Source: Pontibacter vulgaris
GTDB lineage: Bacteria > Bacteroidota > Bacteroidia > Cytophagales > Hymenobacteraceae
Direction: 5' to 3'
Assembly (NCBI RefSeq): GCF_022758145.1
Contig: NZ_JAJVDH010000002.1
Span: 868,001 to 932,000, forward strand
DNA: 64,000 bases
Shown here: positions 1 to 64,000 of the stretch, one piece after another
Layout of the letters: each line of letters opens with the position of its first letter
Numbering within the stretch: position 1 is the first letter of the stretch
Notes under the pieces: model-generated
Database searches by the model: none
The model's input: only the letters and a program-made list of their open reading frames with translations
Told to the model about the DNA's origin: nothing
Translations under genes and position numbers: made by a program

Positions 1-72
1 GAGGCTTTTGCAGTTAGTTAGCAGGCTATACTTACATACTTGCTGTTCTTCCTCAAGTCTTATTTACCAATT

Positions 73-397
73 GTTTCATTTTATACTTTGGTTCGCTCCA
101 AGCCCGCGAGGGCTCGTTTTCCTGTTCAGCGCTGTGTTCCCTTCCTTTGCTCCTGCGTCGCAATGCCTTGCAGGCACCGGAATCTCACAAGGCGCCTCAC
201 AGGAAAACTGATAACTTCCTCATAGCAATTGCTCATTTATACTTTGAAACCGTAAGCTCCGAGATTTTTCAGCACTGTATTTCCGTAGGGACAGGTCGCG
301 ACCTGTCCGCGCAGGTCCATAACTATGAAACTATACTTTCAACAATATCGAGAACAGAACACTCCCCGCCTTGGACAAGAAGGGGTGCAGGGTGGGT
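73..397 (+). repeat. Degenerate copy A of a composite dispersed repeat
   Basis: This 5' non-coding stretch (1-466 holds no supportable gene) has the same order of blocks as the repeats at 8828-9130 and 35358-35670: a GTTTCATTTTATACTTTGGT-like edge, a GC-rich middle and a final CTCCCCGCCTTGGACAAG block near 363-382. The middle is strongly diverged and carries a different GC-rich insert, including a 20-bp palindrome at 289-308. Short open frames here look like chance translations of the repeat. It is probably an old copy of a non-autonomous element or repeat family. No transposase or clear terminal inverted repeat is visible. Confidence 0.6.
289..308. repeat. Perfect 20-bp palindrome in intergenic DNA
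   Basis: GGACAGGTCG followed directly by CGACCTGTCC gives a perfect inverted repeat with no loop. There is no T-tract, so it is not an ordinary terminator. It may be a REP-like unit inside the repeat-rich intergenic region or a binding site for a dimeric protein. Confidence 0.7.
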
Positions 398-466
398 TTA
401 TACTTCTGTCGAATTAGATTTCTTGTCAAGCTCAAAATAACAGGCAAAGGTTTCCTGATCTCCAGA

Positions 467-1930
467 TTACTTCTGAGCCAGTTCCAGCTTATTATTTTTT
501 TTAGAAACAGCCAGCAAGCCGGTAAAAGTCAGTAGGCCGTTCAGGAGCAGAACTTCAAAACCAAACTCATATCCAAAGAGCCATTCTTTTGAGTTAGAGC
601 TAATGATATAGGTAAGTACAGGTGCCAACACACAAATAACAGGAACAAACTTGTCGCGGATGTTGCGCTTGGTAAATAAGCCGAATGAATAAAGACCCAG
701 CAACGGGCCATAAGTATAACCTACCAATACAAATAAAGTCGTTATTAGGCTCTCGCTGTTTAACATCCGGAAAGCAAAAATTACCAGCACAAGCACTACC
801 GAAAAACCAGCATGCACAAAGTAACGAAGGCGCACCCGCTCGTGCTCGCTTCGCTCTTTAAAGTTTAGAAAATCAACGCAGAATGACGTGGTAAGCGCTG
901 CAAGAGCAGAATCGGCGGAGGCGTAAGTTATGGCAATAATACCAAGTATAAACGCAATAGCTGCAAAGTATGGGAAGTGATTAAGCGCCAGGAACGGATA
1001 CACATCATCAGCTTTGGCCGGCAGCGCAATGCCTTTCTGGCTGGCGTAAGTATAAAGCAGCGCTCCCAATGACAGGAAAAGAACGTTTACGATCAGCAAA
1101 ATAACACTGAACCAGAACATGTTCTTCTTTGCTTCGCCGATGTTCTTGCAGCTCAGGTTTTTCTGCATCATGTCCTGGTCCAGCCCGGTCATGGCAATGG
1201 TAATGAAAGCGCCGGAAAATACCTGTTTCAGAAAGTAATTTCCTGCCTTATAATCCCAGACAAATACCTGCGCATACTTGCTGGCTGTAACAGTATCAAC
1301 CATACCCTTGAACGATAGGTTAAGCTCATTTGAAATAAGAAAAATGGTGCTGATAACAGCCAGCATCATGGCCGCCGTCTGGAAAGTATCTGTCCAGATA
1401 ATGGTTTTCATACCACCCCTGAAAGTATAGATCCAAATCAGAAGTATGGTAATGATAACCGAAACAGAAAAAGGAATGCCCAGATCGTCAAAAACGGCTA
1501 ATTGCAGCACGCCCGCCACCAGAAACAGGCGAATAGCCGCGCTGAGCGTACGCGACAGAAGAAAGAAAGCAGCCCCTGTTTTATAAGACCAAAAACCCAG
1601 CCGTTGCTCCAGGTAAGTATAAATTGATACCAGGTTAAGCCGGTAGTAAAGCGGCATGAGCACCAGTGCAATTACCACATAACCCAGCAGGTAACCCAGC
1701 ACCAGTTGCAGGTATGAGAACTGCGCTTTCTCTACCATACCCGGTATCGACACAAATGTAATGCCCGACAAGGTTGTACCGATCATGCCGAAAGCTACCA
1801 CATACCACGGCGATTGCCGGTTAGCCAGGAAGAAAGTATCGGAATCGGTGTTTTTACTAGTAAAGTATGAAATGAGGATAAGTATACCGAAATAAGCTAT
1901 AATTAAGCTTAAGATAAAGGTAGCTGACAT
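467..1930 (-). CDS. Sodium:solute symporter family protein
   Basis: The 487-residue polytopic membrane protein has the length and hydrophobic profile of the sodium:solute symporter (SSS) family, with about 13 predicted membrane segments starting at residue 3. The N-terminal TM1-TM2 region (ANRQSPWYVVAFGMIGTTLS, then GITFVSIPG) matches the family's conserved ion-binding core. It probably uses the sodium gradient to import a small solute at the inner membrane. The substrate cannot be read from the sequence; sugars, sialic acid, proline and similar acids are all known for the family. It is monocistronic as far as seen, and a TATATTTG -7 box lies about 43 bp upstream. The coding strand carries six TATACTT motifs encoding either Tyr-Thr or Ile-Leu. 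Confidence 0.9.
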   Translation of the reverse strand: MSATFILSLIIAYFGILILISYFTSKNTDSDTFFLANRQSPWYVVAFGMIGTTLSGITFVSIPGMVEKAQFSYLQLVLGYLLGYVVIALVLMPLYYRLNLVSIYTYLEQRLGFWSYKTGAAFFLLSRTLSAAIRLFLVAGVLQLAVFDDLGIPFSVSVIITILLIWIYTFRGGMKTIIWTDTFQTAAMMLAVISTIFLISNELNLSFKGMVDTVTASKYAQVFVWDYKAGNYFLKQVFSGAFITIAMTGLDQDMMQKNLSCKNIGEAKKNMFWFSVILLIVNVLFLSLGALLYTYASQKGIALPAKADDVYPFLALNHFPYFAAIAFILGIIAITYASADSALAALTTSFCVDFLNFKERSEHERVRLRYFVHAGFSVVLVLVIFAFRMLNSESLITTLFVLVGYTYGPLLGLYSFGLFTKRNIRDKFVPVICVLAPVLTYIISSNSKEWLFGYEFGFEVLLLNGLLTFTGLLAVSKKNNKLELAQK

Positions 1931-1972
1931 AGTTTGCTATTGTTAAAAGCTGCCTCGTGCAGCAAGCAGTTG

Positions 1973-1980
1973 CAAATATA
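1973..1980 (-). promoter_or_regulatory. Putative Bacteroidota -7 box for the symporter gene
   Basis: On the minus strand the sequence reads TATATTTG, a full match to the TAnnTTTG -7 consensus of Bacteroidota, about 43 bp upstream of the symporter start. No convincing TTTG -33 element lies at the usual spacing, so this is a moderate call. Confidence 0.4.
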
Positions 1981-2008
1981 GCAAACTATAAAGCGTAAGA
2001 AGCGGCCT

Positions 2009-3025
2009 TTACAGCAGTTCTTTCAGCAGGAGCGGCTCCCCGATGGCAGGCAGTTGCAGGCCTTGCAGCAAACCAGCAGCTGCAATTTTCTGCAACAGGC
2101 GCACCGGCTCTCCCGCTGGCTCATCCGACAGGTCGAATGTGCCATAGTGCATAGGTATAAAGGTGCCGCCGCGCAGGATGTTAAAGGCCTTAACAGCTTC
2201 GTTGGGGTTCAGGTGGCTTTGCTGCATCAGGAACGATGGTTTATAAGCGCCAACCGGCATAATGCACACATCCACAGGACCGAACAAAGCTTCTATCTCT
2301 TCAAAATGACTATCGAGGGCGGTGTCGCCGGCAAAGTATAAAGTTTGGTTTTGGGTCTTGAGCAAAAAACTGCCCCAAAGCACTTTATTCATATCGTTCA
2401 GGCCACGGCGGTGCCAGTGCGATGCCGGTAAAAAGTATATCTCTACGTGATCAGGTGTCAGGTCAAAGCGTTGGTACCAGCCTGCTTCCTGGTAAGGCAG
2501 GTGCCGCTCAATGCTACGCAATAAGCTGCCTGCCTGCAAGGGCACCAGGCTTTTTATCTGTGGGTTGTGCTCGTATACTTTCTGGATAGATTTCTTGTCA
2601 AGATGATCGCGGTGTGCATGCGACAGCAATAAAAAATCAATGTTCTTTAATTTCTCAGGCGCGCAGGGCAGGCTTGTGCGCCGTTTCATCATCGGCAGAT
2701 CATAAAATATAGGATCTGTAAGAAAGGTAACGCCACCAAAGCGAATAAAGAAACTGGCATGGCCCAGCCATACGATCATATCCTCCTCAGCATGTATAAA
2801 ATCACAGTTGCTGATGGTAGCAGGCACATAGGTATCGAACTTTTTCTCGTCGCGTTGCGGGTTAGCAGAAAATTTCCAGCGCAGTACATTGCCAAGCTCA
2901 GGTTCGTAAAGCTTATTAACATTGAAAAAGCGCCCGTTCTGGGTTTTGTTTCCCCGGTAATCAGGCTTTATAACAGGGAGCTTGTCGTTTTTGATGTGCC
3001 GTATGTGGTTCTTTTTCTGCTGCAA
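2009..3025 (-). CDS. MBL-fold metallo-hydrolase (NAPE-PLD/UlaG-like)
   Basis: The protein is 338 residues long. Metal-binding motifs appear in the expected order: SHAHRDHLD (HxHxDH), SHWHRRG, FAGDTA and a C-terminal HYGTF. These are the ligands of a binuclear metallo-beta-lactamase-fold hydrolase. The leader NKLYEPELGNVLRWKF and the motif order resemble the bacterial N-acyl-phosphatidylethanolamine phospholipase D-like/UlaG group more than beta-lactamases or glyoxalases. It has no signal peptide, so it is probably cytoplasmic. The substrate is unknown; a phosphodiester or lactone is likely for the family. It stands alone, 78 bp upstream of the symporter gene on the same strand. Confidence 0.85.
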   Translation of the reverse strand: MQQKKNHIRHIKNDKLPVIKPDYRGNKTQNGRFFNVNKLYEPELGNVLRWKFSANPQRDEKKFDTYVPATISNCDFIHAEEDMIVWLGHASFFIRFGGVTFLTDPIFYDLPMMKRRTSLPCAPEKLKNIDFLLLSHAHRDHLDKKSIQKVYEHNPQIKSLVPLQAGSLLRSIERHLPYQEAGWYQRFDLTPDHVEIYFLPASHWHRRGLNDMNKVLWGSFLLKTQNQTLYFAGDTALDSHFEEIEALFGPVDVCIMPVGAYKPSFLMQQSHLNPNEAVKAFNILRGGTFIPMHYGTFDLSDEPAGEPVRLLQKIAAAGLLQGLQLPAIGEPLLLKELL

Positions 3026-3121
3026 AATAATCTGCCTTTGTTTCAGGAAATATAACTGTAAACGGTAAACAGGAAAGAAGAGGTACAGTTACAGGTATTA
3101 AAAGTTGCTGTTTTTACAAAG

Positions 3122-3151
3122 AAAAACGCCTTCTAGGTATAAGAAGGCGTT
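3122..3151 (-). terminator. Rho-independent terminator after the small OMP gene
   Basis: A 10-bp stem (AACGCCTTCT pairing with AGAAGGCGTT) with a 7-nt loop is followed on the minus strand by a run of five T. It lies just past the stop codon at 3174. Confidence 0.8.
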
Positions 3152-3173
3152 CCTGAAATTGTATTGATTCGGA

Positions 3174-3863
3174 TTAGTAACCAAATGGATTGCTCTGATA
3201 ACTGCCATAACCGGGGCCATAAATCGAGTTGTAATACGGCAAAGCACCATCAGTATAGCGCAAACCACCAGTTACGGTAAAATGCTCGGTTATTTTGTAG
3301 GTAGCTTTAAAATCGGCACCATACCTGCCCGGGCTGTAGAAGTTATTGTACAAGTTGTTTTGACCTGCTGTGTTCGAAAAATCTTTCCAGATGTTGCCGC
3401 TTAGTATGAGGCGGTTGTTTACCAGGTAATCGCCGCCTGCACTTACGATGTAATGGCCGGTGCTGCCGGTACGGCGCAACATGGTGCCGCCTTCGGGGTT
3501 GGCTACAGTTTCGTTATGGGGCAGCACATTCAGGTAAGTAAAACTGGCGTGTGCCCTGAAACGGTTGGTAACATTATAGCGAACCGATGGCTCTACATAT
3601 GTGGCGCCGCCAAACTGACTGTTAAAGCTGGCGCCTGCCGATAAGTTATAGTTTAACCTGGGGCCTGCGAAAGATGGCTTTACAGCAGCCGGAACCGTTG
3701 TGGCTGCTGCGGGCGCTGAAGCTGACGTAGCTGTTGCTGCAGGCACCGCATCCAATGCAGGTTTTACGCCCGACTGCGCCATTGCCTGGCCCGCTGTAAG
3801 CAGGCTGCCCGCAAGTATGGTTAGTAGTATTTTTTTCACTGATCTGGGTTCAGGTTTACTCAA
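3174..3863 (-). CDS. Hypothetical secreted protein, small outer-membrane beta-barrel type
   Basis: The 229-residue protein starts with a signal peptide ending AGQAMAQ. A low-complexity Ala/Thr/Pro/Ser linker follows (about residues 30-62), then a C-terminal part of short alternating amphipathic strands rich in Tyr, Asn and Gly (YNLSAGASF, RYNVTNRFRAHASF, RLILSGNIWKD, FTVTGGLRYTD). That pattern fits a small outer-membrane beta barrel or a surface beta domain. I do not recognise a named family. It has its own terminator and is flanked by unrelated genes, so context gives no function. Confidence 0.7.
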   Translation of the reverse strand: MSKPEPRSVKKILLTILAGSLLTAGQAMAQSGVKPALDAVPAATATSASAPAAATTVPAAVKPSFAGPRLNYNLSAGASFNSQFGGATYVEPSVRYNVTNRFRAHASFTYLNVLPHNETVANPEGGTMLRRTGSTGHYIVSAGGDYLVNNRLILSGNIWKDFSNTAGQNNLYNNFYSPGRYGADFKATYKITEHFTVTGGLRYTDGALPYYNSIYGPGYGSYQSNPFGY

Positions 3864-3945
3864 AGTTACTGTTTAAGTGCCTAAAAAGCAATGGTTATAC
3901 TTTGCTTCGTGGTTATAACATCAACGCCTTCAGGCTGCTTTTGTT

Positions 3946-5778
3946 TTAACCTGCTTTTGAGTTAAGCCACGCTTTTCTGAACTGCTCCATCTCTGGTGTC
4001 AGCGTTTTTCCTATACTTTCAAACGGTACAAGCTCCAGGGTTGGTACTTCATCTAAAGTAAGGTTAACAGTACGGGGCTGGCCGAGGCGCTCAAAAGTAA
4101 CCGGAATGCTGTCGCCGGGTTTGTGTTTGCCCAGTATCTTTTTCAGTTCTTTCTCGCTTCTTACTTTTTTGCCGTCCAGTGTAAGTATAACATCGTTCCT
4201 GTCTAAACCGGCCTTGTAGGCGGCTGAGTTAATAAACGTACCGGTCGTAATTTTAGCGCCTGTTTTGCTATACTCATAGCCCATCATACCCAAGGTTGCC
4301 TGGCCAGAATTGGCCTTGCGTAATTGCAAACCTGCCTGGGCCAGCAGCGGCTCAAAATCTGGCAACTGGCTGCCGTTAATGCTGTTTTTGAAAAAGTCTG
4401 CTGCCCATATTTTATCTCCGGATACTTCGGCCAGGGTTTGCTCTAAATCGGTTAAAGTATAAGGTTTTTCAGGTTTGCCATATTTGCTCCAGAGCGCCTT
4501 CATAAAATCATCCAGCGTTTTGTTATTCTTCTGGCGGAGCGTCATGTCCAGGGCGAGGCCGGTCATGCTACCGTAGGTATAGTATGAGATAAAGGTATTG
4601 TGGCGGTTTACAGGATCTACGGAGCGGGCGGCATCTACAAAAGGAGCCTGTTTGCTCATCTCTACCAGACTATGGTATTGGCGGCCCGGGGAAAGGAGCA
4701 CATAATTTAAATCGCCGGCAAGGCCGGATGCATACTTCTTTAAATCAAAAATGCCTGTTCTGGCCATGGTCAGGTCGCCGTAGTAGCTGGTGAAACCTTC
4801 TGCCAGCCACAAAGCCTCGCTCATATTCGCTTCCTGAAAATTAAAGGGCTCCAGGCTCTTCGGGCGGATGCGCTCCACGTTCCAGGAATGGAAAAGCTCA
4901 TGCGATACGGTATTAAGCTGCCCGTTCATGGCTTTTGCCAAAGGCGCAGAGCTGGTAAGCATAGTAGAGTTGCGGTGTTCCATGCCATCGCCTGACGCCT
5001 GTGGCATGTAGCAGCCAATAAATGTATAACGGCCAAAGTCATAATCAGGTAGTTCGCCAAAAATGGCACGTTGTTCGGCTACAATTTTTCTGGCTTTATC
5101 GGCATAGGCATTAAACTGCTCTTTCGTGCCCTGGTGGTGGAGGGTAACCTGCACGGTTTTGGTTTTGCCGTTTTCATTAACTGTCCATTCGGCCATGTCA
5201 AAATTGCTAAGCTCGGTAGGGCTGTCCATCAGGTACTGGAAGTTAGGTGCCGAGTAGGTATTGCCTTTCTCGGGTTTCAGCTGGGTGGCTACTTTCCAGT
5301 TGCGGCCTTCGGGCAGGTTAAATGTAACAGCAGCCGGAGCCTTCTCAAATTCTTTGGCGTACAGCAAGGTGGCAGGCAGGTTAAGGTGCGCATGCGTTTC
5401 GTCTATACCGGCATAGGTGCCGTCGGCGTGGTCTGCAAACAAAGTATAAGTTACGGTGGCGCTGCCGTTGTGGCCTGTTACATCCCACTGGTTTGTATTT
5501 GCCCGGTTTACCGGCAATGGTTTGCCCTGAGCATTAGTGGCGTGTACGCTGTATATATTCTTGGCAAACTCATGCAAGGCATAGCGGCCCGGCGAGCTTC
5601 GGCTCATCAATACTTTCAGGGTATCGTTTTTAATGCCGGAAAAAGTAACACTGATCTCGGCTTCGTGGTGAACCGCATTGGGGAAAGACAGGCTATAAGT
5701 TACTTTTTGCTGCGCTGACAGTGGCTGCGAAGCCAATAACAAGGCAAAGCCAAGAAGGCCGTATATTTTATTTTTCAT
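3946..5778 (-). CDS. M61 family peptidase (glycyl aminopeptidase-like) with PDZ domain
   Basis: This 610-residue exported protein has a signal peptide ending PLSAQQ. It has the M61 layout: an N-terminal beta domain, a gluzincin catalytic domain with HELFHSWNVERIRPKSLEPF at about 293-312 (zinc ligands H293 and H297), the third ligand Glu about residue 328 in WLAEGFTSYYGDL, and a C-terminal PDZ domain at about 500-580 (AAYKAGLDRNDVILTLDGKK). M61 enzymes cleave N-terminal residues, often Gly or Ala, from peptides. Its location is probably periplasmic. The length is normal for the family and all catalytic residues are present. Confidence 0.93.
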   Translation of the reverse strand: MKNKIYGLLGFALLLASQPLSAQQKVTYSLSFPNAVHHEAEISVTFSGIKNDTLKVLMSRSSPGRYALHEFAKNIYSVHATNAQGKPLPVNRANTNQWDVTGHNGSATVTYTLFADHADGTYAGIDETHAHLNLPATLLYAKEFEKAPAAVTFNLPEGRNWKVATQLKPEKGNTYSAPNFQYLMDSPTELSNFDMAEWTVNENGKTKTVQVTLHHQGTKEQFNAYADKARKIVAEQRAIFGELPDYDFGRYTFIGCYMPQASGDGMEHRNSTMLTSSAPLAKAMNGQLNTVSHELFHSWNVERIRPKSLEPFNFQEANMSEALWLAEGFTSYYGDLTMARTGIFDLKKYASGLAGDLNYVLLSPGRQYHSLVEMSKQAPFVDAARSVDPVNRHNTFISYYTYGSMTGLALDMTLRQKNNKTLDDFMKALWSKYGKPEKPYTLTDLEQTLAEVSGDKIWAADFFKNSINGSQLPDFEPLLAQAGLQLRKANSGQATLGMMGYEYSKTGAKITTGTFINSAAYKAGLDRNDVILTLDGKKVRSEKELKKILGKHKPGDSIPVTFERLGQPRTVNLTLDEVPTLELVPFESIGKTLTPEMEQFRKAWLNSKAG

Positions 5779-5830
5779 AGTCTGATAGGTGTTAAAACTT
5801 AAATATAGCTTTTTTACTGAGTTTGCACAA

Positions 5831-6484
5831 CTAAGCTTGCCTGCGGTATACTTTGGATTTAATCATGTTGTGGAAAAATGATTCTGAAGCAACTTGCTGT
5901 AGGTTAAGCTCTTCGAAATGTTTCTGATAATCCGGGAGCTTGTTTGCTTTTACTCCGCTTACAGTTCCGAAGAACAAATACATACTTTTTACCAGCAATT
6001 GTTGCCAGAACGGCGGCGTAGGTTGCAGCCAGAAATCAGTAAAGAGCCACAAGCCGTTGGCAGATAAGGCTGTGTTAAGCCTGAGCATAAGTTGGTACAG
6101 GCGCTGCGGCGGGAAAAGATCGAGGAGGAAAGGCGTGAGAATGACGTCAAACACATCTGCCGGGCGTAATTCAGCTTCCGTTCCCAGCCTGAATTCTACT
6201 ATAGTATCAGGTTTTATACCTGCATGCTGATAGCGTTGCTGCGCCAGCCGGAGCATGTTGGGAGAAGCCTCTAAGTATAAAATATAACTGGCTTGGCTAT
6301 ACTTCAGAACCTGTTCCAGCACCCAGCCGCTGCCGCCGCCAATAATAAGCACCCGGGCGTGTTGCGGAATAAACTGAAGCAGGAAGTGTTGCGCCTGTTG
6401 TTGCGCATTGCCAAAAACAAGCTTTGCCAGCCTGTCGTAAAACGGGGCTACTTTATCAAAACCGCTGTCGGGGAGGTGGGGCAA
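5831..6484 (-). CDS. Class I SAM-dependent methyltransferase
   Basis: This 217-residue cytoplasmic protein has the Rossmann methyltransferase motif I as VLIIGGGSGWVLEQVL (about residues 45-60), an acidic residue after strand 2 (YLEASPNMLRLAQQRY) and a motif IV region (VFDVILTPFLLDLFPP). The C-terminal part contains WLFTDFWLQ. This resembles UbiE/small-molecule methyltransferases, but the substrate cannot be assigned. The gene sits between the M61 peptidase and pncC genes on the same strand, with short gaps. Confidence 0.82.
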   Translation of the reverse strand: MPHLPDSGFDKVAPFYDRLAKLVFGNAQQQAQHFLLQFIPQHARVLIIGGGSGWVLEQVLKYSQASYILYLEASPNMLRLAQQRYQHAGIKPDTIVEFRLGTEAELRPADVFDVILTPFLLDLFPPQRLYQLMLRLNTALSANGLWLFTDFWLQPTPPFWQQLLVKSMYLFFGTVSGVKANKLPDYQKHFEELNLQQVASESFFHNMIKSKVYRRQA

Positions 6485-6540
6485 GTATAAAACGGGCTAC
6501 GTTAGAAAGTATAAGCTCGGGCAAAAGTATAAACTATGGC

Positions 6541-7032
6541 TTAACGGTCGTAATGCTCTTCCAGAATTCCTTTCAGCTTTTCGAAAATATAATCTGTCAG
6601 TTCTTTGCGGATGGCGAGGCTGTTGCCTTTAAAAACTTCCCTGAACTCCTCGGCTTTACCATCATATAAAACAGACACGAACATGGTGCCTACCGGCTTT
6701 TCGCTGCTCTCGGAGGCACCTTCGCCAGCCAGCCCCGTGGTGGCAATGCTGATGTCGGCGTTCAGTGCTTTTTTCAGGCCCATTACCATTTCGTTTGTTA
6801 CCTGCTGCGATTCGGCTGTGTATAAATCCAGGGTTTCCTGCTTCACACCGAGCAGTTTCTTTTTTGCTTCCGGCTGGTACACCACCAAACTTCCTTTCAG
6901 CACATCGCTGCTGCCTTTGCCTTTCACAAATTCCGAAGCCAGCATACCGGCTGTGCAACTTTCGGCAAAAGCCAGGGTAAGTCCTTTGTCTTTTAGTTTT
7001 ATAATGATTTCTGTCAGTTCGTTCTGCGTCAT
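6541..7032 (-). CDS. pncC: CinA C-terminal domain protein, nicotinamide-nucleotide amidase
   Basis: The 163-residue protein is a stand-alone CinA C-terminal domain. It shows the family signatures FAESCTAGMLASEF near the N-terminus and ATTGLAGEGASE in the middle. The family hydrolyses NMN to nicotinate mononucleotide and ammonia, which recycles pyridine nucleotides. It lacks the N-terminal MoaB-like domain of full-length CinA. The gene is 50 bp downstream of thpR on the same strand, and the two may be co-transcribed. Confidence 0.88.
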   Translation of the reverse strand: MTQNELTEIIIKLKDKGLTLAFAESCTAGMLASEFVKGKGSSDVLKGSLVVYQPEAKKKLLGVKQETLDLYTAESQQVTNEMVMGLKKALNADISIATTGLAGEGASESSEKPVGTMFVSVLYDGKAEEFREVFKGNSLAIRKELTDYIFEKLKGILEEHYDR

Positions 7033-7082
7033 GGCAAGTATAAGCGAAGTTAATGGAGTGCTTATCTTACTGCTTTAGGCCC

Positions 7083-7637
7083 TTATTGGTTTTGAGATAA
7101 GGAGTATGTTTCCAGCACTGAATACCGTGGGTGAGGCGAAGTGATTTCAGATTGCCACAATCCGATGGTATCTACAGCAAGCGAAACAGGCGTATCCGGT
7201 GCAATGTTGGGCAAACCTTTCGGGGCAGGCTTATCTTTCCGGAAACGGGCCAGCGTAATATGCGCAATAGCTTTTTGCCTGGCAGGCGGCTGCGGTGCCA
7301 ATGCATTTGTCAGGTCGCGGCTCAGGTTCTCGAAGGGTGTGCTTTGTGCAAAACGTGCCCAGATTAGTCGCGGCGATTTAGGCTTTGGGCCCGGCTCGGT
7401 TTGTTCCAGCTCCAGTGTAAAAGGGGCATGATTTTGCGCTACCTGCTGTATACTTTGTTTAATGCGGGGCAATTCTGATGGCGGCACGTTGCCGATAAAG
7501 TATAAAGTGAGGTGTAAATTTTCTTCGGGCAACACCCGTATAACAGGATCAGTAAAATGGCCCACTGCTTCGCTAAGATGCTTTTTTAACGCTGGGGGCA
7601 AAGCGGCTGCAACAAATAAACGTATGGTGTTTGTCAT
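7083..7637 (-). CDS. thpR: RNA 2',3'-cyclic phosphodiesterase (2H family)
   Basis: This 184-residue protein of the 2H phosphoesterase superfamily has both HxT motifs: HLTLYFIG at about residues 42-49 and HITLARFR at about 126-133. The N-terminal IRLFVAAALPPALK is the typical opening of ThpR/LigT. The enzyme opens 2',3'-cyclic phosphates at RNA ends. Length and motif spacing are normal. Confidence 0.92.
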   Translation of the reverse strand: MTNTIRLFVAAALPPALKKHLSEAVGHFTDPVIRVLPEENLHLTLYFIGNVPPSELPRIKQSIQQVAQNHAPFTLELEQTEPGPKPKSPRLIWARFAQSTPFENLSRDLTNALAPQPPARQKAIAHITLARFRKDKPAPKGLPNIAPDTPVSLAVDTIGLWQSEITSPHPRYSVLETYSLSQNQ

Positions 7638-7737
7638 AGAACAGGTACAAGTATAAAAGCGCCTTCTCTTGTCAAAATACGTAAGTGAGAGGCAGTTGTA
7701 GCATTTACTGTTTAAAGCAATAAATACAAATGACCCT

Positions 7738-8460
7738 ATGATCCGGAATATCTATAAAAAAATAGTGGCAGAAACGGCCTTATTTACAGTAGAGTTGGTG
7801 TTGGTGCTCCTGCTGTTTGTTGTATGTATAATCGGGTTTTTATACTTAGGAAACGAGATTTCGGATGGTAATAACCTGGGCATCGACGAGAAGGCTTTTG
7901 CGTTTGCCGGAGACTTGCGGAGTCCGGAAATAAATAGTTTTATCCAGTTTATCACCTTCTTTGCCTCGCGCCATTTTCTTACCCCTGCGGCATTGTTGCT
8001 ATGTGCTTACTTTCTTTTTATCCGCAAGCACCGCTGGTATACTTTAAAAGTGCCGGTTGTGGCGCTGGGCAGTATTTTACTTAACCTGGTTATGAAATTT
8101 TTCTTCGACAGGCAACGGCCGCTGTCGCCACTGGTTGAAGCATCGGGCCTTAGTTTCCCGAGCGGGCACTCTATGGTGGCCGCTTCTTTTTATGGTTTGC
8201 TTATTTACCTGGTCTGGCAAAATGTAGAGCGGCCTGCTTTGCGTTATACTTTGGTAGCCCTGATCGCAGTTTTTATTTTTTTTATCGGCTTTAGCCGGAT
8301 TTACCTGCGGGTGCATTATGCGACAGATGTGCTGGCTGGTTTTGCTGCTGGTTTTCTGTGGGTTATAATCGGGATATCGTTGTTGCGGCGTATAGAGCGT
8401 TATACCCGTAAAGAAATTGCCCCGGTAGTAGAGGATGAAATCCTCACTGGAAACGAATAA
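7738..8460 (+). CDS. PAP2 family phosphatase (membrane)
   Basis: The 240-residue protein has about six membrane segments and the three PAP2/acid-phosphatase motifs: KFFFDRQRP (KxxxxxxRP), FPSGHS (PSGH), and SRIYLRVHYATDVLAG (SRxxxxxHxxxD). It should dephosphorylate a membrane phospholipid or polyprenyl pyrophosphate with its active site on the periplasmic side. It is a clear paralogue of the gene at 12428-13135, sharing the N-terminal ELV..., the FASxxxL segment and all motifs. It could be an undecaprenyl-pyrophosphate phosphatase or an LpxE-like lipid A phosphatase; sequence alone does not decide. Confidence 0.9.
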   Translation: MIRNIYKKIVAETALFTVELVLVLLLFVVCIIGFLYLGNEISDGNNLGIDEKAFAFAGDLRSPEINSFIQFITFFASRHFLTPAALLLCAYFLFIRKHRWYTLKVPVVALGSILLNLVMKFFFDRQRPLSPLVEASGLSFPSGHSMVAASFYGLLIYLVWQNVERPALRYTLVALIAVFIFFIGFSRIYLRVHYATDVLAGFAAGFLWVIIGISLLRRIERYTRKEIAPVVEDEILTGNE

Positions 8461-8474
8461 TTTTACAGGCTGCT

Positions 8475-8505
8475 ATTGCAGATAAAAAAATCTGTTATAC
8501 CTTTG
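8475..8505 (+). promoter_or_regulatory. Bacteroidota promoter for tRNA-Leu
   Basis: An ATTG -33 element (8475-8478), a 19-bp spacer and TACCTTTG (8498-8505, exact TAnnTTTG) form a good Bacteroidota sigma-70-type promoter. Transcription would start near 8512, about 50 nt before the mature tRNA. Confidence 0.65.
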
Positions 8506-8564
8506 CAATCCCAATCTACAAGGGTTAAAGGGTTTTGGGACAGTACATTTGATTTAGTGCCAAT

Positions 8565-8646
8565 GCGCACGTGGCGAAATTGGTAGACGTGCAGGTCTCA
8601 GAAGCCTGTGCCTTCGGGTGTGGGAGTTCGAGTCTCCCCGTGCGCA
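8565..8646 (+). tRNA. tRNA-Leu (anticodon CAG)
   Basis: The 82-nt sequence folds into a class II tRNA. The acceptor GCGCACG pairs with CGTGCGC (8639-8645), and the discriminator is A8646. The D-arm GGCGAAATTGGTAGAC is typical of leucine tRNAs. The anticodon stem CAGGT/GCCTG encloses loop CTCAGAA with CAG at 8599-8601, followed by a long variable arm and a T-arm GGGAG-TTCGAGT-CTCCC. CCA is not encoded: the next bases are CAC. Confidence 0.95.
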
Positions 8647-8660
8647 CACTAAGAATGTTA

Positions 8661-8690
8661 AAGGCCAGCTGCAAAGCTGGCCTTTTTGTT
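8661..8690 (+). terminator. Terminator after tRNA-Leu
   Basis: AAGGCCAGCT pairs with AGCTGGCCTT across a GCAA tetraloop and a T-rich tract follows, 15 nt past the tRNA. A TATACTT motif lies just downstream. Confidence 0.85.
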
Positions 8691-8827
8691 TTTATACTTT
8701 TGCCCTTCAAAATGTTATCCTGAGGCTATGGTGGTCTGGTAAAGTTTCATAGTTGAAGCTTTTGTAATTAGGTTAGTACGCTATCCTTTCAAATGTCCTT
8801 CCATCCTGAGAGCTTAACTTGCCTATC

Positions 8828-9130
8828 GTTTCATTTTATACTTTGGTGCCCTCAGGCCAGGCGGCCTCGTCCTTTGGCATCGCGCTGTCTATTGAAGCTG
8901 CTCCTCGCTCCGCTGCGGGCTGCTGAGCAAGCTCAGCACCGCAACAATAAAAGGCGCTCAACCCAAGGACTGGAAAAGACACTTCTTCGTTAGCGGCTGT
9001 GCAACTAAAGCAGAACTGTCCCCTTGAGGGGACTATAGGGGTGTAACAACAGCAACTATAAAACTATAACTTTAAAAGCAGCAGCAGAAAAACTCCCCGC
9101 CTTAGACAAGGAGGGGTTAGGGGTGGTTGG
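8828..9130 (+). repeat. Composite dispersed repeat, copy B
   Basis: Most of 8691-9265 is non-coding. This 303-bp block matches 35358-35670 in inverted orientation over nearly its whole length, block by block: the GTTTCA..TTTATAC.TTGGTGC edge, a GC-rich core (GCGCTGTCTATTGAAGCTGC), GGCGCTCAACCCAAGGACTG, then GTCCCCTTGAGGG with TATAGGGGTGT, then CTCCCCGCCTTAGACAAGGA. No open frame is conserved between copies. It is probably a non-autonomous mobile or REP-like repeat. Confidence 0.8.
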
Positions 9131-9160
9131 AGCATTTATAACCATAAAACTATAAGCAAG

Positions 9161-9193
9161 ACGCTCGTAGGAGCTGCGCGCGCTACGAGGTCT
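9161..9193 (+). repeat. Short dispersed hairpin repeat
   Basis: CTCGTAG and CTACGAG form an inverted repeat around a GC-rich loop. A diverged version (GGAGCTGAGCACGCTACAAG core) recurs at 37403-37435, so this is a second small repeat family, separate from the composite repeat next to it. Confidence 0.55.
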
Positions 9194-9265
9194 ATACTAA
9201 TCCTGGCTCAGACTTAAACTCAGAGCCGGGGTGAGGTAAAGCTGAAACGATAGGGGAAATCAATC

Positions 9266-10894
9266 TCAATAATACACCCGCCACTTCCCAACCTGCTGCT
9301 TATGTTTAAAACTTTTTATTAGCCAGACTCTCTCTGACAGCAATTCATCCCCGGTAATCAAAACCGCTTCCTGCTGCACCAAATTTCGCAGGCGGGCTTC
9401 ATCTTGTTTGTTTGATAACTGCAGGTAATGTTGTCGCCAGGTAGTGTCGCTTTCAAACTGGGTTTCGCGGGTAAGTTTGCGGTTTTTATCCTGCACGGTA
9501 ACTATGTTTCTTTTTAGCTCAAATGCCAGTGAAGGCAACAACTCATCATATACTAGCAAGGGCCTGTTTGCAAGCTGCTTTTGCCGGAGAAAAGTAACCA
9601 GGCTGGTGCTGCTGTTGGTTTTGTCGGGGTTATGGCCTAGCAGGTACGTTGAGTAAGGAATAAGCAATAATGTAAAAGCCAGTGTGGCAAGTATAAATTT
9701 CAACCCCGGATCTTTTGAAGAACGAAGTATAAAGGCCAAACTAGCAAGTATAGCCACCGGGAAAAGAAGTGCCCAAATTGGTATCTCAATACCTAAGCCT
9801 GCCAAAGGAACAGCCAGCAATGCCAGCGCAAGTATGGCAAAGTATAAACAAGTATAAAAAGTGGCTTTTTGTTGCCGTTCGGGTGGTAAAGCTTGTAACG
9901 TATAACCTGCAAGCAGTGCCAGGCCAGCGAAAAGCGGCAAGATGTAAAGTATAAGCTTGGAGCCTGAAAGTGAGAAAAACACCAGCGGAACCAGCAGCCA
10001 TATTAACAATAAGCGGCTTTGTAGTTTTGGCATCTGTTTTATACTTGCAGCACTAAAAGCTACTAGCGCCGACCAGGGCAAGCTAAGGGCAGGAGCTAGC
10101 ACCAGGTAAAACCACCAGGGCTTGGAACGGCCAAAGGTTTCGGGGTTGGCATAACGTTGTACGGTGTGTTTCAGCAGAAAATAATCTACAAACTGTTTTT
10201 CCTGCCACATGAGGTAAACATACCATGAGGCGCTGAGCAGCAGGAAAAGTGTAAAGGCTGTAAAAATATGAGCTGCTTTGCCATGTAGTAGACCTGTTAC
10301 CGGCCTGTAAGCTATAGCAACCAGCACCGGGAAAATAATACCTACAGGGCCTTTAGTTAAAAATGCTAACGCCATGGTTGCAAAGTATAAGTATAGCCAG
10401 CCTGGGCTGTTCCGGTTTTTGTAGCATAACCAGGCCCAGATCGCCAGCAGCTCAAAAGTGGTCAGGAAGGAGTCGGTGGTAAGGTTGCGCGCCGAAATAA
10501 GTACAGCAGGCATAGAAATGTAAGCAACTACCGCAAAAAAGGCAGGCCGTTTGGCCTTAAAAAGCTCCAGCCCCATTTTGTAAACCAGCCAGGCCTGCAA
10601 CACCAGCGATAGCTGCAGAAAAAACCTTGCCCCGAATTCAGTAACGCCAAAAGCAGCCATACCCCAGGCTGTAATTATATAAGTAACAGGTGGTTTATGA
10701 AAGTGCAGGATACCCAGCAGGCGCGGGTGCAACCAGTGTCCGGTAGCCAGCATTTCGCGGCTTATCTCGGCATAACGGGCCTCGCTGGTTTCGATAACGC
10801 CCCAGCCACCCAGGTTGTATAAAAGTATGGCCAGTAGTATAGTCAGCAGCAGAAGTACGGTGCGGGAGCCGTAGGCATCATTTTGTTTCAGCAT
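9266..10894 (-). CDS. GT39/ArnT-like membrane glycosyltransferase
   Basis: The 542-residue polytopic membrane protein has the GT-C fold signature of PMT/ArnT enzymes: a short cytoplasmic N-terminus, the first periplasmic loop with ETSEARYAEISREM (catalytic acidic residue) and HFHKPPVTY, then about 12 hydrophobic segments and a soluble C-terminal tail. The family moves a sugar from a polyprenyl-phosphate donor onto lipid A, protein or another lipid at the periplasmic face. It is the last gene of a minus-strand operon with the LAB_N protein (5-bp gap) and GT2 gene. That context fits a polyprenyl-phosphate-sugar pathway: GT2 makes the donor, the LAB_N protein helps, GT39 uses it. The acceptor is unknown. 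Confidence 0.88.
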   Translation of the reverse strand: MLKQNDAYGSRTVLLLLTILLAILLYNLGGWGVIETSEARYAEISREMLATGHWLHPRLLGILHFHKPPVTYIITAWGMAAFGVTEFGARFFLQLSLVLQAWLVYKMGLELFKAKRPAFFAVVAYISMPAVLISARNLTTDSFLTTFELLAIWAWLCYKNRNSPGWLYLYFATMALAFLTKGPVGIIFPVLVAIAYRPVTGLLHGKAAHIFTAFTLFLLLSASWYVYLMWQEKQFVDYFLLKHTVQRYANPETFGRSKPWWFYLVLAPALSLPWSALVAFSAASIKQMPKLQSRLLLIWLLVPLVFFSLSGSKLILYILPLFAGLALLAGYTLQALPPERQQKATFYTCLYFAILALALLAVPLAGLGIEIPIWALLFPVAILASLAFILRSSKDPGLKFILATLAFTLLLIPYSTYLLGHNPDKTNSSTSLVTFLRQKQLANRPLLVYDELLPSLAFELKRNIVTVQDKNRKLTRETQFESDTTWRQHYLQLSNKQDEARLRNLVQQEAVLITGDELLSERVWLIKSFKHKQQVGKWRVYY

Positions 10895-10899
10895 AAAGC

Positions 10900-11553
10900 T
10901 TAGCGTGTGGTAGAGGGTTGCTGGGAGGGTGTTTCGCGCAGGCCTAAGTATAAATTCCGGCTATAAGCTGCCAGGCCGAAAATCTGACCGATAAAAAGTA
11001 CGGGGTCTTTCCGGAAAACAGCGTAAGACACGATCATCAGGCTGCCCACCAGGCTGATAGCCCAAAACCCCGTAGGTATAACCGAAACCTGCAGCCGCTC
11101 CGAGTGGTACCACTGGTAAACAAAGCGCAGCGTAAAAATTACCTGCCCCAATCCGCCCCAGGCTATTAATGCTCCTGATATCTTGTTGTGCTCCAGAATA
11201 TAGGAAAAACTATAGGTATCGCTGAAAAGGAGCCAGCCAATAGCCATAAACGGGAAAAGTATAGCTGCCCAACGAACTATAAATGGTACCTGATCCCACA
11301 TGTTTTTCAGCTTCAGGTTGCGCAGGTATATAAAGTAGGATATCATTTGCCCGCCAATAATAACCAGGTCGGTGCGCAGGGCGCCATACACCATGAGCAG
11401 GATAGAGGCAATGATACTGGTGGTCCAGAAAGAGCCCGGGGAGAGTACTTTGCCAGCCTGCTCCGATTTTACCCATTGCACCAGTAGCCTGGCCGAAAAA
11501 AGCACCTGGGCCAGCAAACCAATGCCGTAGATAATAAGTTCGCTCTTATCCAT
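10900..11553 (-). CDS. Duplicated LAB_N (lipid-A-disaccharide synthase N-terminal domain) membrane protein
   Basis: This small membrane protein (217 residues from the chosen start) is built from two copies of the ~70-residue, three-helix LAB_N domain. The copies share a pattern: GLLAQVLFSARLLVQW / GLGQVIFTLRFVYQW, then SPGSFWTTSI / IPTGFWAISL, a GS/AS helix, R.D, GQ and YLRNL / YSRNL. I chose ATG at 11553, which overlaps the GT2 stop codon by 8 bp (ATGGATAA). A longer form starting at 11574 is possible. It lies between GT2 and GT39 genes, a common arrangement for this domain in polyprenyl-phosphate-sugar cassettes. Its biochemical role is not established; carrying or flipping a lipid-linked sugar is my inference. 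Confidence 0.85.
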   Translation of the reverse strand: MDKSELIIYGIGLLAQVLFSARLLVQWVKSEQAGKVLSPGSFWTTSIIASILLMVYGALRTDLVIIGGQMISYFIYLRNLKLKNMWDQVPFIVRWAAILFPFMAIGWLLFSDTYSFSYILEHNKISGALIAWGGLGQVIFTLRFVYQWYHSERLQVSVIPTGFWAISLVGSLMIVSYAVFRKDPVLFIGQIFGLAAYSRNLYLGLRETPSQQPSTTR

Positions 11554-12286
11554 GCTGCACAGGCTCGGCTTCAAACTGCTCCACTATGCGATAGCGGATA
11601 TATCGCTTGCGCATCCAACGGAAGGCAAAAGTATCTTGCAGCGGGCCCCACAAACGATTGAACAAGTGATACTTAGAGTAGCCAGCAAAACGCTCAAAAT
11701 GCTGTACGGGTATCTGTTTTACCTTGCCTCCCTGCAACTGAATAAGTGCGGGCAGAAAACGGTGCATACCATCAAAAAAAGGAATACGCTTGGCCCAGGC
11801 TGTATCCATAATTTTAAGCGGGCAGCCGGTATCTGCTATGCCATCCTGAATCATGCGCCTTCTAAAGCCGTTCGCAATCTTAGACGACATTTTTTTTACG
11901 AAGGTGTCTTTTCGTTTTTGCCGGATGCCGTTTACCATCTGGTATTCCGCTAAATACTCAAAAAACAGCAGAAAATCGAGTGGCGAGGTTTGTAAGTCTG
12001 AATCTATATAACCCACGTAGGGAGTTTGGCAATGGTCTATGCCGGCTTTCACGGCTGTGCTCAACCCGTGGTTCTTTTCAAAAGAGAGGTAAGCATACCC
12101 CGTGCGAGCATGGCATATTTCGCGTAGCATTGGCAGGCTGTTATCAGTAGAGCCATCGTTTATGAAAAGCACCTGCGCCGGCACCGGCGATTGCTCCAGA
12201 AAAGCATCCATAGATTCGCAGAAACGAGCCAGGCAGCCTTCTTCGTTAAAAACAGGTACTATTATAGTAAGGGTTAGTGCATTCAT
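11546..12286 (-). CDS. GT2 family glycosyltransferase (dolichyl/undecaprenyl-phosphate sugar synthase type)
   Basis: The protein has 247 residues from ATG 12286, just before LTIIVPVFNEEGCL, the normal opening of the GT-A fold. Four extra in-frame residues are possible. Key motifs are FINDGSTDNS (UDP-sugar binding), GYIDSDLQTSPLDF (the metal-binding DxD region) and a C-terminal QHFERFAGYSKYHLFNRLWG stretch typical of DPM1/ArnC-type enzymes, here without C-terminal membrane helices. It probably transfers a sugar from a nucleotide donor to a polyprenyl phosphate on the cytoplasmic side. It is first in the GT2-LAB_N-GT39 operon. Confidence 0.88.
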   Translation of the reverse strand: MNALTLTIIVPVFNEEGCLARFCESMDAFLEQSPVPAQVLFINDGSTDNSLPMLREICHARTGYAYLSFEKNHGLSTAVKAGIDHCQTPYVGYIDSDLQTSPLDFLLFFEYLAEYQMVNGIRQKRKDTFVKKMSSKIANGFRRRMIQDGIADTGCPLKIMDTAWAKRIPFFDGMHRFLPALIQLQGGKVKQIPVQHFERFAGYSKYHLFNRLWGPLQDTFAFRWMRKRYIRYRIVEQFEAEPVQHG

Positions 12287-12427
12287 CAAAACTGCCACTT
12301 ATGGTAGATGTTTTTATACTTATTTCTTTATTTAAGGTATATGAAAATATTGAAAAATTTTATTGCGATTACGTTATAAGCCCAATTGAAAGCTTAACCT
12401 GCAGCTACATACCATTACACTTTAACT

Positions 12428-13135
12428 ATGAAAAACGTGACCAGAAAGTTATGGCAGTTGCTGGCTTTGTTGTCTGCAGAGCTGGTTGTGGTATGGCTTG
12501 TTTTCTTTGGCTGCATTATGGCGTTTTCTACTATCGTGAACGAAGTATTTATTGAGCAGGAAACAGATTTTGACCAGGCTTTGTTTGCGTTTGCCGACAG
12601 CCATACTTCGCCGGGAATTACGCAGCTTATGAAATATATTTCTTTTTTTGCTTCTGCCGAATATTTGCTGGTAGCTCCTGCAATTGTCGTGTTAATATTT
12701 GCCTTTTTTGAAAAGATGCACTGGTTCGGGCTTAAAGTGCTGCTGATTTCCTTTTCAGGGTCTATACTTAACCAGGCCCTGAAGCGCATTTTTGACAGGC
12801 CGCGCCCGGATACTGCCATGGAGGAACTGGCCAGCCTGAGCTTCCCGAGCGGGCATGCCATGATCGGGGGCATATTTTATGGCCTGCTGATTTACATTGT
12901 ATGGCAAACGGTTGCCAACCAGACCTTGCGCTGGATCTATACGCTAGTGCTCACGTTGCTGATTTTGCTCATCGGTTACAGCCGGATTTACCTGAACGTG
13001 CATTATGCCACAGATGTACTGGCCGGGTATTCAGTAGGGGCGCTCTGGCTTATCATTTCCATTTACCTGATGCGAAAACTCGAAATTGCCTACCTGCGCC
13101 GCTACGAAACCAAAACTCCATCCGAAGAATTATAG
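12428..13135 (+). CDS. PAP2 family phosphatase (paralogue of 7738-8460)
   Basis: The 235-residue membrane protein has all three PAP2 motifs: KRIFDRPRP, FPSGHA and SRIYLNVHYATDVLAG. It aligns end to end with the protein encoded at 7738-8460, including FASxxxL, GSILN and FYGLLIYxVWQ segments, so the two are duplicates. It is divergent from the GT2-LAB_N-GT39 operon with a 141-bp shared upstream region, which suggests a linked role. Polyprenyl-pyrophosphate recycling or lipid A 1-phosphate removal are likely jobs (inference). Confidence 0.9.
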   Translation: MKNVTRKLWQLLALLSAELVVVWLVFFGCIMAFSTIVNEVFIEQETDFDQALFAFADSHTSPGITQLMKYISFFASAEYLLVAPAIVVLIFAFFEKMHWFGLKVLLISFSGSILNQALKRIFDRPRPDTAMEELASLSFPSGHAMIGGIFYGLLIYIVWQTVANQTLRWIYTLVLTLLILLIGYSRIYLNVHYATDVLAGYSVGALWLIISIYLMRKLEIAYLRRYETKTPSEEL

Positions 13136-13309
13136 TTAACCCATTACCCGGATAAGGGGACTATCTTGTTCATCAGCTTTGAATTAAGCCTAAAGAACTG
13201 TACTTTAGTTACTGACGCCGGATTACCTGCCAGGTTTATACTTTGTGCCTGTCAGTAAGTATGATTCCGGTTAATGTAAAGTATTTTGATCAGCTCCTGT
13301 AACACCAGT

Positions 13310-16186
13310 ATGCATACCTTTCGCAGAAGAATTATACTTTATAGTTTCGGTTTGTTTATGGCCGTACCAGGCCTGGCCCAGCACCCCGATAATATAGCCG
13401 AAGTAAAAGCAAAACTTCAGCAGGAACGAATGCAGGCACAGGCAAGCAAAAGTATAAGCGCAGCCGCCAAAGCCGAAAAGTTGCTGGAGCTTGGCATGTG
13501 GCAGGAAGCAAGCCAGGCGCTGACCACTGCCAAACCTTCCACCCAAACTATACTTGCCAAAGCCAAACTGGCCATACTGCAGAATGAGTTTAAGCAGGCC
13601 GAAAAGCTGGTGTTGCAGGCACTAAAACAGAACACGAAGCAACCCGAAGCTTTGCTGCTGCAAAGCAAACTACAGGTGCAGGCATGGGAGCTACCCAAAG
13701 CCCTGGCAACAGCTGAGCAGGTATTGCAGCAAAATGCTAAAAACGAAGAAGCTGCACTGGCCATAGGCCGCATCCTGATGTTGCAGAAAAAGTATGGCGA
13801 GGCACTGAACTGGGCACAGAAAGTACAAAGCTGGAACAAGAATAATGCGGCGGCTTACCTGCTGGAGTCTGATGTCCATTTCTGGAACCAGAAGCCGGAG
13901 TTGGCTGAAAAGCCTCTTATTACCAGCCTTACCTTAGATCCTTTTAATGCCGATGCCCGCTTTAACTATGGCTATGCTATCTGGCGTCGCGTAGATGCCA
14001 CGCAACTTAACGCCATGGCGGCACAGTGGGAACTGGCCCTGGAGCTAAACCCACTGCATTACGTTACGCACTGGCACTGGGGCAATGGCCACACCAACCT
14101 TACCTATGCTGATTATGCACACCCAACTGATGAAAAAGTACGCGAAGAGCTAAAGGTGGCCGATAAACTACTCTCGCAGAACAAAGTTCAGGAAGCTTTG
14201 GCAGCAGCACAACAGGTACAGAAAAGCTATCCGGAGTCAGTTTTGCCGGAGATGCTGCGTGGCTCGGCTTACTACATGGCTTTCGATATGCCACGCGAGG
14301 CACGCCTGGATTCTGCCCAGGCTATTTTTCAGCGCATTCTCAAGTATAAAAAACATTATGGCTCGGCACATAACGCCATGGCCGCCGTTATCAAACAAAA
14401 GCAGCTTACTTACCTTGCCGCCTACGATTCGCTGAACCAGGTAATTGAGAGAACAGCAATAAAGGACCCTGTAAATTTTGCGCGCGTGTTTCCGGATGTG
14501 AGCTACTACCCGGGCAATACTGTGCAGAAAATGGTGTGGTCGCAGTTGTATGAAAGCATCGTATACTTCCCGTTCCTGTCCAGGATGGGCGAAACATTCG
14601 TGGTACCGCCGCTGCACATCGACCTGGCTATTGCCATGAAATCGCCCTACTTCCGGCAGGCTACCACCTTTGATAACCGCCAATGGATGGATATCCGTGG
14701 GGTAGGAAGCGGCGCTGCTGCCATCGAATATGTTGTGCGGGGCTCTTTCCTGGAGCGCAACGTGGTGCTGCATGAGTATACCCACCTTTACCACGGCCGT
14801 GTTTTTACCGATGCCGAAAACCGCGAAGTACGCCGCCTCTATAACAATGCCATGAAAGAAGGCAGGACTTTGGATTATTACTCCGCCAACAACGAGCACG
14901 AGTACCTGGCCCAGACCTATCCGGCATACTTTGAGCCTGTAAAAGTGCATCCGCTCAACCATAAGTCCATTAACACCACCGCCGACCTGAAAGCCAAAGA
15001 CCCGGAGCTTTATACTTTCCTGGATAAACTGGTGCAACGCCAGCGAGCCTACCTGGCAGGCGATAAGCAGGCAATGGCCAGCAACTGGGCGCAAGTATAC
15101 CTGAACCTGGCAGAGCGAGCCGAAGGGAAAAAAGAATTTGCCAGCGCAGCAGCCCTGCTGGATACCGCCCTTACCTGGGATGCCAGTTACCAACCAGCGC
15201 TACTGGCGTATGCCGGCCTGAAGCAACAGCAAAACGATTATGAAGCTGCCAAATCCTTCCTGCGAAAAGCTGAAAGTATAAACCCGAAGTATGCGCCTGT
15301 TTATGTAGCTGAAGCAGAACTGCAGGAAAATATGCGCCGCGCCGGTAAACTATCGGGAAAGAAAGCAGTAGCTGAGCAGGCAAAATTGTACGAAAAAGCC
15401 ATAGCGCTGGAAGACGACCTGCTGACGCGGGCACAGGTAAACCGTAGTTTCCGGGAGTTTTATACTTCGTACGGGATGGTGCCACAGGCAATAGCGGTAG
15501 CAGAATCATACTTGAAAGATGCGCCAACTATTTCTACTTACCTCCGCGACCGGCGCGATGAAGCCCTGGCCTATGCCAATTACCTGAAAGGCACCACCCG
15601 GATTGCACCAGAGGCTGTAGAAGTGCTGTCGAAAATAGTGGCGCAGAAGCCGCAAAATTACGAACTGCGCTTGCAATATGCCGATGTGCTGGCTGCCCAG
15701 GGCAAGTATAGCGAGGCCATTGCGACATTGGAAGAAGCACAGCGCATTCTGGCTGCGGCCGGCAATGCCCGCCCTGATTTTATGGTCAGGCTGGCAGCTT
15801 TTAAGCTGAAGGCAGGTGATAAGGCAGGCGCCCGTGAAGCACTGCAACCTATACTTGATGGCAAAGCAAAACTGCGAACCGATCTGCACAGGTTGGCTGG
15901 CGTGTATGCAGCCTTAGGCGAAAAAGAGAAAGCGGCCGAAGTACTGGCACAGTTACCGGAAGCTGCCACATCAGCTGATGCAGCAAATAAATTATTGGCA
16001 CAAGGGCAGCTAAACGAAGCGGCAAAGGAACCAAAAAAGGCCAGGAAAGCTTACAAAACTGCTTTGAAAGAAAATCCTTACCAATTTGAGGCACGGCAGC
16101 AGCTTTCAAACCTCTTGCAGCAGCAGGGTAAAATCCAGCAGGCGGAACAGGTAAAAGCCGAAGGAGTAAAACTGGCACAACTTTAA
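13310..16186 (+). CDS. TPR-rich exported protein with a gluzincin (HEYTH) peptidase-like core
   Basis: The protein has 958 residues from ATG 13310, which starts a good signal peptide (ending VPGLAQ). An upstream in-frame TTG at 13286 adds only eight residues. The N-terminal third (about 20-380) and the C-terminal part (about 560-958) are tandem TPR-like helical repeats rich in Ala, Gln and Lys. Between them is a metalloprotease-like segment: HEYTH at 488-492 (HExxH) and NNEHEYLAQTYPAYF with E529/E531 about 40 residues later, fitting the third zinc ligand of a peptidase-MA/gluzincin fold. It is probably periplasmic or surface-associated. The substrate is unknown. Both halves are intact and there is no frameshift. 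Confidence 0.75.
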   Translation: MHTFRRRIILYSFGLFMAVPGLAQHPDNIAEVKAKLQQERMQAQASKSISAAAKAEKLLELGMWQEASQALTTAKPSTQTILAKAKLAILQNEFKQAEKLVLQALKQNTKQPEALLLQSKLQVQAWELPKALATAEQVLQQNAKNEEAALAIGRILMLQKKYGEALNWAQKVQSWNKNNAAAYLLESDVHFWNQKPELAEKPLITSLTLDPFNADARFNYGYAIWRRVDATQLNAMAAQWELALELNPLHYVTHWHWGNGHTNLTYADYAHPTDEKVREELKVADKLLSQNKVQEALAAAQQVQKSYPESVLPEMLRGSAYYMAFDMPREARLDSAQAIFQRILKYKKHYGSAHNAMAAVIKQKQLTYLAAYDSLNQVIERTAIKDPVNFARVFPDVSYYPGNTVQKMVWSQLYESIVYFPFLSRMGETFVVPPLHIDLAIAMKSPYFRQATTFDNRQWMDIRGVGSGAAAIEYVVRGSFLERNVVLHEYTHLYHGRVFTDAENREVRRLYNNAMKEGRTLDYYSANNEHEYLAQTYPAYFEPVKVHPLNHKSINTTADLKAKDPELYTFLDKLVQRQRAYLAGDKQAMASNWAQVYLNLAERAEGKKEFASAAALLDTALTWDASYQPALLAYAGLKQQQNDYEAAKSFLRKAESINPKYAPVYVAEAELQENMRRAGKLSGKKAVAEQAKLYEKAIALEDDLLTRAQVNRSFREFYTSYGMVPQAIAVAESYLKDAPTISTYLRDRRDEALAYANYLKGTTRIAPEAVEVLSKIVAQKPQNYELRLQYADVLAAQGKYSEAIATLEEAQRILAAAGNARPDFMVRLAAFKLKAGDKAGAREALQPILDGKAKLRTDLHRLAGVYAALGEKEKAAEVLAQLPEAATSADAANKLLAQGQLNEAAKEPKKARKAYKTALKENPYQFEARQQLSNLLQQQGKIQQAEQVKAEGVKLAQL

Positions 16187-16229
16187 ACAGACACAAACTA
16201 TACTTTTATAACCAATCTAATCTACACAC

Positions 16230-16808
16230 ATGAAAGTTATTTTACGCTTACCATTTTTACTTGTACTGTTGCTGGCAGGGCTTTTTTCCTGCCGTACCAC
16301 ATCTTCCGAAAGCGAAGCTGTTATGTCAAGTAATGCTGCCGCGGCACCTGCCGACTCCACAATTATTTACATTGTGCGCCACGCCGAAAAAGATATTTCT
16401 AACCCTGATAACCAGGATCCGGATCTTACAGAAGCTGGCAAAGCGAGAGTTGAGGCATTTCGTGCTCTAATGCAGGGGCAGCAGGTAGATGCACTTTTTG
16501 CTACCAAGTATATCCGTACCCAGAATACGCTTAAGCCTTTAGCTGATGAACGAAACCTGGCTATTACCCAATACGAAGCACATGATTTTAATGGCCTGAA
16601 AACACAGATCCTGACAAACTATAGCGGTAAAACAGTTGTAGTGGCGGGGCACTCAAATACCTTGCTGCCAATAATAGAAGCCTTTGGTGGCAAGCGCCCG
16701 GTTTCAGATATTTCAGATCACCAATACGATTATCTGTTCAGGCTGGCCCTGGCACCTGATAATGGCATAGCCGTTAAAACCGCGCATTTCGGCACACCTG
16801 CCAACTAA
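16230..16808 (+). CDS. Histidine phosphatase family lipoprotein
   Basis: The 192-residue protein has a lipoprotein signal (LLLAGLFSC, Cys near residue 21). The mature domain begins with YIVRHAEK, the RHG-type catalytic motif. It also has TEAGKARVEAFRALM, the conserved ATKYIRTQNTLKPLA and a second catalytic histidine in VVAGHSNTLLPII. This is a short SixA/phosphoglycerate-mutase-like phosphatase, probably tethered in the periplasm or outer membrane. The substrate is unknown. It lies 43 bp after the TPR/peptidase gene on the same strand and ends at a strong terminator, so the two may form an operon. Confidence 0.88.
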   Translation: MKVILRLPFLLVLLLAGLFSCRTTSSESEAVMSSNAAAAPADSTIIYIVRHAEKDISNPDNQDPDLTEAGKARVEAFRALMQGQQVDALFATKYIRTQNTLKPLADERNLAITQYEAHDFNGLKTQILTNYSGKTVVVAGHSNTLLPIIEAFGGKRPVSDISDHQYDYLFRLALAPDNGIAVKTAHFGTPAN

Positions 16809-16823
16809 GCAGCTATAACATAC

Positions 16824-16859
16824 AAAGCCCCGCTACCAGAAAGTATGCGGGGCTTTTTT
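16824..16859 (+). terminator. Rho-independent terminator
   Basis: AAAGCCCCGC pairs with GCGGGGCTTT around a 13-nt loop that contains AAAGTAT, followed by six T. It ends the 13310-16808 transcription unit. Confidence 0.88.
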
Positions 16860-16903
16860 ATGCTAAAAGTATAAGTAAAAGTTGGGTGAAGTATAGGAGT
16901 GAA

Positions 16904-17335
16904 TTATCGTTTCACAACCATAGACTCGGCCAGGCGGTCGTGCAGGGTGTTTTTATCAGAGTGATAGTTGCCTGTAATAAACCTGAAAATCACGATAACC
17001 ATTGTGATGGGCTTTGCAGCGTAACGTACGGAGGCTTTTTTAAAACTGAGGCACGTTCCATTAACATTTTTAACCCGAAGCCCCAGTAATTGCTTGCCTA
17101 TAGTGGCTTGTATGGCACAACTTTCGGCTCCGGCAAAGTATAGCCAGCCCAGTAAAAAATGCAGGAATAATTCAGGCTTTAGGAGAAAGGCAGTCTCGTC
17201 GCTGCTGATCGTAAAATAATCTTCCAGGCCAATAACAGCCAGCAGCAGCAGAGCATCTATAGCAAAAGCAACCACACGAACTCCCATGTCGGCCAGTTCA
17301 ACGTTGTTTTTTGATGTAGAGTATACCGCTTGCAT
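16904..17335 (-). CDS. RDD family membrane protein
   Basis: The 143-residue membrane protein has the RDD pattern: MGVRVVAFAIDALLLLAVIG near the N-terminus, a second helix around FLLGWLYFAGAESCAIQATIGKQLLGLRV, and a C-terminal helix with HDRLAESMVVK. A basic GKQLLGL.V turn follows helix 2, as usual. Function is unknown for most members; transport or membrane-protein modulation has been proposed. It is similar to the protein at 18962-19399. Confidence 0.85.
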   Translation of the reverse strand: MQAVYSTSKNNVELADMGVRVVAFAIDALLLLAVIGLEDYFTISSDETAFLLKPELFLHFLLGWLYFAGAESCAIQATIGKQLLGLRVKNVNGTCLSFKKASVRYAAKPITMVIVIFRFITGNYHSDKNTLHDRLAESMVVKR

Positions 17336-17429
17336 GTGCTAAGTGCTTATAGTAGAGTGCGTAATGACTTATACTATAGCGCGGCTTACAAGTTGCGGTA
17401 TGTGGTATGTTATGAAGGGTAAACTGATA

Positions 17430-17924
17430 TTAAAATAATGTAAGCTGCTTTTCAGGCTGAAGAATGCCTTCGTGGCGCAGCAGCCACTCTTTGCGCCATA
17501 GGCCACCGGCGTAGCCTGTCAGGCTGCCGTCACTGCCGATTACGCGATGGCAGGGCACAAGTATACACAGCGGGTTTCTGCCATTGGCTGCTCCTACGGC
17601 CCTAATGGCTTTCTCTCCGGAAATGCTCCTGGCTACATCCATATAAGAATTTGTTTTGCCAAAAGGTATACTTTTAAGCTGCTCCCATACTTGTTGCTGA
17701 AACACGGTGCCTGCAGGCACAAGCGGGAGATCAAAGTCGCGGCGCTGCCCGGTAAAATATTCATCCAGTTGCTGCACGCACTGCTTTAACACATCCGGCA
17801 CATGCTCCGAAACTACAACTTCGTCTTCGCAGAAAAGTGTGCTGCAGATGCCCGTATCCGTGCCTGTAATTTTAACAACACCAATAGGAGAGGGGTAACA
17901 GGTAGTATAAATCTCGGTAGCCAT
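17430..17924 (-). CDS. ogt: Methylated-DNA--[protein]-cysteine S-methyltransferase
   Basis: The 164-residue protein has the active-site motif LVPCHRVIGSDGSLTGYAGG (acceptor Cys in PCHR) and the DNA-binding region GTVFQQQVWEQLKSIPFGKTNSYMDVA upstream of it. This is a suicide repair enzyme: it moves methyl groups from O6-methylguanine or O4-methylthymine to its own cysteine. It lacks the N-terminal Ada phosphotriester domain, so it is the simple Ogt type. Confidence 0.93.
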   Translation of the reverse strand: MATEIYTTCYPSPIGVVKITGTDTGICSTLFCEDEVVVSEHVPDVLKQCVQQLDEYFTGQRRDFDLPLVPAGTVFQQQVWEQLKSIPFGKTNSYMDVARSISGEKAIRAVGAANGRNPLCILVPCHRVIGSDGSLTGYAGGLWRKEWLLRHEGILQPEKQLTLF

Positions 17925-17960
17925 ACCTGTAAGTTAAGAAATTTGCGGCCGTATAGCAAC

Positions 17961-17990
17961 AAAAAAGCCGGCACATGGCGCCGGCTTTTT
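17961..17990 (-). terminator. Rho-independent terminator after the type A T9SS cargo gene
   Basis: AAAAAGCCGGC pairs with GCCGGCTTTTT. It works on the minus strand, just past the stop at 18007, and is symmetric enough for either direction. Confidence 0.82.
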
Positions 17991-18006
17991 GCACAGGGTA
18001 AAGGGG

Positions 18007-18882
18007 TTATCTCTTTATTAAGCGTTTGGTATCGGAGCCGGCGGCTGTTTCTATTTTATAATAGTAAGTAGCATTTGGCAGGTCGCGCAGGTTAACTTCC
18101 AGGGTATATTTTCCTGGTGCCTTATTCTCGTTCAGGAGGGTGCGCAGGGTGGTGCCTTTTTCATCCAGCAGGGTTATTTTTACATTGCCCTGTTTGGCTA
18201 CAGAATAGGCAATGGTATTAGCATTGGTTGCCGGGTTCGGATAAACCGATACTTCTTTGTCTTTTTTGCTTTTACCGGCTTTGCGTACTTCCTTTTCAGA
18301 GCCATCCCAAAGTATAAACTGGGCCGGGCGCAGCAGGTGGTTGTACTGCATGTATGCGCCGCCACGTTTTTTATGTTTGCCTTTCTCTCCGGCTTCAGGC
18401 GTTACGCCATACTTGGCCAGAATTGCTTTAATGTCGGCATCCCATTTGGTGCGGTCATCACGCAGGTCTACCTTTATGCGTTGCATCTGCGTTTTATACC
18501 TTTCGGCAATGGCTGCAGCAGCTGTGTATACTTGCTTTACTTTTTCGTGCTGTGCTTTTACCTGGGCTTTCTGGGCATCGGTAAGCGGTGTTTTGTTTTC
18601 GCCACGGGCTGCTTTAAGCTGCTCTTTCAGGGCTTTGCCTTCCTGGCGGGTTTGCTGTAATTGCTGGCGCAGTTTTTCTATTTCCTGCTTGTCTTTGGCC
18701 GATATTTCTTTTTCCAGTTTCAGGCGTTGCGCGCGTAGCACGGGGCGCACATTTTTCTGCATGTAAGTGTGCAGTTCTTTGCGCAGCTCGGGGTTCTTTT
18801 GTTTGCCCCCGGCAAGCGTTGCCGTACTGATTGCGACCAGCAACACCAGCAGCATCAGGTTTTTTATTCTGTTCAAGTACAT
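18007..18882 (-). CDS. Secreted coiled-coil protein with T9SS type A sorting domain
   Basis: The 291-residue protein begins with a signal peptide (LLVLLVAISTATLAGG). Residues about 30-170 form a long charged helix rich in Lys, Gln and Glu, probably a coiled coil and Spy-like in composition. The C-terminal ~80 residues are a type A T9SS sorting domain: VSVYPNPATNANTIAY, then NVKITLLDEKGTTLRTLL, GKYTLEVNLRDLPNATYYYKI and a basic end KRLIKR. It should cross the outer membrane through the type IX machinery and have its CTD removed. The mature function is unknown. Confidence 0.85.
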   Translation of the reverse strand: MYLNRIKNLMLLVLLVAISTATLAGGKQKNPELRKELHTYMQKNVRPVLRAQRLKLEKEISAKDKQEIEKLRQQLQQTRQEGKALKEQLKAARGENKTPLTDAQKAQVKAQHEKVKQVYTAAAAIAERYKTQMQRIKVDLRDDRTKWDADIKAILAKYGVTPEAGEKGKHKKRGGAYMQYNHLLRPAQFILWDGSEKEVRKAGKSKKDKEVSVYPNPATNANTIAYSVAKQGNVKITLLDEKGTTLRTLLNENKAPGKYTLEVNLRDLPNATYYYKIETAAGSDTKRLIKR

Positions 18883-18961
18883 AGAGGTTAAAGGGTTAGG
18901 TTTATACTTCTAAGACTGGAACAGAAGCCATAGGTTTAAAGGGATAAAATAAATTTATGCG

Positions 18962-19399
18962 TTACCTTCTGAAGACAAGTGTACCGGCAATAATATCGTG
19001 AAGGGCCTGGTTTTTGTCTGTAAAGCCAGCCATAATATACCCGATGAAAAAAATTGCCGATGATATGATCTTGGAAAGATAACGCCCTGTGGCTTTTGCA
19101 AACGAAGGCCGCACGCCACGCTCGTCTGTTACAAAAACTCCCATTATTTGCTTGCCAAAAGTAGCCTGGTATTTAGAGCTTTCCATGCCGGCATAGTATA
19201 ACCAACCCAGTACAAGGCCAGCCAGGTTCAGTTGCAGCGAAGTTTCAGGGTTTTGCAGGTTAAGGGTGGTCACCGCGCTCCAGGTAAGTATGAGCAGGAA
19301 GGTAAGCATAAAGGCAACAATGCCATCCAGTAAAGCGGCTGCAAATCTGGCCCAGAAGCTGGCGTAGGTAGGGGTTGTTTCTTGTGTAAAGGTATTCAT
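18962..19399 (-). CDS. RDD family membrane protein
   Basis: The protein has 145 residues from ATG 19399. A longer frame to 19465 adds an unlikely N-terminus, and the preferred start is immediately before TFTQETTPTYASFWARFAAA. RDD features are FWARFAAALLDGIVAFMLTF (helix 1), GWLYYAGMESSKYQATFGKQIMGVFV (helix 2 and the basic GKQ turn) and a final helix before HDIIAGTLVFRR. It is a paralogue of the protein at 16904-17335. The two flank ogt and the T9SS cargo gene. Function unknown. Confidence 0.85.
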   Translation of the reverse strand: MNTFTQETTPTYASFWARFAAALLDGIVAFMLTFLLILTWSAVTTLNLQNPETSLQLNLAGLVLGWLYYAGMESSKYQATFGKQIMGVFVTDERGVRPSFAKATGRYLSKIISSAIFFIGYIMAGFTDKNQALHDIIAGTLVFRR

Positions 19400-19454
19400 G
19401 TAAAAGAGTAGTAAATCTGTGCTAATGATAAGGTAATTACCGCACAATGGCAAC

Positions 19455-19480
19455 GAAAAAGCCACCGCAACGGGTGGCTT
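19455..19480 (-). terminator. Terminator after the cytochrome c gene
   Basis: On the minus strand GCCACCC pairs with GGTGGC around a short GTTGC-containing loop, followed by TTTTT, 36 bp past the stop at 19516. Confidence 0.75.
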
Positions 19481-19515
19481 CTCTGTTTTTGCTATGATTT
19501 ATACTTTATACTTTA

Positions 19516-20529
19516 TCAGGATTTACTGGCTGTTGCTTTAGGCGCAGGCGAAAATTTGATCACTTTGTTTTTGGTTGGCTCAACAGTGCGCAGGTACTTG
19601 TAAATGGCACGCAGGTCTTCTTCTTCCATGCCGCCATACATACTCCATGGCATTACTGAGTTATACCCGTCAGGGCTTACTTTTGCCAAAGCCTCCGGAT
19701 TGCCTCTCGATTTAAAGCGCTGAACGAAAGTATCCTCTGTCCAGGTACCTATGCCGGTTTCTTTATCCGGGGTGAGGTTAGCAGAACGCACAACGGCATT
19801 ATTCGGAAATTTAAATTCTACGCCGCCTGCCAGATACATGCCTTCGAGAGGCCCGTCTTTATCCTGTGGTGTATGGCATTCAGCACAGGAGGCCATCGTG
19901 AACAGGTATTTTCCTTTAAGTACAGGGTCTTTAAGCTCAGGGTCTTTTGCAGTTGCCAGCGGGCGGTTTTCAGGCAGGGTACGCAGGATCAGGCTGAATG
20001 GAAAATCAGGCTCCGATTTAGGTACAACATTTTTAACAGGGGCCAGCGTACGGATATAAGCGATAATGGCATGTACATCCTGTTCGGCCATCTGGTTGAA
20101 AGCTTTATAAGGCATCAGCGGGAAAAGTGGCTCGCCGTTTTTACTTACACCCATCGTAATGGCACGGTACAGTTCGCCATCGGTCCAAGCGCCAACACCG
20201 GTTTCCTTGTCTGAAGTTATGTTTTTAGCATAAAAAGTGCCCGGAAAACCCATGTTCTGGTCAAATTTATCTCCACCTTTTCCTTCTGTACCCGGCACTA
20301 AAGGGCCTGAAAAACGGGACCAGTCGCGCGACGAATGGCAATCGATACACACTGCCACATGGTTTGCCAGGTATTCACCTCGTTTTTCTAGTGCAGCTGT
20401 CTTATTAACAGATAGTACAGGGGCTGCATCTACTTTAGGGAAAGTATAGCGGAGGTATAAAACGCCTGCTGCAATAACAAGCACAATACCCACAACTATA
20501 TACCCAATAATTTTAAAGGCCTTTTTCAT
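19516..20529 (-). CDS. Membrane-anchored dihaem c-type cytochrome
   Basis: The protein has 337 residues from ATG 20529; a GTG two codons upstream is possible. An N-terminal helix (about 5-25, IIGYIVVGIVLVIAAGVLYL) anchors it, with the rest periplasmic. Two haem-binding CxxCH motifs are visible, CIDCH at 61-65 and CAECH at 215-219, each followed by a candidate axial Met (FPLMPYKAF and NSVMPWSMY). The halves are similar, so this is a tandem cytochrome c domain protein. It probably shuttles electrons in respiration or serves a membrane dehydrogenase. No partner enzyme gene is adjacent. Confidence 0.9.
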   Translation of the reverse strand: MKKAFKIIGYIVVGIVLVIAAGVLYLRYTFPKVDAAPVLSVNKTAALEKRGEYLANHVAVCIDCHSSRDWSRFSGPLVPGTEGKGGDKFDQNMGFPGTFYAKNITSDKETGVGAWTDGELYRAITMGVSKNGEPLFPLMPYKAFNQMAEQDVHAIIAYIRTLAPVKNVVPKSEPDFPFSLILRTLPENRPLATAKDPELKDPVLKGKYLFTMASCAECHTPQDKDGPLEGMYLAGGVEFKFPNNAVVRSANLTPDKETGIGTWTEDTFVQRFKSRGNPEALAKVSPDGYNSVMPWSMYGGMEEEDLRAIYKYLRTVEPTKNKVIKFSPAPKATASKS

Positions 20530-20838
20530 AAACACAGGAAGAACAGATGAGATTGAAAGTATACTTAAATAATATGGTAATTTTAATAAAAAATTATACT
20601 TATTAAAATAGCAACTTATGATCCAGGCGGTAGTTTTGAGTAAACACCTTGTAGGGAATGGTAAAATAGAACAAAAATAAAGGGGCTAGAAGTTGTCGGT
20701 GCATGTGCCGGCTTTAATGGGCAGGACAGGGTTTTGGTTTTACTTGTAAGCAGATGTAGTTGAGGCCAAAAGTATATTGGTAAAAACAAGAAAGGAGAAC
20801 TTTCGAAGTTCTCCTTTCTTGTTTGAGTTGTTAAAAAC
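20530..20838. other. Intergenic region with palindromic AAGTATACTT and a terminator
   Basis: This 309-bp gap has no gene. It contains AAGTATACTT at 20557-20566, a full palindrome of the abundant heptamer, an AT-rich segment just upstream of the cytochrome gene, and a strong terminator hairpin at 20786-20822 for the M16 operon. Confidence 0.7.
20783..20825 (-). terminator. Strong terminator of the M16 operon
   Basis: ACAAGAAAGGAGAACTT pairs perfectly with AAGTTCTCCTTTCTTGT around a TCG loop, the longest stem among the terminators listed here. A and T runs on both sides allow minus-strand termination just past the stop at 20839. Confidence 0.88.
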
Positions 20839-22476
20839 TTATCTGAACGTGTCTTTGCTATCCACGATCTTTACGTCTTTTACATTTAGTTTATAGTTGG
20901 CGATCTCAGCATCTTCAGCCAGCACTTCTTTTGGCAAGCCTTCTTTTACCAGGTTAGAATAGCTCATCGGCGATGGTGTGTTGTTCAGCAGGGCTTGTTT
21001 CAGAGGCTCTGCTTCGCTGTCGTCGGTAACAACGGTAACGAACATATTATCTACCTGCCAGTATTTTTTAACAGCTTTGTTTACATCATCTACTGTTAAC
21101 TTAGCCAGCAGGCGGTCCATTTCCTGGATATAATTCTGGCGGCCGTAGAAGCGTGAATCCATTAAAAAGCCCAGTTGCTTCTCTTCTGTCTGGATGTAGA
21201 GTTTCATGTAGGAGCGCAGAAACTTGCGTGTGAGCTCAAATTCTTCAGCCGTCATACCGTTTTTAATCAGGTTGTCTACCTCACGCACGGCCAGGCGAAG
21301 GGCAAAGTGTGCATGGCCAACGTTAATATCCTTTAGCTCTGCATATTGTTGTTTCAGGCCTTCGGCAATCTGAACCGGGCGCAGCCACAAGGCAAAGTAA
21401 TTGGAAGTGCGCGGCACGCCCGGGTTTGGTAACTGGTAGCTTCCACCGTTGTCGTACCACTCAATGTAAGAGTAGTCGCCATAGTTCATAGAGCGCGTTG
21501 TACGGATTTTGTCATATAGTTTACCGTAACTTTTGCGGTGCTCGCCTAGGTATGAGTTGGCCACCATAAGGGCAGCAAAATCATTGGCAGAACGTGTAAC
21601 CGGCAAAGGCATACCTGTAAATACAGCGGAACCCAGCGCATCGCTTTTCTGAATAATCTCTACCTGAACTCCGTTTGGCCTATTTGGCTGCCCGGCCAGT
21701 GGTATGTTTGGTTTTACCTCCGATAGCTGCGCCACATCGGCTTTTACTTTGTTAAGGAAATCCTGGCTATAGTTACCGGCTATCCCGATCATTACGTTGT
21801 TGCGGGTAAAGTATTGGCGCCAGTGGTTCTTAACATCATCCAGGGTTATACTTTTAACACCAGCCGATGTGCCCTCAGGCGTGTGCTGGTAGTTGGTGCC
21901 CCGGAACAGCAGATCTTCGAGAGCCTTTTTGCTATACTCTTCATCCGACGATGCCCGGATTACCTGGTCTACATAGTTTTGCTGGTTCGAGAGTACGCGC
22001 TTGAAATCTTCTTCGGCAAATGCAGGTGTTAGCAACAGGCCACGAACAATCGGGTAAAATTCGTTCAGGAAATCCTGGTGCACTTCAAAAGTAAAAGTGG
22101 TTACTTCTTTATCCACGTTGGCAGAATAGCCTGCCGCCATCGGGAAAAGCTTATCCTTTATCTGGGCAGTGGTCATATCCTTTGTGCCACTTTCCGTAAT
22201 CATTTCGGCTGTAGTATAAGTAAGGCCTTCCTTGCCTTTCGGGTCCGACATAGAACCGTTCTTAAACATCAGCTTGATGATTACTTTATTTGATTGCGGG
22301 TTCTGCAGTTCCACTACTTTATCCGGTGCAAAAGCCAGGTTGGCATCGTAGGCAACAGGCATTGTAGTAGTAACGGCGGTGGTTGTTGCGGTGCTTTGCT
22401 GAGATGCCTGCGGTTGTTTGGCGCAGGACGCTGCAACCAACGCAACAGGCAATATATAGGCAGCTAATTTTTTCAT
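20839..22476 (-). CDS. M16 family protein, non-catalytic lipoprotein subunit
   Basis: The 545-residue protein has a lipoprotein signal peptide (VALVAASC, Cys near residue 18). It has the two-lobe M16 layout, but the first lobe lacks the HxxEH zinc motif: the matching place reads GLTYTTAEMITE. The C-lobe has the substrate-side Arg/Tyr region (RTTRSMNYGDYSYIEW). M16B enzymes often work as heterodimers of a zinc-bearing chain and such an inactive chain. The active partner is encoded 42 bp upstream at 22519-23874. It should be attached to a membrane, holding the pair at the periplasmic surface. Confidence 0.88.
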   Translation of the reverse strand: MKKLAAYILPVALVAASCAKQPQASQQSTATTTAVTTTMPVAYDANLAFAPDKVVELQNPQSNKVIIKLMFKNGSMSDPKGKEGLTYTTAEMITESGTKDMTTAQIKDKLFPMAAGYSANVDKEVTTFTFEVHQDFLNEFYPIVRGLLLTPAFAEEDFKRVLSNQQNYVDQVIRASSDEEYSKKALEDLLFRGTNYQHTPEGTSAGVKSITLDDVKNHWRQYFTRNNVMIGIAGNYSQDFLNKVKADVAQLSEVKPNIPLAGQPNRPNGVQVEIIQKSDALGSAVFTGMPLPVTRSANDFAALMVANSYLGEHRKSYGKLYDKIRTTRSMNYGDYSYIEWYDNGGSYQLPNPGVPRTSNYFALWLRPVQIAEGLKQQYAELKDINVGHAHFALRLAVREVDNLIKNGMTAEEFELTRKFLRSYMKLYIQTEEKQLGFLMDSRFYGRQNYIQEMDRLLAKLTVDDVNKAVKKYWQVDNMFVTVVTDDSEAEPLKQALLNNTPSPMSYSNLVKEGLPKEVLAEDAEIANYKLNVKDVKIVDSKDTFR

Positions 22477-22518
22477 GCTATAGCGATTGATATAGGTCTT
22501 GATTTTATTTAAACCGGA

Positions 22519-23874
22519 TTACTTTACCGGCGACTTTTCGGCCGGCGAGATGGTACCGATAGTAAGTGTCTGGTTCACGAAGTACTTTTTGGCCACATCC
22601 ATCAGGTCTTTAGCTGTAATGGTATCGTAAACGCTGTAAATGTTGTTAAGCGATTCCGGGTTGCCTGTAAGCCAAATATAGCGGCCCAGGGCGTTGGCAA
22701 TTGCGTCAGGGCTATCCATGCTCATGGCAAAGCTATACTTGATGCGTGACTTCGTTTCTTCTATTTTTTTGGCATCAATAGGCTTTGTTTTCGCATTGTT
22801 CAGCGTTTTTGTTATCTCATCTTTAATGTATTGCATGTCCTCCGGCTTAACCACAGAAGCTGAAACAGAGATCAGGTTAGGGTCGCGGGCAAACTGTGCG
22901 CCGCCACCTATAAAGCGGGCTTTCTGCTCGTTTATAACAAGTTTGCGGTACAGGTCAGAGTTCTCTGCAAAAAGTATGGTTGTAAGTATGTTCAGGGCTG
23001 GCAGGTCTTTACTTTTGTCGTTAAAAGCGGGGCCTTTATAGTTCAGGCTCAGGTATGGCGGGAAGCCGGCTTGTTTCACGTGGGCGTAGCGGGTTTCGGT
23101 TTGCTTTGGCTCTGTTGCAATGTCAGGTTTATAGTTGCCGCGCTTCCAGTTACCGAAATACTGCGCTGCCAGCTGGTTTACCTGCTCCGGTTTTACATCG
23201 CCTACTACCATTATAGTGGTGTATTCAGGGCGATAAAAACGATCGAAGAAAGTTAGCGAGTAATCATACTGGTTTGGCATATCCACCACATCCTCGAAAA
23301 AGCCCATGGTAGTGTGCGCGTAAGTATGTTTTGTAAAAGCGGTGCTGGCCGTTTTTTCATACAATTGCTGGTAAGGGCTGGCCGAGTTCTTTGTGTATTC
23401 ACCCTTCACGGCACCGGCTTCTGTTTTAAAATCGTGCACGCTATACTTCAGGTTCTGGAAGCGGTCTGCCTCAATCTCAAACATCTTGTCCAGCATTTCC
23501 TTGTTACCGGTCATGTAATACATGGTGCGGTCTATAGAGGTATTGGCGTTGGCCGCAGCGCCCATCGCTTTCATAATATCGCCATAAGCCTCTTTGCTAT
23601 ACTTGTCGGTGCCCCGGAACATCATGTGCTCGAAAAAGTGCGCAAAGCCGGTTTTGCCTTTTTCTACTTCCTCGCGCGAGCCCGCTCTGACTACTAAGTA
23701 AAAGGCAGCAATGCCCGGGCTGTTATAAGGTACAGTTACTACGTTCAGGCCGTTATTCAGCATTTTCTGATGGATAGGGTAGGGCAAAATTTTCTTGCTC
23801 TGGCTGCCCTGCGCCACTGCCGACGATACAGCAACAGCAAAAAGCAACAGCAAGGCTACAAATCTGTTTTTCAT
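22519..23874 (-). CDS. M16 family zinc metallopeptidase, catalytic subunit
   Basis: This 451-residue exported protein has a signal peptide ending VSSAVAQ. The zinc motif is HFFEH at 79-83, with a third ligand Glu about 76 residues later in GAVKGEYTK (about 159). GTDKYSKEAYGDIMKAMGAAANANTS is typical of the family. It has one catalytic lobe and one C-terminal lobe, the length of M16B enzymes that pair with a non-catalytic chain. The downstream gene encodes that likely partner. It probably degrades peptides in the periplasm. Confidence 0.93.
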   Translation of the reverse strand: MKNRFVALLLLFAVAVSSAVAQGSQSKKILPYPIHQKMLNNGLNVVTVPYNSPGIAAFYLVVRAGSREEVEKGKTGFAHFFEHMMFRGTDKYSKEAYGDIMKAMGAAANANTSIDRTMYYMTGNKEMLDKMFEIEADRFQNLKYSVHDFKTEAGAVKGEYTKNSASPYQQLYEKTASTAFTKHTYAHTTMGFFEDVVDMPNQYDYSLTFFDRFYRPEYTTIMVVGDVKPEQVNQLAAQYFGNWKRGNYKPDIATEPKQTETRYAHVKQAGFPPYLSLNYKGPAFNDKSKDLPALNILTTILFAENSDLYRKLVINEQKARFIGGGAQFARDPNLISVSASVVKPEDMQYIKDEITKTLNNAKTKPIDAKKIEETKSRIKYSFAMSMDSPDAIANALGRYIWLTGNPESLNNIYSVYDTITAKDLMDVAKKYFVNQTLTIGTISPAEKSPVK

Positions 23875-24028
23875 GGTTACACTTTTAGGTAAAGGTTTTA
23901 AACCAAAAGGTTCTGTTTTAAAGCTTAAATATAGCTATTCTGAATTTTTAGCTTTGTAGTACGAACGGTAAACTCGACGAATGGATAGGTTTTATCGGCA
24001 AACATACTTTGAGAATACTTTTGAAAAA

Positions 24029-24065
24029 CAAAAAGGCCCGGCAAGTATAGCCGGGCCTTTTTGTT
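24029..24065 (-). terminator. Terminator after the DAACS transporter gene
   Basis: AAAAGGCCCGGC pairs with GCCGGGCCTTTT around a loop that is exactly AAGTATA, the abundant window motif. T-runs lie on both sides. It is just past the stop at 24084. Confidence 0.87.
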
Positions 24066-24083
24066 TATAGTTCCTGATCCAGG

Positions 24084-25514
24084 TTAATGAATCGGGTGGT
24101 TTTCCTTTTCAGCTATTTTTTCGGCTATTTCAGGACTGGAAGTTGCTACCAGGCCTGTTTCAGGCTCCGGGTTAAACTCTCCTTCCCAGCGGGCCACAAC
24201 GGCCGTTGCAAGGCAGTTACCCGTAACGTTTACCGAAGTACGGGCCATGTCCATCAATTCATCTATACCAAGTATAATAAAGATTGGCTCTACAGGCAGG
24301 TTGAATGAAGCAGCCGTACCTAAAAGTATAACCAGAGATGCACGCGGCACACCAGCTACCCCTTTACTTGTCAGCATCAGGGTAAATACCATCAGCAACT
24401 GCTGCGACCAGCTCATATGAATGCCCGCAGCCTGCGCTACGAAGATGGATGCAAGCGATAAGTATAAAGTTGTACCATCCAGGTTAAAGCTATAACCGGT
24501 AGGCATTACGAAAGCAACTATACGGCGTGGCACACCCAGTTTTTCCATTTCTTCCATGGCGCGTGGCAGGGCAGCCTCGGAACTGGTAGTGGCAAATGCA
24601 ATGGAAACCGGTCCGGAAATGGCCTGCAGGAAACGTTTAACAGGTACGCGGGCAATAAGCGCTACCGGCAACAGTACCAGCACCAGGAAGGCAAGCAAAG
24701 CTACATAAAGGGTTGCCAGCAACTGGAACAGGTTTACCAAAATACCGAAGCCCATATGGCCTACCGTATAGGCAATGGCAGCACCCACACCAATTGGCGC
24801 AAAGTACATGATCACGTTCGTGAATTTGAACATGGTTTCGGCAAGGCTTTCGCAGAAATCAAGCATTGGCTTGCGCTTTTCTTTGGCAACCATAGCCAGA
24901 CCAATGGCAAACAGCACACTGAAAATCACGATCTGAAGTACCTGGCCTTCCGCTACCGATTTGGCTATGTTCTCAGGGAAAACGTGCAGAATGATATCAG
25001 AAACAGTTTGTTTTGGAGCTGCTGTTATACCTTCGTGGTTCTCGGCTTTAAGTGTAATGCCAACGCCTGCCTGGCTTATGTTTATGGCTGCAAGACCAAT
25101 GAAAAGGGCCAGTGTAGTTACAATCTCAAAGTATAAAATGGCTTTCCAGCCCATGCTACCCACCTGTTTCAGGTTAGAGTGGCCAGCTATACCTACCACC
25201 AGCGTAGCAAATATCAGCGGTGCAATAATGGTTTTTATCAGCTTCAGGAAGACCTTGCTGAGCACATTGAGGTTCTGGGAGAAAGCCGGGAAATCATTTC
25301 CGATCTCAGCCCCGACTATCATACTGATCAGGATCCAGGCCGTGAGCGAGCGCTTCTGTACGCCATACATGATCAGGACGCCGATAGCGGCCCAACGGAT
25401 AGCCATCATTGCCGCTTCAGGGAGCGCCAGCAGCTGATTCTGCTGCAATACGGTAAGTATAGCCGCAATCGAGATTACGAGCAGGGTAAGGCGTGGAATA
25501 AAAGATTTTTTCAT
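24084..25514 (-). CDS. Dicarboxylate/amino acid:cation symporter (DAACS)
   Basis: The 476-residue polytopic membrane protein has the DAACS core: the re-entrant loop motif ATTSSEAALPRAMEEMEKLGV, the helix with FVMPTGYSFNLDGTTLYLSLA (NLDGT) and a second hairpin around ASKGVAGVPRASLVIL with a following FIILGIDELMDMARTSVNVTGN. These bind substrate and Na+/H+. It imports glutamate, aspartate or C4-dicarboxylates at the inner membrane; which one is unclear. It stands alone and is divergent from the dipeptide epimerase gene, which could suggest a role in Glu or peptide use (inference). Confidence 0.92.
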   Translation of the reverse strand: MKKSFIPRLTLLVISIAAILTVLQQNQLLALPEAAMMAIRWAAIGVLIMYGVQKRSLTAWILISMIVGAEIGNDFPAFSQNLNVLSKVFLKLIKTIIAPLIFATLVVGIAGHSNLKQVGSMGWKAILYFEIVTTLALFIGLAAINISQAGVGITLKAENHEGITAAPKQTVSDIILHVFPENIAKSVAEGQVLQIVIFSVLFAIGLAMVAKEKRKPMLDFCESLAETMFKFTNVIMYFAPIGVGAAIAYTVGHMGFGILVNLFQLLATLYVALLAFLVLVLLPVALIARVPVKRFLQAISGPVSIAFATTSSEAALPRAMEEMEKLGVPRRIVAFVMPTGYSFNLDGTTLYLSLASIFVAQAAGIHMSWSQQLLMVFTLMLTSKGVAGVPRASLVILLGTAASFNLPVEPIFIILGIDELMDMARTSVNVTGNCLATAVVARWEGEFNPEPETGLVATSSPEIAEKIAEKENHPIH

Positions 25515-25817
25515 AAAAGAATAAATAAGGGCAATTGGCTTTGGGTGCTTTGCCGTAAGTAATGCGCATTGGTTGCAAGCAGCAAAAATGCCCTTAACAC
25601 TTGATTACCATGGATGCACAGGTATAAAAACATAGCAAATATAAGTTTTTAGTGCACATTGGCAAAGGGCTGAGGGCTTATATCCCACTTTAATTTAGGG
25701 AGTAGCAGTATACTTTTAGGAATTTGTGTAGAGCCAGACAGCGGGGCAAGTATAGCTTATTAGCTAAAAAAGTAGCATCTTCCGCAGTTCTTTACCACCA
25801 TTTTTAGAAAACAAGCT
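25515..25817. other. Divergent intergenic region, transporter/epimerase
   Basis: This 303-bp gap lies between the divergent DAACS and epimerase genes. It must hold promoters for both, but I find no exact TAnnTTTG with a spaced TTTG. Several AAGTATA/TATACTT motifs are present, and no gene. Confidence 0.6.
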
Positions 25818-26807
25818 ATGTTAAACTGGCGCATAGAAGCCCTGCACCTGAAGCTGAAGTATACCTGGAAGATAGCCCGTAATGCGAGCAACGAAAAAGT
25901 TAATTTCCTGGTGCAGGTATCGGATGGTACGTACAGCGGCTTTGGCGAGGCAGCCCCTAATATACGCTACGGCGAAACCCCGGAGCTTTTACTACAGCAA
26001 TACCAGGTACTGTTAATGGCCGGGCTGGCGCAGGTAAAATCCATGGAAGACTTGCTGCAGCTTTTGCTCGAGCACCAGCCTGTAAATGCCCTGCGTTTTG
26101 CTATCGAATCGGCTTACGTGCATTTTTATTGCCAGCATCAGAACATAGCTGTGCACCAGCTGTTAGGCCAGCCGGCCCCACACCAGCAGGCTACCTGCTT
26201 TTCGCTGCCCATTATGGATACCGGCGAGGTTGGCGACTTTATCCGGAAGTATAACATCAACCGCTTTAATAGCCTGAAGATTAAAGTAAACCAGGAGCAG
26301 GGTGCTGATTTGGTGGCCGAAGTAATGAAGCACACCAACCGCCCGCTGGTAGTAGACGGCAACGAAAGCTGGCAGGAGCCGGAGGAGTTGCTACGTTTTA
26401 TACACGGCCTCGACAGAACCCGGGTGGTATTTATAGAGCAACCTATGCCCGCCTCGTCAGCTTCGGCTTATGCAGCTATTAAACAGGAAACACCTATTTC
26501 GTTCGTAGCCGACGAATCCGTTACCGATGAAGCTGATTTTGAACTGCTGCGCCAGGAGTTTCATGGCATTAACATAAAACTGATGAAAGCTGGCGGCTAC
26601 CTGAACGCGGTACGGTTGTTGAAAGAAGCACGCCAGCACGGCATGATGGCTATGCTGGGCTGTATGGTAGAAACCAGCCTTGGTATCTGGTCGGCGATGC
26701 AGCTAAGTTCCTCTTTCGACTTTTCTGACCTGGATGGCTTCCTGATTCTGGAAGAAGAGCCTTTTGGGTTGGTGAAAGAGAGGGACGGTATACTTTATCT
26801 GAAGTAA
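25818..26807 (+). CDS. Dipeptide epimerase (L-Ala-D/L-Glu epimerase-like, enolase superfamily)
   Basis: This 329-residue cytoplasmic protein belongs to the muconate-lactonizing subgroup of the enolase superfamily. Catalytic features are present: KIKV (K154, K156), metal ligands D180 (VVDGNESW), E207 (FIEQPMP) and D232 (VADESVTD), and the second general base K254 (INIKLMKAGG). L-Ala-D/L-Glu epimerases of this subgroup recycle murein peptides. Alternatives are other dipeptide epimerases; the specificity loop cannot be read with certainty. The gene is monocistronic. Confidence 0.88.
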   Translation: MLNWRIEALHLKLKYTWKIARNASNEKVNFLVQVSDGTYSGFGEAAPNIRYGETPELLLQQYQVLLMAGLAQVKSMEDLLQLLLEHQPVNALRFAIESAYVHFYCQHQNIAVHQLLGQPAPHQQATCFSLPIMDTGEVGDFIRKYNINRFNSLKIKVNQEQGADLVAEVMKHTNRPLVVDGNESWQEPEELLRFIHGLDRTRVVFIEQPMPASSASAYAAIKQETPISFVADESVTDEADFELLRQEFHGINIKLMKAGGYLNAVRLLKEARQHGMMAMLGCMVETSLGIWSAMQLSSSFDFSDLDGFLILEEEPFGLVKERDGILYLK

Positions 26808-26925
26808 AAGACAAGTATGCCGAAGTATAACCTTCATGAAGGATAATTCTGAAAGCACTTTTAACTGCTCTCAGTCAAAATAATTAACCAAAACTAAACT
26901 TTTTTGTAAAAAAGGTGTTAATGTG

Positions 26926-26956
26926 TTTGTACATTAAATGTATGTACATATATTTG
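26926..26956 (+). promoter_or_regulatory. Promoter of the marR-yceI unit
   Basis: TTTG (26926-26929), a 19-bp spacer and TATATTTG (26949-26956) form a textbook Bacteroidota promoter (TTTG-N19-TAnnTTTG), about 26 bp before the chosen MarR start. Confidence 0.75.
26928..26948. promoter_or_regulatory. Inverted-repeat operator overlapping the marR promoter
   Basis: TGTACAT-N7-ATGTACA is a perfect 7-bp inverted repeat that fills the spacer between the -33 and -7 elements. Inside it ACATTAAATGT is a second perfect palindrome. This size and location suit a MarR dimer that blocks its own promoter (inference). Confidence 0.65.
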
Positions 26957-26982
26957 CAACACCAATGAGCATACATGCACCT

Positions 26983-27432
26983 ATGAAGATAGAGGAAGAA
27001 ATAAAGCAGAGCTCTTTTAAGTCAGAGTACCAGAAGGCATACATCAATATGATTTATACTTCGGGCTGGCTTGAGTTGGCGCAGGCAACTCTTTTTAAGC
27101 CTTTTGGCCTTACGTTGCCACAGTATAATATTTTGCGCATACTTAGGGGCCAGCACCCTGAGCCCGCTACGGTTAGTCTTTTGATTGAGCGCATGCTGGA
27201 TAAAACCTCCAATGCCTCGCGCATAGTGGATAAACTGGAGGCAAAAGGCCTTGTAACGCGTAAACAGTGCCCCAACGACCGCCGCACAGTAGATGTGCTG
27301 ATAACAGACAAAGGACTTGCCCTGCTTAAAGAGATGGACGAGTTTGAAGGCGGCCAGAAAACGGGCATCACAAATTTAACAGAACAGGAGGCGAAGGAAT
27401 TGAACCGCCTGCTCGATAAAATAAGAGATTAA
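26983..27432 (+). CDS. MarR family transcriptional regulator
   Basis: The protein has 149 residues from ATG 26983. An upstream in-frame ATG at 26938 lies within the promoter and is unlikely. The winged-helix DNA-binding region is FGLTLPQYNILRIL...TVSLLIERMLDKTSNASRIVDKLEAKGLVTR, followed by the wing with CPNDRRTVDVLITDKGLALL. The N- and C-terminal helices form the dimerisation domain. Its own promoter overlaps an inverted repeat, which suggests autoregulation. The next gene, 43 bp downstream, encodes a YceI protein and is probably co-transcribed. The inducing signal is unknown. Confidence 0.92.
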   Translation: MKIEEEIKQSSFKSEYQKAYINMIYTSGWLELAQATLFKPFGLTLPQYNILRILRGQHPEPATVSLLIERMLDKTSNASRIVDKLEAKGLVTRKQCPNDRRTVDVLITDKGLALLKEMDEFEGGQKTGITNLTEQEAKELNRLLDKIRD

Positions 27433-27475
27433 AGTAAACCAAAACCAACCTTTAGAATACACAATTAAATTTATC

Positions 27476-28135
27476 ATGAAAAAAACAGCAATTTTAGCTT
27501 CACTTGCCGCAGCGTTTATGTTCTCTGCATTTACTGGCAACACTTCAACAATTTCTACTTCAACAACTGCTACTGAAGTTGCTACTCCAGCTAAAGGCAA
27601 AGCTTTTAAACTGGATGTAACTAAGAGCGAAGTTAAATGGCATGCTAAAAAAGTTACAGGCGAGCACATGGGTACTATTAATGTAGCTAACGGCCAGCTT
27701 TTAGTAGCTAAGAATAAAGTAACCGGCGGTACCTTCACCATCGATATGAACTCTATCGCCTGCACCGACATTAAAGATGCTGAGTATAACGGCAAACTGA
27801 TCGGACACCTGAAGTCTGATGATTTCTTCAGCGTAGAGAAACACCCAACCGCTACATTCAAAATCACAAGCCTGAAGCCAATTGCTAAAGCTGCAGCTGG
27901 CCAGCCAAACACTACTGTAACCGGCGACCTTACTATCAAAGGCATTACAAAGCCAGTTACTTTCCCGGCTACAATCACGGTTAAAGGTGGTGTTGCAACT
28001 GCAAAAGCAGATGTAACCGTAGACCGCACAAAATACGATATCCGTTACGCTTCCAAGAGCTTCTTCGATACGATCGGCGACAAAGCTATCTACGATGATT
28101 TCAAAGTGTCTTTCAACGTAACAGCAAAACAGTAA
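27476..28135 (+). CDS. YceI family protein (lipocalin-like, isoprenoid-binding type)
   Basis: The 219-residue exported protein has a signal peptide-like N-terminus (KKTAILASLAAAFMFSAFTG), then a Thr/Ser-rich linker and a YceI beta-barrel domain (about 40-219): FKLDVTKSEVKWHAKKVTGEH, GTINVANGQ, a DLKSDDFF-like HLKSDDFFSVEKHPTATFKI, GDLTIKGITKPVTFP and VDRTKYDIRYAS. YceI proteins bind polyisoprenoids or related lipids in the periplasm; roles in stress or respiration are proposed. The pairing with an upstream MarR regulator fits stress- or substrate-controlled expression. Confidence 0.93.
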   Translation: MKKTAILASLAAAFMFSAFTGNTSTISTSTTATEVATPAKGKAFKLDVTKSEVKWHAKKVTGEHMGTINVANGQLLVAKNKVTGGTFTIDMNSIACTDIKDAEYNGKLIGHLKSDDFFSVEKHPTATFKITSLKPIAKAAAGQPNTTVTGDLTIKGITKPVTFPATITVKGGVATAKADVTVDRTKYDIRYASKSFFDTIGDKAIYDDFKVSFNVTAKQ

Positions 28136-28158
28136 TTACTACCTGTGTTTAGTTGATG

Positions 28159-28189
28159 AAAGCCCCGCGGCACCGCTGCGGGGCTTTTT
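28159..28189 (+). terminator. Terminator of marR-yceI
   Basis: AAAGCCCCGC pairs with GCGGGGCTTT around a 9-nt loop, followed by T and C, 23 bp past the yceI stop. Confidence 0.85.
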
Positions 28190-28243
28190 CTTTTACCATA
28201 CTTTCCAGTTGCCTATCTTTGGTTTATACTTCAGTTTATACTT

Positions 28244-28996
28244 ATGTCAGCCACTACACTCATCCGATTTATACTTCCGTTTTGCCTGATGCTTACTTTT
28301 TGTTCAGATAAACAACCCGATGCACAGCAGCTGGTAGACCAGGCCATTGCCACGCACGGCGGCGGGAAGTATAACCGTGGCGTTATCAGTTTCAGGTTGC
28401 GCGATAAACAATACAGGGCCTTGCGCGATGGCGGAGCCTACGTTTACAGCCGCACTTTTCAGGACTCAACGGGCCAGCGCGTGCACGATGTGTTGCGTAA
28501 CAGCGGCTTTACCAGAACTATAAATGGAACAGAAGTAACACTGCCGCAGGAACGAAAGGATGCTTTTTCGGCTTCTGTAAACTCTGTTATATACTTTGCG
28601 CTGCTGCCATACTTTTTAAATGATGCTGCCGTGCAGAAAGAATACATAGGCGAGGCAAGTATAAAAGAGGAGCCATACTACAAAGTGAAAGTAACGTTTG
28701 CAAAAGCTGGCGGAGGCACTGATTTCGAGGATGTATACATTTACTGGTTCCACCAGCAGCGCCATACCATGGATTACCTGGCTTATAGTTTTAAGGAAGA
28801 TGGCGGTGGCACCCGTTTCCGGGAGGCTGTAAACCCGCGCATTGTTGGCGGCATCCGCTTCCAGAATTATAACAACTATACTATTAAAGAACAGCTTCCG
28901 CTGGAGCAGTACGACAAAGCTTTCGAAGCCGGCAAACTGGAGAAAGTATCGGAAATAAAGCTGGAGGATGTGGTGGTAAGCAAGCTGCCTGAATAA
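28244..28996 (+). CDS. DUF6503-like secreted/lipoprotein-like protein
   Basis: The 250-residue protein has a hydrophobic signal (FILPFCLMLTFC). The Cys near residue 20 is followed by Ser-Asp, which resembles a lipoprotein, but Phe at -1 is atypical. The mature part has an LVDQAIATHGGGKY opening, a VISFRLRDKQYRALRDGG strand pair, YFALLPYFLND, and KVKVTFAK..DFEDVYIYWFHQQRHTMDYLAYSF. I recognise this pattern as the DUF6503 type common in Bacteroidota, from memory only, so moderately sure. It is probably a periplasmic LolA/lipid-binding-like beta fold (inference). Function unknown. Confidence 0.7.
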   Translation: MSATTLIRFILPFCLMLTFCSDKQPDAQQLVDQAIATHGGGKYNRGVISFRLRDKQYRALRDGGAYVYSRTFQDSTGQRVHDVLRNSGFTRTINGTEVTLPQERKDAFSASVNSVIYFALLPYFLNDAAVQKEYIGEASIKEEPYYKVKVTFAKAGGGTDFEDVYIYWFHQQRHTMDYLAYSFKEDGGGTRFREAVNPRIVGGIRFQNYNNYTIKEQLPLEQYDKAFEAGKLEKVSEIKLEDVVVSKLPE

Positions 28997-29027
28997 TAAC
29001 AGTGATTTTAATAATAGTCAAAGTATA

Positions 29028-29065
29028 AAACAGTAAAAGCCTGAGAGATCAGGCTTTTACTGTTT
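29028..29065. terminator. Bidirectional terminator between convergent genes
   Basis: AAACAGTAAAAGCCTGA pairs perfectly with TCAGGCTTTTACTGTTT around GAGA. It sits between the convergent genes ending at 28996 and 29082 and can serve both. Confidence 0.87.
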
Positions 29066-29081
29066 GTATGGGAGTAGCTTA

Positions 29082-30386
29082 TTACTCTACTAAAGCTTTG
29101 TTAACCCGGGTAGGTGTGTCGGTGCCGGAAACCACACCTTGTGCGCCAAGTGCAATGGCTTTTATCATATTGGTCAAGTGCGCCATATCCAGCATTTCGA
29201 ACTCATCATTCACAGTATGGTAGGTAGTGTCTTTGTCTATCTGTACGGATGAGATAGTATGTGCCGGAACGCCTAAACGTGCCAGGGTAGCATTGTCGGA
29301 GCGGTAGAACAGGTTTTGCTTAGGATAAGGATCCGGGTGGATGCTGTACGTAGTGCCTTGCAAACGTTTCTGTACCAGCTGGCCTAAATCAGAACGTTCA
29401 AAGCCCGTCATGTAAGCGCTGTTCGGGCCGAACTTAGAAGGCTTGCCCACCATTTCGATGTTAAACATGGCCACGATCTGATCAGGGTTAAACTGCTCCG
29501 AAAACATTTTAGAACCAAAACCACCGATCTCTTCAGCTGTAAAGGCTGCAAAAACGAGTGTGCGCTCAGGTTGTGGCTGTTGCTTGTAGTAATTAGCCAG
29601 CATGATCATAGCCGAAGTACCGGATGCATCATCGTCGGCACCGTTGGCAATGCTGTCGCCATCTAGGGTATGGCCGATGCCAATGTGGTCGTAGTGGCCT
29701 GAGAATAGCACGTATTCATCTTTGCGCTTTCCTTCAATAATACCTACCACATTGGTAAGCGGCAGCTTTTCTATTTTGTTTGTAGTGCTTGCTTTATACT
29801 TTTTAGCTTCTGTGGCATCGGTCAGCAGGTATACTTTGCTGCTGCCTTTGGTTAGTTCTTTTTTGACCTCACCTTTGCCCAGGTAGCGTTTAAACATTTC
29901 GAAGGTTTTGGCATGGCTTGGGTGCACCAATACCAAGGCGTCGGTGTCCTGCTTCATAATATCGGAAAACGCCTTGCGTGCATTCTCGCCTTTCTTTATC
30001 ATCAACACCTTGCGCTTCTTGCTTTGTTTCCATTTCAGCTTTTCTGCAGAGCTGGTAATTAAAACATTTTCGGCGGTTATACTTTTACCGTTCAGCGTTG
30101 CTTGTGCGGTGCCCGGGGTAATCTTATAGAAGTAAAACGTTTGCTTGAAAGAGCCCTTGGCTGCTGGCAACGGCGTTAACCCGATACGCTGAAATTCACC
30201 CTGGATAAAGTCAGCTGCTTTATCGATGCCGGGCGTAAAAGAAGAACGGCCCTGCATATCGTCGGCGCTAAGGGTTTTAACCAAACGTGTGGTTTCCTGC
30301 TCCGAAATGGTGGATAGATCCTGGGCTGAAAGGGCATTGCCAACGCATAATGCAAAGGCTGTCAGCAAGTATTTGCTGTTTTTCAT
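29082..30386 (-). CDS. M28 family peptidase (aminopeptidase-like)
   Basis: The protein has 434 residues from ATG 30386. The frame extends further upstream, but the signal peptide SKYLLTAFALCVGNALSAQ marks this start. It contains a zinc peptidase domain with GHYDHIG (H and D), GADDDASGTSAM (bridging D), TAEEIGGFGSK (catalytic E and ligand E), and later NIEMVG and HTISS. An inserted PA-like region lies before the catalytic core. M28 enzymes are secreted di-zinc exopeptidases. It is probably periplasmic or surface-exposed. A second M28 peptidase is encoded at 35911-37293. Confidence 0.9.
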   Translation of the reverse strand: MKNSKYLLTAFALCVGNALSAQDLSTISEQETTRLVKTLSADDMQGRSSFTPGIDKAADFIQGEFQRIGLTPLPAAKGSFKQTFYFYKITPGTAQATLNGKSITAENVLITSSAEKLKWKQSKKRKVLMIKKGENARKAFSDIMKQDTDALVLVHPSHAKTFEMFKRYLGKGEVKKELTKGSSKVYLLTDATEAKKYKASTTNKIEKLPLTNVVGIIEGKRKDEYVLFSGHYDHIGIGHTLDGDSIANGADDDASGTSAMIMLANYYKQQPQPERTLVFAAFTAEEIGGFGSKMFSEQFNPDQIVAMFNIEMVGKPSKFGPNSAYMTGFERSDLGQLVQKRLQGTTYSIHPDPYPKQNLFYRSDNATLARLGVPAHTISSVQIDKDTTYHTVNDEFEMLDMAHLTNMIKAIALGAQGVVSGTDTPTRVNKALVE

Positions 30387-30492
30387 AGTGTGCGGTTTAA
30401 GTATAGGTTTTTGATAGATTTTTAAAGAAATTGAGAAAGACAAGCAGTTGTTTCTGCCAGTCTGTTGCTCCGACACACAAGATACTGAAATT

Positions 30493-31608
30493 ATGGAAAC
30501 CCGCGCTAAAGTAAACTGGCTAAAACTACTGCAATACACCGTGCTGGTTTCTGTGATTTTATACTTTGGCCGCACATTGCTGGTGCCGCTTAGTTTTGCG
30601 CTGCTTATCAGCTTTGTACTTTACCCGATCTGTAAGTGGCTCGAAAACAAGCATTTTCCACGCTGGGTGGCCATTATGTTATGCCTGTTGTTGTTACTGG
30701 TTCTGTTTGGCGGTTTAGCCTGGTTACTGATAAGCCAGATGGGGCGTTTTGGGCAGGAGTGGCCTGTTATACAAGCCAAATTATTGCAGACGTGGCAAAC
30801 CATAAGCCAATACCTGGAGCAACGCCTGGGCATAACCAACCTGCAGCAAGCCCAGTGGATACAAAGTATGGCAGCCGATGTAGGATCTTCGGCCTTGAAT
30901 ATGGTGCAGGGGGTAGTTTATACTTCGGCAGTTTCGCTGGTGCTGCTGGTGCTCATTCCGCTTTATGCGGCGCTTATACTTTTTTACCGCGAGCAACTCG
31001 CAACGGCGCTTTTTTCGATGTTCCCGAAATCAGAAAAGCAAACCATATGCGCCATACTTGCCGAAACCATCACTACCTATTATAATTTCATAAAAGGCAT
31101 GGTGATCGTTTACTTTATTGTGGGTGCGCTCAACAGTTTAGGGTTATACCTGCTGGGCATTCCACATGCGGTATTTTTTGGCGTGGTGGCATCTATACTT
31201 ACTTTTATACCTTATGTAGGCATCACCATCGGGGCTATACTTCCGATGGCTGTGGCCTGGATAACCTATGATTCGATCTGGTACCCGGTTGGTGTTGTGA
31301 TTGTGTTTACGGTGGTGCAGTACCTGGAGGCAAACCTGATTTTTCCGTGGGCCGTTAGTTACCGGTTACAGGTTAATATGCTGTTCACGTTGCTGGCTAT
31401 AGTGGCAGGCGGTATACTTTGGGGCGCTTCCGGCATGATCTTGTTTATCCCGTTCCTGGCTATCATAAAACTTATTGCTGATAAACACAGCGAGTTGCGA
31501 CCGGTTTCTTTGCTGCTGAGCGCCGGAAATAATAAAAAGAAGAGGGTACTGAAAAAAGTGAAACCCATTATCAGGACTGACGCCGGTGCGCCTCCCACTC
31601 AGTTTTAA
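30493..31608 (+). CDS. AI-2E family transporter
   Basis: The protein has 371 residues from ATG 30493, the start that gives a short polar N-terminus; an earlier in-frame ATG at 30448 is less likely. It has about eight membrane segments with the family's central soluble stretch (about 90-150) and C-terminal hairpins such as GIPHAVFFGVVASILTFIPYVGITIGAILPM. The family (PerM/TqsA) includes autoinducer-2 exporters and Na+/H+ antiporters, so the substrate is open. Its 3' end overlaps the converging GNAT gene by 38 bp. Confidence 0.9.
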   Translation: METRAKVNWLKLLQYTVLVSVILYFGRTLLVPLSFALLISFVLYPICKWLENKHFPRWVAIMLCLLLLLVLFGGLAWLLISQMGRFGQEWPVIQAKLLQTWQTISQYLEQRLGITNLQQAQWIQSMAADVGSSALNMVQGVVYTSAVSLVLLVLIPLYAALILFYREQLATALFSMFPKSEKQTICAILAETITTYYNFIKGMVIVYFIVGALNSLGLYLLGIPHAVFFGVVASILTFIPYVGITIGAILPMAVAWITYDSIWYPVGVVIVFTVVQYLEANLIFPWAVSYRLQVNMLFTLLAIVAGGILWGASGMILFIPFLAIIKLIADKHSELRPVSLLLSAGNNKKKRVLKKVKPIIRTDAGAPPTQF

Positions 31609-32143
31609 GCAAACTATAAATTTCAAGGTCGAGAAAGCGGCCATTCAGAAATTCGCCTTCGCGCTCAATGCCTTCAATGGTAAAACCAAGATTTTTAGGA
31701 ATATTGCTGCTTTTAAAGTTTCCTTCACCCACTTTAATCTGGATGCGGTTTATACCCATGTTTTCAAAAGCATGCTGCATCAGGGCTGAGCAGCAACGCC
31801 GCATAATGCCCTTACCCTGGTAAGGTTCGCCCAGCCAGTAACCTATCTCGAGTTTGCGGTTAAGCAGATCTATGGTTTTGTACGCAATAATGCCAACCAG
31901 CCGCTCTAAGTATACAATGGCAAATACCTGGTCTGTAACGTTATCTTCAGAAGTAACACTTTTAAGGTAAGCTTCATTATCTTTTACCGATCTGCTGAAA
32001 TCAATGAAAGGGAGCCACTCGCGCAGGTAAGCCCGGTAACTGTCTATCAGGGTATAAATAGCAGGTGCGTCGTTTATGGTTACCTCACGCAATACAAGGT
32101 CTGGCGCAATGGGCAGCTGGTAAGTATGGGTTAACTTTTTCAT
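31571..32143 (-). CDS. GNAT family N-acetyltransferase (RimJ/RimL-like)
   Basis: This 190-residue cytoplasmic protein has the GNAT acetyl-CoA-binding motif in GYWLGEPYQGKGIMRRCCSALM (Q/RxxGxG/A as YQGKGI). It also has FENMGINRIQIKVGEGNFKSSNIPKNLGFTIEGI and EREGEFLNGRFLDLEIYSLL, typical of ribosomal-protein-type or small-molecule acetyltransferases of the RimJ/RimL group. The acceptor is unknown. It converges with the AI-2E gene and overlaps it by 38 bp at the 3' ends. Confidence 0.88.
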   Translation of the reverse strand: MKKLTHTYQLPIAPDLVLREVTINDAPAIYTLIDSYRAYLREWLPFIDFSRSVKDNEAYLKSVTSEDNVTDQVFAIVYLERLVGIIAYKTIDLLNRKLEIGYWLGEPYQGKGIMRRCCSALMQHAFENMGINRIQIKVGEGNFKSSNIPKNLGFTIEGIEREGEFLNGRFLDLEIYSLLKTEWEAHRRQS

Positions 32144-32208
32144 AGGCGGGAGCTTGAAGTATAGTTACAGGCTTTACTGGTAATGGCAATAGTGTAATGC
32201 GCTAAACT

Positions 32209-32243
32209 AAAACGCCCTTTTCTGCAGGTAAGAAGAGGGCGTT
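32209..32243 (-). terminator. Terminator after the dienelactone hydrolase gene
   Basis: AAACGCCCT...AGGGCGTTT forms an interrupted stem with an internal mismatch around TTTCTGCAGGTAAGA, on the minus strand, 26 bp past the stop at 32269. Confidence 0.7.
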
Positions 32244-32268
32244 TGTAAGTATAAACAGAGGTCTATAC

Positions 32269-33120
32269 TTAATCGAAGTGCTTTTTCAGGAAATCTACAC
32301 TTAGTTTGTATGCCTCTGCTGTAAATGCCTTGTTATGCTTCGGGTTGCTTGGGTTTGCGAAGGCATGGTCGGCGTCGTACATTTTAACGGTCAGGTTTTT
32401 GCCGGCTTTCTTCATGTTCTGCTCAAACTGCTGCACTATTTTAGGCGTGATGTGAGTATCCTGGCTGGCGAAAATACCAAGTACGGGAGCATCCAGCTTT
32501 TTAAGTCGTTCTACATCATCTTCGGGCATGCCATAGTACATAACCACTGCTTCCGCATTATCGCCGGCCAGCAGCCCAGCCTGAAGCGCCCAACTACCGC
32601 CAAAGCACCAGCCTATGGTGGCAATGTCAGCATCTTTACCTGCGTAGGCAATAGCGCCTTTAATAATGTTCTGCGCCCGTTCGGTTGTTACGGTTTGCAC
32701 ATATTTCTGGGCCTCCTGCGATGTAGTGGCTATTTTGCCATCATACAGGTCAAGCGCCAGTATGTTTACATTGCCTAAATCTTTGCCCAGGCGCTCGGCT
32801 TCCTGCTTTATGTAGTCGTTCAGCCCCCACCACTCGTGTATTACAAACAGGTAATTATCGGTTTGCCGGGCAGCTTTAATCTCATAGGCCATACCTGTTT
32901 TGCCGTCCGGAGTTTTAAAAGTTACTTTCTTGCCGGTCATATTCTGAAGCTTAAAAGGTAAAGGATTGTCGTGTTTTCCGCGGAAGGCGGCATCGCTGGC
33001 CAGCATGGCAAATTGTGCGGTAGCCTCGGTAGGTTTTGTGCAGCAAGCCATAGTGGCCTGGGCATTGGCCCACTGCCAGGTAAGCAGGCAAAGCACCAAC
33101 AGCATGATCGTTTTTTTCAT
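32269..33120 (-). CDS. Dienelactone hydrolase family protein (exported)
   Basis: The 283-residue protein has a signal peptide (LLVLCLLTWQWANAQ). Alpha/beta-hydrolase features are the IHEWWGLNDYIKQEAERL opening, nucleophile Cys in IGWCFGGSWAL, Asp in IFASQDTHI and His in YDADHAFANPSNP. This is the Cys-Asp-His triad of dienelactone hydrolases. An export signal is unusual for enzymes known from aromatic degradation but common in Bacteroidota. The substrate is unknown. Confidence 0.9.
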   Translation of the reverse strand: MKKTIMLLVLCLLTWQWANAQATMACCTKPTEATAQFAMLASDAAFRGKHDNPLPFKLQNMTGKKVTFKTPDGKTGMAYEIKAARQTDNYLFVIHEWWGLNDYIKQEAERLGKDLGNVNILALDLYDGKIATTSQEAQKYVQTVTTERAQNIIKGAIAYAGKDADIATIGWCFGGSWALQAGLLAGDNAEAVVMYYGMPEDDVERLKKLDAPVLGIFASQDTHITPKIVQQFEQNMKKAGKNLTVKMYDADHAFANPSNPKHNKAFTAEAYKLSVDFLKKHFD

Positions 33121-33180
33121 AGTATAGATTTTGGTTATAGTACGAAAATAATAATAAAACCAGCATTGTTACAGGTTCGG

Positions 33181-33975
33181 TTACTCTTTATGGGGCTCAG
33201 CTTCCTTCGGTTTTTTATAACGTTTACTGCGCCGCTTTACATACACCGCCGAGGAGCCTTTGTCATCTTCTTTCCGGATGATGAACAGTTCTTTATACGC
33301 TTTTATTAACTGAATTAGCTGGCTGTACCCAAAGGTGCGTGCATCAAAGGCAGGGTCAAGCTGGCGCAGGCTGGAGCCAATTGCCCCCAGGTGAGCCCAA
33401 CCATCTTCTCCCACAGCCATTGTAAAAGCTTCTTTCAGCATCGGTACCGGGTTAGGTTGCGGGTTATCGTGGCCGTTTGCTGTGATTTTATCTGCCGATG
33501 CTATCTTTTTTTCATCAATATCATCGGTCAGGTTTTCAGTATAAATAAAAATGTTGCAGGCATTTACAAAAGGCTTAGGCGTTTTGCGCTGCCCTATGCC
33601 CATTACAAAAATGCCGGCCTCCCTGATGCGGGTTGCAAGCCGGGTATAATCGCTGTCTGATGATACGATACAGAAGCCATCTACCAGGTTGCTGTGCAAC
33701 AGGTCCATCGCATCTATGATCAGGGCGCTATCGGTAGCGTTTTTCCCGATCGTATACCGGAACTGTTGTATAGGTTGTATCGCGTGGTTGTTCAGGCAGT
33801 CTTTCCAGCCGTTCATCTGGGGCGTTGTCCAGTCGCCGTAAATGCGGCGTATGGTGGTAGGTCCGTATTTACCGGCTTCGGCCAGCAGTTTTACAATAAG
33901 GCTGGGTTGTGCATTGTCGCCATCAATTAGCATGGCCATGCGGTGTGTTTTTTTCTCGCGGAAATTATCTTTCAT
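33181..33975 (-). CDS. NYN domain (LabA-like) protein with OST-HTH/LOTUS-type domain
   Basis: The protein has 264 residues from ATG 33975, the Met before KDNFREKKTHRMAMLIDGDN; the longer frame to 34080 is unlikely. The N-terminal PIN-like NYN domain shows AMLIDGDNAQP, ALIIDAMDLL, FCIVSSDSDYTRLATRIRE and FVMGIGQRKTP, the acidic residues of a metal-dependent RNase fold. The C-terminal part (about 170-240: LKEAFTMAVGEDGWAHLGAIGSSL...YSQLIQLIKAY) resembles an OST-HTH RNA-binding domain. An RNA-processing or regulatory role is likely from family knowledge; the target is unknown. Confidence 0.85.
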   Translation of the reverse strand: MKDNFREKKTHRMAMLIDGDNAQPSLIVKLLAEAGKYGPTTIRRIYGDWTTPQMNGWKDCLNNHAIQPIQQFRYTIGKNATDSALIIDAMDLLHSNLVDGFCIVSSDSDYTRLATRIREAGIFVMGIGQRKTPKPFVNACNIFIYTENLTDDIDEKKIASADKITANGHDNPQPNPVPMLKEAFTMAVGEDGWAHLGAIGSSLRQLDPAFDARTFGYSQLIQLIKAYKELFIIRKEDDKGSSAVYVKRRSKRYKKPKEAEPHKE

Positions 33976-34139
33976 GTATAAGGGCTGATGTTGTGGCGGG
34001 CGGTGTGCCAGCCGCAGTTGCAGCTGTATAGTTTTTCTGTTATACTTATACTTCAGAGATGAGTTGTGGCTGCACAACAACCGGCAGCAGAATGAGTATG
34101 AACAATATCACACTAACCCATACTTGCAGAAAGTATAAA

Positions 34140-35141
34140 ATGAGGAGCATGACGAAGATTATAGGTGCTGTAGCCATGGTTTGCGGTTCGGCATTTTCAG
34201 CGAAGGCACAGGTTTATAAGGCCGAGGAGCCATTGGCACATACTTACTCTATTGTTGCCCGCGATGCCAAAACCGGCGAAATGGCGGTAGGCGTGCAAAG
34301 CCACTGGTTTTCGGTGGGTACGGCGGTGCCCTGGGCCGAGGCTGGTGTTGGAGTAGTTGCCACGCAATCTTTTACAAACAAATCATTTGGACCTCGCGGG
34401 CTGGAGCTGCTAAAGCAAGGCAAAACACCTGAGCAGGTATTGGCTATACTTTTAGCTGACGACGAAGGCCGCGAAGTACGCCAGGTAGCTATACTGGATG
34501 TGCAGGGGCGCGTGGCTACCCATACGGGTAAGCAATGCATACGCTATGCCGGGCATATTACAGGTAAAGATTTCTCGGTGCAGGCTAACATGATGCTTTC
34601 GGATAAAGTATGGCCTGCTATGGCGAAGGCTTTTGAAACAAGTGCCGCAAAACCACTGGCCGAGCGTGTGCTGCTTGCCATGCAGGCGGCTGAGCGCGAA
34701 GGAGGCGATATACGTGGCAGGCAATCGGCCGCCCTGGTGGTTGTAAACGGCAAAGCTTCGGGCCAGCCCTGGAACGACAAAACGATTGACCTGCGCGTAG
34801 ATGACCACGAAAAACCGCTGGACGAACTGGCCCGCCTGCTTAAAGTATACCGCGCTTACGAACACATGAACAACGGCGACCTGGCCGTAGAAAAAGGCCA
34901 GATGGATAAAGCTATGCAGGAATATGGCAAAGCCGAAACTATGTTTCCCAACAATCTGGAAATGAAGTACTGGCATGCCATTACACTGGCCAACAACGGG
35001 GAGGTGCACGGAGCTGTAAAACTGCTGCGCGAAGTATACAAGAAGGATAAAAACTGGAAAGAGCTTACCACCCGGTTACCCGAAGTTGGGCTGCTTAACC
35101 TCACGTCCCAGGATCTGCAGAAAGTGCTGGATGTAAAATAG
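34140..35141 (+). CDS. DUF1028 family protein with C-terminal TPR-like region
   Basis: The protein has 333 residues from ATG 34140; ATG 34149 is an alternative and both give a signal peptide ending FSAKAQ. The N-terminal DUF1028 domain is clear: HTYSIVARDAKTGEMAVGVQSH, FSVGTAVPWAEAGVGVVATQS, DVQGRVATHTG and RQSAALVVVNG. It is an Ntn-hydrolase-like fold of unknown activity. The C-terminal ~110 residues (YRAYEHMNNGDLAVEKGQMDKAMQEYGKAE...) are a TPR-like helical repeat that most DUF1028 proteins lack. It overlaps no gene and is divergent from the NYN gene. Confidence 0.85.
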   Translation: MRSMTKIIGAVAMVCGSAFSAKAQVYKAEEPLAHTYSIVARDAKTGEMAVGVQSHWFSVGTAVPWAEAGVGVVATQSFTNKSFGPRGLELLKQGKTPEQVLAILLADDEGREVRQVAILDVQGRVATHTGKQCIRYAGHITGKDFSVQANMMLSDKVWPAMAKAFETSAAKPLAERVLLAMQAAEREGGDIRGRQSAALVVVNGKASGQPWNDKTIDLRVDDHEKPLDELARLLKVYRAYEHMNNGDLAVEKGQMDKAMQEYGKAETMFPNNLEMKYWHAITLANNGEVHGAVKLLREVYKKDKNWKELTTRLPEVGLLNLTSQDLQKVLDVK

Positions 35142-35200
35142 GAATTGATAAGTATAATGGTGGTTGCAAGCGTAATTGGCTTTTGTTTTTAGATGACTTT

Positions 35201-35232
35201 CCTGTCATCTCGAGCGCTAGCCGAGGGATCTT
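35201..35232 (+). repeat. Short conserved Bacteroidota-style repeat core
   Basis: GTCATCTCGAGCGCTAGCCG followed by AGGGATCTT resembles the GTCATTTCGAGCGAAGTCGAG repeat I have seen widely in Bacteroidota intergenic DNA (recalled, not searched). It has a partial dyad (CTCGAGCGCTAG) and no gene. Confidence 0.4.
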
Positions 35233-35357
35233 AATCAGCCAAAGTATAAACCCGTTCTTTCACCCGAATTTATCCCTTCCCAACCTTCCCCTAAGAACAG
35301 GGGAAGGAGCTTTTACCTTTGGTAAAGTTGATGTTATAGTTTCATAGTTGCTGTTCT

Positions 35358-35670
35358 CCAACCACCCCAAACCCCTCCTTGTCTAAGGCGGGGAGTTTGG
35401 GAAGCTACAGGCAAATTCCCTCCTTGAGGAGGGTAGGGAGGTGTTTCATAGCTGCTAAACACCCCTATAGTGCCCTCAAGGGGACAGTGGTTCCAGTTGC
35501 ATAGCTGTTTACTAAGAAGTGTCAATCCCAGTCCTTGGGTTGAGCGCCTTCTATTGTTGCGGTGCCCGCAAGGGCAGCCCGCAGCGGAGCGAGGAGCAGC
35601 TTCAATAGACAGCGCGATGCCAAAGACGAGGCCGCCCGGCCTAGGAGAGCACCAATGTATAAATTGAAAC
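35358..35670 (-). repeat. Composite dispersed repeat, copy C (inverted)
   Basis: This 313-bp block is the inverted match of 8828-9130, including the CTTGTCTAAGGCGGGGAG end, the CACCCCTATAGTGCCCTCAAG block, the CAGTCCTTGGGTTGAGCGCC block and the GTATAAATTGAAAC edge. Between the first two blocks it holds an extra CTCCCTCC hairpin (TTCCCTCCTTGAGGAGGG) absent from copy B. The whole gap 35142-35910 is non-coding; another CCTTCCCCT..AGGGGAAGG hairpin lies at 35286-35311. Confidence 0.8.
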
Positions 35671-35910
35671 TGATGGCAAGTATATCTGAGGGTGAAAGTA
35701 TACTTGGAAGTATAGCCAGACATCAAAAGCAGTAACTATGAAACTATACCAGATTTCTCACCATCATTCAAAAAGACGATAAAGCATAATCAACCATAAT
35801 CAACCAAATAAACCTCTGACGTTACAACACCATACATCTGTAAAGAAGATTTACTATATTAACGGTCACAAACCTTAACAAACTAAACCAATAATTACAT
35901 CACCTTTACC

Positions 35911-37293
35911 ATGCAACTGAAACTCAAACTGCGCAACCTGGCTATTGCTGCGGCAACCGTAGTAGCCATGCCGGCGATGGCGCAACAAAATCCTGCTTCC
36001 GATTCGCTTACTATCCGGAAGATTTACGACAATGCCCTCACCAGTTACGAAAGCTACGAGAACCTGCGTTACCTGACCAAGAACATCGGTGCGCGCTTAA
36101 GTGGCTCGCCGCAAGCTGCCGCCGCTGTAGACTGGACCAAAAAAGTAATGGAAGGCATGGGCCTGGACCGTGTGTATGTGCAGGAAGTAATGGTGCCGCA
36201 TTGGGTGCGTGGCGAGAAAGAAGTTGGCCGCATAGAGGGAAAGAGAAAGCATGAAGTTGCCATTGCAGCGCTGGGTAGCTCCATTGGTACAGGTAAAAAA
36301 GGACTGAAGGCTGAGGTAGTGGAAGTGCATAGCCTGGAAGAGTTGAAGACGAAAGATGTAAAAGGTAAAATTGTTTTCTTCAACCGCCCTTTCGATAACA
36401 AGCACATACAAACAGGTGCAGCTTACGGCGGTGCCGTAGACCAGCGTGGTGCCGGCCCGGTAGCTGCTGCAAAGCAAGGCGCGGTTGGCGTTATTGTGCG
36501 CTCCATGACAAACGATTACCAGAATGTAGCACACACCGGTAACACCAAATACCAGGACGGGGTAGCGAAAATTCCGGCTGCGGCAATCAGCACAAACGGA
36601 GCTGAGTTTCTGAGCAAAATGCTGAAGGAAGATGCAAAACTAAAATTCTTTATGCGCATGAACTGCGAGACGCTGCCGGATGCGCTGTCTTACAATGTTA
36701 TTGGCGAGATCAAAGGAACGGAGAAACCTGATGAAATTATAGTGGTAGGCGGCCACCTGGATTCTTGGGATCTGGGCGAAGGGGCGCACGACGATGGTAC
36801 CGGTTGTATGCAGTCTATCGAAGTACTTCGACTTTTCAAAGCCATGGGCATTAAGCCGAAAAGAACGATTCGTGCCGTTATGTACATGAACGAAGAGAAC
36901 GGTTTGCGTGGCGGCCTGAAGTATGCGGAACTGGCCAAGAAAAATAACGAGAACCACATTGCTGCTATCGAATCGGATGCGGGTGGCTTTACGCCGCGTG
37001 GTTTCGGTATTGATGGCAACGACAGCCAGTATGCAAAAGCGCTTACCTGGAAAAACCTGCTGGCTCCTTACGGCTTGCACGATTTAACCCGTGGCGGTGG
37101 CGGCGCTGACATCGGCCCGCTGAAAGGCCAAGGAACAGTAGCTCTGATCGGCTTCCGCCCGGATTCGCAGCGTTACTTCGATTACCACCATACCATAATC
37201 GATACATTTGAGCAGGTTAACCGCCGCGAAATGCAGCTTGGTGCGGCTTCTATGGCATCGCTGGTATACCTGATTTCTGAATACGGTCTGTAA
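35911..37293 (+). CDS. M28 family peptidase (carboxypeptidase Q-like)
   Basis: The 460-residue exported protein has a signal peptide ending VVAMPAMAQ. The layout of plasma glutamate carboxypeptidase-type enzymes is present: an N-terminal cap, a PA-like insert (RGAGPVAAAKQGAVGVIVRSM), then catalytic GGHLDSWDLGEGAHDDGTG (zinc ligands H and D), MYMNEENGLRGGLKYAE (catalytic E), ESDAGGFTPRG and a final YFDYHHTIIDTFEQV (zinc His). It cleaves C- or N-terminal residues from peptides in the periplasm or outside. It stands alone with its own terminator and is a different subfamily from the M28 at 29082-30386. Confidence 0.92.
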   Translation: MQLKLKLRNLAIAAATVVAMPAMAQQNPASDSLTIRKIYDNALTSYESYENLRYLTKNIGARLSGSPQAAAAVDWTKKVMEGMGLDRVYVQEVMVPHWVRGEKEVGRIEGKRKHEVAIAALGSSIGTGKKGLKAEVVEVHSLEELKTKDVKGKIVFFNRPFDNKHIQTGAAYGGAVDQRGAGPVAAAKQGAVGVIVRSMTNDYQNVAHTGNTKYQDGVAKIPAAAISTNGAEFLSKMLKEDAKLKFFMRMNCETLPDALSYNVIGEIKGTEKPDEIIVVGGHLDSWDLGEGAHDDGTGCMQSIEVLRLFKAMGIKPKRTIRAVMYMNEENGLRGGLKYAELAKKNNENHIAAIESDAGGFTPRGFGIDGNDSQYAKALTWKNLLAPYGLHDLTRGGGGADIGPLKGQGTVALIGFRPDSQRYFDYHHTIIDTFEQVNRREMQLGAASMASLVYLISEYGL

Positions 37294-37345
37294 GTATAGA
37301 TTTGAAGAAGTGAAGATTGGAAAATGATCTTCAGAAGTAAAGTAT

Positions 37346-37382
37346 AAAGCCTGCTTTGGTTAATCCGAAGCAGGCTTTTTTG
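37346..37382 (+). terminator. Terminator after the second M28 gene
   Basis: AAAGCCTGCTT pairs with AAGCAGGCTTT around TGGTTAATCCG, followed by T6, 52 bp past the stop. An AAGTATA motif starts at the foot of the hairpin. Confidence 0.85.
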
Positions 37383-37402
37383 TTGAAATAAAATTCTTGT
37401 CA

Positions 37403-37435
37403 GGCGCTTATGGGAGCTGAGCACGCTACAAGGTC
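37403..37435 (+). repeat. Short dispersed repeat, diverged copy
   Basis: GGCGCTTATGGGAGCTGAGC followed by ACGCTACAAGGTC matches the hairpin at 9161-9193 in order and spacing, with several substitutions. Confidence 0.45.
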
Positions 37436-37443
37436 ATTTATAC

Positions 37444-38658
37444 TTACGGCAGCAGCAACGAGCTATCGCCGTAGCTCAGAAACCTATAGTTGTTATCCAG
37501 GGCATGTTGGTATACGTTGCGCCAGTTCTCGCCGATTAATGCTGAAACCAAGAGCAGCAACGTACTTTCCGGCTGATGAAAGTTAGTTACCAGGCCGGCG
37601 CAAATTCTGAAAGTATAACCGGGTGCAATAATGATCTGGGTGCTGGCATGCAGGTGATCGGTATTGTTGCGCTCTAAATACTGCAGCAACGCGGTTAAGG
37701 CCTGCTGCGGTGTTGGCAGATCTGTACTTTCATACGCCTGCCACTGGCTTACGTGTAAATCCTGCAAAGGAAGCTGCGGATGCTGGTATACTTTGGCTCC
37801 TAACCAGTACAGGCTTTCGAGAGAGCGCATGCTGGTTGTACCAACTGGTATGATCGGGTTGCCCAACTGTGCGAGTAGCCTTTGTAATAAGTTGCGGGTA
37901 ACGTATAGTTGCTCGGCGTGCATCTCGTGCTCTTCCATTACATCAGCCTTAACCGGCTTAAACGTGCCGGCACCAACGTGCAGCGTCAGGTAAGCAGTAT
38001 CTATACCTTTCTCCTGAAGCTGCGCCATTACTTTATCAGTAAAATGCAGGCCGGCTGTTGGCGCTGCTACGGCGCCTTGCTGCTCGGCATAAATGGTCTG
38101 GTAGCGGGTGCGGTCGTCGGGAGTCAGGTCGCGGTTAAGGTAGGGAGGAAGCGGTAGTTTGCCACAACGCTCCAGTACTTCAGCAAAAGTAAGCTCTTCT
38201 GGCTGCCAGCTGAATTTTATCAGGAAATGGCCTTCCTGCTGGGCTTCGCGTTCTGCGGTAAGTGTGCCGCCTTCAAACTGTAAGTATAAAGGGCCGCTTT
38301 TCCAGCGTTTGTTGTTGCCTACTAAACACTTCCAGGTACAGCTTTGGGTTTGCTGCATGGCCAGTTGTACTTCGCGGTGCGGCAGTACGGGCTCCAGGCA
38401 AAATATCTCTATTATACCACCTGTCTCTTTCTGAAAAAGCAAGCGTGCCTGCACTACCTTGGTATTATTGAACACCAGCAAGGTATGAGCCGGCAGCAAT
38501 TGCGGCAGATCAGTGAAAGTATAATCTGTGATGGCGCCGGTTTTATAGTATAGCAATTTAGACTGGTCGCGCTCGGGTAGCGGAAATTTGGCGATGCGCT
38601 CGTCTGGCAGCTCGTACACAAAATCCTTTATGGCCAGTTTTTTAGGGTCTGTTGTCAT
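37444..38658 (-). CDS. queA: S-adenosylmethionine:tRNA ribosyltransferase-isomerase
   Basis: The protein has 404 residues from ATG 38658; an 11-residue longer frame is possible. The QueA pattern is complete: FVYELPDERIAKFPLPERDQSKLLYY at the N-terminus, LLVFNNTKVVQARL, EGAVAAPTAGLHFT as QGAVAAPTAGLHFT, LTLHVGAGTFKPV, GTTSMRSLES and the C-terminal IIAPGYTFRICAGLVTNFHQPESTLLLLVSA. It transfers and isomerises the ribosyl part of SAM onto 7-aminomethyl-7-deazaguanine in tRNA, forming epoxyqueuosine. A TACCTTTG box 20 bp upstream is a likely -7 element. Confidence 0.95.
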   Translation of the reverse strand: MTTDPKKLAIKDFVYELPDERIAKFPLPERDQSKLLYYKTGAITDYTFTDLPQLLPAHTLLVFNNTKVVQARLLFQKETGGIIEIFCLEPVLPHREVQLAMQQTQSCTWKCLVGNNKRWKSGPLYLQFEGGTLTAEREAQQEGHFLIKFSWQPEELTFAEVLERCGKLPLPPYLNRDLTPDDRTRYQTIYAEQQGAVAAPTAGLHFTDKVMAQLQEKGIDTAYLTLHVGAGTFKPVKADVMEEHEMHAEQLYVTRNLLQRLLAQLGNPIIPVGTTSMRSLESLYWLGAKVYQHPQLPLQDLHVSQWQAYESTDLPTPQQALTALLQYLERNNTDHLHASTQIIIAPGYTFRICAGLVTNFHQPESTLLLLVSALIGENWRNVYQHALDNNYRFLSYGDSSLLLP

Positions 38659-38677
38659 GGGTAAGTATAATGCAGTG

Positions 38678-38685
38678 CAAAGGTA
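38678..38685 (-). promoter_or_regulatory. Putative -7 box for queA
   Basis: On the minus strand TACCTTTG matches TAnnTTTG exactly, 20 bp from the queA ATG. No matching -33 element was found, so confidence is limited. Confidence 0.45.
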
Positions 38686-38697
38686 ATGCACTTAAAT

Positions 38698-38740
38698 AAA
38701 AACTGCTGCCTTACTTTTCGGGAGCAGGGCAGCAGTTTTA
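38698..38740 (-). terminator. Terminator after the acidic hypothetical gene
   Basis: AAAACTGCTGCC pairs with GGCAGCAGTTTT around a 17-nt loop. On the minus strand it follows the stop at 38792 and is followed by T residues. A TATACTT motif abuts it on the plus strand. Confidence 0.78.
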
Positions 38741-38791
38741 TACTTTATAAAGCATGGCAGTAATTTATACTTTCTGCCAGTATTGATTTCG

Positions 38792-39331
38792 TTATTGTAT
38801 ACTTTTCAGGAGGTCTTCGTCAATTGGTTCGTCGTCGTCATCGTCGTGGGTGCGGTCAAAATCTACGTCCTGCAGCAGTTCCAGGCCTTCCATTATCAGC
38901 TCGTCTAACTCTTCTTTAGAGCCGGCATCCAGCGTACGCTCAAACAGACCAAGTATTTCCTCGCGCTGCGCGTTCACAAAAATCTCGTGGTATAAGTTGT
39001 CGAACAGGGCAATCTTTTTCTGCACGATCTTGTCGATCTCGCGGGTATTTTTTGCCTTTATGGCTTGCAGCAACAGGTCGAGTACTTCTTTGGTGTTCTC
39101 ATTATCAGCGAGGCGGGTAAAGGCCTTTACAAAAGCAATAGCTACGCTCAGGCGTAAAATCTCGAAACGGTAGTTGAGCTCTTCCGAAGCCTGATTTCCT
39201 TTTTGCAGCCGCGACGCTTTAAATGCCTGTTCAAATTTCTGGTATACGCTTGCTGCGCCACCTTCCAGGGCTACAGGTGCTTCGGGGGCGTAGGCTGTCT
39301 CTAGTAATAATTCAAGGCTTCTGGCGCTCAT
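38792..39331 (-). CDS. Conserved hypothetical protein with acidic tail
   Basis: The 179-residue protein has no signal peptide or membrane segment. It looks mainly helical (SEELNYRFEILRLSVAIAFVKAF, REIDKIVQKKIALFDNLYHEIF), ending in an acid-rich stretch (DFDRTHDDDDDEPIDEDLL). I do not recognise the family. A -7 box TACCTTTG lies about 33 bp upstream, and a terminator separates it from queA. It could be a small regulatory or adaptor protein; no function is assigned. Confidence 0.75.
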   Translation of the reverse strand: MSARSLELLLETAYAPEAPVALEGGAASVYQKFEQAFKASRLQKGNQASEELNYRFEILRLSVAIAFVKAFTRLADNENTKEVLDLLLQAIKAKNTREIDKIVQKKIALFDNLYHEIFVNAQREEILGLFERTLDAGSKEELDELIMEGLELLQDVDFDRTHDDDDDEPIDEDLLKSIQ

Positions 39332-39363
39332 GCTTGTTTCGAGGTTTTAGAGAAGTAAGGCTG

Positions 39364-39371
39364 CAAAGGTA
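39364..39371 (-). promoter_or_regulatory. Putative -7 box for the acidic hypothetical gene
   Basis: TACCTTTG on the minus strand, 33 bp from the ATG, is an exact TAnnTTTG. A clear -33 element is not visible. Confidence 0.4.
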
Positions 39372-39439
39372 ACAGTTTATACTTTGTAACCATACGCCTG
39401 GTTCAGGTGATGTACTTAACTATACTTTGCCACAAAAAG

Positions 39440-39480
39440 TAAAAAGGCTCCGCAGTATTAATTTACTGCAGAGCCTTTTA
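39440..39480 (-). terminator. Terminator of the minus-strand adhesin operon
   Basis: AAAAAGGCTC-C-GCAGTA pairs with TACTGC-A-GAGCCTTTTA around TTAATT, with one internal mismatch. It lies 55 bp past the PorP/SprF stop and ends the giant/PorP unit. Confidence 0.83.
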
Positions 39481-39535
39481 TTATCAGCGTAAGCCTTTTA
39501 CATATTTTATACTTAAGAGATTGCCTGTTTTATAC

Positions 39536-40537
39536 TTACCATACCCATTGCGGGCAAACCACCTTCCGGAAGTTATTGAGCTTAAAGCCAACTACTACTT
39601 CGTGGCTGCCGGCAGTAACCTGGTTCATTTCTGAAGTAGCAACTTCGTAAGAATATCCCACATCAAACAAGTGGCCCAGGTTTAAGCCTGCCATTACGGC
39701 CCAGGCATCGTTGTGGCGGTAAGAGGCGCCGCCCCAGATATACTGCGAATACATTACCCGCAGGTTGGCATCAATGGCAGGGCTTGCAGACGAGGTTGCC
39801 TTTACCATTACAGAAGGAATCAGGGCGACATCTTTAGAGGGGTAAAAACGCAAGCCGGCTGTGGCATATAAATGAGGAAGCAAGGTCATGTTTGGTTCTT
39901 CGCCCTGCTTAAAATCGTTCTGGTTGCGAAGTAGTTGCGTGCCCGCCAACCCCACAAAAAAATCCGGGCTGTAAAGCCACATGCCCACGTTCAGGTCTAT
40001 TTTAGTGGTGTTAAGCCTGTTGTCTGCCAGGTATGGGTCGTTGGGGTCTGGTACACGAGCCTCGATGGTGCTAATGCTATAGTTGGTTACGCCACTGGCT
40101 AAGCCGCTGGAGAGCGTGAGGTAACGGCTTACAGGCAAATGGTAGGAATAGCTTGCGTTTAATGTTGATGAGCGGAGCAAACCGGCCCGGTCTACCTGTG
40201 CTACACCACCCCAACCATGATGAGGCGCTGCTTTCTTATAGCTGTTTTTTCCTGCAAAGCCAAAGCGGTTTGATTTACGAGCTTTAGGTGAGCCGCTTGT
40301 ACTGGCATTGCCAATAGAGGAGTGTAAGGTAACATAAAAGCTTTCTGGAGCTCCTTCTACGCCTATCCATTGGCTCCGGTAGCTGGTGCGCAGATCGGTA
40401 TAGCTTTCTATGCCGCCTACAGCTGGGTTAACCAGGTAATTGTTAAGCATATACTGTGTGTATTGGGGGCGCTGCTGTGCGAACGCCCCGCTTATACTTG
40501 CTACTAATGTCAGAACTATGGCTGTAAGTCGTTTCAT
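39536..40537 (-). CDS. PorP/SprF family type IX secretion membrane protein
   Basis: The 333-residue protein has a signal peptide ending SGAFAQ. The PorP/SprF family opening is clear: QRPQYTQYMLNNYLVNPAVGGIESYTDLRTSYRSQWIGVEGAPESFYVTLHSS, then many beta strands (SYSYHLPVSRYLTLSSGLASG, PSVMVKAT) and a C-terminal SYEVATSEMNQVTAGSHEVVVGFKL. These outer-membrane beta barrels are needed to secrete or hold T9SS proteins with type B sorting domains, and each is usually encoded beside its cargo. Here the gene follows the 3107-residue protein gene by 14 bp, so it is probably its specific partner. It aligns well with the protein at 61395-62348. Confidence 0.92.
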   Translation of the reverse strand: MKRLTAIVLTLVASISGAFAQQRPQYTQYMLNNYLVNPAVGGIESYTDLRTSYRSQWIGVEGAPESFYVTLHSSIGNASTSGSPKARKSNRFGFAGKNSYKKAAPHHGWGGVAQVDRAGLLRSSTLNASYSYHLPVSRYLTLSSGLASGVTNYSISTIEARVPDPNDPYLADNRLNTTKIDLNVGMWLYSPDFFVGLAGTQLLRNQNDFKQGEEPNMTLLPHLYATAGLRFYPSKDVALIPSVMVKATSSASPAIDANLRVMYSQYIWGGASYRHNDAWAVMAGLNLGHLFDVGYSYEVATSEMNQVTAGSHEVVVGFKLNNFRKVVCPQWVW

Positions 40538-40551
40538 ATCTGCAGACTTGA

Positions 40552-43500
40552 TTATTTAATGATGGTTATACTTCCCGAAAGCGGCACTTCCTTATCGTTC
40601 AGGTAGATCACATAGTAGTAGGCACCCATTGGCAGCATCTTGCCGTTCCGGGTTCCGTCCCAAGGCTCTTTATATCCCTTCGATTCAAAAACCTTTTCGC
40701 CCCAGCGGGTATAAATGTGCACGGTACATTCCGGGTATTGCTCAATGTTCTCGATTCTGAAGTAATCGTTGAGGCCGTCTCCGTTAGCCGTGATAGCATT
40801 GGAGGTTATCACTTTTGGAAGCACTGTGATGGTAACCTGCTTTGTGGTGGTGCAGCCACCTTCGGTAGTTACCGTAACAGTGTAAGTTGTGGTAGTTTTA
40901 GGGCTGGCAAACGTATTGGCGCTATTTGGTGCAGATAAACCTTCGGCAGGAGACCAGGAGTAAGCCACGCCACCTTGTGCCGATAATTGCACGCTCTTGC
41001 CGGTAGTTATAGTTACATCGGGGCTAACAGTTACCTGCGGTGCTGCCACACGAACCTGTACCAACTGGCGCTCTGAACTGGCACAACCTTTTTCATTTAC
41101 TGCCTGCACAAAGTAGGCGGTTGTGGCATAAACTACAGGGGTAGTATAAGTAGTGCCAATATGTAGTAAGCGTCCGCCTGATGGTGCGTCGTACCACTCC
41201 AGTTGCTGGCCTGTTGCGGCAGTTGCCTGCAACGTGGCAGCTCCACCCGGGCAAATAGTTGCAGCAGTAGCTATAGGTTTAGCCGGAAGTGGTATAACTT
41301 CTATCTTCACAGCCTGGCTTATACTTTCAGCACATGGCCCGGTAGCTGTTACTTTTCTTCTGAACCAGGTTGTTTTAAAGTATGCTGTAGTTGGTGCATA
41401 ATGCTGGGCTGTTGCGCCGGCTATATCCTGATATGTAATCCCGTTCTCGCTGCTCTGCCACTGGTAAGTATAAATGCCATTGCCGCCACCTGGCATAGAA
41501 CCTGAGATTCTGGCAGGGATTGCGCCACTGCAAATAAGCTGGTCGGTAGCTATGGTATTGTTTGCGACAGGAGAAGAAATTGAAACCGTAACTGCGCGCC
41601 GTGTGCTGCTGGTACAACCTTCTGTATTGGTAGCGCTTACATAATAAGTGGTGGTAGCCGTTAAGATGCCCGTAGTAAACGTAATGCCTGTACCTAGTAA
41701 GCTGCCACCTGTTGCTGCATTATGCCACTGATATACTATACCTGAACTTGCGTTCTTAACAGCTATAGTTGTGCTGCTACCCTGGCAGGTTGTGGTATTG
41801 TCTGCAAGTGGGGTAGTCGGTAGTGGAGTTACAGTGATCTTTACCTCGTTGCTTATACTTTCAGGACAAGCCCCGGCTGCTTTAACTTTTCTTCTGAACC
41901 AGGTGTCTTTGGTTAAAACTACAGAAGGATACTCCTGGCCGTTAGTGCCAACTAAAGATTTATAGGTAAGGCCATCTTCGCTGTATTCCCACTGGTAGGT
42001 AATAGCACTGCCGCCACCTGTTGGCTGAGAGCCGCTAAGTTTTGCCATAGCACTACCACTACAGATCATTTGCTCAGTACCGATGGTATTGCCAACGATA
42101 GCTGGAACAACGTTTACTTCTACAGTCTGGGCGTTGCTGTTACAGGCAGGTGAGGTTGCCGTGTAAGCAATAACTGTAAAGGTAGTATTAGTGCTAAGTG
42201 CTTCGGTCTGGTAAGTAGTGCCGGTGTTTAAAAGCGCACCATTTTCATCAAACCATTTATAAACAAGCGCCGGATCAGGGGCCGTAACAAACAGATCAGC
42301 GCTGCTGCCTGTACAAACTGTAGCTCCTGAAATTTGGGGTATATCGGGTTTGGCTACTACGTTTACATCAACCTGTTTTTTAACCGTGCTCACACACCCT
42401 GTTGCCGTTACAACCTCCACATAGTAAACTTTGCTGGTATAAAGCCCTGTTGCCGAACTATAGGAAATACCTGTACCGATTAAGTCGCTTCCGGCTGCAT
42501 CGCTGTACCACTTATAAGTCAGGGTCGGGTCCGGATTATTCACCCATAGCTTAACCGTTTCGCCGGCGCATACGGTTGTACCTTCTACAACCGGTGTGGC
42601 AGGCATTGGGGTTACGGTTACCTGTACAGCTCTGCGGCCTAAACTTGTGCAGCCTGTCTGGTTAACAGCTTCTACAAAGTATACATTGCTCAGCTGAAGG
42701 TTAGAAACAGTATACCCTGAACCTGTTGCAAGCAATGTACCTCCTGCAGCAGCATCGTACCAACGATAGGTCAGGGCTGCATCCTGGTCAGTTACTGTTA
42801 AGGTTACACTTTCACCTGCGCAGATGGCTTTGTTACTTGCCGCCGGTACGGCTGGCGCTGGCATAACCTCAACTGCTACTGCCTTGCGTGCACTTACACA
42901 ACCTGAAGTCGTGATTGCCTCTACATAGTAGGTTTTGTTGGAAGTTAAGATATCGGAAGTATAAGTCGGGCCTGTAGCAAGTGCTGTTCCACCTGTGGCA
43001 GCAGCGTACCATTTATAGGTCAGGCTCATGTCTATCTGAATAACCGACAAGGTGGCGCCAGACCCGGCACAAATGCGTACATTCTCCGCTTCAGGTACTT
43101 CCGGTATAGGTGTTACCAACACGTTTATAGCCTTGCGCTGGCTGGCGCAGGCCTGTGCGGTATTTGTATAAGCTTCTACATAAAATAAAGTGTTAGAACT
43201 CAGGGCTGAGGTAGTATAAGAGGAACTGTTGCCCAGCAGTTTGCCGTTCCCATCGAACCAGCGGTAAAGCAGGGCAGGGTCAGGAGCGGTAACAGCCAGC
43301 GTGGTTCTGTCGCCGGCGCAGATGGCTTTATCAGCAGCTTGTGGCGTGGCCGGTACTGTTGTGCCTGTAATTACAACTGCTCTGCGTGGGCTGGTGCAAC
43401 CTTGTGCGTTAACTGCCTCCACATAAAATGTAGTAGAACCTGCCGTTGCTTCATACTTGTAGAAGGAGCCAGTAGTAATGCTGCTTCCGCCTTCAGGCAC

Positions 43501-46500
43501 AGTATACCAACGGTAGCTGATGCCCGCTACAGGAGTTGCTATACTTATGGTGGCTGTAGTGCCGGCACATACTGTTATGCTATTGGCTACAGGCGCTGAA
43601 GGTAAAGGCACAACTGTGATTTTAACTAAGTTACTGTAGTGTTCCGGGCAGCTGCTGTTTCCTTTTGCTTTTCTTCTGAACCAGGTAGTTGCGGTAAGGA
43701 TTTCAGGTGCAAGGTCCCTTCCGAAAGCATCCGGGATAACTGTAAAGTTCTGTCCGTTTTCGCTGCGCTCCCACAGGTAAGTATAATCGCCCCCTCCGCC
43801 AGCTGGCAACGTACCGGTCAGTTTAGCGAATGTGTCGCCGCTGCAAATGGTCTGGTCGGCGCTAATGGTGTTATTGGTGATAGTTGGCGTTACAGATACA
43901 GTTACCGTTGTGCGGGTGCTGCTGCAGGTTGTAGTGCCGCTTGTTACAGCTTCTATCTGGTAAACAGCGCTGCTGTACAGGTTATCGGTTGTGTAAGAGG
44001 TTCCTGTAGCTATTTGAGTTCCGTTCTCATACCAGCGGTAGAGTAAGCCAGGTGCTGTGTTTTTCACCCATAGTGTAACCGATCCTCCTTCACATACTAT
44101 AGCATTATCAGCTTCTGGTGTGGCAGGTAAAGGCGATACGCTTACTACTACAGCTTTACGTGACGGGCTGGCGCAACCTGTTATAGTTGTGGCTTCTACA
44201 TAGTATGTTGTGTTGGCATTCAATATACCCGTCGTGAAAGTATAACCTGTAGCGAGTAGTGTGCCGTCGGTGGCTGCATTGTACCAGTTATAAATAAGTT
44301 CCTGGTCCGGATTCTCCACCATAATCTCAGTAGATGATCCTGCACAGATAGAAACATTGCCGGCCATTGGCGTAGCCGGGAGTGGCTTAACATCTATAAC
44401 CACCGTTGCTCTTGCACTTGCACAACCTGTAGTACTTACTGCTTCCACAAAATAGCTTCTGTCAGAGGTTAGTGCCGTTGTAGTCAGGGTGGTGCCCGTG
44501 GCGATCGGGGTGCCCCCGGTTGCTGTGGTATACCAGTTATAGATAAGTGCCGGGTCAGGTAAGGTAATTTCCAGTTTAGCTATACTGCCAGAACAAACAG
44601 TGGCATTTTCTATTTCAGGTATGCCCGGAAGTTCAGTAACTATAACATTAACACTGCTTCTATCGCTTACACAGGCGGTGCTGGTTGTAGTGGCGGCTTC
44701 TATATAATAGGTGGTGCTGGCGATAAGTTTATCGGTAGTATAAGAGTTTCCGGTGCGTAACAGGTCGCCGGAGGCATTGTACCACCTGTATACCTGCGAA
44801 GAAATAGGGGCTGTAATTGTTAGCGTTGTAGCCTCTCCTGTACAGACTTCCCTGTTGGTTGCTACAGGTGTTCCTGGTTTAGGAGTAACAGTTACGGTAA
44901 CAGCGCGGCGGGTACTGGTGCAACCATTACTGTTCATGGCTTCTACATAATAAGTTGCTGTAGCCTCCAGGTTGTATACCGTAAACGACTGGCCGGTGCC
45001 AAGGCTATTACCGCCAGTGGCTACGTTGTACCAATTGTAAACCAGGTTATTATCAGGTGTGCTGATAGTTAGACTAGCCTGCCCATACTGGCATATAGTT
45101 ATACCTTGTGCTGCAGGTGTTGGAGGTTGTGGTGTGATGGTAATTTTTACGATGTTACTTACTGCAGACTGACAGGTACCGGCCGCGCTAACTTTTCTTC
45201 TGTACCAGGTAGTGGTAGAAAGTGTGCCTGGCGATAGGTTTCTTTCGGTAGCTCCCAGCAGGGTGTTGAAGTTAATGCCATCGGTGCTGCGCTCCCACTG
45301 GAAAGTATAATTTCCTTCGCCGCCTGTAGGTGCAGAGCCTGTAAGAAGTGCCGCAGTACTGCCGCTGCAAATAGTCTGGTCGGCACTGATGATGTTATTG
45401 GCAATGGCCGGTGTAACGGTAACATTCACAGTTCTGCGATCGGCGCTGATGCAGGTAATGGCATTATTTGTAACTGCTTCAACATAGTATTCAGTGCCAG
45501 ACTGAAGAGCGGGTGTTGCGTAAGTTATACCAGTATAAATGTTTAAGCCGTTTGAATTATACCACTTGTAGGATACCCCGGCTTCGGGAGTGATAACTGT
45601 AAGTATGGCACTCTGGCCGGCACAAACAGTTGTGTTATTAACCTGCGGAGTCAGTGGGAGAGGAGTTACGGTTATTTCTACTGCCTGCCGGGCCGGGCTT
45701 ACACAACCTGCTGCTGATTCAGCCTCAACATAATAAGTGGTGTTTGCACTTATAGCGCTGATAGTATAACTCTCTCCTGTAACCAGTAAAGTGCCATCGG
45801 TAGCAGCGTCGTACCAGTTATAAGAGATGCCATTTTGCGGATTTTCAACAGTTAGGGTAACCGTAGAGCCTGCACAAACAGACTGGTTATCTGCTACCGG
45901 AGTAGCGGGTAGTGGTGTAACATCTACGGTAACTATAGTTCTGGCGCTGGCACAGTTTGCGGCATTTACAGCTTCTGCATAATACGTTTTGCCGGAGGTA
46001 AGAATGCCTGTAGTAAAGCTTGTACCGGTAGCAATGGCGGTTCCACCTGATGCAACGGTATACCATTTATACACCAGGTTTGGGTCGGATACTTTTATAG
46101 TTAGTGCAGCTGTGCTTCCGGAGCAGGTAGTGGCATTATCTACAAGCGGAGCAGCCGGTGTTGGGTTAACAGAAACAAATACGGTTTTGCGGCTGCTCAC
46201 GCACACTGGCGAAACTGTTGTGGCGGCCTCTACATAAAACGTGGTACTGGCATTTAGAACGTCGGTTGTGTAGGAAGTGCCACTTGCCAGCAATATGCCT
46301 GAGGCGTTGTACCACCTGTAAGTGAGTCCGGTTACTGGGCTGGAAACTGAAAGCGTTGTAAAAGCACCTGCACAGATAGCTTTATCGGATACAACCGGCA
46401 TGGCTGGAAGCGGGGTTACCTGCACCGTAACCGCTCTGCGCGGGCTTACACATCCGCTGGCATTAAATGCCTCTGCATAATAGGTTGTATTGTTACTTAA

Positions 46501-49500
46501 TTCAGGCGTTGTAAAACTGGCTCCGATAGCGATGGTGCTACCACCTGAGGCTATATCATACCAGCGGTAAGTTAGTGTTGGTTGAGCAGAAGTTATACTT
46601 AATGTTGCTGTAGAGCCAGCGCAAATGGTTGGGCTGTTTACAACCGGTATTCCTGGCAGAGGGATTACGGTTATCTTAACTGGTGCGCTTATACTTTCCG
46701 GGCATGGGCCATTGCCTTTAACTTTTCTTCTGAACCAGGTATCTGTAGCCAGGGCACCTGGTACATAGTGTTGTGTTGTAGCTCCGGTAACAGGCGCAAA
46801 GTTTAACCCATCTTCGCTACGTTCCCATTGATAAGCATACTCGTTTCCTCCGCCTGCCGGCATACTTCCTTCCAATCTGTCTGGTAAATCGCCACTGCAT
46901 ATCTGCTGATCTGAAGAAATAGTATTGTTTGTAACTACTGGTGTTACAGTTACTGAAACTGTAAGACGGGTTGCGCTTGTGCAGGCTGTGGTTGTATTTG
47001 AGATGGCCTCTACTTCATAGGTGTTGCTGTAAAACAGGGCATCCGTAGTATAAGATATGCCAGTGGCTACCTGTGAGCCGCCTTGATACCATTTGTAAAT
47101 AAGCCCCGGCTGTGGATTTTTAACCCATAATGTAGTGGTTTGGCCCTCACAGATAGTGGTATTGTCGGCTTCCGGCGTTGCAGGCAGTGGCGTAACACTT
47201 ACCAGTACTGCTTTACGGGATGCGCTCACACAGCCATTGGCTGTAGCAGCTTCAACATAAAAAGTAGTATTAGCTATTAATGCAGGAGTAGTATAGGAAA
47301 TGCCGGATGCAAGCAGGGTACCGCCTGTAGCAGCGTTGTACCAGTTATAGGAAAGGGTTGCATCAGCCGAGGAAACAGTAAGCGATGTTGTGGCTCCGGC
47401 ACAAATAGCAACATTGCTAGCAACTGGAGTGGCTGGAAGTGGCGTTACGTTTACTGTTACTGCTCCGCGTGCTGTGCTTTTACATCCTACTGCTGTTGTT
47501 GCCTCTACATAATAGGTTTTGCCTGAAGTAAGTGCATCTGTAGTATAAGTTGGTCCTGTTGCTATGGCTGTTCCGCCGGTTGGTGAAGTATACCAGGTAT
47601 AAACCAGGCTGGCATCCGGAGATGAAATCGCAAGTATGGCCGGCGTGCCGCTGCAGGTAGAAACTGGTGCCAGAATCGGAGTGACTGGTACCGGGTTTAC
47701 AGTAACTTTTATAGCATTGCTTATACTTTCCGGGCAGGTGCCTGCTCCTGTAACTTTCCTGCGGAACCAAGTGGTAGCAGTAAGTGCTCCCGGAGCATAG
47801 TCTTTTCCGGTTGCGCCTGTAATAGCCTGGAAATAACTGCCATCTGTACTTTGTTCCCACTGGTATTGGTAGCCTCCTGCTCCGCCTGTAGGTATGGCCC
47901 CAGCTATACTTGCCGGGGTAGCGCCACTACATAATTCCTGGTTGCCAGTAATGCTGTTGTTAGCTATAGCTGGTATTACATCAACCGTTATTGCTTTTTT
48001 CGCGCTGGTGCAACCAGGGGATGCTTTTGTAACAGCCTCCACATAAAAAGTAGCGCTGGCGGAAAGCGGAGCCGCTGTGTAGCTGGTGCCGGTTGCCAGC
48101 AATGTGCCACTACTATCATACCAACGGTAAAACAAAGCAGCATCGGCCACTTTAACAGTAAGTATGGCATTGCTTCCGGCGCAAACTGTTATATTATCTG
48201 CATCAGGCTGAGCTGGTAGAGGAGTTACCGTTACATCTACGGCTCTGCGTGTTGTTATACAGCCTTCTGCTGTAGTTGCTTCTATGTAGTATGTTTTATT
48301 AGAGGTAAGAACAGGGGTTGTATACGAAATGCCTGTCGCTAAAATTGTTCCTCCTGAAGGTACATCAAACCAGCGGTAGGTAAAGCCTGGCTCAGGATCG
48401 CTGACTGCTAAATTTGCCGGAGAGCCCGAACAAACTACATTGTTGGTTACACTAATGGAAGCTGGTAACGGCGAAACGGTTATACGTATGGTGTTACTGA
48501 TGCTCTCGGGGCAACTACTGATTGCCCTTACTTTGCGGTTAAACCAGCTAGTGGTTGTAAGCGCGCCAGGCAAATAATCTGCTCCGTTGGCACCGGCTAT
48601 ATCTATAAACAGAATACCATCGGTGCTTTTTTGCCACTGGTAAGTATAACCTCCACCCCCTCCTGCCAACTGAGGCGGTATTGTACCTGACAGGCGTGCA
48701 GCTGTGCCGCCACTACAGATTTCCTGGTCTGCGGAAATTATGTTGTTTGAGATTGGAGCTGTTACAGTTACACTTGCTGCTGTGCGTGTAATGTTATAGC
48801 AATTTGTGTTGGAAGTAGTGGATGCAGCTACATAAAATGTGGCATCGGCGGTAAGTGGCTGCGGAGTTACAAAGCTTGGCCCTGTACCAATTTCGGTGGT
48901 GCTGGTAGCAGAGCTGTACCACCTGTAAACAATGGTAGGGTCGGCGTTAGAAACTGTAAAGGTAGCGCGTGTGCCGTAACAGGTATAAGTATTATTTACT
49001 ATTGGTGTGGCAGGTACCGGAGTTACTGTAATTTTTACGGCATTGGATTCTTCTCCGCAGCCTTGATTGTAAGCAATTCTTTTATACCAGGTTGTTTGGG
49101 AGATAACCGGTGGTGTGTAATCTTTATCGCGTGCCGTCGAAATTGGATAGTAGCCTGCATTTGGGCCGGTGGTGCTCTGAAACCACTGAAAGGTCATAGA
49201 CTGTGGCGCGTTACCTGTCAGCATTTGTGGGCGTGTACCAGCGCAGATTTCCTGATCAGAGCCTATCAGGCCTGAGTTACCGACAGTAGAAGAAACCGTA
49301 AGCTGTGCAATAGTGCGTGGCGAAACACAACCTTCGGGCGTAATGGCCTCGATCTGGAAATAGGTATTGTTAGCGGGTGTTTTCGTATAAGATGTTCCCC
49401 AAACCAGCAATGCGCCATTGTTATCGTACCAGCGATAGCGAAGATTAGGGTTGGCATCTTTAACCCATAAGGTAGCACTACTGCCTGTGCAGGCAGCTAC

Positions 49501-49875
49501 ATTCTCCACAACAGGTGCAGTCGGCAGATCTGTTATGGTAATTATCTGGATATCTGTGGCTGCTTCTCCGCAACTGTTGGTAGCTGTTACACTTACCTCA
49601 TAAGAACCTGGCAAGGGGAAGTTAATGCTGGGGTAGGCAGCTGTAGCCGTAACTATTCCATTCACCTTCCAACTATAGGAGCTGATTGTGCCAGAATTTG
49701 CAGTATACTGCGGGGCGTGATTGGGGCTGGTGGTAGAAAAGGCAATAACCTGAGGGCCGCAATAACCAATGTCTGCAGGCAGGGTAACAGTTGGCGTTTT
49801 ACATTGTGCAAAAGCTTGCTGCTTCTGAATACCTAAAACAAAGAATAAAATGAGGAGTAGTAAATGTATTCTCAT
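40552..49875 (-). CDS. Giant T9SS-exported surface protein with about 33 Ig-like modules and type B C-terminal domain
   Basis: The 3107-residue protein has a signal peptide (LLLLILFFVLGIQKQQAFAQ). A PKD-like domain is followed by about 33 Ig-like modules of about 83 residues. Two kinds are visible. The common one has C.G, Y.WY, TYYVEA and GC (25 copies). A longer one reads ADQ.ICSG, YQWE.S.DG, TWFRRKV and CPESIS (8 copies). Most modules hold a conserved Cys pair and end in PLP. A second PKD-like segment precedes the C-terminal ~85 residues, which form a type B (gliding-motility-associated) sorting domain: NGDGLNDYF, HIYTRWGEKVFESKGY, EPWDG and GAYYYVIYLND. It should cross the outer membrane by T9SS and act as a surface adhesin or filament. 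The adjacent PorP/SprF gene is its likely partner. Confidence 0.9.
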   Translation of the reverse strand: MRIHLLLLILFFVLGIQKQQAFAQCKTPTVTLPADIGYCGPQVIAFSTTSPNHAPQYTANSGTISSYSWKVNGIVTATAAYPSINFPLPGSYEVSVTATNSCGEAATDIQIITITDLPTAPVVENVAACTGSSATLWVKDANPNLRYRWYDNNGALLVWGTSYTKTPANNTYFQIEAITPEGCVSPRTIAQLTVSSTVGNSGLIGSDQEICAGTRPQMLTGNAPQSMTFQWFQSTTGPNAGYYPISTARDKDYTPPVISQTTWYKRIAYNQGCGEESNAVKITVTPVPATPIVNNTYTCYGTRATFTVSNADPTIVYRWYSSATSTTEIGTGPSFVTPQPLTADATFYVAASTTSNTNCYNITRTAASVTVTAPISNNIISADQEICSGGTAARLSGTIPPQLAGGGGGYTYQWQKSTDGILFIDIAGANGADYLPGALTTTSWFNRKVRAISSCPESISNTIRITVSPLPASISVTNNVVCSGSPANLAVSDPEPGFTYRWFDVPSGGTILATGISYTTPVLTSNKTYYIEATTAEGCITTRRAVDVTVTPLPAQPDADNITVCAGSNAILTVKVADAALFYRWYDSSGTLLATGTSYTAAPLSASATFYVEAVTKASPGCTSAKKAITVDVIPAIANNSITGNQELCSGATPASIAGAIPTGGAGGYQYQWEQSTDGSYFQAITGATGKDYAPGALTATTWFRRKVTGAGTCPESISNAIKVTVNPVPVTPILAPVSTCSGTPAILAISSPDASLVYTWYTSPTGGTAIATGPTYTTDALTSGKTYYVEATTAVGCKSTARGAVTVNVTPLPATPVASNVAICAGATTSLTVSSADATLSYNWYNAATGGTLLASGISYTTPALIANTTFYVEAATANGCVSASRKAVLVSVTPLPATPEADNTTICEGQTTTLWVKNPQPGLIYKWYQGGSQVATGISYTTDALFYSNTYEVEAISNTTTACTSATRLTVSVTVTPVVTNNTISSDQQICSGDLPDRLEGSMPAGGGNEYAYQWERSEDGLNFAPVTGATTQHYVPGALATDTWFRRKVKGNGPCPESISAPVKITVIPLPGIPVVNSPTICAGSTATLSITSAQPTLTYRWYDIASGGSTIAIGASFTTPELSNNTTYYAEAFNASGCVSPRRAVTVQVTPLPAMPVVSDKAICAGAFTTLSVSSPVTGLTYRWYNASGILLASGTSYTTDVLNASTTFYVEAATTVSPVCVSSRKTVFVSVNPTPAAPLVDNATTCSGSTAALTIKVSDPNLVYKWYTVASGGTAIATGTSFTTGILTSGKTYYAEAVNAANCASARTIVTVDVTPLPATPVADNQSVCAGSTVTLTVENPQNGISYNWYDAATDGTLLVTGESYTISAISANTTYYVEAESAAGCVSPARQAVEITVTPLPLTPQVNNTTVCAGQSAILTVITPEAGVSYKWYNSNGLNIYTGITYATPALQSGTEYYVEAVTNNAITCISADRRTVNVTVTPAIANNIISADQTICSGSTAALLTGSAPTGGEGNYTFQWERSTDGINFNTLLGATERNLSPGTLSTTTWYRRKVSAAGTCQSAVSNIVKITITPQPPTPAAQGITICQYGQASLTISTPDNNLVYNWYNVATGGNSLGTGQSFTVYNLEATATYYVEAMNSNGCTSTRRAVTVTVTPKPGTPVATNREVCTGEATTLTITAPISSQVYRWYNASGDLLRTGNSYTTDKLIASTTYYIEAATTTSTACVSDRSSVNVIVTELPGIPEIENATVCSGSIAKLEITLPDPALIYNWYTTATGGTPIATGTTLTTTALTSDRSYFVEAVSTTGCASARATVVIDVKPLPATPMAGNVSICAGSSTEIMVENPDQELIYNWYNAATDGTLLATGYTFTTGILNANTTYYVEATTITGCASPSRKAVVVSVSPLPATPEADNAIVCEGGSVTLWVKNTAPGLLYRWYENGTQIATGTSYTTDNLYSSAVYQIEAVTSGTTTCSSTRTTVTVSVTPTITNNTISADQTICSGDTFAKLTGTLPAGGGGDYTYLWERSENGQNFTVIPDAFGRDLAPEILTATTWFRRKAKGNSSCPEHYSNLVKITVVPLPSAPVANSITVCAGTTATISIATPVAGISYRWYTVPEGGSSITTGSFYKYEATAGSTTFYVEAVNAQGCTSPRRAVVITGTTVPATPQAADKAICAGDRTTLAVTAPDPALLYRWFDGNGKLLGNSSSYTTSALSSNTLFYVEAYTNTAQACASQRKAINVLVTPIPEVPEAENVRICAGSGATLSVIQIDMSLTYKWYAAATGGTALATGPTYTSDILTSNKTYYVEAITTSGCVSARKAVAVEVMPAPAVPAASNKAICAGESVTLTVTDQDAALTYRWYDAAAGGTLLATGSGYTVSNLQLSNVYFVEAVNQTGCTSLGRRAVQVTVTPMPATPVVEGTTVCAGETVKLWVNNPDPTLTYKWYSDAAGSDLIGTGISYSSATGLYTSKVYYVEVVTATGCVSTVKKQVDVNVVAKPDIPQISGATVCTGSSADLFVTAPDPALVYKWFDENGALLNTGTTYQTEALSTNTTFTVIAYTATSPACNSNAQTVEVNVVPAIVGNTIGTEQMICSGSAMAKLSGSQPTGGGSAITYQWEYSEDGLTYKSLVGTNGQEYPSVVLTKDTWFRRKVKAAGACPESISNEVKITVTPLPTTPLADNTTTCQGSSTTIAVKNASSGIVYQWHNAATGGSLLGTGITFTTGILTATTTYYVSATNTEGCTSSTRRAVTVSISSPVANNTIATDQLICSGAIPARISGSMPGGGNGIYTYQWQSSENGITYQDIAGATAQHYAPTTAYFKTTWFRRKVTATGPCAESISQAVKIEVIPLPAKPIATAATICPGGAATLQATAATGQQLEWYDAPSGGRLLHIGTTYTTPVVYATTAYFVQAVNEKGCASSERQLVQVRVAAPQVTVSPDVTITTGKSVQLSAQGGVAYSWSPAEGLSAPNSANTFASPKTTTTYTVTVTTEGGCTTTKQVTITVLPKVITSNAITANGDGLNDYFRIENIEQYPECTVHIYTRWGEKVFESKGYKEPWDGTRNGKMLPMGAYYYVIYLNDKEVPLSGSITIIK
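41034..49527 (-). repeat. Tandem array of Ig-like module units (about 250 bp each)
   Basis: This is the coding repeat of the minus-strand giant, about 33 units of 83-93 codons. Longer modules with (W)FRRKV-type ends occur near 41350, 41887, 43668, 45190, 46725, 47755, 48530 and 49080. Two successive intervals of about 1.53 kb (46725-45190-43668) equal six modules, which points to duplication of a six-module block. Confidence 0.8.
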
Positions 49876-51254
49876 AAGCCTGCCGTTATCATATGTTGGT
49901 TATTGGTTGCACAAATCTGAAAAGTGCAAAAAAGAAATAGAGTGCGGTTGTATTAAATAAATTGTAACAATATAATAGTGTTCTGCTGCAGCTGTTTAAA
50001 CCTGCAGAGGAGGTGCTATTGCCTGTTAATTGAAAGCTAAAATTCTGATTAGTAAGCAATATTGCAATTATATATAGATTGTGAAGCCTGCAGGCGTTTG
50101 TTGCCTATGTTACCTTAGCTTGATTTCTTTCCTTTTTCTTGTAGTTGTTTAAGGTTAATATGACCAGGTAGGGGGTGTGAACTATTGTACTTAATTTATA
50201 GTTGCTTTTGAGCTTCTAGCGCCTTGTTGCCAATTGATTAGGTTAATTAATTATACTTATTGGTTGTAATTGCCCAATCTGTCATTATTATAGTTTAAGG
50301 CCGATGTTACCTATAAGGTAAAAGTTTCCGGATTAGGGCGCTGCAAACTAGAAAAGTCAGCGCTTTTATCTGGCTTTCATACTTGAGGAGTAGGTGGCTT
50401 TCTAAAATGAATTATGCCTGCCTTTTTGGTTAGGAGCAGTCAGTCCAATAAAGCTTTTTGAAGAAAAGTTAATAGAACCGCAGCTTGGTCTTAGAAGTGG
50501 GTACTATAAATCAGCAGTAAATTGCTTTTGACCTAAGCCGGGCCAGCTCATATAGGTTATTCAGAACAATTGCTTGTCTTTCGTTTTAAACGATTTTGAA
50601 AAGAGGTGATTAACTTAATTCGGGTATATGCAGCGTATTGGTTTCTCTTTTGGACTTTATAATTTTTATTGTACTGTATTTTTGTGTTTTAGTGTTAAAT
50701 CACTTCTTGTTATGTTTAGTCTGTTTAAATAAAATAACGATTTAATTATAATGTGAATTGTTGTATGTGATATTGTTTGATTAATTGAGTTTTTGTATTG
50801 TTTGGCAAAATAAATCCTGTTTACTTTAGTATTTGAAACAAGTTTTATGGCTTTAATTGCCTTGTTTATAGGATTTGAGCCCAAGGTTTATGTTGTATTG
50901 CTTTAAGCTGGTGATATAATTAAATTTTTATGTATAAACAATTGTCTTGTAAATTATCAAGGCGGGTATATTTTTTTTGTCTATGATTAATTCAATATTA
51001 AGGTTTAATTGTGTTTTCTTTTGTAATAGGAATAAAAATTAGAAGAAATGAACAGTTTGCTTCAGGAAAAGCCACGAAACTCAAATTGAAAATTACTTGA
51101 TACTACTGGCAAAAAAAGTAAGGGCAATACTAAAAGTATAAAGCGCCCTTCTGATATCGCTTACCAGTACCTGAAAACTGAATGAGCTAAAGTGGCCTTC
51201 AGTAGTCATTCAGAGGTTCTGAAATAATTGCACCGACAACACTACCACTACTAT
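49876..51254. other. AT-rich divergent control region between the two giant genes
   Basis: This is the longest non-coding stretch in the window (1379 bp) and must hold both operons' promoters. No convincing gene is present. The part about 50640-51000 is extremely AT-rich (one counted 60-base line at 50701 has about 22% G+C), unlike the rest of the window. The TATACTT motif is sparse here (about two). I find no clean TTTG-N19-TAnnTTTG for either gene. Small RNAs cannot be excluded. Confidence 0.65.
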
Positions 51255-54200
51255 ATGAGAATAAACTTTACTCAAAAATTTAATTTCCTGTTTATTATTT
51301 GCCTGTCAGGGTTGTTGCAGTTAGCAGCATCCCGCAGCTTATATGCGCAAGGTAACAGCGTCCCGACATTTAATGTCGACCTTACCGGAAGCCCTAATGG
51401 CACCTGGACATCTGCAGCAGTTACCAGAAACGGCCAGGTATGCAACGTTGATAAGAATAGCAACTGTGTTAAGTTTAATATAACACTGGATAAAAATGCC
51501 GGAGGGCTGGAGTTTGCTATTGCTTCGGGCCCGGTTCCATCCGGATCTATGGCCTACCAGATTAATTGTGGCCCACCTATACCGGTAGGGCAACCTATTT
51601 GTGTGAGTGGAACCGGCCCGCACGTTCTTACTATCTGTATGCCGGGTGGGGCCAGTAACACATACGTGGTTAAATCTATTGCGGCCTTTACTGAGGTTCC
51701 GGATGTAGCTGTAACGACTGGCTGCTCTACCATACTGCAAGCTCCTATTGCATTTGAAGAAGCAAGTATAACCTGGAGAGATGTATCTGGAAAGGGTTAT
51801 GAAAAGTACCTGAGCTTCCCCAATGGAAAGTCGGCTCCTGTTGTAACACCGGATGCAAGTGCTCCTGCTTACGTAGATTATGAGGTTTGCGGAAAGTCTG
51901 TAGCTTCTGCCTGTTCAACTTTGCCTTATTGCGATGTGGTGCGGGTATACTTTTATCCTCCGCCAGTTGTAACAGTAGGTCCAACCCCGGCTATTATTTG
52001 CCCGGGAGGCAGTGGTGTGGTGTTAACCGGTAATATATCCGGCGGCGATGGTAATTTTGATTACATATGGACTGATGGCGCTGGTAAAGTTGTTGCCAAC
52101 ACGCAAAGCTATACTGCTACAGTTGTAGGCACCTTTACCCTGGAAGTCAGAACCCGTAATTACCCGACTTGCCAGAAATTTTCAGCTTCAGTTAATGTAG
52201 TTACTGACCTTACAGTAAATGCCGGTCCAGATCAGCTTGTCTGTTCTTCAAACCCGGTGCAGTTAGCAGGCGCAGTAACGGCAGCTACTGGTGGCGTGTG
52301 GAGTGGGGGAACCGGTACGTTTGCAGATAAGAATGCTCTAAATGCTGTTTATATACCTTCGGCAGCCGATATCAGTGCAGGTTCTGTTAGGCTAACCTTA
52401 ACCTCTACCGGTAATGGATCCTGTTCTGCTGTAAGCGATGAAGTCCTGATCACTTTCTATAATATGAATGTGAGCCTTACGGGCTCATCAACGATTTGTA
52501 ACGGAACATTGGCCAGTATTACAGCTAACGTAACCGGCGGGCAGGGTGCTGTAACTTACCGTTGGAATACAGGCGAAACCACTGCAACTATTACTAATAA
52601 GCCTGCAGGAACTTATACGGTAACTGTCAGTGACGGGCAAAGCTGTTCCATTGTAAAATCATTTACAGTTACACAGGTTAATGGGCCATCAGATTTCACA
52701 ACCACGCTTAAGCCATCTACATGTGGTAACAGTAACGGCGAAATCGTGGTTGGTGCTATAACAAGTGGTACAGCTCCCTATACCTATAGTAAGAATGGTA
52801 CAAACTTTCAGACATCTTCCACCTTCGCAGGTCTGGCAGCAGGAAGCCATACCATTACGGTAAAAGATGCCAATGGCTGTACGTTTGCAAAAGCTTTCAC
52901 CCTGACCAATACTCCAGGGCCAACTGCCGTGACAGCTACAGCACAGCCGGCTAGTTGTGTTAATAATAATGGTACTATAGAAATGGGGACAGTAACAGGG
53001 GGAACGGCTCCTTTTACATACTCTGTTAATGGCACCACTTTCCAGACCGGCACTACATTCTCGGGTCTGGCTTCAGGTTCTTATACTGTTACGGCTAAAG
53101 ATGCCAACGGCTGCGTAGTGACTACCTCGGTTGCAGTAGCCAAGAGCATGCCGACTGGCTTTACGGCCGCAGCTGCTTCCTCTACCTGTGGCAACAGCAA
53201 CGGAACTATCACTGTAGGTGCAATAAGCGGTGGCGTAACTCCCTATACTTATAGTACAAATGGTACTATCTTCCAGGCATCAGCAACGCTTTCGGGCTTA
53301 GCTGCCGGCACACATACTATTACAGTAAAGGATGCCAACGGCTGTACGTTCGCAAAGCAGGTAACGGTAAGTAATATTGCAGGCCCTTCTGATATTTCGG
53401 CTACGCTGAAACCTACTACATGTGGTAGCAGCAACGGCGAGATCGTGGCAAGAGCAGTTGGTGGTACGGCTGGTTATACTTACAGCAAAGACGGAACAAA
53501 TTTCCAAACCAGCTCTACTTTCACAGGATTGGCAGCCGGTAGCCATACCATCACGGTAAAAGACGCCAACGGCTGCACCTTCTCCAAAGCCTTTACCTTA
53601 ACCAATACCGCTGGGCCAACTGCTGTAACCGCTTCCGCTCAGGCAGCCAGCTGTGCCGACAACAACGGCAGCATCATGGTAGGGCTTCCAACAGGTGGCA
53701 CAGCCCCATATACTTATTCTATCAACGGCGCCACTTTCCAGACAGGCACTACATTCACAGGCCTGGCTTCGGGTACTTATACAGTTACGGCTAAAGATGC
53801 CAACGGCTGTACGGTAACTACCTCGGTGGCGGTGGCCAAAAGTATGCCGACTGATTTTAAGGTAACAGCTGTCGCTTCAACTTGTGGTAACAGCAACGGT
53901 AGTATAACAGTTGGCGCCATAACCGGTGGTTTTGCTCCTTATACTTACAGCAGAAACGGTACAACGTTCCAATCAACTGCTTCCTTTACAGGTATTGCAG
54001 CCGGAACTTATACCATCACAGTAAAAGATGCAAAGGGCTGTACTTTCGCCAAAGATATTGTGGTTAGCAACATTGCTGGCCCATCCGATCTTGCGGTTTC
54101 TGTAAAAGCTTCTACCTGCGGTAATAGTAACGGAGAGTTTACAGTAGGCACTGTTACTGGTGGCACGGCTCCTTATACTTACAGTATCGATGGCATAAAC

Positions 54201-57200
54201 TATCAGAGCTCGTCTACTTTTGCTGCCAGGTTAGCAGGAGAGTACCAGTTACGGGTAAAGGATGCCAACAGCTGTATCTATACTGAAGCAGTAGTGGTAC
54301 CAAATGTTGCTGGTCCTGCTTTTACTGCGGAAGCACAATCTTCTACCTGCGGCAACAGCAACGGCCAGATCAGCATAACCGTAACTGGTGGCACGGCACC
54401 ATACACCTACAGCAAGGATGGCACTACTTTCCAGACTTCATCCACATTCAATAATATAGCTTCTGGTACCTATACCATCACAGTAAAAGATGCTAATAAC
54501 TGCTTACAGACTTCATCGGTAACGGTAAACAACATTGCTGGTCCTTCAAACTTTAATCTGGCTAGCACCTCTACTACCTGCGGAAGCAGCAACGGTAGCA
54601 TCAGCGTTGGTGCGGTAACAGGCGGCACTGCTCCTTATACTTATAGTATAGACGGTGCAAACTTCCAAAGCTCTACTACTTTCGGAGCTTTGACTGCCCG
54701 CGGCTATACAGTTACAGTAAAAGATGCCAACGGCTGTACTTTCGCTAAGACCATAACAGTAACAAACATTGCCGGCCCGACTGACTTTGTAGCTTCAATC
54801 AGCACTGCCACTTGTGGCAACAGCAATGGGCAGTTTACAGTCAGCAATGTTACGGGCGGAACAGCTCCTTATACTTATAGTATAGACGGTGCTACTTTCC
54901 AGAGCTCGGCAACTTTTGCAGCACTGGCAGCCAACAACTACACTGTAACTATAAAAGATATTAACGGATGTACGTTTGCCAAGCCAGTAACGGTAGGCAA
55001 CATGGCTGGCCCAACTGGCTTTACAGCTGTGCCTCAGGCATCAAGCTGTGGCCGCAACAATGGTAGCATCAGGGTAACGGCTATTGCCGGTGGCGTGGCT
55101 CCTTATACTTACAGCAGAAACGGATCTACTTTCCAGACTTCTGATACTTTCTCAGCGCTGGTGGCTGGCACCTACACGATCATGGTGAAAGATGCGAATG
55201 GCTGCGTATTTACCCAATCTGTAACAGTAGAAGATGTAGCTGGCCCAACTGATTTTGTTCTGGCAGCTGCCTCCTCAACCTGCGGAAACAGCAACGGAAC
55301 TATAACAGTTGGCATAGTAAGCGGTGGTGTGGCGCCTTATACCTATAGCAGCAACGGCACTACCTTCCAGACGGGGAACAGCTTTACGGCATTGGCAGCC
55401 CGTACTTATACCATAACAGTTAAAGATGCCAACGGCTGTACTTTTGCCAGGCAGGTAACTGTCACAAACATTGCCGGACCTACCAACATGCTTGCCACGC
55501 TAAAAGCTACCACTTGTGGCGCCAGCAACGGTGAGTTAACTGTAACTGACGTGACAGGTGGAACTGAGCCTTACACCTACAGTAAAAACGGAACTACCTT
55601 CCAGGTGTCTGCAGTATTCACAGGTTTGGCAGCAGGCTCACACTCTGTCACGGTTAAGGATGCCAACGGCTGTACCTTTGTGAAGAGCTTTACCATCACC
55701 AACATTGCCGGACCAACAGCTGTAGCAGCTTCTGCTCAGCCTGCCAGTTGTGCTAATAACGATGGTGGCATTGCAGTGGGTAACGTTACGGGCGGAACTG
55801 CTCCTTATACTTACTCCATCAACGGTACTAGCTTCCAGCCAGAAAATACTTTCTCCTCACTTGCTTCGGGTACTTATACCGTAACTGCCAAAGATGCCAA
55901 TGGCTGCGAAGTAACTACCTCAGTTAATGTTGGCAAAAACGTGCCGGCAGCTTTTGCGAGCTCTTCTGTTTCTTCTACCTGCGGTAACAGCAACGGTAGC
56001 ATTACAGTAGGAGCCGTAACGGGTGGGTTTGCACCGTATACTTACAGCAAAGACGGAAATAACTTCCAGGCATCAGCTATCTTAACTGATTTTGCTGCAG
56101 GCACACATACTATCACAGTTAAAGATGCAAGAGGTTGTATCATTGCCCGCCAGGTTGCAGTTACTAATGTTGCTGGTCCTTCTGATCTGATAACTTCCGC
56201 TACTGCATCTACCTGCGGCAACAGCAACGGGACTCTAACCATAACAGGCGTAACAGGCGGCACGGCTCCTTATACTTACAGCAGGGATGGCGCAACCTTC
56301 CATGCTTCTGCCACCTTCACGGCACTGGCTTCCGGCACACACACCATCACGGTAAAAGACGCCAACGGCTGTACGTTTGTGGAAGAGGTAATCATCAACA
56401 ATGTAGCTGGCCCGGAATTTACCGCAACGGCTCAGGCTTCTACCTGCGGTCGCAGCAACGGTAGCATTACGGTTAATGCAGTAACTGCAGGCACGGCACC
56501 TTATACCTATAGTATAGACGGCACTAACTTCACAAACTCAACTACTTTTACAGGTTTAACAGCTGCAACCTACACCATCACCGTGAAAGATGCGAATGGC
56601 TGTTTACTGGCTAAAACAGTAGAAGTGGAGGATGTTTCCGGTCCGGGTAATATGACCCTGGCAAGCGTAGCTTCAACCTGCGGCAGCAACAACGGTTCTA
56701 TATCGGTTCAGGCCGTAAGCGGCGGCACTGCGCCTTATATTTACTCTATCAACGGTACCGATTTCCAGAGTGCATCCACGTTTGCAGCAGTGCTGGGAGG
56801 TGAGTATACCGTAACTGTAAAAGATGCCAATGGCTGTACGTTCAGCAAGAAAGTAGCAGTGGAGAATATTGCCGGCCCAGCCAGCTTAACTGCCACTACT
56901 ACAGCTTCTACCTGCGGTAGCAGAAACGGAGAACTTACTGTTACAAATGTTTCGGGTGGAACAGCTCCTTATACTTACAGCAAGGATGGTGTTAACTTCC
57001 AGGCGTCAGCTACTTTTACAAATTTGCTCGCAGGTCAGCATACCATTACGGTAAAAGATGCCAATGGCTGTACTGTTGCAAAAGCCTTCTCAGTAACAAA
57101 CATTGCCGGACCTTCGGCGGTGGCTGCCACTTCACAGCCGGCTACGTGCGCTGATAACGATGGTAGCATCAGTGTTGGAGCAGTTACCGGTGGTACGGCC

Positions 57201-60200
57201 CCTTATGCTTACTCTATCAACGGCACCAACTTCCAGGCAGGCACCAGCTTTACAGGGCTTGTATCCGGAGCGTACACGGTAACAGTAAAAGACGCCAATG
57301 GCTGCCAGGTAACTGTCTCAGTAACTATAAACAAGAATGTGCCAACCAGCTTTGCCAGCTCTACTGTTTCCTCTACCTGCGGCCGCAGCGATGGAAGTAT
57401 AACTGTTGGTACTGTAACGGGCGGCACGGCTCCTTATACATATAGTATAAACGGCGGTGCTTTCCAGGCTTCTGCTACGTTCACAACGCTTGCTGCTGGC
57501 TCTTATACTATAGCGGTTAAAGATGCCAATGGCTGTACCTATGCCAGAGAAGTAGCAGTTAGCAATGTGTCTGGTCCGGTTTTCACAGCAACTCCTCAGA
57601 AGACAACCTGTGGTAGCAGTAATGGCAGTATAACTCTTAGTGCTGTTACCGGTGGAGTAGGGCCTTATGCTTACAGCATAGATGGCAGTACATTCCAGAG
57701 CTCTACTGTATTCGCAAACCTGGCGGCCGGTACTTATACTATCACAGCAAAAGATGCGAACGGTTGCCTTGGCACCAGAACAGTAGTTGTAGAGGATATT
57801 GCCGGGCCTTCAGAACTTGACCTGGTAGTAGCTTCTTCTACTTGCGGCAACAGCAACGCCAGCATTACCATCAGCAAAGTAACAGACGGTACGGCACCTT
57901 ACACTTATAGCAAAGACGGCACAAACTTCCAGGCAACGGCTGCTTTTGCAAACCTGGCTGCGGGTACTTACACCATCACCGTAAAAGATGCCAACGGCTG
58001 TACGTTCGCGAAAGCAGTAACGGTAGAGAAGATTGCCGGCCCTGCCGATCTGAACCTTGTAGCCACCGCTTCTACCTGCGGCAGCAACAATGGCGCTGTT
58101 ACGGTTAGTGCAGTTGAAGGTGGTACTGCTCCGTATACTTTCTCAACAGATGGTATAAATTTCCAGAGCGAAGGCATTTTCAAAATGTTAGCAGCGGGTG
58201 AGTACACAGTTACTGTAAAAGACGCCAACGACTGTACTTTTGCCAAGAAAATAACGGTTACAAACATTGACGGACATGCCAACCTGCTTGCTGACATTAG
58301 CTCTTCAACCTGCGGAGCCAGCAATGGTGCGTTAAGCATTACAAATGTAACAGGTGGTACTGCTCCTTATATGTATAGCAGCGATGGCGTCAACTTCCAG
58401 GAGTCTGCTGCCTTCACAGCACTGGCTGCCGGTTCTTATACCATCACCGTGAAAGATGCCAACGGCTGTACGTTCGCCAAAGCCTTTACAGTAACTGACA
58501 TTGCCGGACCTTCGGCAGTGGCTGCAACCACACAAGCTGCTACCTGCGCCGACAACGATGGTGTTATCCGGGTAGGAATGGTAACCAGCGGAACTGCACC
58601 TTATACTTACTCCATCAACGGCAACGACTTCCAGGCAGGTACAGTTTTTAATGCACTGGCTTCGAGAGCCTACACAGTCACTGTAAAAGATGCCAACGGT
58701 TGCGAAGTGCGTGCATCAGCTACCGTTACAAAAGACGGACCGGCTAAATTTGCAAGCGCTACGGTAGCATCTACCTGCGGACGCAGCGACGGTAGCGTAA
58801 CAGTAACGTCAGTAACGGGCGGCACGGCTCCTTATACTTATAGTATAGATGGTCTTACCTTTCAGAATGCCGCAACTTTCGCATCGCTTGCTGCGGGTTC
58901 TTACACTATCACCGTAAAAGATGCTAACGGCTGTACGTATGCCGGCCAGGTGCAGGTAACTGATGTAGCCGGGCCTTCTGATCTGGTGGCTTCTGCTCAA
59001 TCTACAACCTGTGGTGCGAGCAACGGCTCAGTTACTGTTGCATCTGTAATCGGCGGCACAGCACCTTATACTTACTCCATTAATGGTGCAAACTTCCAGG
59101 CTTCCGCTGCCTTTACGGCGCTGGCAGCAGGCGAGTACCAGGTAACGGTGAAGGATGCCAACGGTTGTATTTTCACGAAGGTAGTTGTGGTGTCTAATAC
59201 CAATGGTCCTTCTGATTTTGCTATGGATCACCAGGCAACTACATGTGGCGGAAGCAACGGCCAGATCAGTGTGCGAAATGTTGCGGGTGGTACGGCGCCT
59301 TATACTTATAGTATAAACAAAGGTGCTTTCCAGGCTGCTGCTACTTTTAGTGGTCTAACGGCTGGTACGCATACCGTTACAGTAAAAGACGTCAACGGCT
59401 GTACGTTCATTAAGACAGCAGTTATTGAGGATGTAGCCGGGCCTGCCGGATTTGAAGTAGCGACTGCTTCTTCCATTTGCGGGGCCAGCAACGGCTCTGT
59501 TTCGGTGGGTGCGGTAACCGGCGGCACAGCGCCTTATACTTATGCGCTTGATGGGGGTGCTTTCCAGGCATCAGCTTCCTTTACAGCAGTACTTGCAGGC
59601 GAACATACGATCACGGTAAAAGATGCCAATGGCTGTACAGTTGTTGAAAGAATAACGGTAGGAAACATTGCCGGTCCAGCTAGCCTGACTGCTGATATCA
59701 CACCAGCATCCTGTGCTACCAATGATGGTACCATTACAGTGAAAACAGTTACAGGCGGAACAGCACCTTATACTTACTCGATTGATGGAATTTCCTACCA
59801 GCCTCAGGCTACTTTTACAGGACTTTCTGTGCGAGAGTACACGGTTTATGTGAAAGATGCAAACGGCTGTACGACCCAGCAAACAGTTGCTGTGTCGTCT
59901 AAGGGGCCTAAAGATGCTGTTGTTACTGCTTCTCCTTCAGCCTGTGGTAAGAAGAATGGCGCTATTACCATCGTTTCTGTTACGGGTGGTACACTGCCAC
60001 TGCTTTACAGCATTGATGGTACAACCTTCCAGGCATCAGCTAACTTCCAGAACCTGGCTGCCGGAAGCTATACCGTAACTATTAAAGATGGCGAAGGCTG
60101 TACATTTACAAAGAGCCAGAATGTTGTGAACATTGGTGGAGCTGAATCCTTTAAGGTAACAGTTACGGACGCCGGTTGTGGCAATAATAATGGTAAAATT

Positions 60201-61364
60201 GTTATCAGCCAGATCATCGGCGGACAAAGCCCATATACTTACAGCATAAACGGCACTGCTTTCCAATCCTCAGCGGAGTTCCTGAACCTGGCCGAAGGTT
60301 CTTACCAGGTGTCGGTAAAAGATGCTTCGGGATGTGTTAAAATTGAAACGGCCACCATTAAAAACAGCCCACCTGTTACGAATGCGAAAGTGTTAGTGTC
60401 TGCAAGCTGTGGCCAAACGAAAGGCCAGGTGCAGGTGCAGGAAGTAACCGGCGGCACAAGCCCTTATACTTACTCACTGGATGGCAAGAACTTCTCTGCC
60501 TCCGCCACGCTGACAGATGTGCTTCCGGGTACTTATACACTTACTGTAAAAGACGCCAGCAACTGTACTTATACTACGCAGGTGAAAGTAGCAAGCACCG
60601 AAAGTAAAGTGAAGCTTGTGCAGGATGTGAAATGCGCCGGTGAAACCAACGGTACAATTGCCTTTACTACAAAAGGCTGGAACGAGAAGACAGAGTACAG
60701 CATCGACAACGGTCTCACTTTCCGAAAAGATTCTGTATTTACAAACCTGCCAAAAGGTAACTACAAACTGATCACCCGGTTCTCTCCAACCTGTACGATT
60801 ACTGTGGGTACGGTAGAAGTAAAAGAGCCTGCACCGCTACAGGTAACTGTTACACCACTTACGCCTGCCGTTGGCCTGACTGGCAAAGGCAGTGCCTCGG
60901 TTACGGCTACCAGTGGTGGTAAAGCCCCTTATACTTACCAGCTGGATAACGGCAGGTTCAGTACCGAAACTCTTTTCGAGAATTTGAGTGCGGGAGAGCA
61001 TGCGCTGTTGGTGAAGGATAGCAATGGCTGTACTACTCAGGTTAAGTTCACGATAGAGTCTGCAGAATCTACTGATGATCCGGAACGCGAGATAACTGAT
61101 GTCGAAATTCCGACCGGATTTACACCGAATGGCGATGGTACCAATGATACCTGGGCGCTCAAAAACTTATCTGTACGCTATCCTAACTGCAGGGTAACAG
61201 TTTACAACCGTTGGGGTAGCCTGGTGTTTGAGTCGGTAGGTTATAAGCAAGAGTGGGATGGTACGCATAAAGGCAAAAAGCTGCCGGATGGTACTTACTA
61301 CTTTATCATTGAGCTCGGCGATTCCGAAGTGCCTATCAAAAAGTCAGTAACCATTATGCGTTAA
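51255..61364 (+). CDS. Giant SprB-repeat T9SS surface protein with type B C-terminal domain
   Basis: The protein has 3369 residues from ATG 51255; nine codons earlier an in-frame ATG is less suited to the signal peptide (FNFLFIICLSGLLQLAASRSLYAQ). About residues 30-400 are non-repetitive, with an Ig/PKD-like part. A first SprB-like unit at about 404 is followed by about 36 SprB repeats of about 78 residues (consensus STCGNSNGSITVGAVTGGT, then APYTYSIDGTNFQ, FTGLAAGTYTITVKDANGCT, ending NIAGP), each with a Cys pair. The end (about 3290-3369) is a type B sorting domain: PTGFTPNGDGTNDTW, VTVYNRWGSLVFESVGYKQE, WDGTHKGKKLPDGTYYFIIE. SprB-type proteins are mobile surface adhesins of gliding Bacteroidota exported by T9SS. 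The next gene encodes the PorP/SprF partner. Confidence 0.92.
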   Translation: MRINFTQKFNFLFIICLSGLLQLAASRSLYAQGNSVPTFNVDLTGSPNGTWTSAAVTRNGQVCNVDKNSNCVKFNITLDKNAGGLEFAIASGPVPSGSMAYQINCGPPIPVGQPICVSGTGPHVLTICMPGGASNTYVVKSIAAFTEVPDVAVTTGCSTILQAPIAFEEASITWRDVSGKGYEKYLSFPNGKSAPVVTPDASAPAYVDYEVCGKSVASACSTLPYCDVVRVYFYPPPVVTVGPTPAIICPGGSGVVLTGNISGGDGNFDYIWTDGAGKVVANTQSYTATVVGTFTLEVRTRNYPTCQKFSASVNVVTDLTVNAGPDQLVCSSNPVQLAGAVTAATGGVWSGGTGTFADKNALNAVYIPSAADISAGSVRLTLTSTGNGSCSAVSDEVLITFYNMNVSLTGSSTICNGTLASITANVTGGQGAVTYRWNTGETTATITNKPAGTYTVTVSDGQSCSIVKSFTVTQVNGPSDFTTTLKPSTCGNSNGEIVVGAITSGTAPYTYSKNGTNFQTSSTFAGLAAGSHTITVKDANGCTFAKAFTLTNTPGPTAVTATAQPASCVNNNGTIEMGTVTGGTAPFTYSVNGTTFQTGTTFSGLASGSYTVTAKDANGCVVTTSVAVAKSMPTGFTAAAASSTCGNSNGTITVGAISGGVTPYTYSTNGTIFQASATLSGLAAGTHTITVKDANGCTFAKQVTVSNIAGPSDISATLKPTTCGSSNGEIVARAVGGTAGYTYSKDGTNFQTSSTFTGLAAGSHTITVKDANGCTFSKAFTLTNTAGPTAVTASAQAASCADNNGSIMVGLPTGGTAPYTYSINGATFQTGTTFTGLASGTYTVTAKDANGCTVTTSVAVAKSMPTDFKVTAVASTCGNSNGSITVGAITGGFAPYTYSRNGTTFQSTASFTGIAAGTYTITVKDAKGCTFAKDIVVSNIAGPSDLAVSVKASTCGNSNGEFTVGTVTGGTAPYTYSIDGINYQSSSTFAARLAGEYQLRVKDANSCIYTEAVVVPNVAGPAFTAEAQSSTCGNSNGQISITVTGGTAPYTYSKDGTTFQTSSTFNNIASGTYTITVKDANNCLQTSSVTVNNIAGPSNFNLASTSTTCGSSNGSISVGAVTGGTAPYTYSIDGANFQSSTTFGALTARGYTVTVKDANGCTFAKTITVTNIAGPTDFVASISTATCGNSNGQFTVSNVTGGTAPYTYSIDGATFQSSATFAALAANNYTVTIKDINGCTFAKPVTVGNMAGPTGFTAVPQASSCGRNNGSIRVTAIAGGVAPYTYSRNGSTFQTSDTFSALVAGTYTIMVKDANGCVFTQSVTVEDVAGPTDFVLAAASSTCGNSNGTITVGIVSGGVAPYTYSSNGTTFQTGNSFTALAARTYTITVKDANGCTFARQVTVTNIAGPTNMLATLKATTCGASNGELTVTDVTGGTEPYTYSKNGTTFQVSAVFTGLAAGSHSVTVKDANGCTFVKSFTITNIAGPTAVAASAQPASCANNDGGIAVGNVTGGTAPYTYSINGTSFQPENTFSSLASGTYTVTAKDANGCEVTTSVNVGKNVPAAFASSSVSSTCGNSNGSITVGAVTGGFAPYTYSKDGNNFQASAILTDFAAGTHTITVKDARGCIIARQVAVTNVAGPSDLITSATASTCGNSNGTLTITGVTGGTAPYTYSRDGATFHASATFTALASGTHTITVKDANGCTFVEEVIINNVAGPEFTATAQASTCGRSNGSITVNAVTAGTAPYTYSIDGTNFTNSTTFTGLTAATYTITVKDANGCLLAKTVEVEDVSGPGNMTLASVASTCGSNNGSISVQAVSGGTAPYIYSINGTDFQSASTFAAVLGGEYTVTVKDANGCTFSKKVAVENIAGPASLTATTTASTCGSRNGELTVTNVSGGTAPYTYSKDGVNFQASATFTNLLAGQHTITVKDANGCTVAKAFSVTNIAGPSAVAATSQPATCADNDGSISVGAVTGGTAPYAYSINGTNFQAGTSFTGLVSGAYTVTVKDANGCQVTVSVTINKNVPTSFASSTVSSTCGRSDGSITVGTVTGGTAPYTYSINGGAFQASATFTTLAAGSYTIAVKDANGCTYAREVAVSNVSGPVFTATPQKTTCGSSNGSITLSAVTGGVGPYAYSIDGSTFQSSTVFANLAAGTYTITAKDANGCLGTRTVVVEDIAGPSELDLVVASSTCGNSNASITISKVTDGTAPYTYSKDGTNFQATAAFANLAAGTYTITVKDANGCTFAKAVTVEKIAGPADLNLVATASTCGSNNGAVTVSAVEGGTAPYTFSTDGINFQSEGIFKMLAAGEYTVTVKDANDCTFAKKITVTNIDGHANLLADISSSTCGASNGALSITNVTGGTAPYMYSSDGVNFQESAAFTALAAGSYTITVKDANGCTFAKAFTVTDIAGPSAVAATTQAATCADNDGVIRVGMVTSGTAPYTYSINGNDFQAGTVFNALASRAYTVTVKDANGCEVRASATVTKDGPAKFASATVASTCGRSDGSVTVTSVTGGTAPYTYSIDGLTFQNAATFASLAAGSYTITVKDANGCTYAGQVQVTDVAGPSDLVASAQSTTCGASNGSVTVASVIGGTAPYTYSINGANFQASAAFTALAAGEYQVTVKDANGCIFTKVVVVSNTNGPSDFAMDHQATTCGGSNGQISVRNVAGGTAPYTYSINKGAFQAAATFSGLTAGTHTVTVKDVNGCTFIKTAVIEDVAGPAGFEVATASSICGASNGSVSVGAVTGGTAPYTYALDGGAFQASASFTAVLAGEHTITVKDANGCTVVERITVGNIAGPASLTADITPASCATNDGTITVKTVTGGTAPYTYSIDGISYQPQATFTGLSVREYTVYVKDANGCTTQQTVAVSSKGPKDAVVTASPSACGKKNGAITIVSVTGGTLPLLYSIDGTTFQASANFQNLAAGSYTVTIKDGEGCTFTKSQNVVNIGGAESFKVTVTDAGCGNNNGKIVISQIIGGQSPYTYSINGTAFQSSAEFLNLAEGSYQVSVKDASGCVKIETATIKNSPPVTNAKVLVSASCGQTKGQVQVQEVTGGTSPYTYSLDGKNFSASATLTDVLPGTYTLTVKDASNCTYTTQVKVASTESKVKLVQDVKCAGETNGTIAFTTKGWNEKTEYSIDNGLTFRKDSVFTNLPKGNYKLITRFSPTCTITVGTVEVKEPAPLQVTVTPLTPAVGLTGKGSASVTATSGGKAPYTYQLDNGRFSTETLFENLSAGEHALLVKDSNGCTTQVKFTIESAESTDDPEREITDVEIPTGFTPNGDGTNDTWALKNLSVRYPNCRVTVYNRWGSLVFESVGYKQEWDGTHKGKKLPDGTYYFIIELGDSEVPIKKSVTIMR
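52683..61061 (+). repeat. Tandem array of SprB repeats (about 36 units of about 233 bp)
   Basis: Units vary in sequence but keep TCG, APYTYS and VKDANGC. Three unit types recur in order: a GELTV unit, then GPTAV/SAV...ASC.NNDG, then (M/V)P..FASS.VSSTCG. They appear at units 1-3, 4-6, 13-15, 19-21 and 25-27, giving a six-unit (about 1.4 kb) higher-order period over units 13-30. APYTYS is usually encoded with TATACTTAC or TATACTTAT, carrying the window motif. Confidence 0.85.
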
Positions 61365-61394
61365 AACCGGCCGTTAACTCACCATCAGTATTTT

Positions 61395-62348
61395 ATGAAA
61401 AAGTATATATTCTTAATATCCTATCTGCTGGCGGCCGCAGCTGCTGTGGCCCAGCAGAAAGCTTTGTACAGCCAATACATGTCTAACCCTTACCTGCTCA
61501 ACCCGGCGGTGTCGGGGTATGAGAAGGACCTGAATATCAAGGCCGGCTTCCGTAACCAATGGGTAGGATTTGAAGGTGCACCTAAAACCTTTTACCTGAG
61601 TGGCGAAACTGCCTTATTCCAGAACAGGAGAAGAAGCAGGAAAAAAAACCAGGCCTATCATGGAGCAGGAGGCTATGCCTACACCGACAACACAGGCCCG
61701 ACCACCCGTACCGGCGCACTTATCTCGTATGCCTACCATGTGCCTATCAATAGAAAGATGTATCTTTCTTCAGGGGTATTTGCAGGCTTTCAGCAGTTTA
61801 AATTTGACCCGAATAAAGTGCAGCTGGCAGACAACTCGAATGACCGCGACCCGGTTACGAATGCCGGAGGAATTAATGCTTTTATGCCTGATGTGAGTGT
61901 AGGCGCTATACTGCAGGCAGAGAAATTTTACGTAGGTATGTCGTTATTTCAGGCGCTGGGTAACAAGATTCCAACAACAAATGATACTGATTCTGATAGC
62001 CGCCTGACCAGGCACTTGTTCATATCAGGCGGGTATAACCTGGATCTGAACAAAAATATTACGCTGGTACCTTCTGTATTGCTGAAATATGTTAACCCAG
62101 CTCCCTTGCAGGCTGATATTAACCTGAAAGGGATTTATAGTTTCAGTAAAAGACGCAAAACAAAGTATGATGACCAGGTTTGGGCCGGACTGTCTTACCG
62201 GACGCAGGATGCCGTGGTTGGGCTGGTTGGTATTCAGTTGCTGGAGCAGTACCAGATGAGTTATTCTTATGATATCACAGTTTCCCCTATGAAGAAACAC
62301 AGTGCAGGCTCACATGAGATCATGTTTGGTTTTAGAATGAAAAAGTAG
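61395..62348 (+). CDS. PorP/SprF family type IX secretion membrane protein
   Basis: The 317-residue protein has a signal peptide ending AAAVAQ. The family opening is QQKALYSQYMSNPYLLNPAVSGYEKDLNIKAGFRNQWVGFEGAPKTFYLSGE. Alternating beta strands follow and the C-terminus reads SYDITVSPMKKHSAGSHEIMFGFRMKK. It resembles the protein at 39536-40537 through its length, with the same GAP(E/K)(S/T)FY and AGSHE signatures. It follows the SprB-repeat gene by 30 bp on the same strand, so it is probably the dedicated outer-membrane partner for secreting or anchoring that giant. Confidence 0.92.
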   Translation: MKKYIFLISYLLAAAAAVAQQKALYSQYMSNPYLLNPAVSGYEKDLNIKAGFRNQWVGFEGAPKTFYLSGETALFQNRRRSRKKNQAYHGAGGYAYTDNTGPTTRTGALISYAYHVPINRKMYLSSGVFAGFQQFKFDPNKVQLADNSNDRDPVTNAGGINAFMPDVSVGAILQAEKFYVGMSLFQALGNKIPTTNDTDSDSRLTRHLFISGGYNLDLNKNITLVPSVLLKYVNPAPLQADINLKGIYSFSKRRKTKYDDQVWAGLSYRTQDAVVGLVGIQLLEQYQMSYSYDITVSPMKKHSAGSHEIMFGFRMKK

Positions 62349-62399
62349 GTAAAACCGGTTACAAGGTTTACTCCCACTCTAAGTATAAATTATAAACAA

Positions 62400-62430
62400 T
62401 AAAAGCCAGCGCAAATGCGCTGGCTTTTAT
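62400..62430. terminator. Bidirectional terminator between the adhesin operon and the M14 gene
   Basis: AAAAGCCAGCGC pairs with GCGCTGGCTTTT around AAAT, with A and T on both sides, between convergent genes. TATACTT overlaps its right foot. Confidence 0.88.
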
Positions 62431-62449
62431 ACTTCAAATTATGGTATAC

Positions 62450-64000
62450 TTATTCGTGTGCGTCTTCGTCGGCACGGGCAGAGCTGCCATTAATTAACTG
62501 CCCGAAGAAGATGCTGTTGAGGAATAACTTGTTGGTGCCATACCAGAAAGCGCGGAAGTTCGGATTATCCGTCATCGCGATTACTTTGCCGCTGCCAATA
62601 GCCGAAACCGTAATGGCCGCGCTGTTCTGCAGTTGCTTCAGATTTGGTTTGGAGATGTAGCCGCTCAGCAATGGTTTTGAAGTATAAACCAGCGGGTTGG
62701 CGTAAGGGCTTTTAGAAACCTCCATAAAGTAAGTATTGTCGCGGAACACCGGCAACTTACTGTTATAGTAACCATAGCCCAGCGGGTGTGTCAGGTCCAG
62801 GGTAGTTTCAAAAATAGCACCGCCAATTACCTGAGCTCCTGTTCTGTTGCCCATATCTGCATAAGGCTGGCGGGTGGTGTCGTTGCTTTCGCCGTTTTTA
62901 AAGCTCATGTTTCCAATCTTGTTATCGGCCAGCCATTTTGCAGCGCCCCCTAACGCTACCAGCGTACCACCGCTCTGCACCCAGTTACGCAATTTGGCTT
63001 TCCCATTTTCAGAAATATCACCATAGTTGCCATCCGCCATTACCAGCACATTATACCTGCCCAGGCCGGCACGGTTAAACGTTTCCAGCGACATCATGGT
63101 TGGTGTCATGTTAAAGCGGTTGTCGAGCAGGTGCCAGGCTTCACCCATATCGTTGCTGTTTACGCCGCCGCCTATCAGCATGGCAACTTTAGGTTGAGTA
63201 AGTGGTAAAAACATCGGGCTACCCAGTTTTATACCTTTCGGGTTAAAGCCGGTGCTCATGTTATAAATAGTGATGCCGTTTTCAGTGGCTACTTTGGTTA
63301 AAAGCTGGTGAAGTTGGTCTGTGTTCAGTTGCTGGCCATTTACCGGAATCATGATGGTACCATAATCAAACTCTCTGCCATCGCCAGTCGAGAATTTATC
63401 GGTTGCTACTCTGGCCTGCACGCGGTTCTGGAACAGCGTGTTCAGGGCGCGCGGTGCGTAATAGCCATGCCATTCAAATACGTACGCATAGTCGCTTTTG
63501 CCTCCAACTACTTCACCTTTCGGCATACTTAATTCTTTTACACGCTCGCCTAGCTGGCTGCCCTTTAGATTTTTCAGGTTGGCATGCTCCAGGTTAAAAG
63601 CCAGCGGGAAAGTCCAGGCGGATATGTCGTAGAACAGGCTGTCCTGGAACTTGGTGCGGCGCTCAAACATGGCCTCAATTAGCTTGTACTGCGGCTGGTT
63701 GGTGGGCACGATGTAAGCATTTTCCGGCGTATAGGTCACGTTGTCTACCTTGAAAGATTCTTTCGGGCGGTATACTTCGATCTGGTGTTGTTTGATGATC
63801 TCGGCTAAATGATAAGCACGAACTTTGTCTTTTTCGGAGCCGAAAACATAAGCTGCAAAAGGAGCTTTGCGTGCTGCCTGTGTTGCTTCTTTGTAGAAAT
63901 CGCGCTGATGTGCTAGTAATTCCTCGCGCATGTTCTGCACCGCCTCTAACGTAGATAAAGTAGTGGTAAACTGGTTGCGGATGGTGAACGGGAATGACAA
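62450..64000 (-). CDS. M14-type zinc carboxypeptidase family protein (C-terminal part, partial)
   Basis: The coding region runs off the window edge: 516 residues of the C-terminal part are seen and the start lies beyond 64000. It has the layout of large Bacteroidota M14 metallopeptidase-family proteins, where the visible part lacks the N-terminal zinc site and carries a glutamine-amidotransferase-like (GATase1-like) domain: RYNVLVMADGNYGDISENGKAKLRNWVQSGGTLVALGGAAKWLADN, and later AITVSAIGSGKVIAMTDNPNFRAFWYGTNKLFLNSIFFG. The zinc ligands cannot be checked here. It is probably exported. Assignment to M14 rests on the general pattern, so moderate confidence. Confidence 0.7.
   Translation of the reverse strand: MSFPFTIRNQFTTTLSTLEAVQNMREELLAHQRDFYKEATQAARKAPFAAYVFGSEKDKVRAYHLAEIIKQHQIEVYRPKESFKVDNVTYTPENAYIVPTNQPQYKLIEAMFERRTKFQDSLFYDISAWTFPLAFNLEHANLKNLKGSQLGERVKELSMPKGEVVGGKSDYAYVFEWHGYYAPRALNTLFQNRVQARVATDKFSTGDGREFDYGTIMIPVNGQQLNTDQLHQLLTKVATENGITIYNMSTGFNPKGIKLGSPMFLPLTQPKVAMLIGGGVNSNDMGEAWHLLDNRFNMTPTMMSLETFNRAGLGRYNVLVMADGNYGDISENGKAKLRNWVQSGGTLVALGGAAKWLADNKIGNMSFKNGESNDTTRQPYADMGNRTGAQVIGGAIFETTLDLTHPLGYGYYNSKLPVFRDNTYFMEVSKSPYANPLVYTSKPLLSGYISKPNLKQLQNSAAITVSAIGSGKVIAMTDNPNFRAFWYGTNKLFLNSIFFGQLINGSSARADEDAHE

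What the first reader, a model, noticed from the sequence alone, without database searches (positions are those of the whole stretch)
24029..24065. The motif sits in terminator loops and beside terminator stems
The loop of the hairpin at 24031-24062 is exactly AAGTATA. AAAGTAT lies in the loop at 16824-16859. TATACTT or AAGTATA abuts the hairpins at 8661-8690, 29028-29065, 37346-37382, 38698-38740 and 62400-62430. DNA uptake sequences in Neisseria and Haemophilus also cluster in terminators. The parallel is inference, but the placement is visible.
Basis: partly seen in the sequence, partly recalled or inferred. Interest (0 to 1): 0.6.

Follow-up and report, generated by a model that had tools for sequence, protein, structure and literature searches.

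The report
Pontibacter genomes carry a dialect-specific DNA word
A seven-letter DNA word is written thousands of times into the chromosomes of most species of the bacterial genus Pontibacter, changes spelling between branches of the genus, and tends to settle behind genes and beside transcription stop signals; it behaves like the 'own-DNA' tags that some bacteria use to recognise relatives' DNA, although the protein that reads it is unknown.

Summary
In 321 kb sampled of this genome, 35 of 65 predicted terminators have AAGTATA inside or within 30 bp. Much of that reflects a general excess behind genes; the further excess beside terminators is modest (1.4-1.8x over other 3' DNA in three datasets; composition-controlled p 0.046, 3e-6, 0.03). 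Loops are not clearly special, the loop copy at 24043-24049 is not conserved, and inverted pairs are not in excess.

The larger result is the word itself. The genome (genus Pontibacter) holds 10,614 copies against 499 for the reversed word. ARSTATA is at least 3-fold over its reversed control in 40 of 50 Pontibacter genomes, and at most 1.62-fold in 100 genomes of five other genera of the family. There are clade-specific dialects (AAGTATA, AGGTATA, AACTATA; up to 13,168 copies), dialect switching in place at orthologous codons, a 9-11x excess over synonymous expectation on both strands, and few copies in 7 of 9 presumed-plasmid stretches.

Best explanation: a DNA uptake sequence-like self-recognition word spread by biased uptake and recombination. 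ComEC and a triple-HHH protein are present; no type IV pilus ATPase was found, so the receptor should be of a new kind. Uptake specificity is untested.

The parts
24031..24062 (-). intrinsic terminator hairpin behind the sodium:dicarboxylate symporter (SDF) gene (24084-25514, minus strand); its loop 24043-24049 is AAGTATA
24043..24049 (+). copy of the dialect word AAGTATA forming the hairpin loop
   Evidence: not conserved at the corresponding place in 30 other Pontibacter loci
16824..16859 (+). terminator hairpin whose loop holds AAAGTATG (AAGTATG, one base off the word)
8661..8690 (+). terminator hairpin with TATACTT 2 bases downstream (8693-8699)
29028..29065 (-). terminator hairpin with AAGTATA abutting (29021-29027)
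37346..37382 (+). terminator hairpin with AAGTATA at its edge (37340-37346)
38698..38740 (+). terminator hairpin overlapping TATACTT (38739-38745)
62400..62430 (-). terminator hairpin overlapping TATACTT (62428-62434)
1..64000 (.). 191 copies of AAGTATA/TATACTT spread over both strands, genes and intergenic DNA
   Evidence: 10.9 expected; intergenic 57 vs coding 21 per 10 kb over 321 kb

Best explanation
AAGTATA is this Pontibacter lineage's dialect of a genus-specific DNA self-recognition word that works like the DNA uptake sequences of Neisseria and Haemophilus. Shown: extreme abundance; dialects that follow clades; switching of dialect at orthologous sites; imposition on the DNA in both orientations and in every codon frame that can hold the word; few copies in most presumed-plasmid stretches sampled; restriction to one of the six genera of the family sampled. 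Inferred: a surface or periplasmic receptor prefers DNA carrying the word; such DNA enters through ComEC and recombines, so the word is copied into chromosomes by biased uptake (molecular drive). A change in receptor specificity then rewrites the dialect across the genome. No type IV pilus ATPase was found, so the receptor should be of a kind not yet described.
For: Genome: 5200+5414 copies against 246+253 for the reversed word. ARSTATA against its reversed control: 3.16-fold or more in 40 of 50 genus genomes, 1.1-2.7 in the other ten, at most 1.62 in 100 genomes of 5 other genera. Dialects genome-wide: AGGTATA 5748-9303 copies in 9 of 41 genomes; AACTATA 12,640-13,168 in 3; AAGTATA and AACTATA both high in G027 and G033. 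G027 is sister to the three AACTATA genomes (100/100). In-place switching (ortholog groups): AAGTATA sites read AGGTATA in AGG-dialect relatives 118/808 (bootstrap 0.041-0.200; 10 of 42 groups) against 28/1035 in word-less and 6/468 in AAC-dialect ones; they read AACTATA in AAC-dialect relatives 30/468 (0.028-0.112) against 1/1035 and 0/808; AGGTATA sites read AAGTATA in AAG-dialect relatives 118/695 (0.065-0.261) against 12/569. Own word kept at 0.45 (AAG) and 0.59 (AGG) of orthologous sites, control medians 0.11 and 0.21. Given protein and codon usage, the word occurs 8.8x (AAG), 11.3x (AGG), 9.1x (AAC) more than expected in genes, 1.4-1.6x in word-less genomes. Orientation follows gene strand (r 0.64), not GC skew (r 0.10), over 20 stretches of G031. 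Presumed plasmids per 20 kb: G001:C2 2, 3 (chromosome stretch 25); G020:C2 4, 20, 5; G021:C2 11, 6, 1; G032:C4 0 in 5.9 kb. ComEC over cut-off in 41 of 41; an HHH_3 frame of 304-346 aa in 40 of 41, disrupted in G022. Pilus-less transformation exists in this phylum (PMC8459023: abstract, passages, sections 19-20).
Against: No uptake or transformation report for Pontibacter was found. ComEC and the HHH protein are as present in word-less genomes as in carriers, so they do not track the word. No receptor was found: DUF5689, a domain of a Riemerella transformation protein, matches 17 of 41 genomes and not this one, and its short form starts like a lipoprotein. The known or proposed uptake-word receptors are type IV minor pilins, and pilus ATPases were not found. 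Inverted pairs are not in excess. One G020:C2 stretch is as rich as the chromosome and one G021:C2 stretch is intermediate. The rpoB/ribosomal-protein stretch L088 is word-poor (14 in 20 kb), so scarcity is not unique to mobile DNA. Word-less genomes still show up to 2.6-fold ARSTATA excess (G002). In-place switching rests on about 10 ortholog groups per comparison, with non-independent pairs and no correction for relatedness; the reverse AAC test is weaker (AACTATA sites reading AAGTATA: 30/630 in AAG-dialect against 5/349 in word-less relatives, intervals overlapping) and AGG-AAC exchanges have intervals reaching 0.
Confidence: 0.5

Rival explanations
1. HIP1-like word: abundance maintained by a DNA methyltransferase or a methylation-coupled repair process rather than by uptake.
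For: HIP1 in cyanobacteria (recalled, not read) is comparably abundant and its function is also debated; DNA methyltransferase families match most genomes of the genus.
Against: The word is not palindromic. PF01555 has no match in 15 of 41 genomes, 11 of them word-bearing. PF02384 matches all 41, but in G006 (8482 copies of AAGTATA) only by one weak hit (E 1.5e-4) in a 289-aa frame. PF07669 has no match in G002, G022 and G059, of which G022 is a clear carrier, so this rests on one genome. PF02086 and PF00145 were not tested.
Confidence: 0.2
2. Recombination (Chi-like) or chromosome segregation (KOPS-like) signal read by a DNA-translocating enzyme.
For: Short asymmetric over-represented words are typical of Chi and KOPS (recalled).
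Against: Strand follows gene orientation and coding opportunity, not GC skew, though GC skew is weak in G031 and ori/ter were not mapped. Rewriting of thousands of sites between branches of one genus, and few copies in most presumed-plasmid stretches, are not expected.
Confidence: 0.12
3. Transcription-related element: the word is part of terminators, pausing or mRNA 3'-end processing.
For: 3'-intergenic density exceeds other intergenic DNA in two of three datasets, with a further modest excess beside terminators in all three.
Against: 577 of the 850 sampled copies are inside genes, in both orientations and in every codon frame that can hold the word. The loop copy is not conserved. An excess beside terminators is kept with three different spellings.
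Confidence: 0.08
4. Mutational or gene-conversion bias, or spread of a mobile mini-element, with no receptor.
For: Direct close pairs are frequent in the AAC-dialect set (198 direct against 60 inverted).
Against: Little conserved sequence beyond about 10 bp, so no element body. The word is made in situ by codon choice. 7 of 9 presumed-plasmid stretches have few copies, although plasmids may simply be recent arrivals.
Confidence: 0.1

Closest known systems
DNA uptake sequence (DUS) dialects of Neisseriaceae
   Same: Thousands of copies per genome, asymmetric word of about 10 bp, clade-specific dialects differing around a shared core (there CTG; here A..TATA), common in intergenic DNA and linked to terminators (PMC3630211, passages)
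   Different: Different sequence and phylum; no type IV pilus ATPase found, so no ComP-like system expected; not arranged as inverted pairs; uptake preference not shown
Uptake signal sequence (USS) of Pasteurellaceae
   Same: Abundant word tied to self-DNA uptake (titles and abstract starts seen; its link to terminators is recalled)
   Different: No AT-rich flanking segment here (the USS flank is recalled); a type IV minor pilin receptor is proposed there (PMC12616744, title and abstract start in the listing only)
Type IV pilus-independent natural transformation of Riemerella (Flavobacteriia)
   Same: Same phylum; ComEC and an HHH protein, no pilus homologs; R. columbina transformation was competed by its own DNA but not by equal amounts of R. 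anatipestifer or E. coli DNA (PMC7965970, section 16; PMC8459023)
   Different: No uptake word established there (its listed top k-mers are mostly A/T-only; same section); the DUF5689 protein is not a consistent Pontibacter gene
HIP1 of cyanobacteria (recalled)
   Same: Extremely abundant short word
   Different: HIP1 is palindromic and linked to methylation; this word is asymmetric and none of three methyltransferase families tested clearly tracks it

Membership tests
DNA uptake sequence / USS | Genome-wide over-representation far above composition | tested here: met
   10,614 vs 499 reversed; 191 vs 10.9 in window
DNA uptake sequence / USS | Present on both strands without replication polarity | tested here: met
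   5200/5414; orientation follows genes, not GC skew, in G031 (ori/ter not mapped)
DNA uptake sequence / USS | Related clades carry dialects that share a core | tested here: met
DNA uptake sequence / USS | Scarce on mobile or foreign DNA | tested here: inconclusive
DNA uptake sequence / USS | Inverted pairs forming terminator stems | tested here: not met
   54 of 130, 60 of 258 and 34 of 76 close pairs inverted; stem density low
DNA uptake sequence / USS | Type IV pilus machinery with a minor pilin receptor | tested here: not met
   PF00437 matches listed are partial in all 41 genomes, 2 of 41 over cut-off with about 60 of 370 positions; pilin families themselves not searched
DNA uptake sequence / USS | DNA translocation channel ComEC and a periplasmic HHH DNA-binding protein | tested here: met
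   ComEC 41 of 41 (frame carries a stop in G009 and G022); HHH_3 41 of 41; the gene in 18 of 18 genomes compared by locus; periplasmic location not tested
DNA uptake sequence / USS | DNA with the word is taken up or transforms better | not testable with these tools
   needs bench work
HIP1-like methylation word | Palindromic word | tested here: not met
   AAGTATA is asymmetric; palindromic AAGTATACTT occurs 10 times beside 850 copies
HIP1-like methylation word | A methyltransferase shared by all carriers | tested here: inconclusive
   PF01555 not shared; PF02384 without a strong hit in G006; PF07669 missing in G022; PF02086 and PF00145 not tested
Chi / KOPS | Polarity with the replication fork | tested here: inconclusive
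   r = 0.10 with GC skew over 20 stretches of one single-contig genome, skew weak, ori/ter not mapped

The most novel reading that the evidence does not exclude
Pontibacter has an independently evolved, type IV pilus-independent DNA uptake word system with switching dialects: a new kind of receptor reads A[A/G][G/C]TATA, rewrites thousands of chromosomal sites when its specificity changes, and sets genetic barriers between branches of the genus. G027 and G033 are caught mid-switch with two dialects.
Probability: 0.42. Interest if true: 0.88.

Novelty: new variant of a known kind. Interest (0 to 1): 0.72.

Why it matters
Uptake words are documented in the Pasteurellaceae and Neisseriaceae, where the identified or proposed receptors are type IV minor pilins (abstract starts). 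A dialect-bearing word in a Bacteroidota genus in which no pilus ATPase was found would be an independent origin, would point to an unknown receptor in a phylum where non-pilus transformation is only beginning to be mapped, and, with bilingual and word-less species in one genus, would make the origin, switching and loss of such words directly testable. If it is not an uptake word, it is an equally unexplained genome-wide pressure on codon choice.

Tried and rejected
(1) Loop placement as a specific property: not supported; loops held 4, 7 and 1 copies against 1.9-3.8 expected, and the SDF terminator loop is not conserved in 30 other Pontibacter loci. (2) Word-poor stretch L088 as a genomic island: rejected; six of its proteins are L1, RpoB, RpoC, EF-G, L2 and S3. 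(3) A first in-place switching test on 80 ortholog groups rested on 3 groups for AAG-AGG, with intervals reaching 0; it was repeated with 211 groups. (4) DUF5689 as shared receptor: rejected. (5) Linking word level to broken competence genes in G022 (ComEC and HHH gene both frame-disrupted): dropped, because assembly errors are possible and its word density is not the lowest among carriers (G020 has fewer AAGTATA per base). (6) Word-less calls from single 20-kb stretches proved unsafe: the first G029 stretch looked word-less but the genome has 7666 AGGTATA. (7) A possible further dialect in G028 (AGGTAGA) did not hold up with more sequence. (8) Rows dropped: one search used 149 sequences of those held; left out were the mixed-dialect loci, stretches of G007, G020, G022 and G059, the presumed plasmids, and some stretches of word-less or other genomes (L115, L116, L118, L123, L168, L169 among them). 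One search used 22 AGG-dialect stretches, not all held. (9) Literature: searches returned no paper; two unrelated ones; one paper on LexA in which the two terms occur in unrelated sentences (passages seen). (11) Other genera: none of 13 Rufibacter, Adhaeribacter and Sabulibacter loci has a raised AAGTATA (0-3.9 per 10 kb), but L036 (Adhaeribacter terrigena) has raised ATTATTA-type words, not followed up.

Full report
OBSERVATION. The hairpin at 24031-24062 with loop AAGTATA is present as described, and so are the six other placements, with one qualification: the loop at 16824-16859 carries AAAGTATG, one base short of the word. The word occurs 191 times in the window against 10.9 expected and tops the 7-mer list. 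Twenty-two of these are copies in register in one repeat gene (51228-61364; 231-234-bp steps or multiples), which does not change the conclusion. Genome-wide there are 10,614 copies in 4.19 Mb against 499 for the reversed word.

TERMINATORS. With a simple gene caller and hairpin-plus-T-run finder of my own on the window plus 13 stretches (321,545 b), 65 intergenic terminators were found, 35 with the word inside or within 30 bp, 11 of 15 in the window. Copies per 10 kb: genes 21, 5' intergenic 43, other intergenic 34, 3' intergenic 91, terminator flanks 130, loops 115 (4 copies), stems 36. With permuted words of the same composition as control, flank over other 3' DNA was 1.43 against 1.04 (p=0.046); in the AACTATA-dialect set (22 stretches of G031) 1.80 against 0.89 (p=3e-6); in 22 pooled AGGTATA-dialect stretches 1.84 against 1.21 (p=0.03). 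Loops held 4, 7 and 1 copies against 1.9-3.8 expected. The 3' preference over other intergenic DNA was strong here (p=1e-9), present in the AGG set (p=0.006) and absent in the AAC set (p=0.77). Close inverted pairs were not in excess (54 of 130; 60 of 258; 34 of 76) (all). Behind the SDF gene other Pontibacter loci carry other sequences; one AGG-dialect species (P. roseus) has AAGTATA within the hairpin there. So the placement is real and modest, and in this genome mostly part of a general preference for DNA behind genes.

WHAT THE WORD IS. The organism belongs to Pontibacter: the nearest named relatives of the SDF gene are Pontibacter loci, 30 of the 80 returned, and several 'same genus' genomes have contigs of exactly the lengths of named Pontibacter contigs. 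K-mer scans of those 30 loci give 12 AAGTATA, 1 AAGTATA+AACTATA, 10 AGGTATA, 2 AACTATA and 5 without a word. Genome-wide counts agree: AGGTATA 5748-9303 in nine of 41 genomes, AACTATA 12,640-13,168 in three, both AAGTATA and AACTATA high in G027 (7552 and 8118) and G033 (9116 and 6094). This genome also has a secondary excess of AACTATA (3531 against 849 reversed). G059 shows a weaker GGGTAT-type signal. ARSTATA is 3.16-fold or more over its reversed control in 40 of 50 genus genomes, 1.1- to 2.7-fold in the other ten, and at most 1.62-fold in 100 genomes of five other genera of the family. Flanks add little: aAAGTATAAA, CAGGTATAGC, AACTATAG.

EVOLUTION. In the SDF tree the AGG species form one clade apart from one mixed-dialect row, the AAC species form one clade, and word-less species fall in at least three places. 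In a five-protein tree of 18 genomes, mixed-dialect G027 is sister to the three AAC genomes (100/100), consistent with AAG to AAG+AAC to AAC. Orthologous codons show in-place dialect switching: AAG to AGG 118/808 against 28/1035 (word-less) and 6/468 (AAC); AAG to AAC 30/468 against 1/1035 and 0/808; AGG to AAG 118/695 against 12/569. Pairs are not independent and relatedness was not corrected for: about 10 ortholog groups carry each signal, with bootstrap intervals 0.041-0.200, 0.028-0.112 and 0.065-0.261. The remaining directions are weaker: AAC to AAG 30/630 against 5/349 (overlapping intervals), and AGG-AAC exchanges with intervals reaching 0. A smaller first version was inconclusive. The own word is kept at 45% (AAG) and 59% (AGG) of orthologous sites against medians of 11% and 21% for permuted words passing a minimum count (34 and 16 words); two control words in the AGG set came close (0.57 and 0.53), so the AGG contrast is weaker.

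DNA-LEVEL PRESSURE. Given each protein and codon usage, the word occurs 8.8, 11.3 and 9.1 times more often than synonymous choice predicts in AAG, AGG and AAC species, in both orientations and in every frame with non-zero expectation (3.3- to 38-fold per frame), against 1.4-1.6 in word-less genomes and 1.6-1.9 for the other-dialect words tested. This argues against protein- or mRNA-level selection as the main cause. In G031 orientation correlates with gene strand (0.64) rather than GC skew (0.10). Presumed plasmid contigs, per 20 kb: G001:C2 2 and 3 (one chromosome stretch 25), G020:C2 4, 20 and 5 (15), G021:C2 11, 6 and 1 (21), G032:C4 0 in 5.9 kb. The rpoB/ribosomal-protein region is also poor (14 in 20 kb), so strong constraint on genes appears to reduce the word as well.

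MECHANISM. Among 41 genus genomes ComEC is over cut-off in all, with a stop in the frame in G009 and G022. HHH_3 matches occur in all; a 304-346-aa frame with HHH_3 is listed in 40 and is disrupted in G022, and the gene lies in the same neighbourhood in 18 of 18 genomes compared. PilB/PilT-type ATPases were not found: the best PF00437 matches cover about 60 of 370 positions, 2 of 41 genomes barely over cut-off, while 13 of 14 control genomes exceed it. Riemerella, in the same phylum, transforms without pilus homologs using ComEC, an HHH protein and unknown envelope proteins (PMC8459023: abstract, passages, sections 19-20), and R. columbina transformation is competed by its own DNA but not by equal foreign DNA (PMC7965970: passages and section 16). 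DUF5689 does not track the word. ComEC and the HHH protein are as present in word-less genomes, so the specificity factor should be something else. Methyltransferase families PF01555, PF02384 and PF07669 show no clear member common to all carriers, with the caveats that PF02384 rests on G006 and PF07669 on G022. The best explanation is therefore a DUS-like word with an unidentified, non-pilin receptor (0.5); the uptake step is inferred, not shown.

NOVELTY. Searches for Pontibacter with uptake sequences or natural transformation, for the word itself, and for uptake sequences in Bacteroidetes found no report of this word (open-licence PubMed Central full texts only, no preprints). Neisseriaceae dialects (PMC3630211, passages) are the closest precedent.

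Noticed in passing
window 51228-61364 and 40552-49875: Two giant genes: a 3378-aa protein with SprB repeats and a 3107-aa protein with 26 Ig_7 stretches, both with a CHU_C type IX secretion signal at the C-terminal end; the SprB-repeat gene carries the word in register 22 times (231-234-bp steps or multiples).
   Followed up: partly
L088 (G000:C2:500001-520000): The rpoB/rpoC/fusA/ribosomal-protein region is poor in the word (14 in 20 kb against 39-67 in the other own-genome stretches).
   Followed up: partly
   Followed up: partly
L221, L222 (G022): ComEC and the HHH gene are both frame-disrupted in this single-contig genome; pseudogenes or assembly indels.
   Followed up: no
L158 (G020:C2:20001-40000): A word-rich stretch (20 copies) in an otherwise word-poor presumed plasmid, perhaps chromosomal DNA captured recently.
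   Followed up: no
L126-L145, L120, L218 (G031): In the AAC dialect close copies are mostly in direct orientation (198 direct, 60 inverted; 8 bp the commonest spacing in most of the stretches listed), and 114 palindromic AACTATAGTT sites occur in the G031 and G018 sample; unexplained.
   Followed up: partly
genus-wide: The ten genus genomes with a low ARSTATA ratio are 5.0-6.5 Mb, the forty carriers 3.8-5.5 Mb.
   Followed up: no
L036 (Adhaeribacter terrigena): ATTATTA/AATAATA-type 7-mers are raised about 7-fold in this 21-kb locus; possibly a simple repeat or another abundant word.
   Followed up: no
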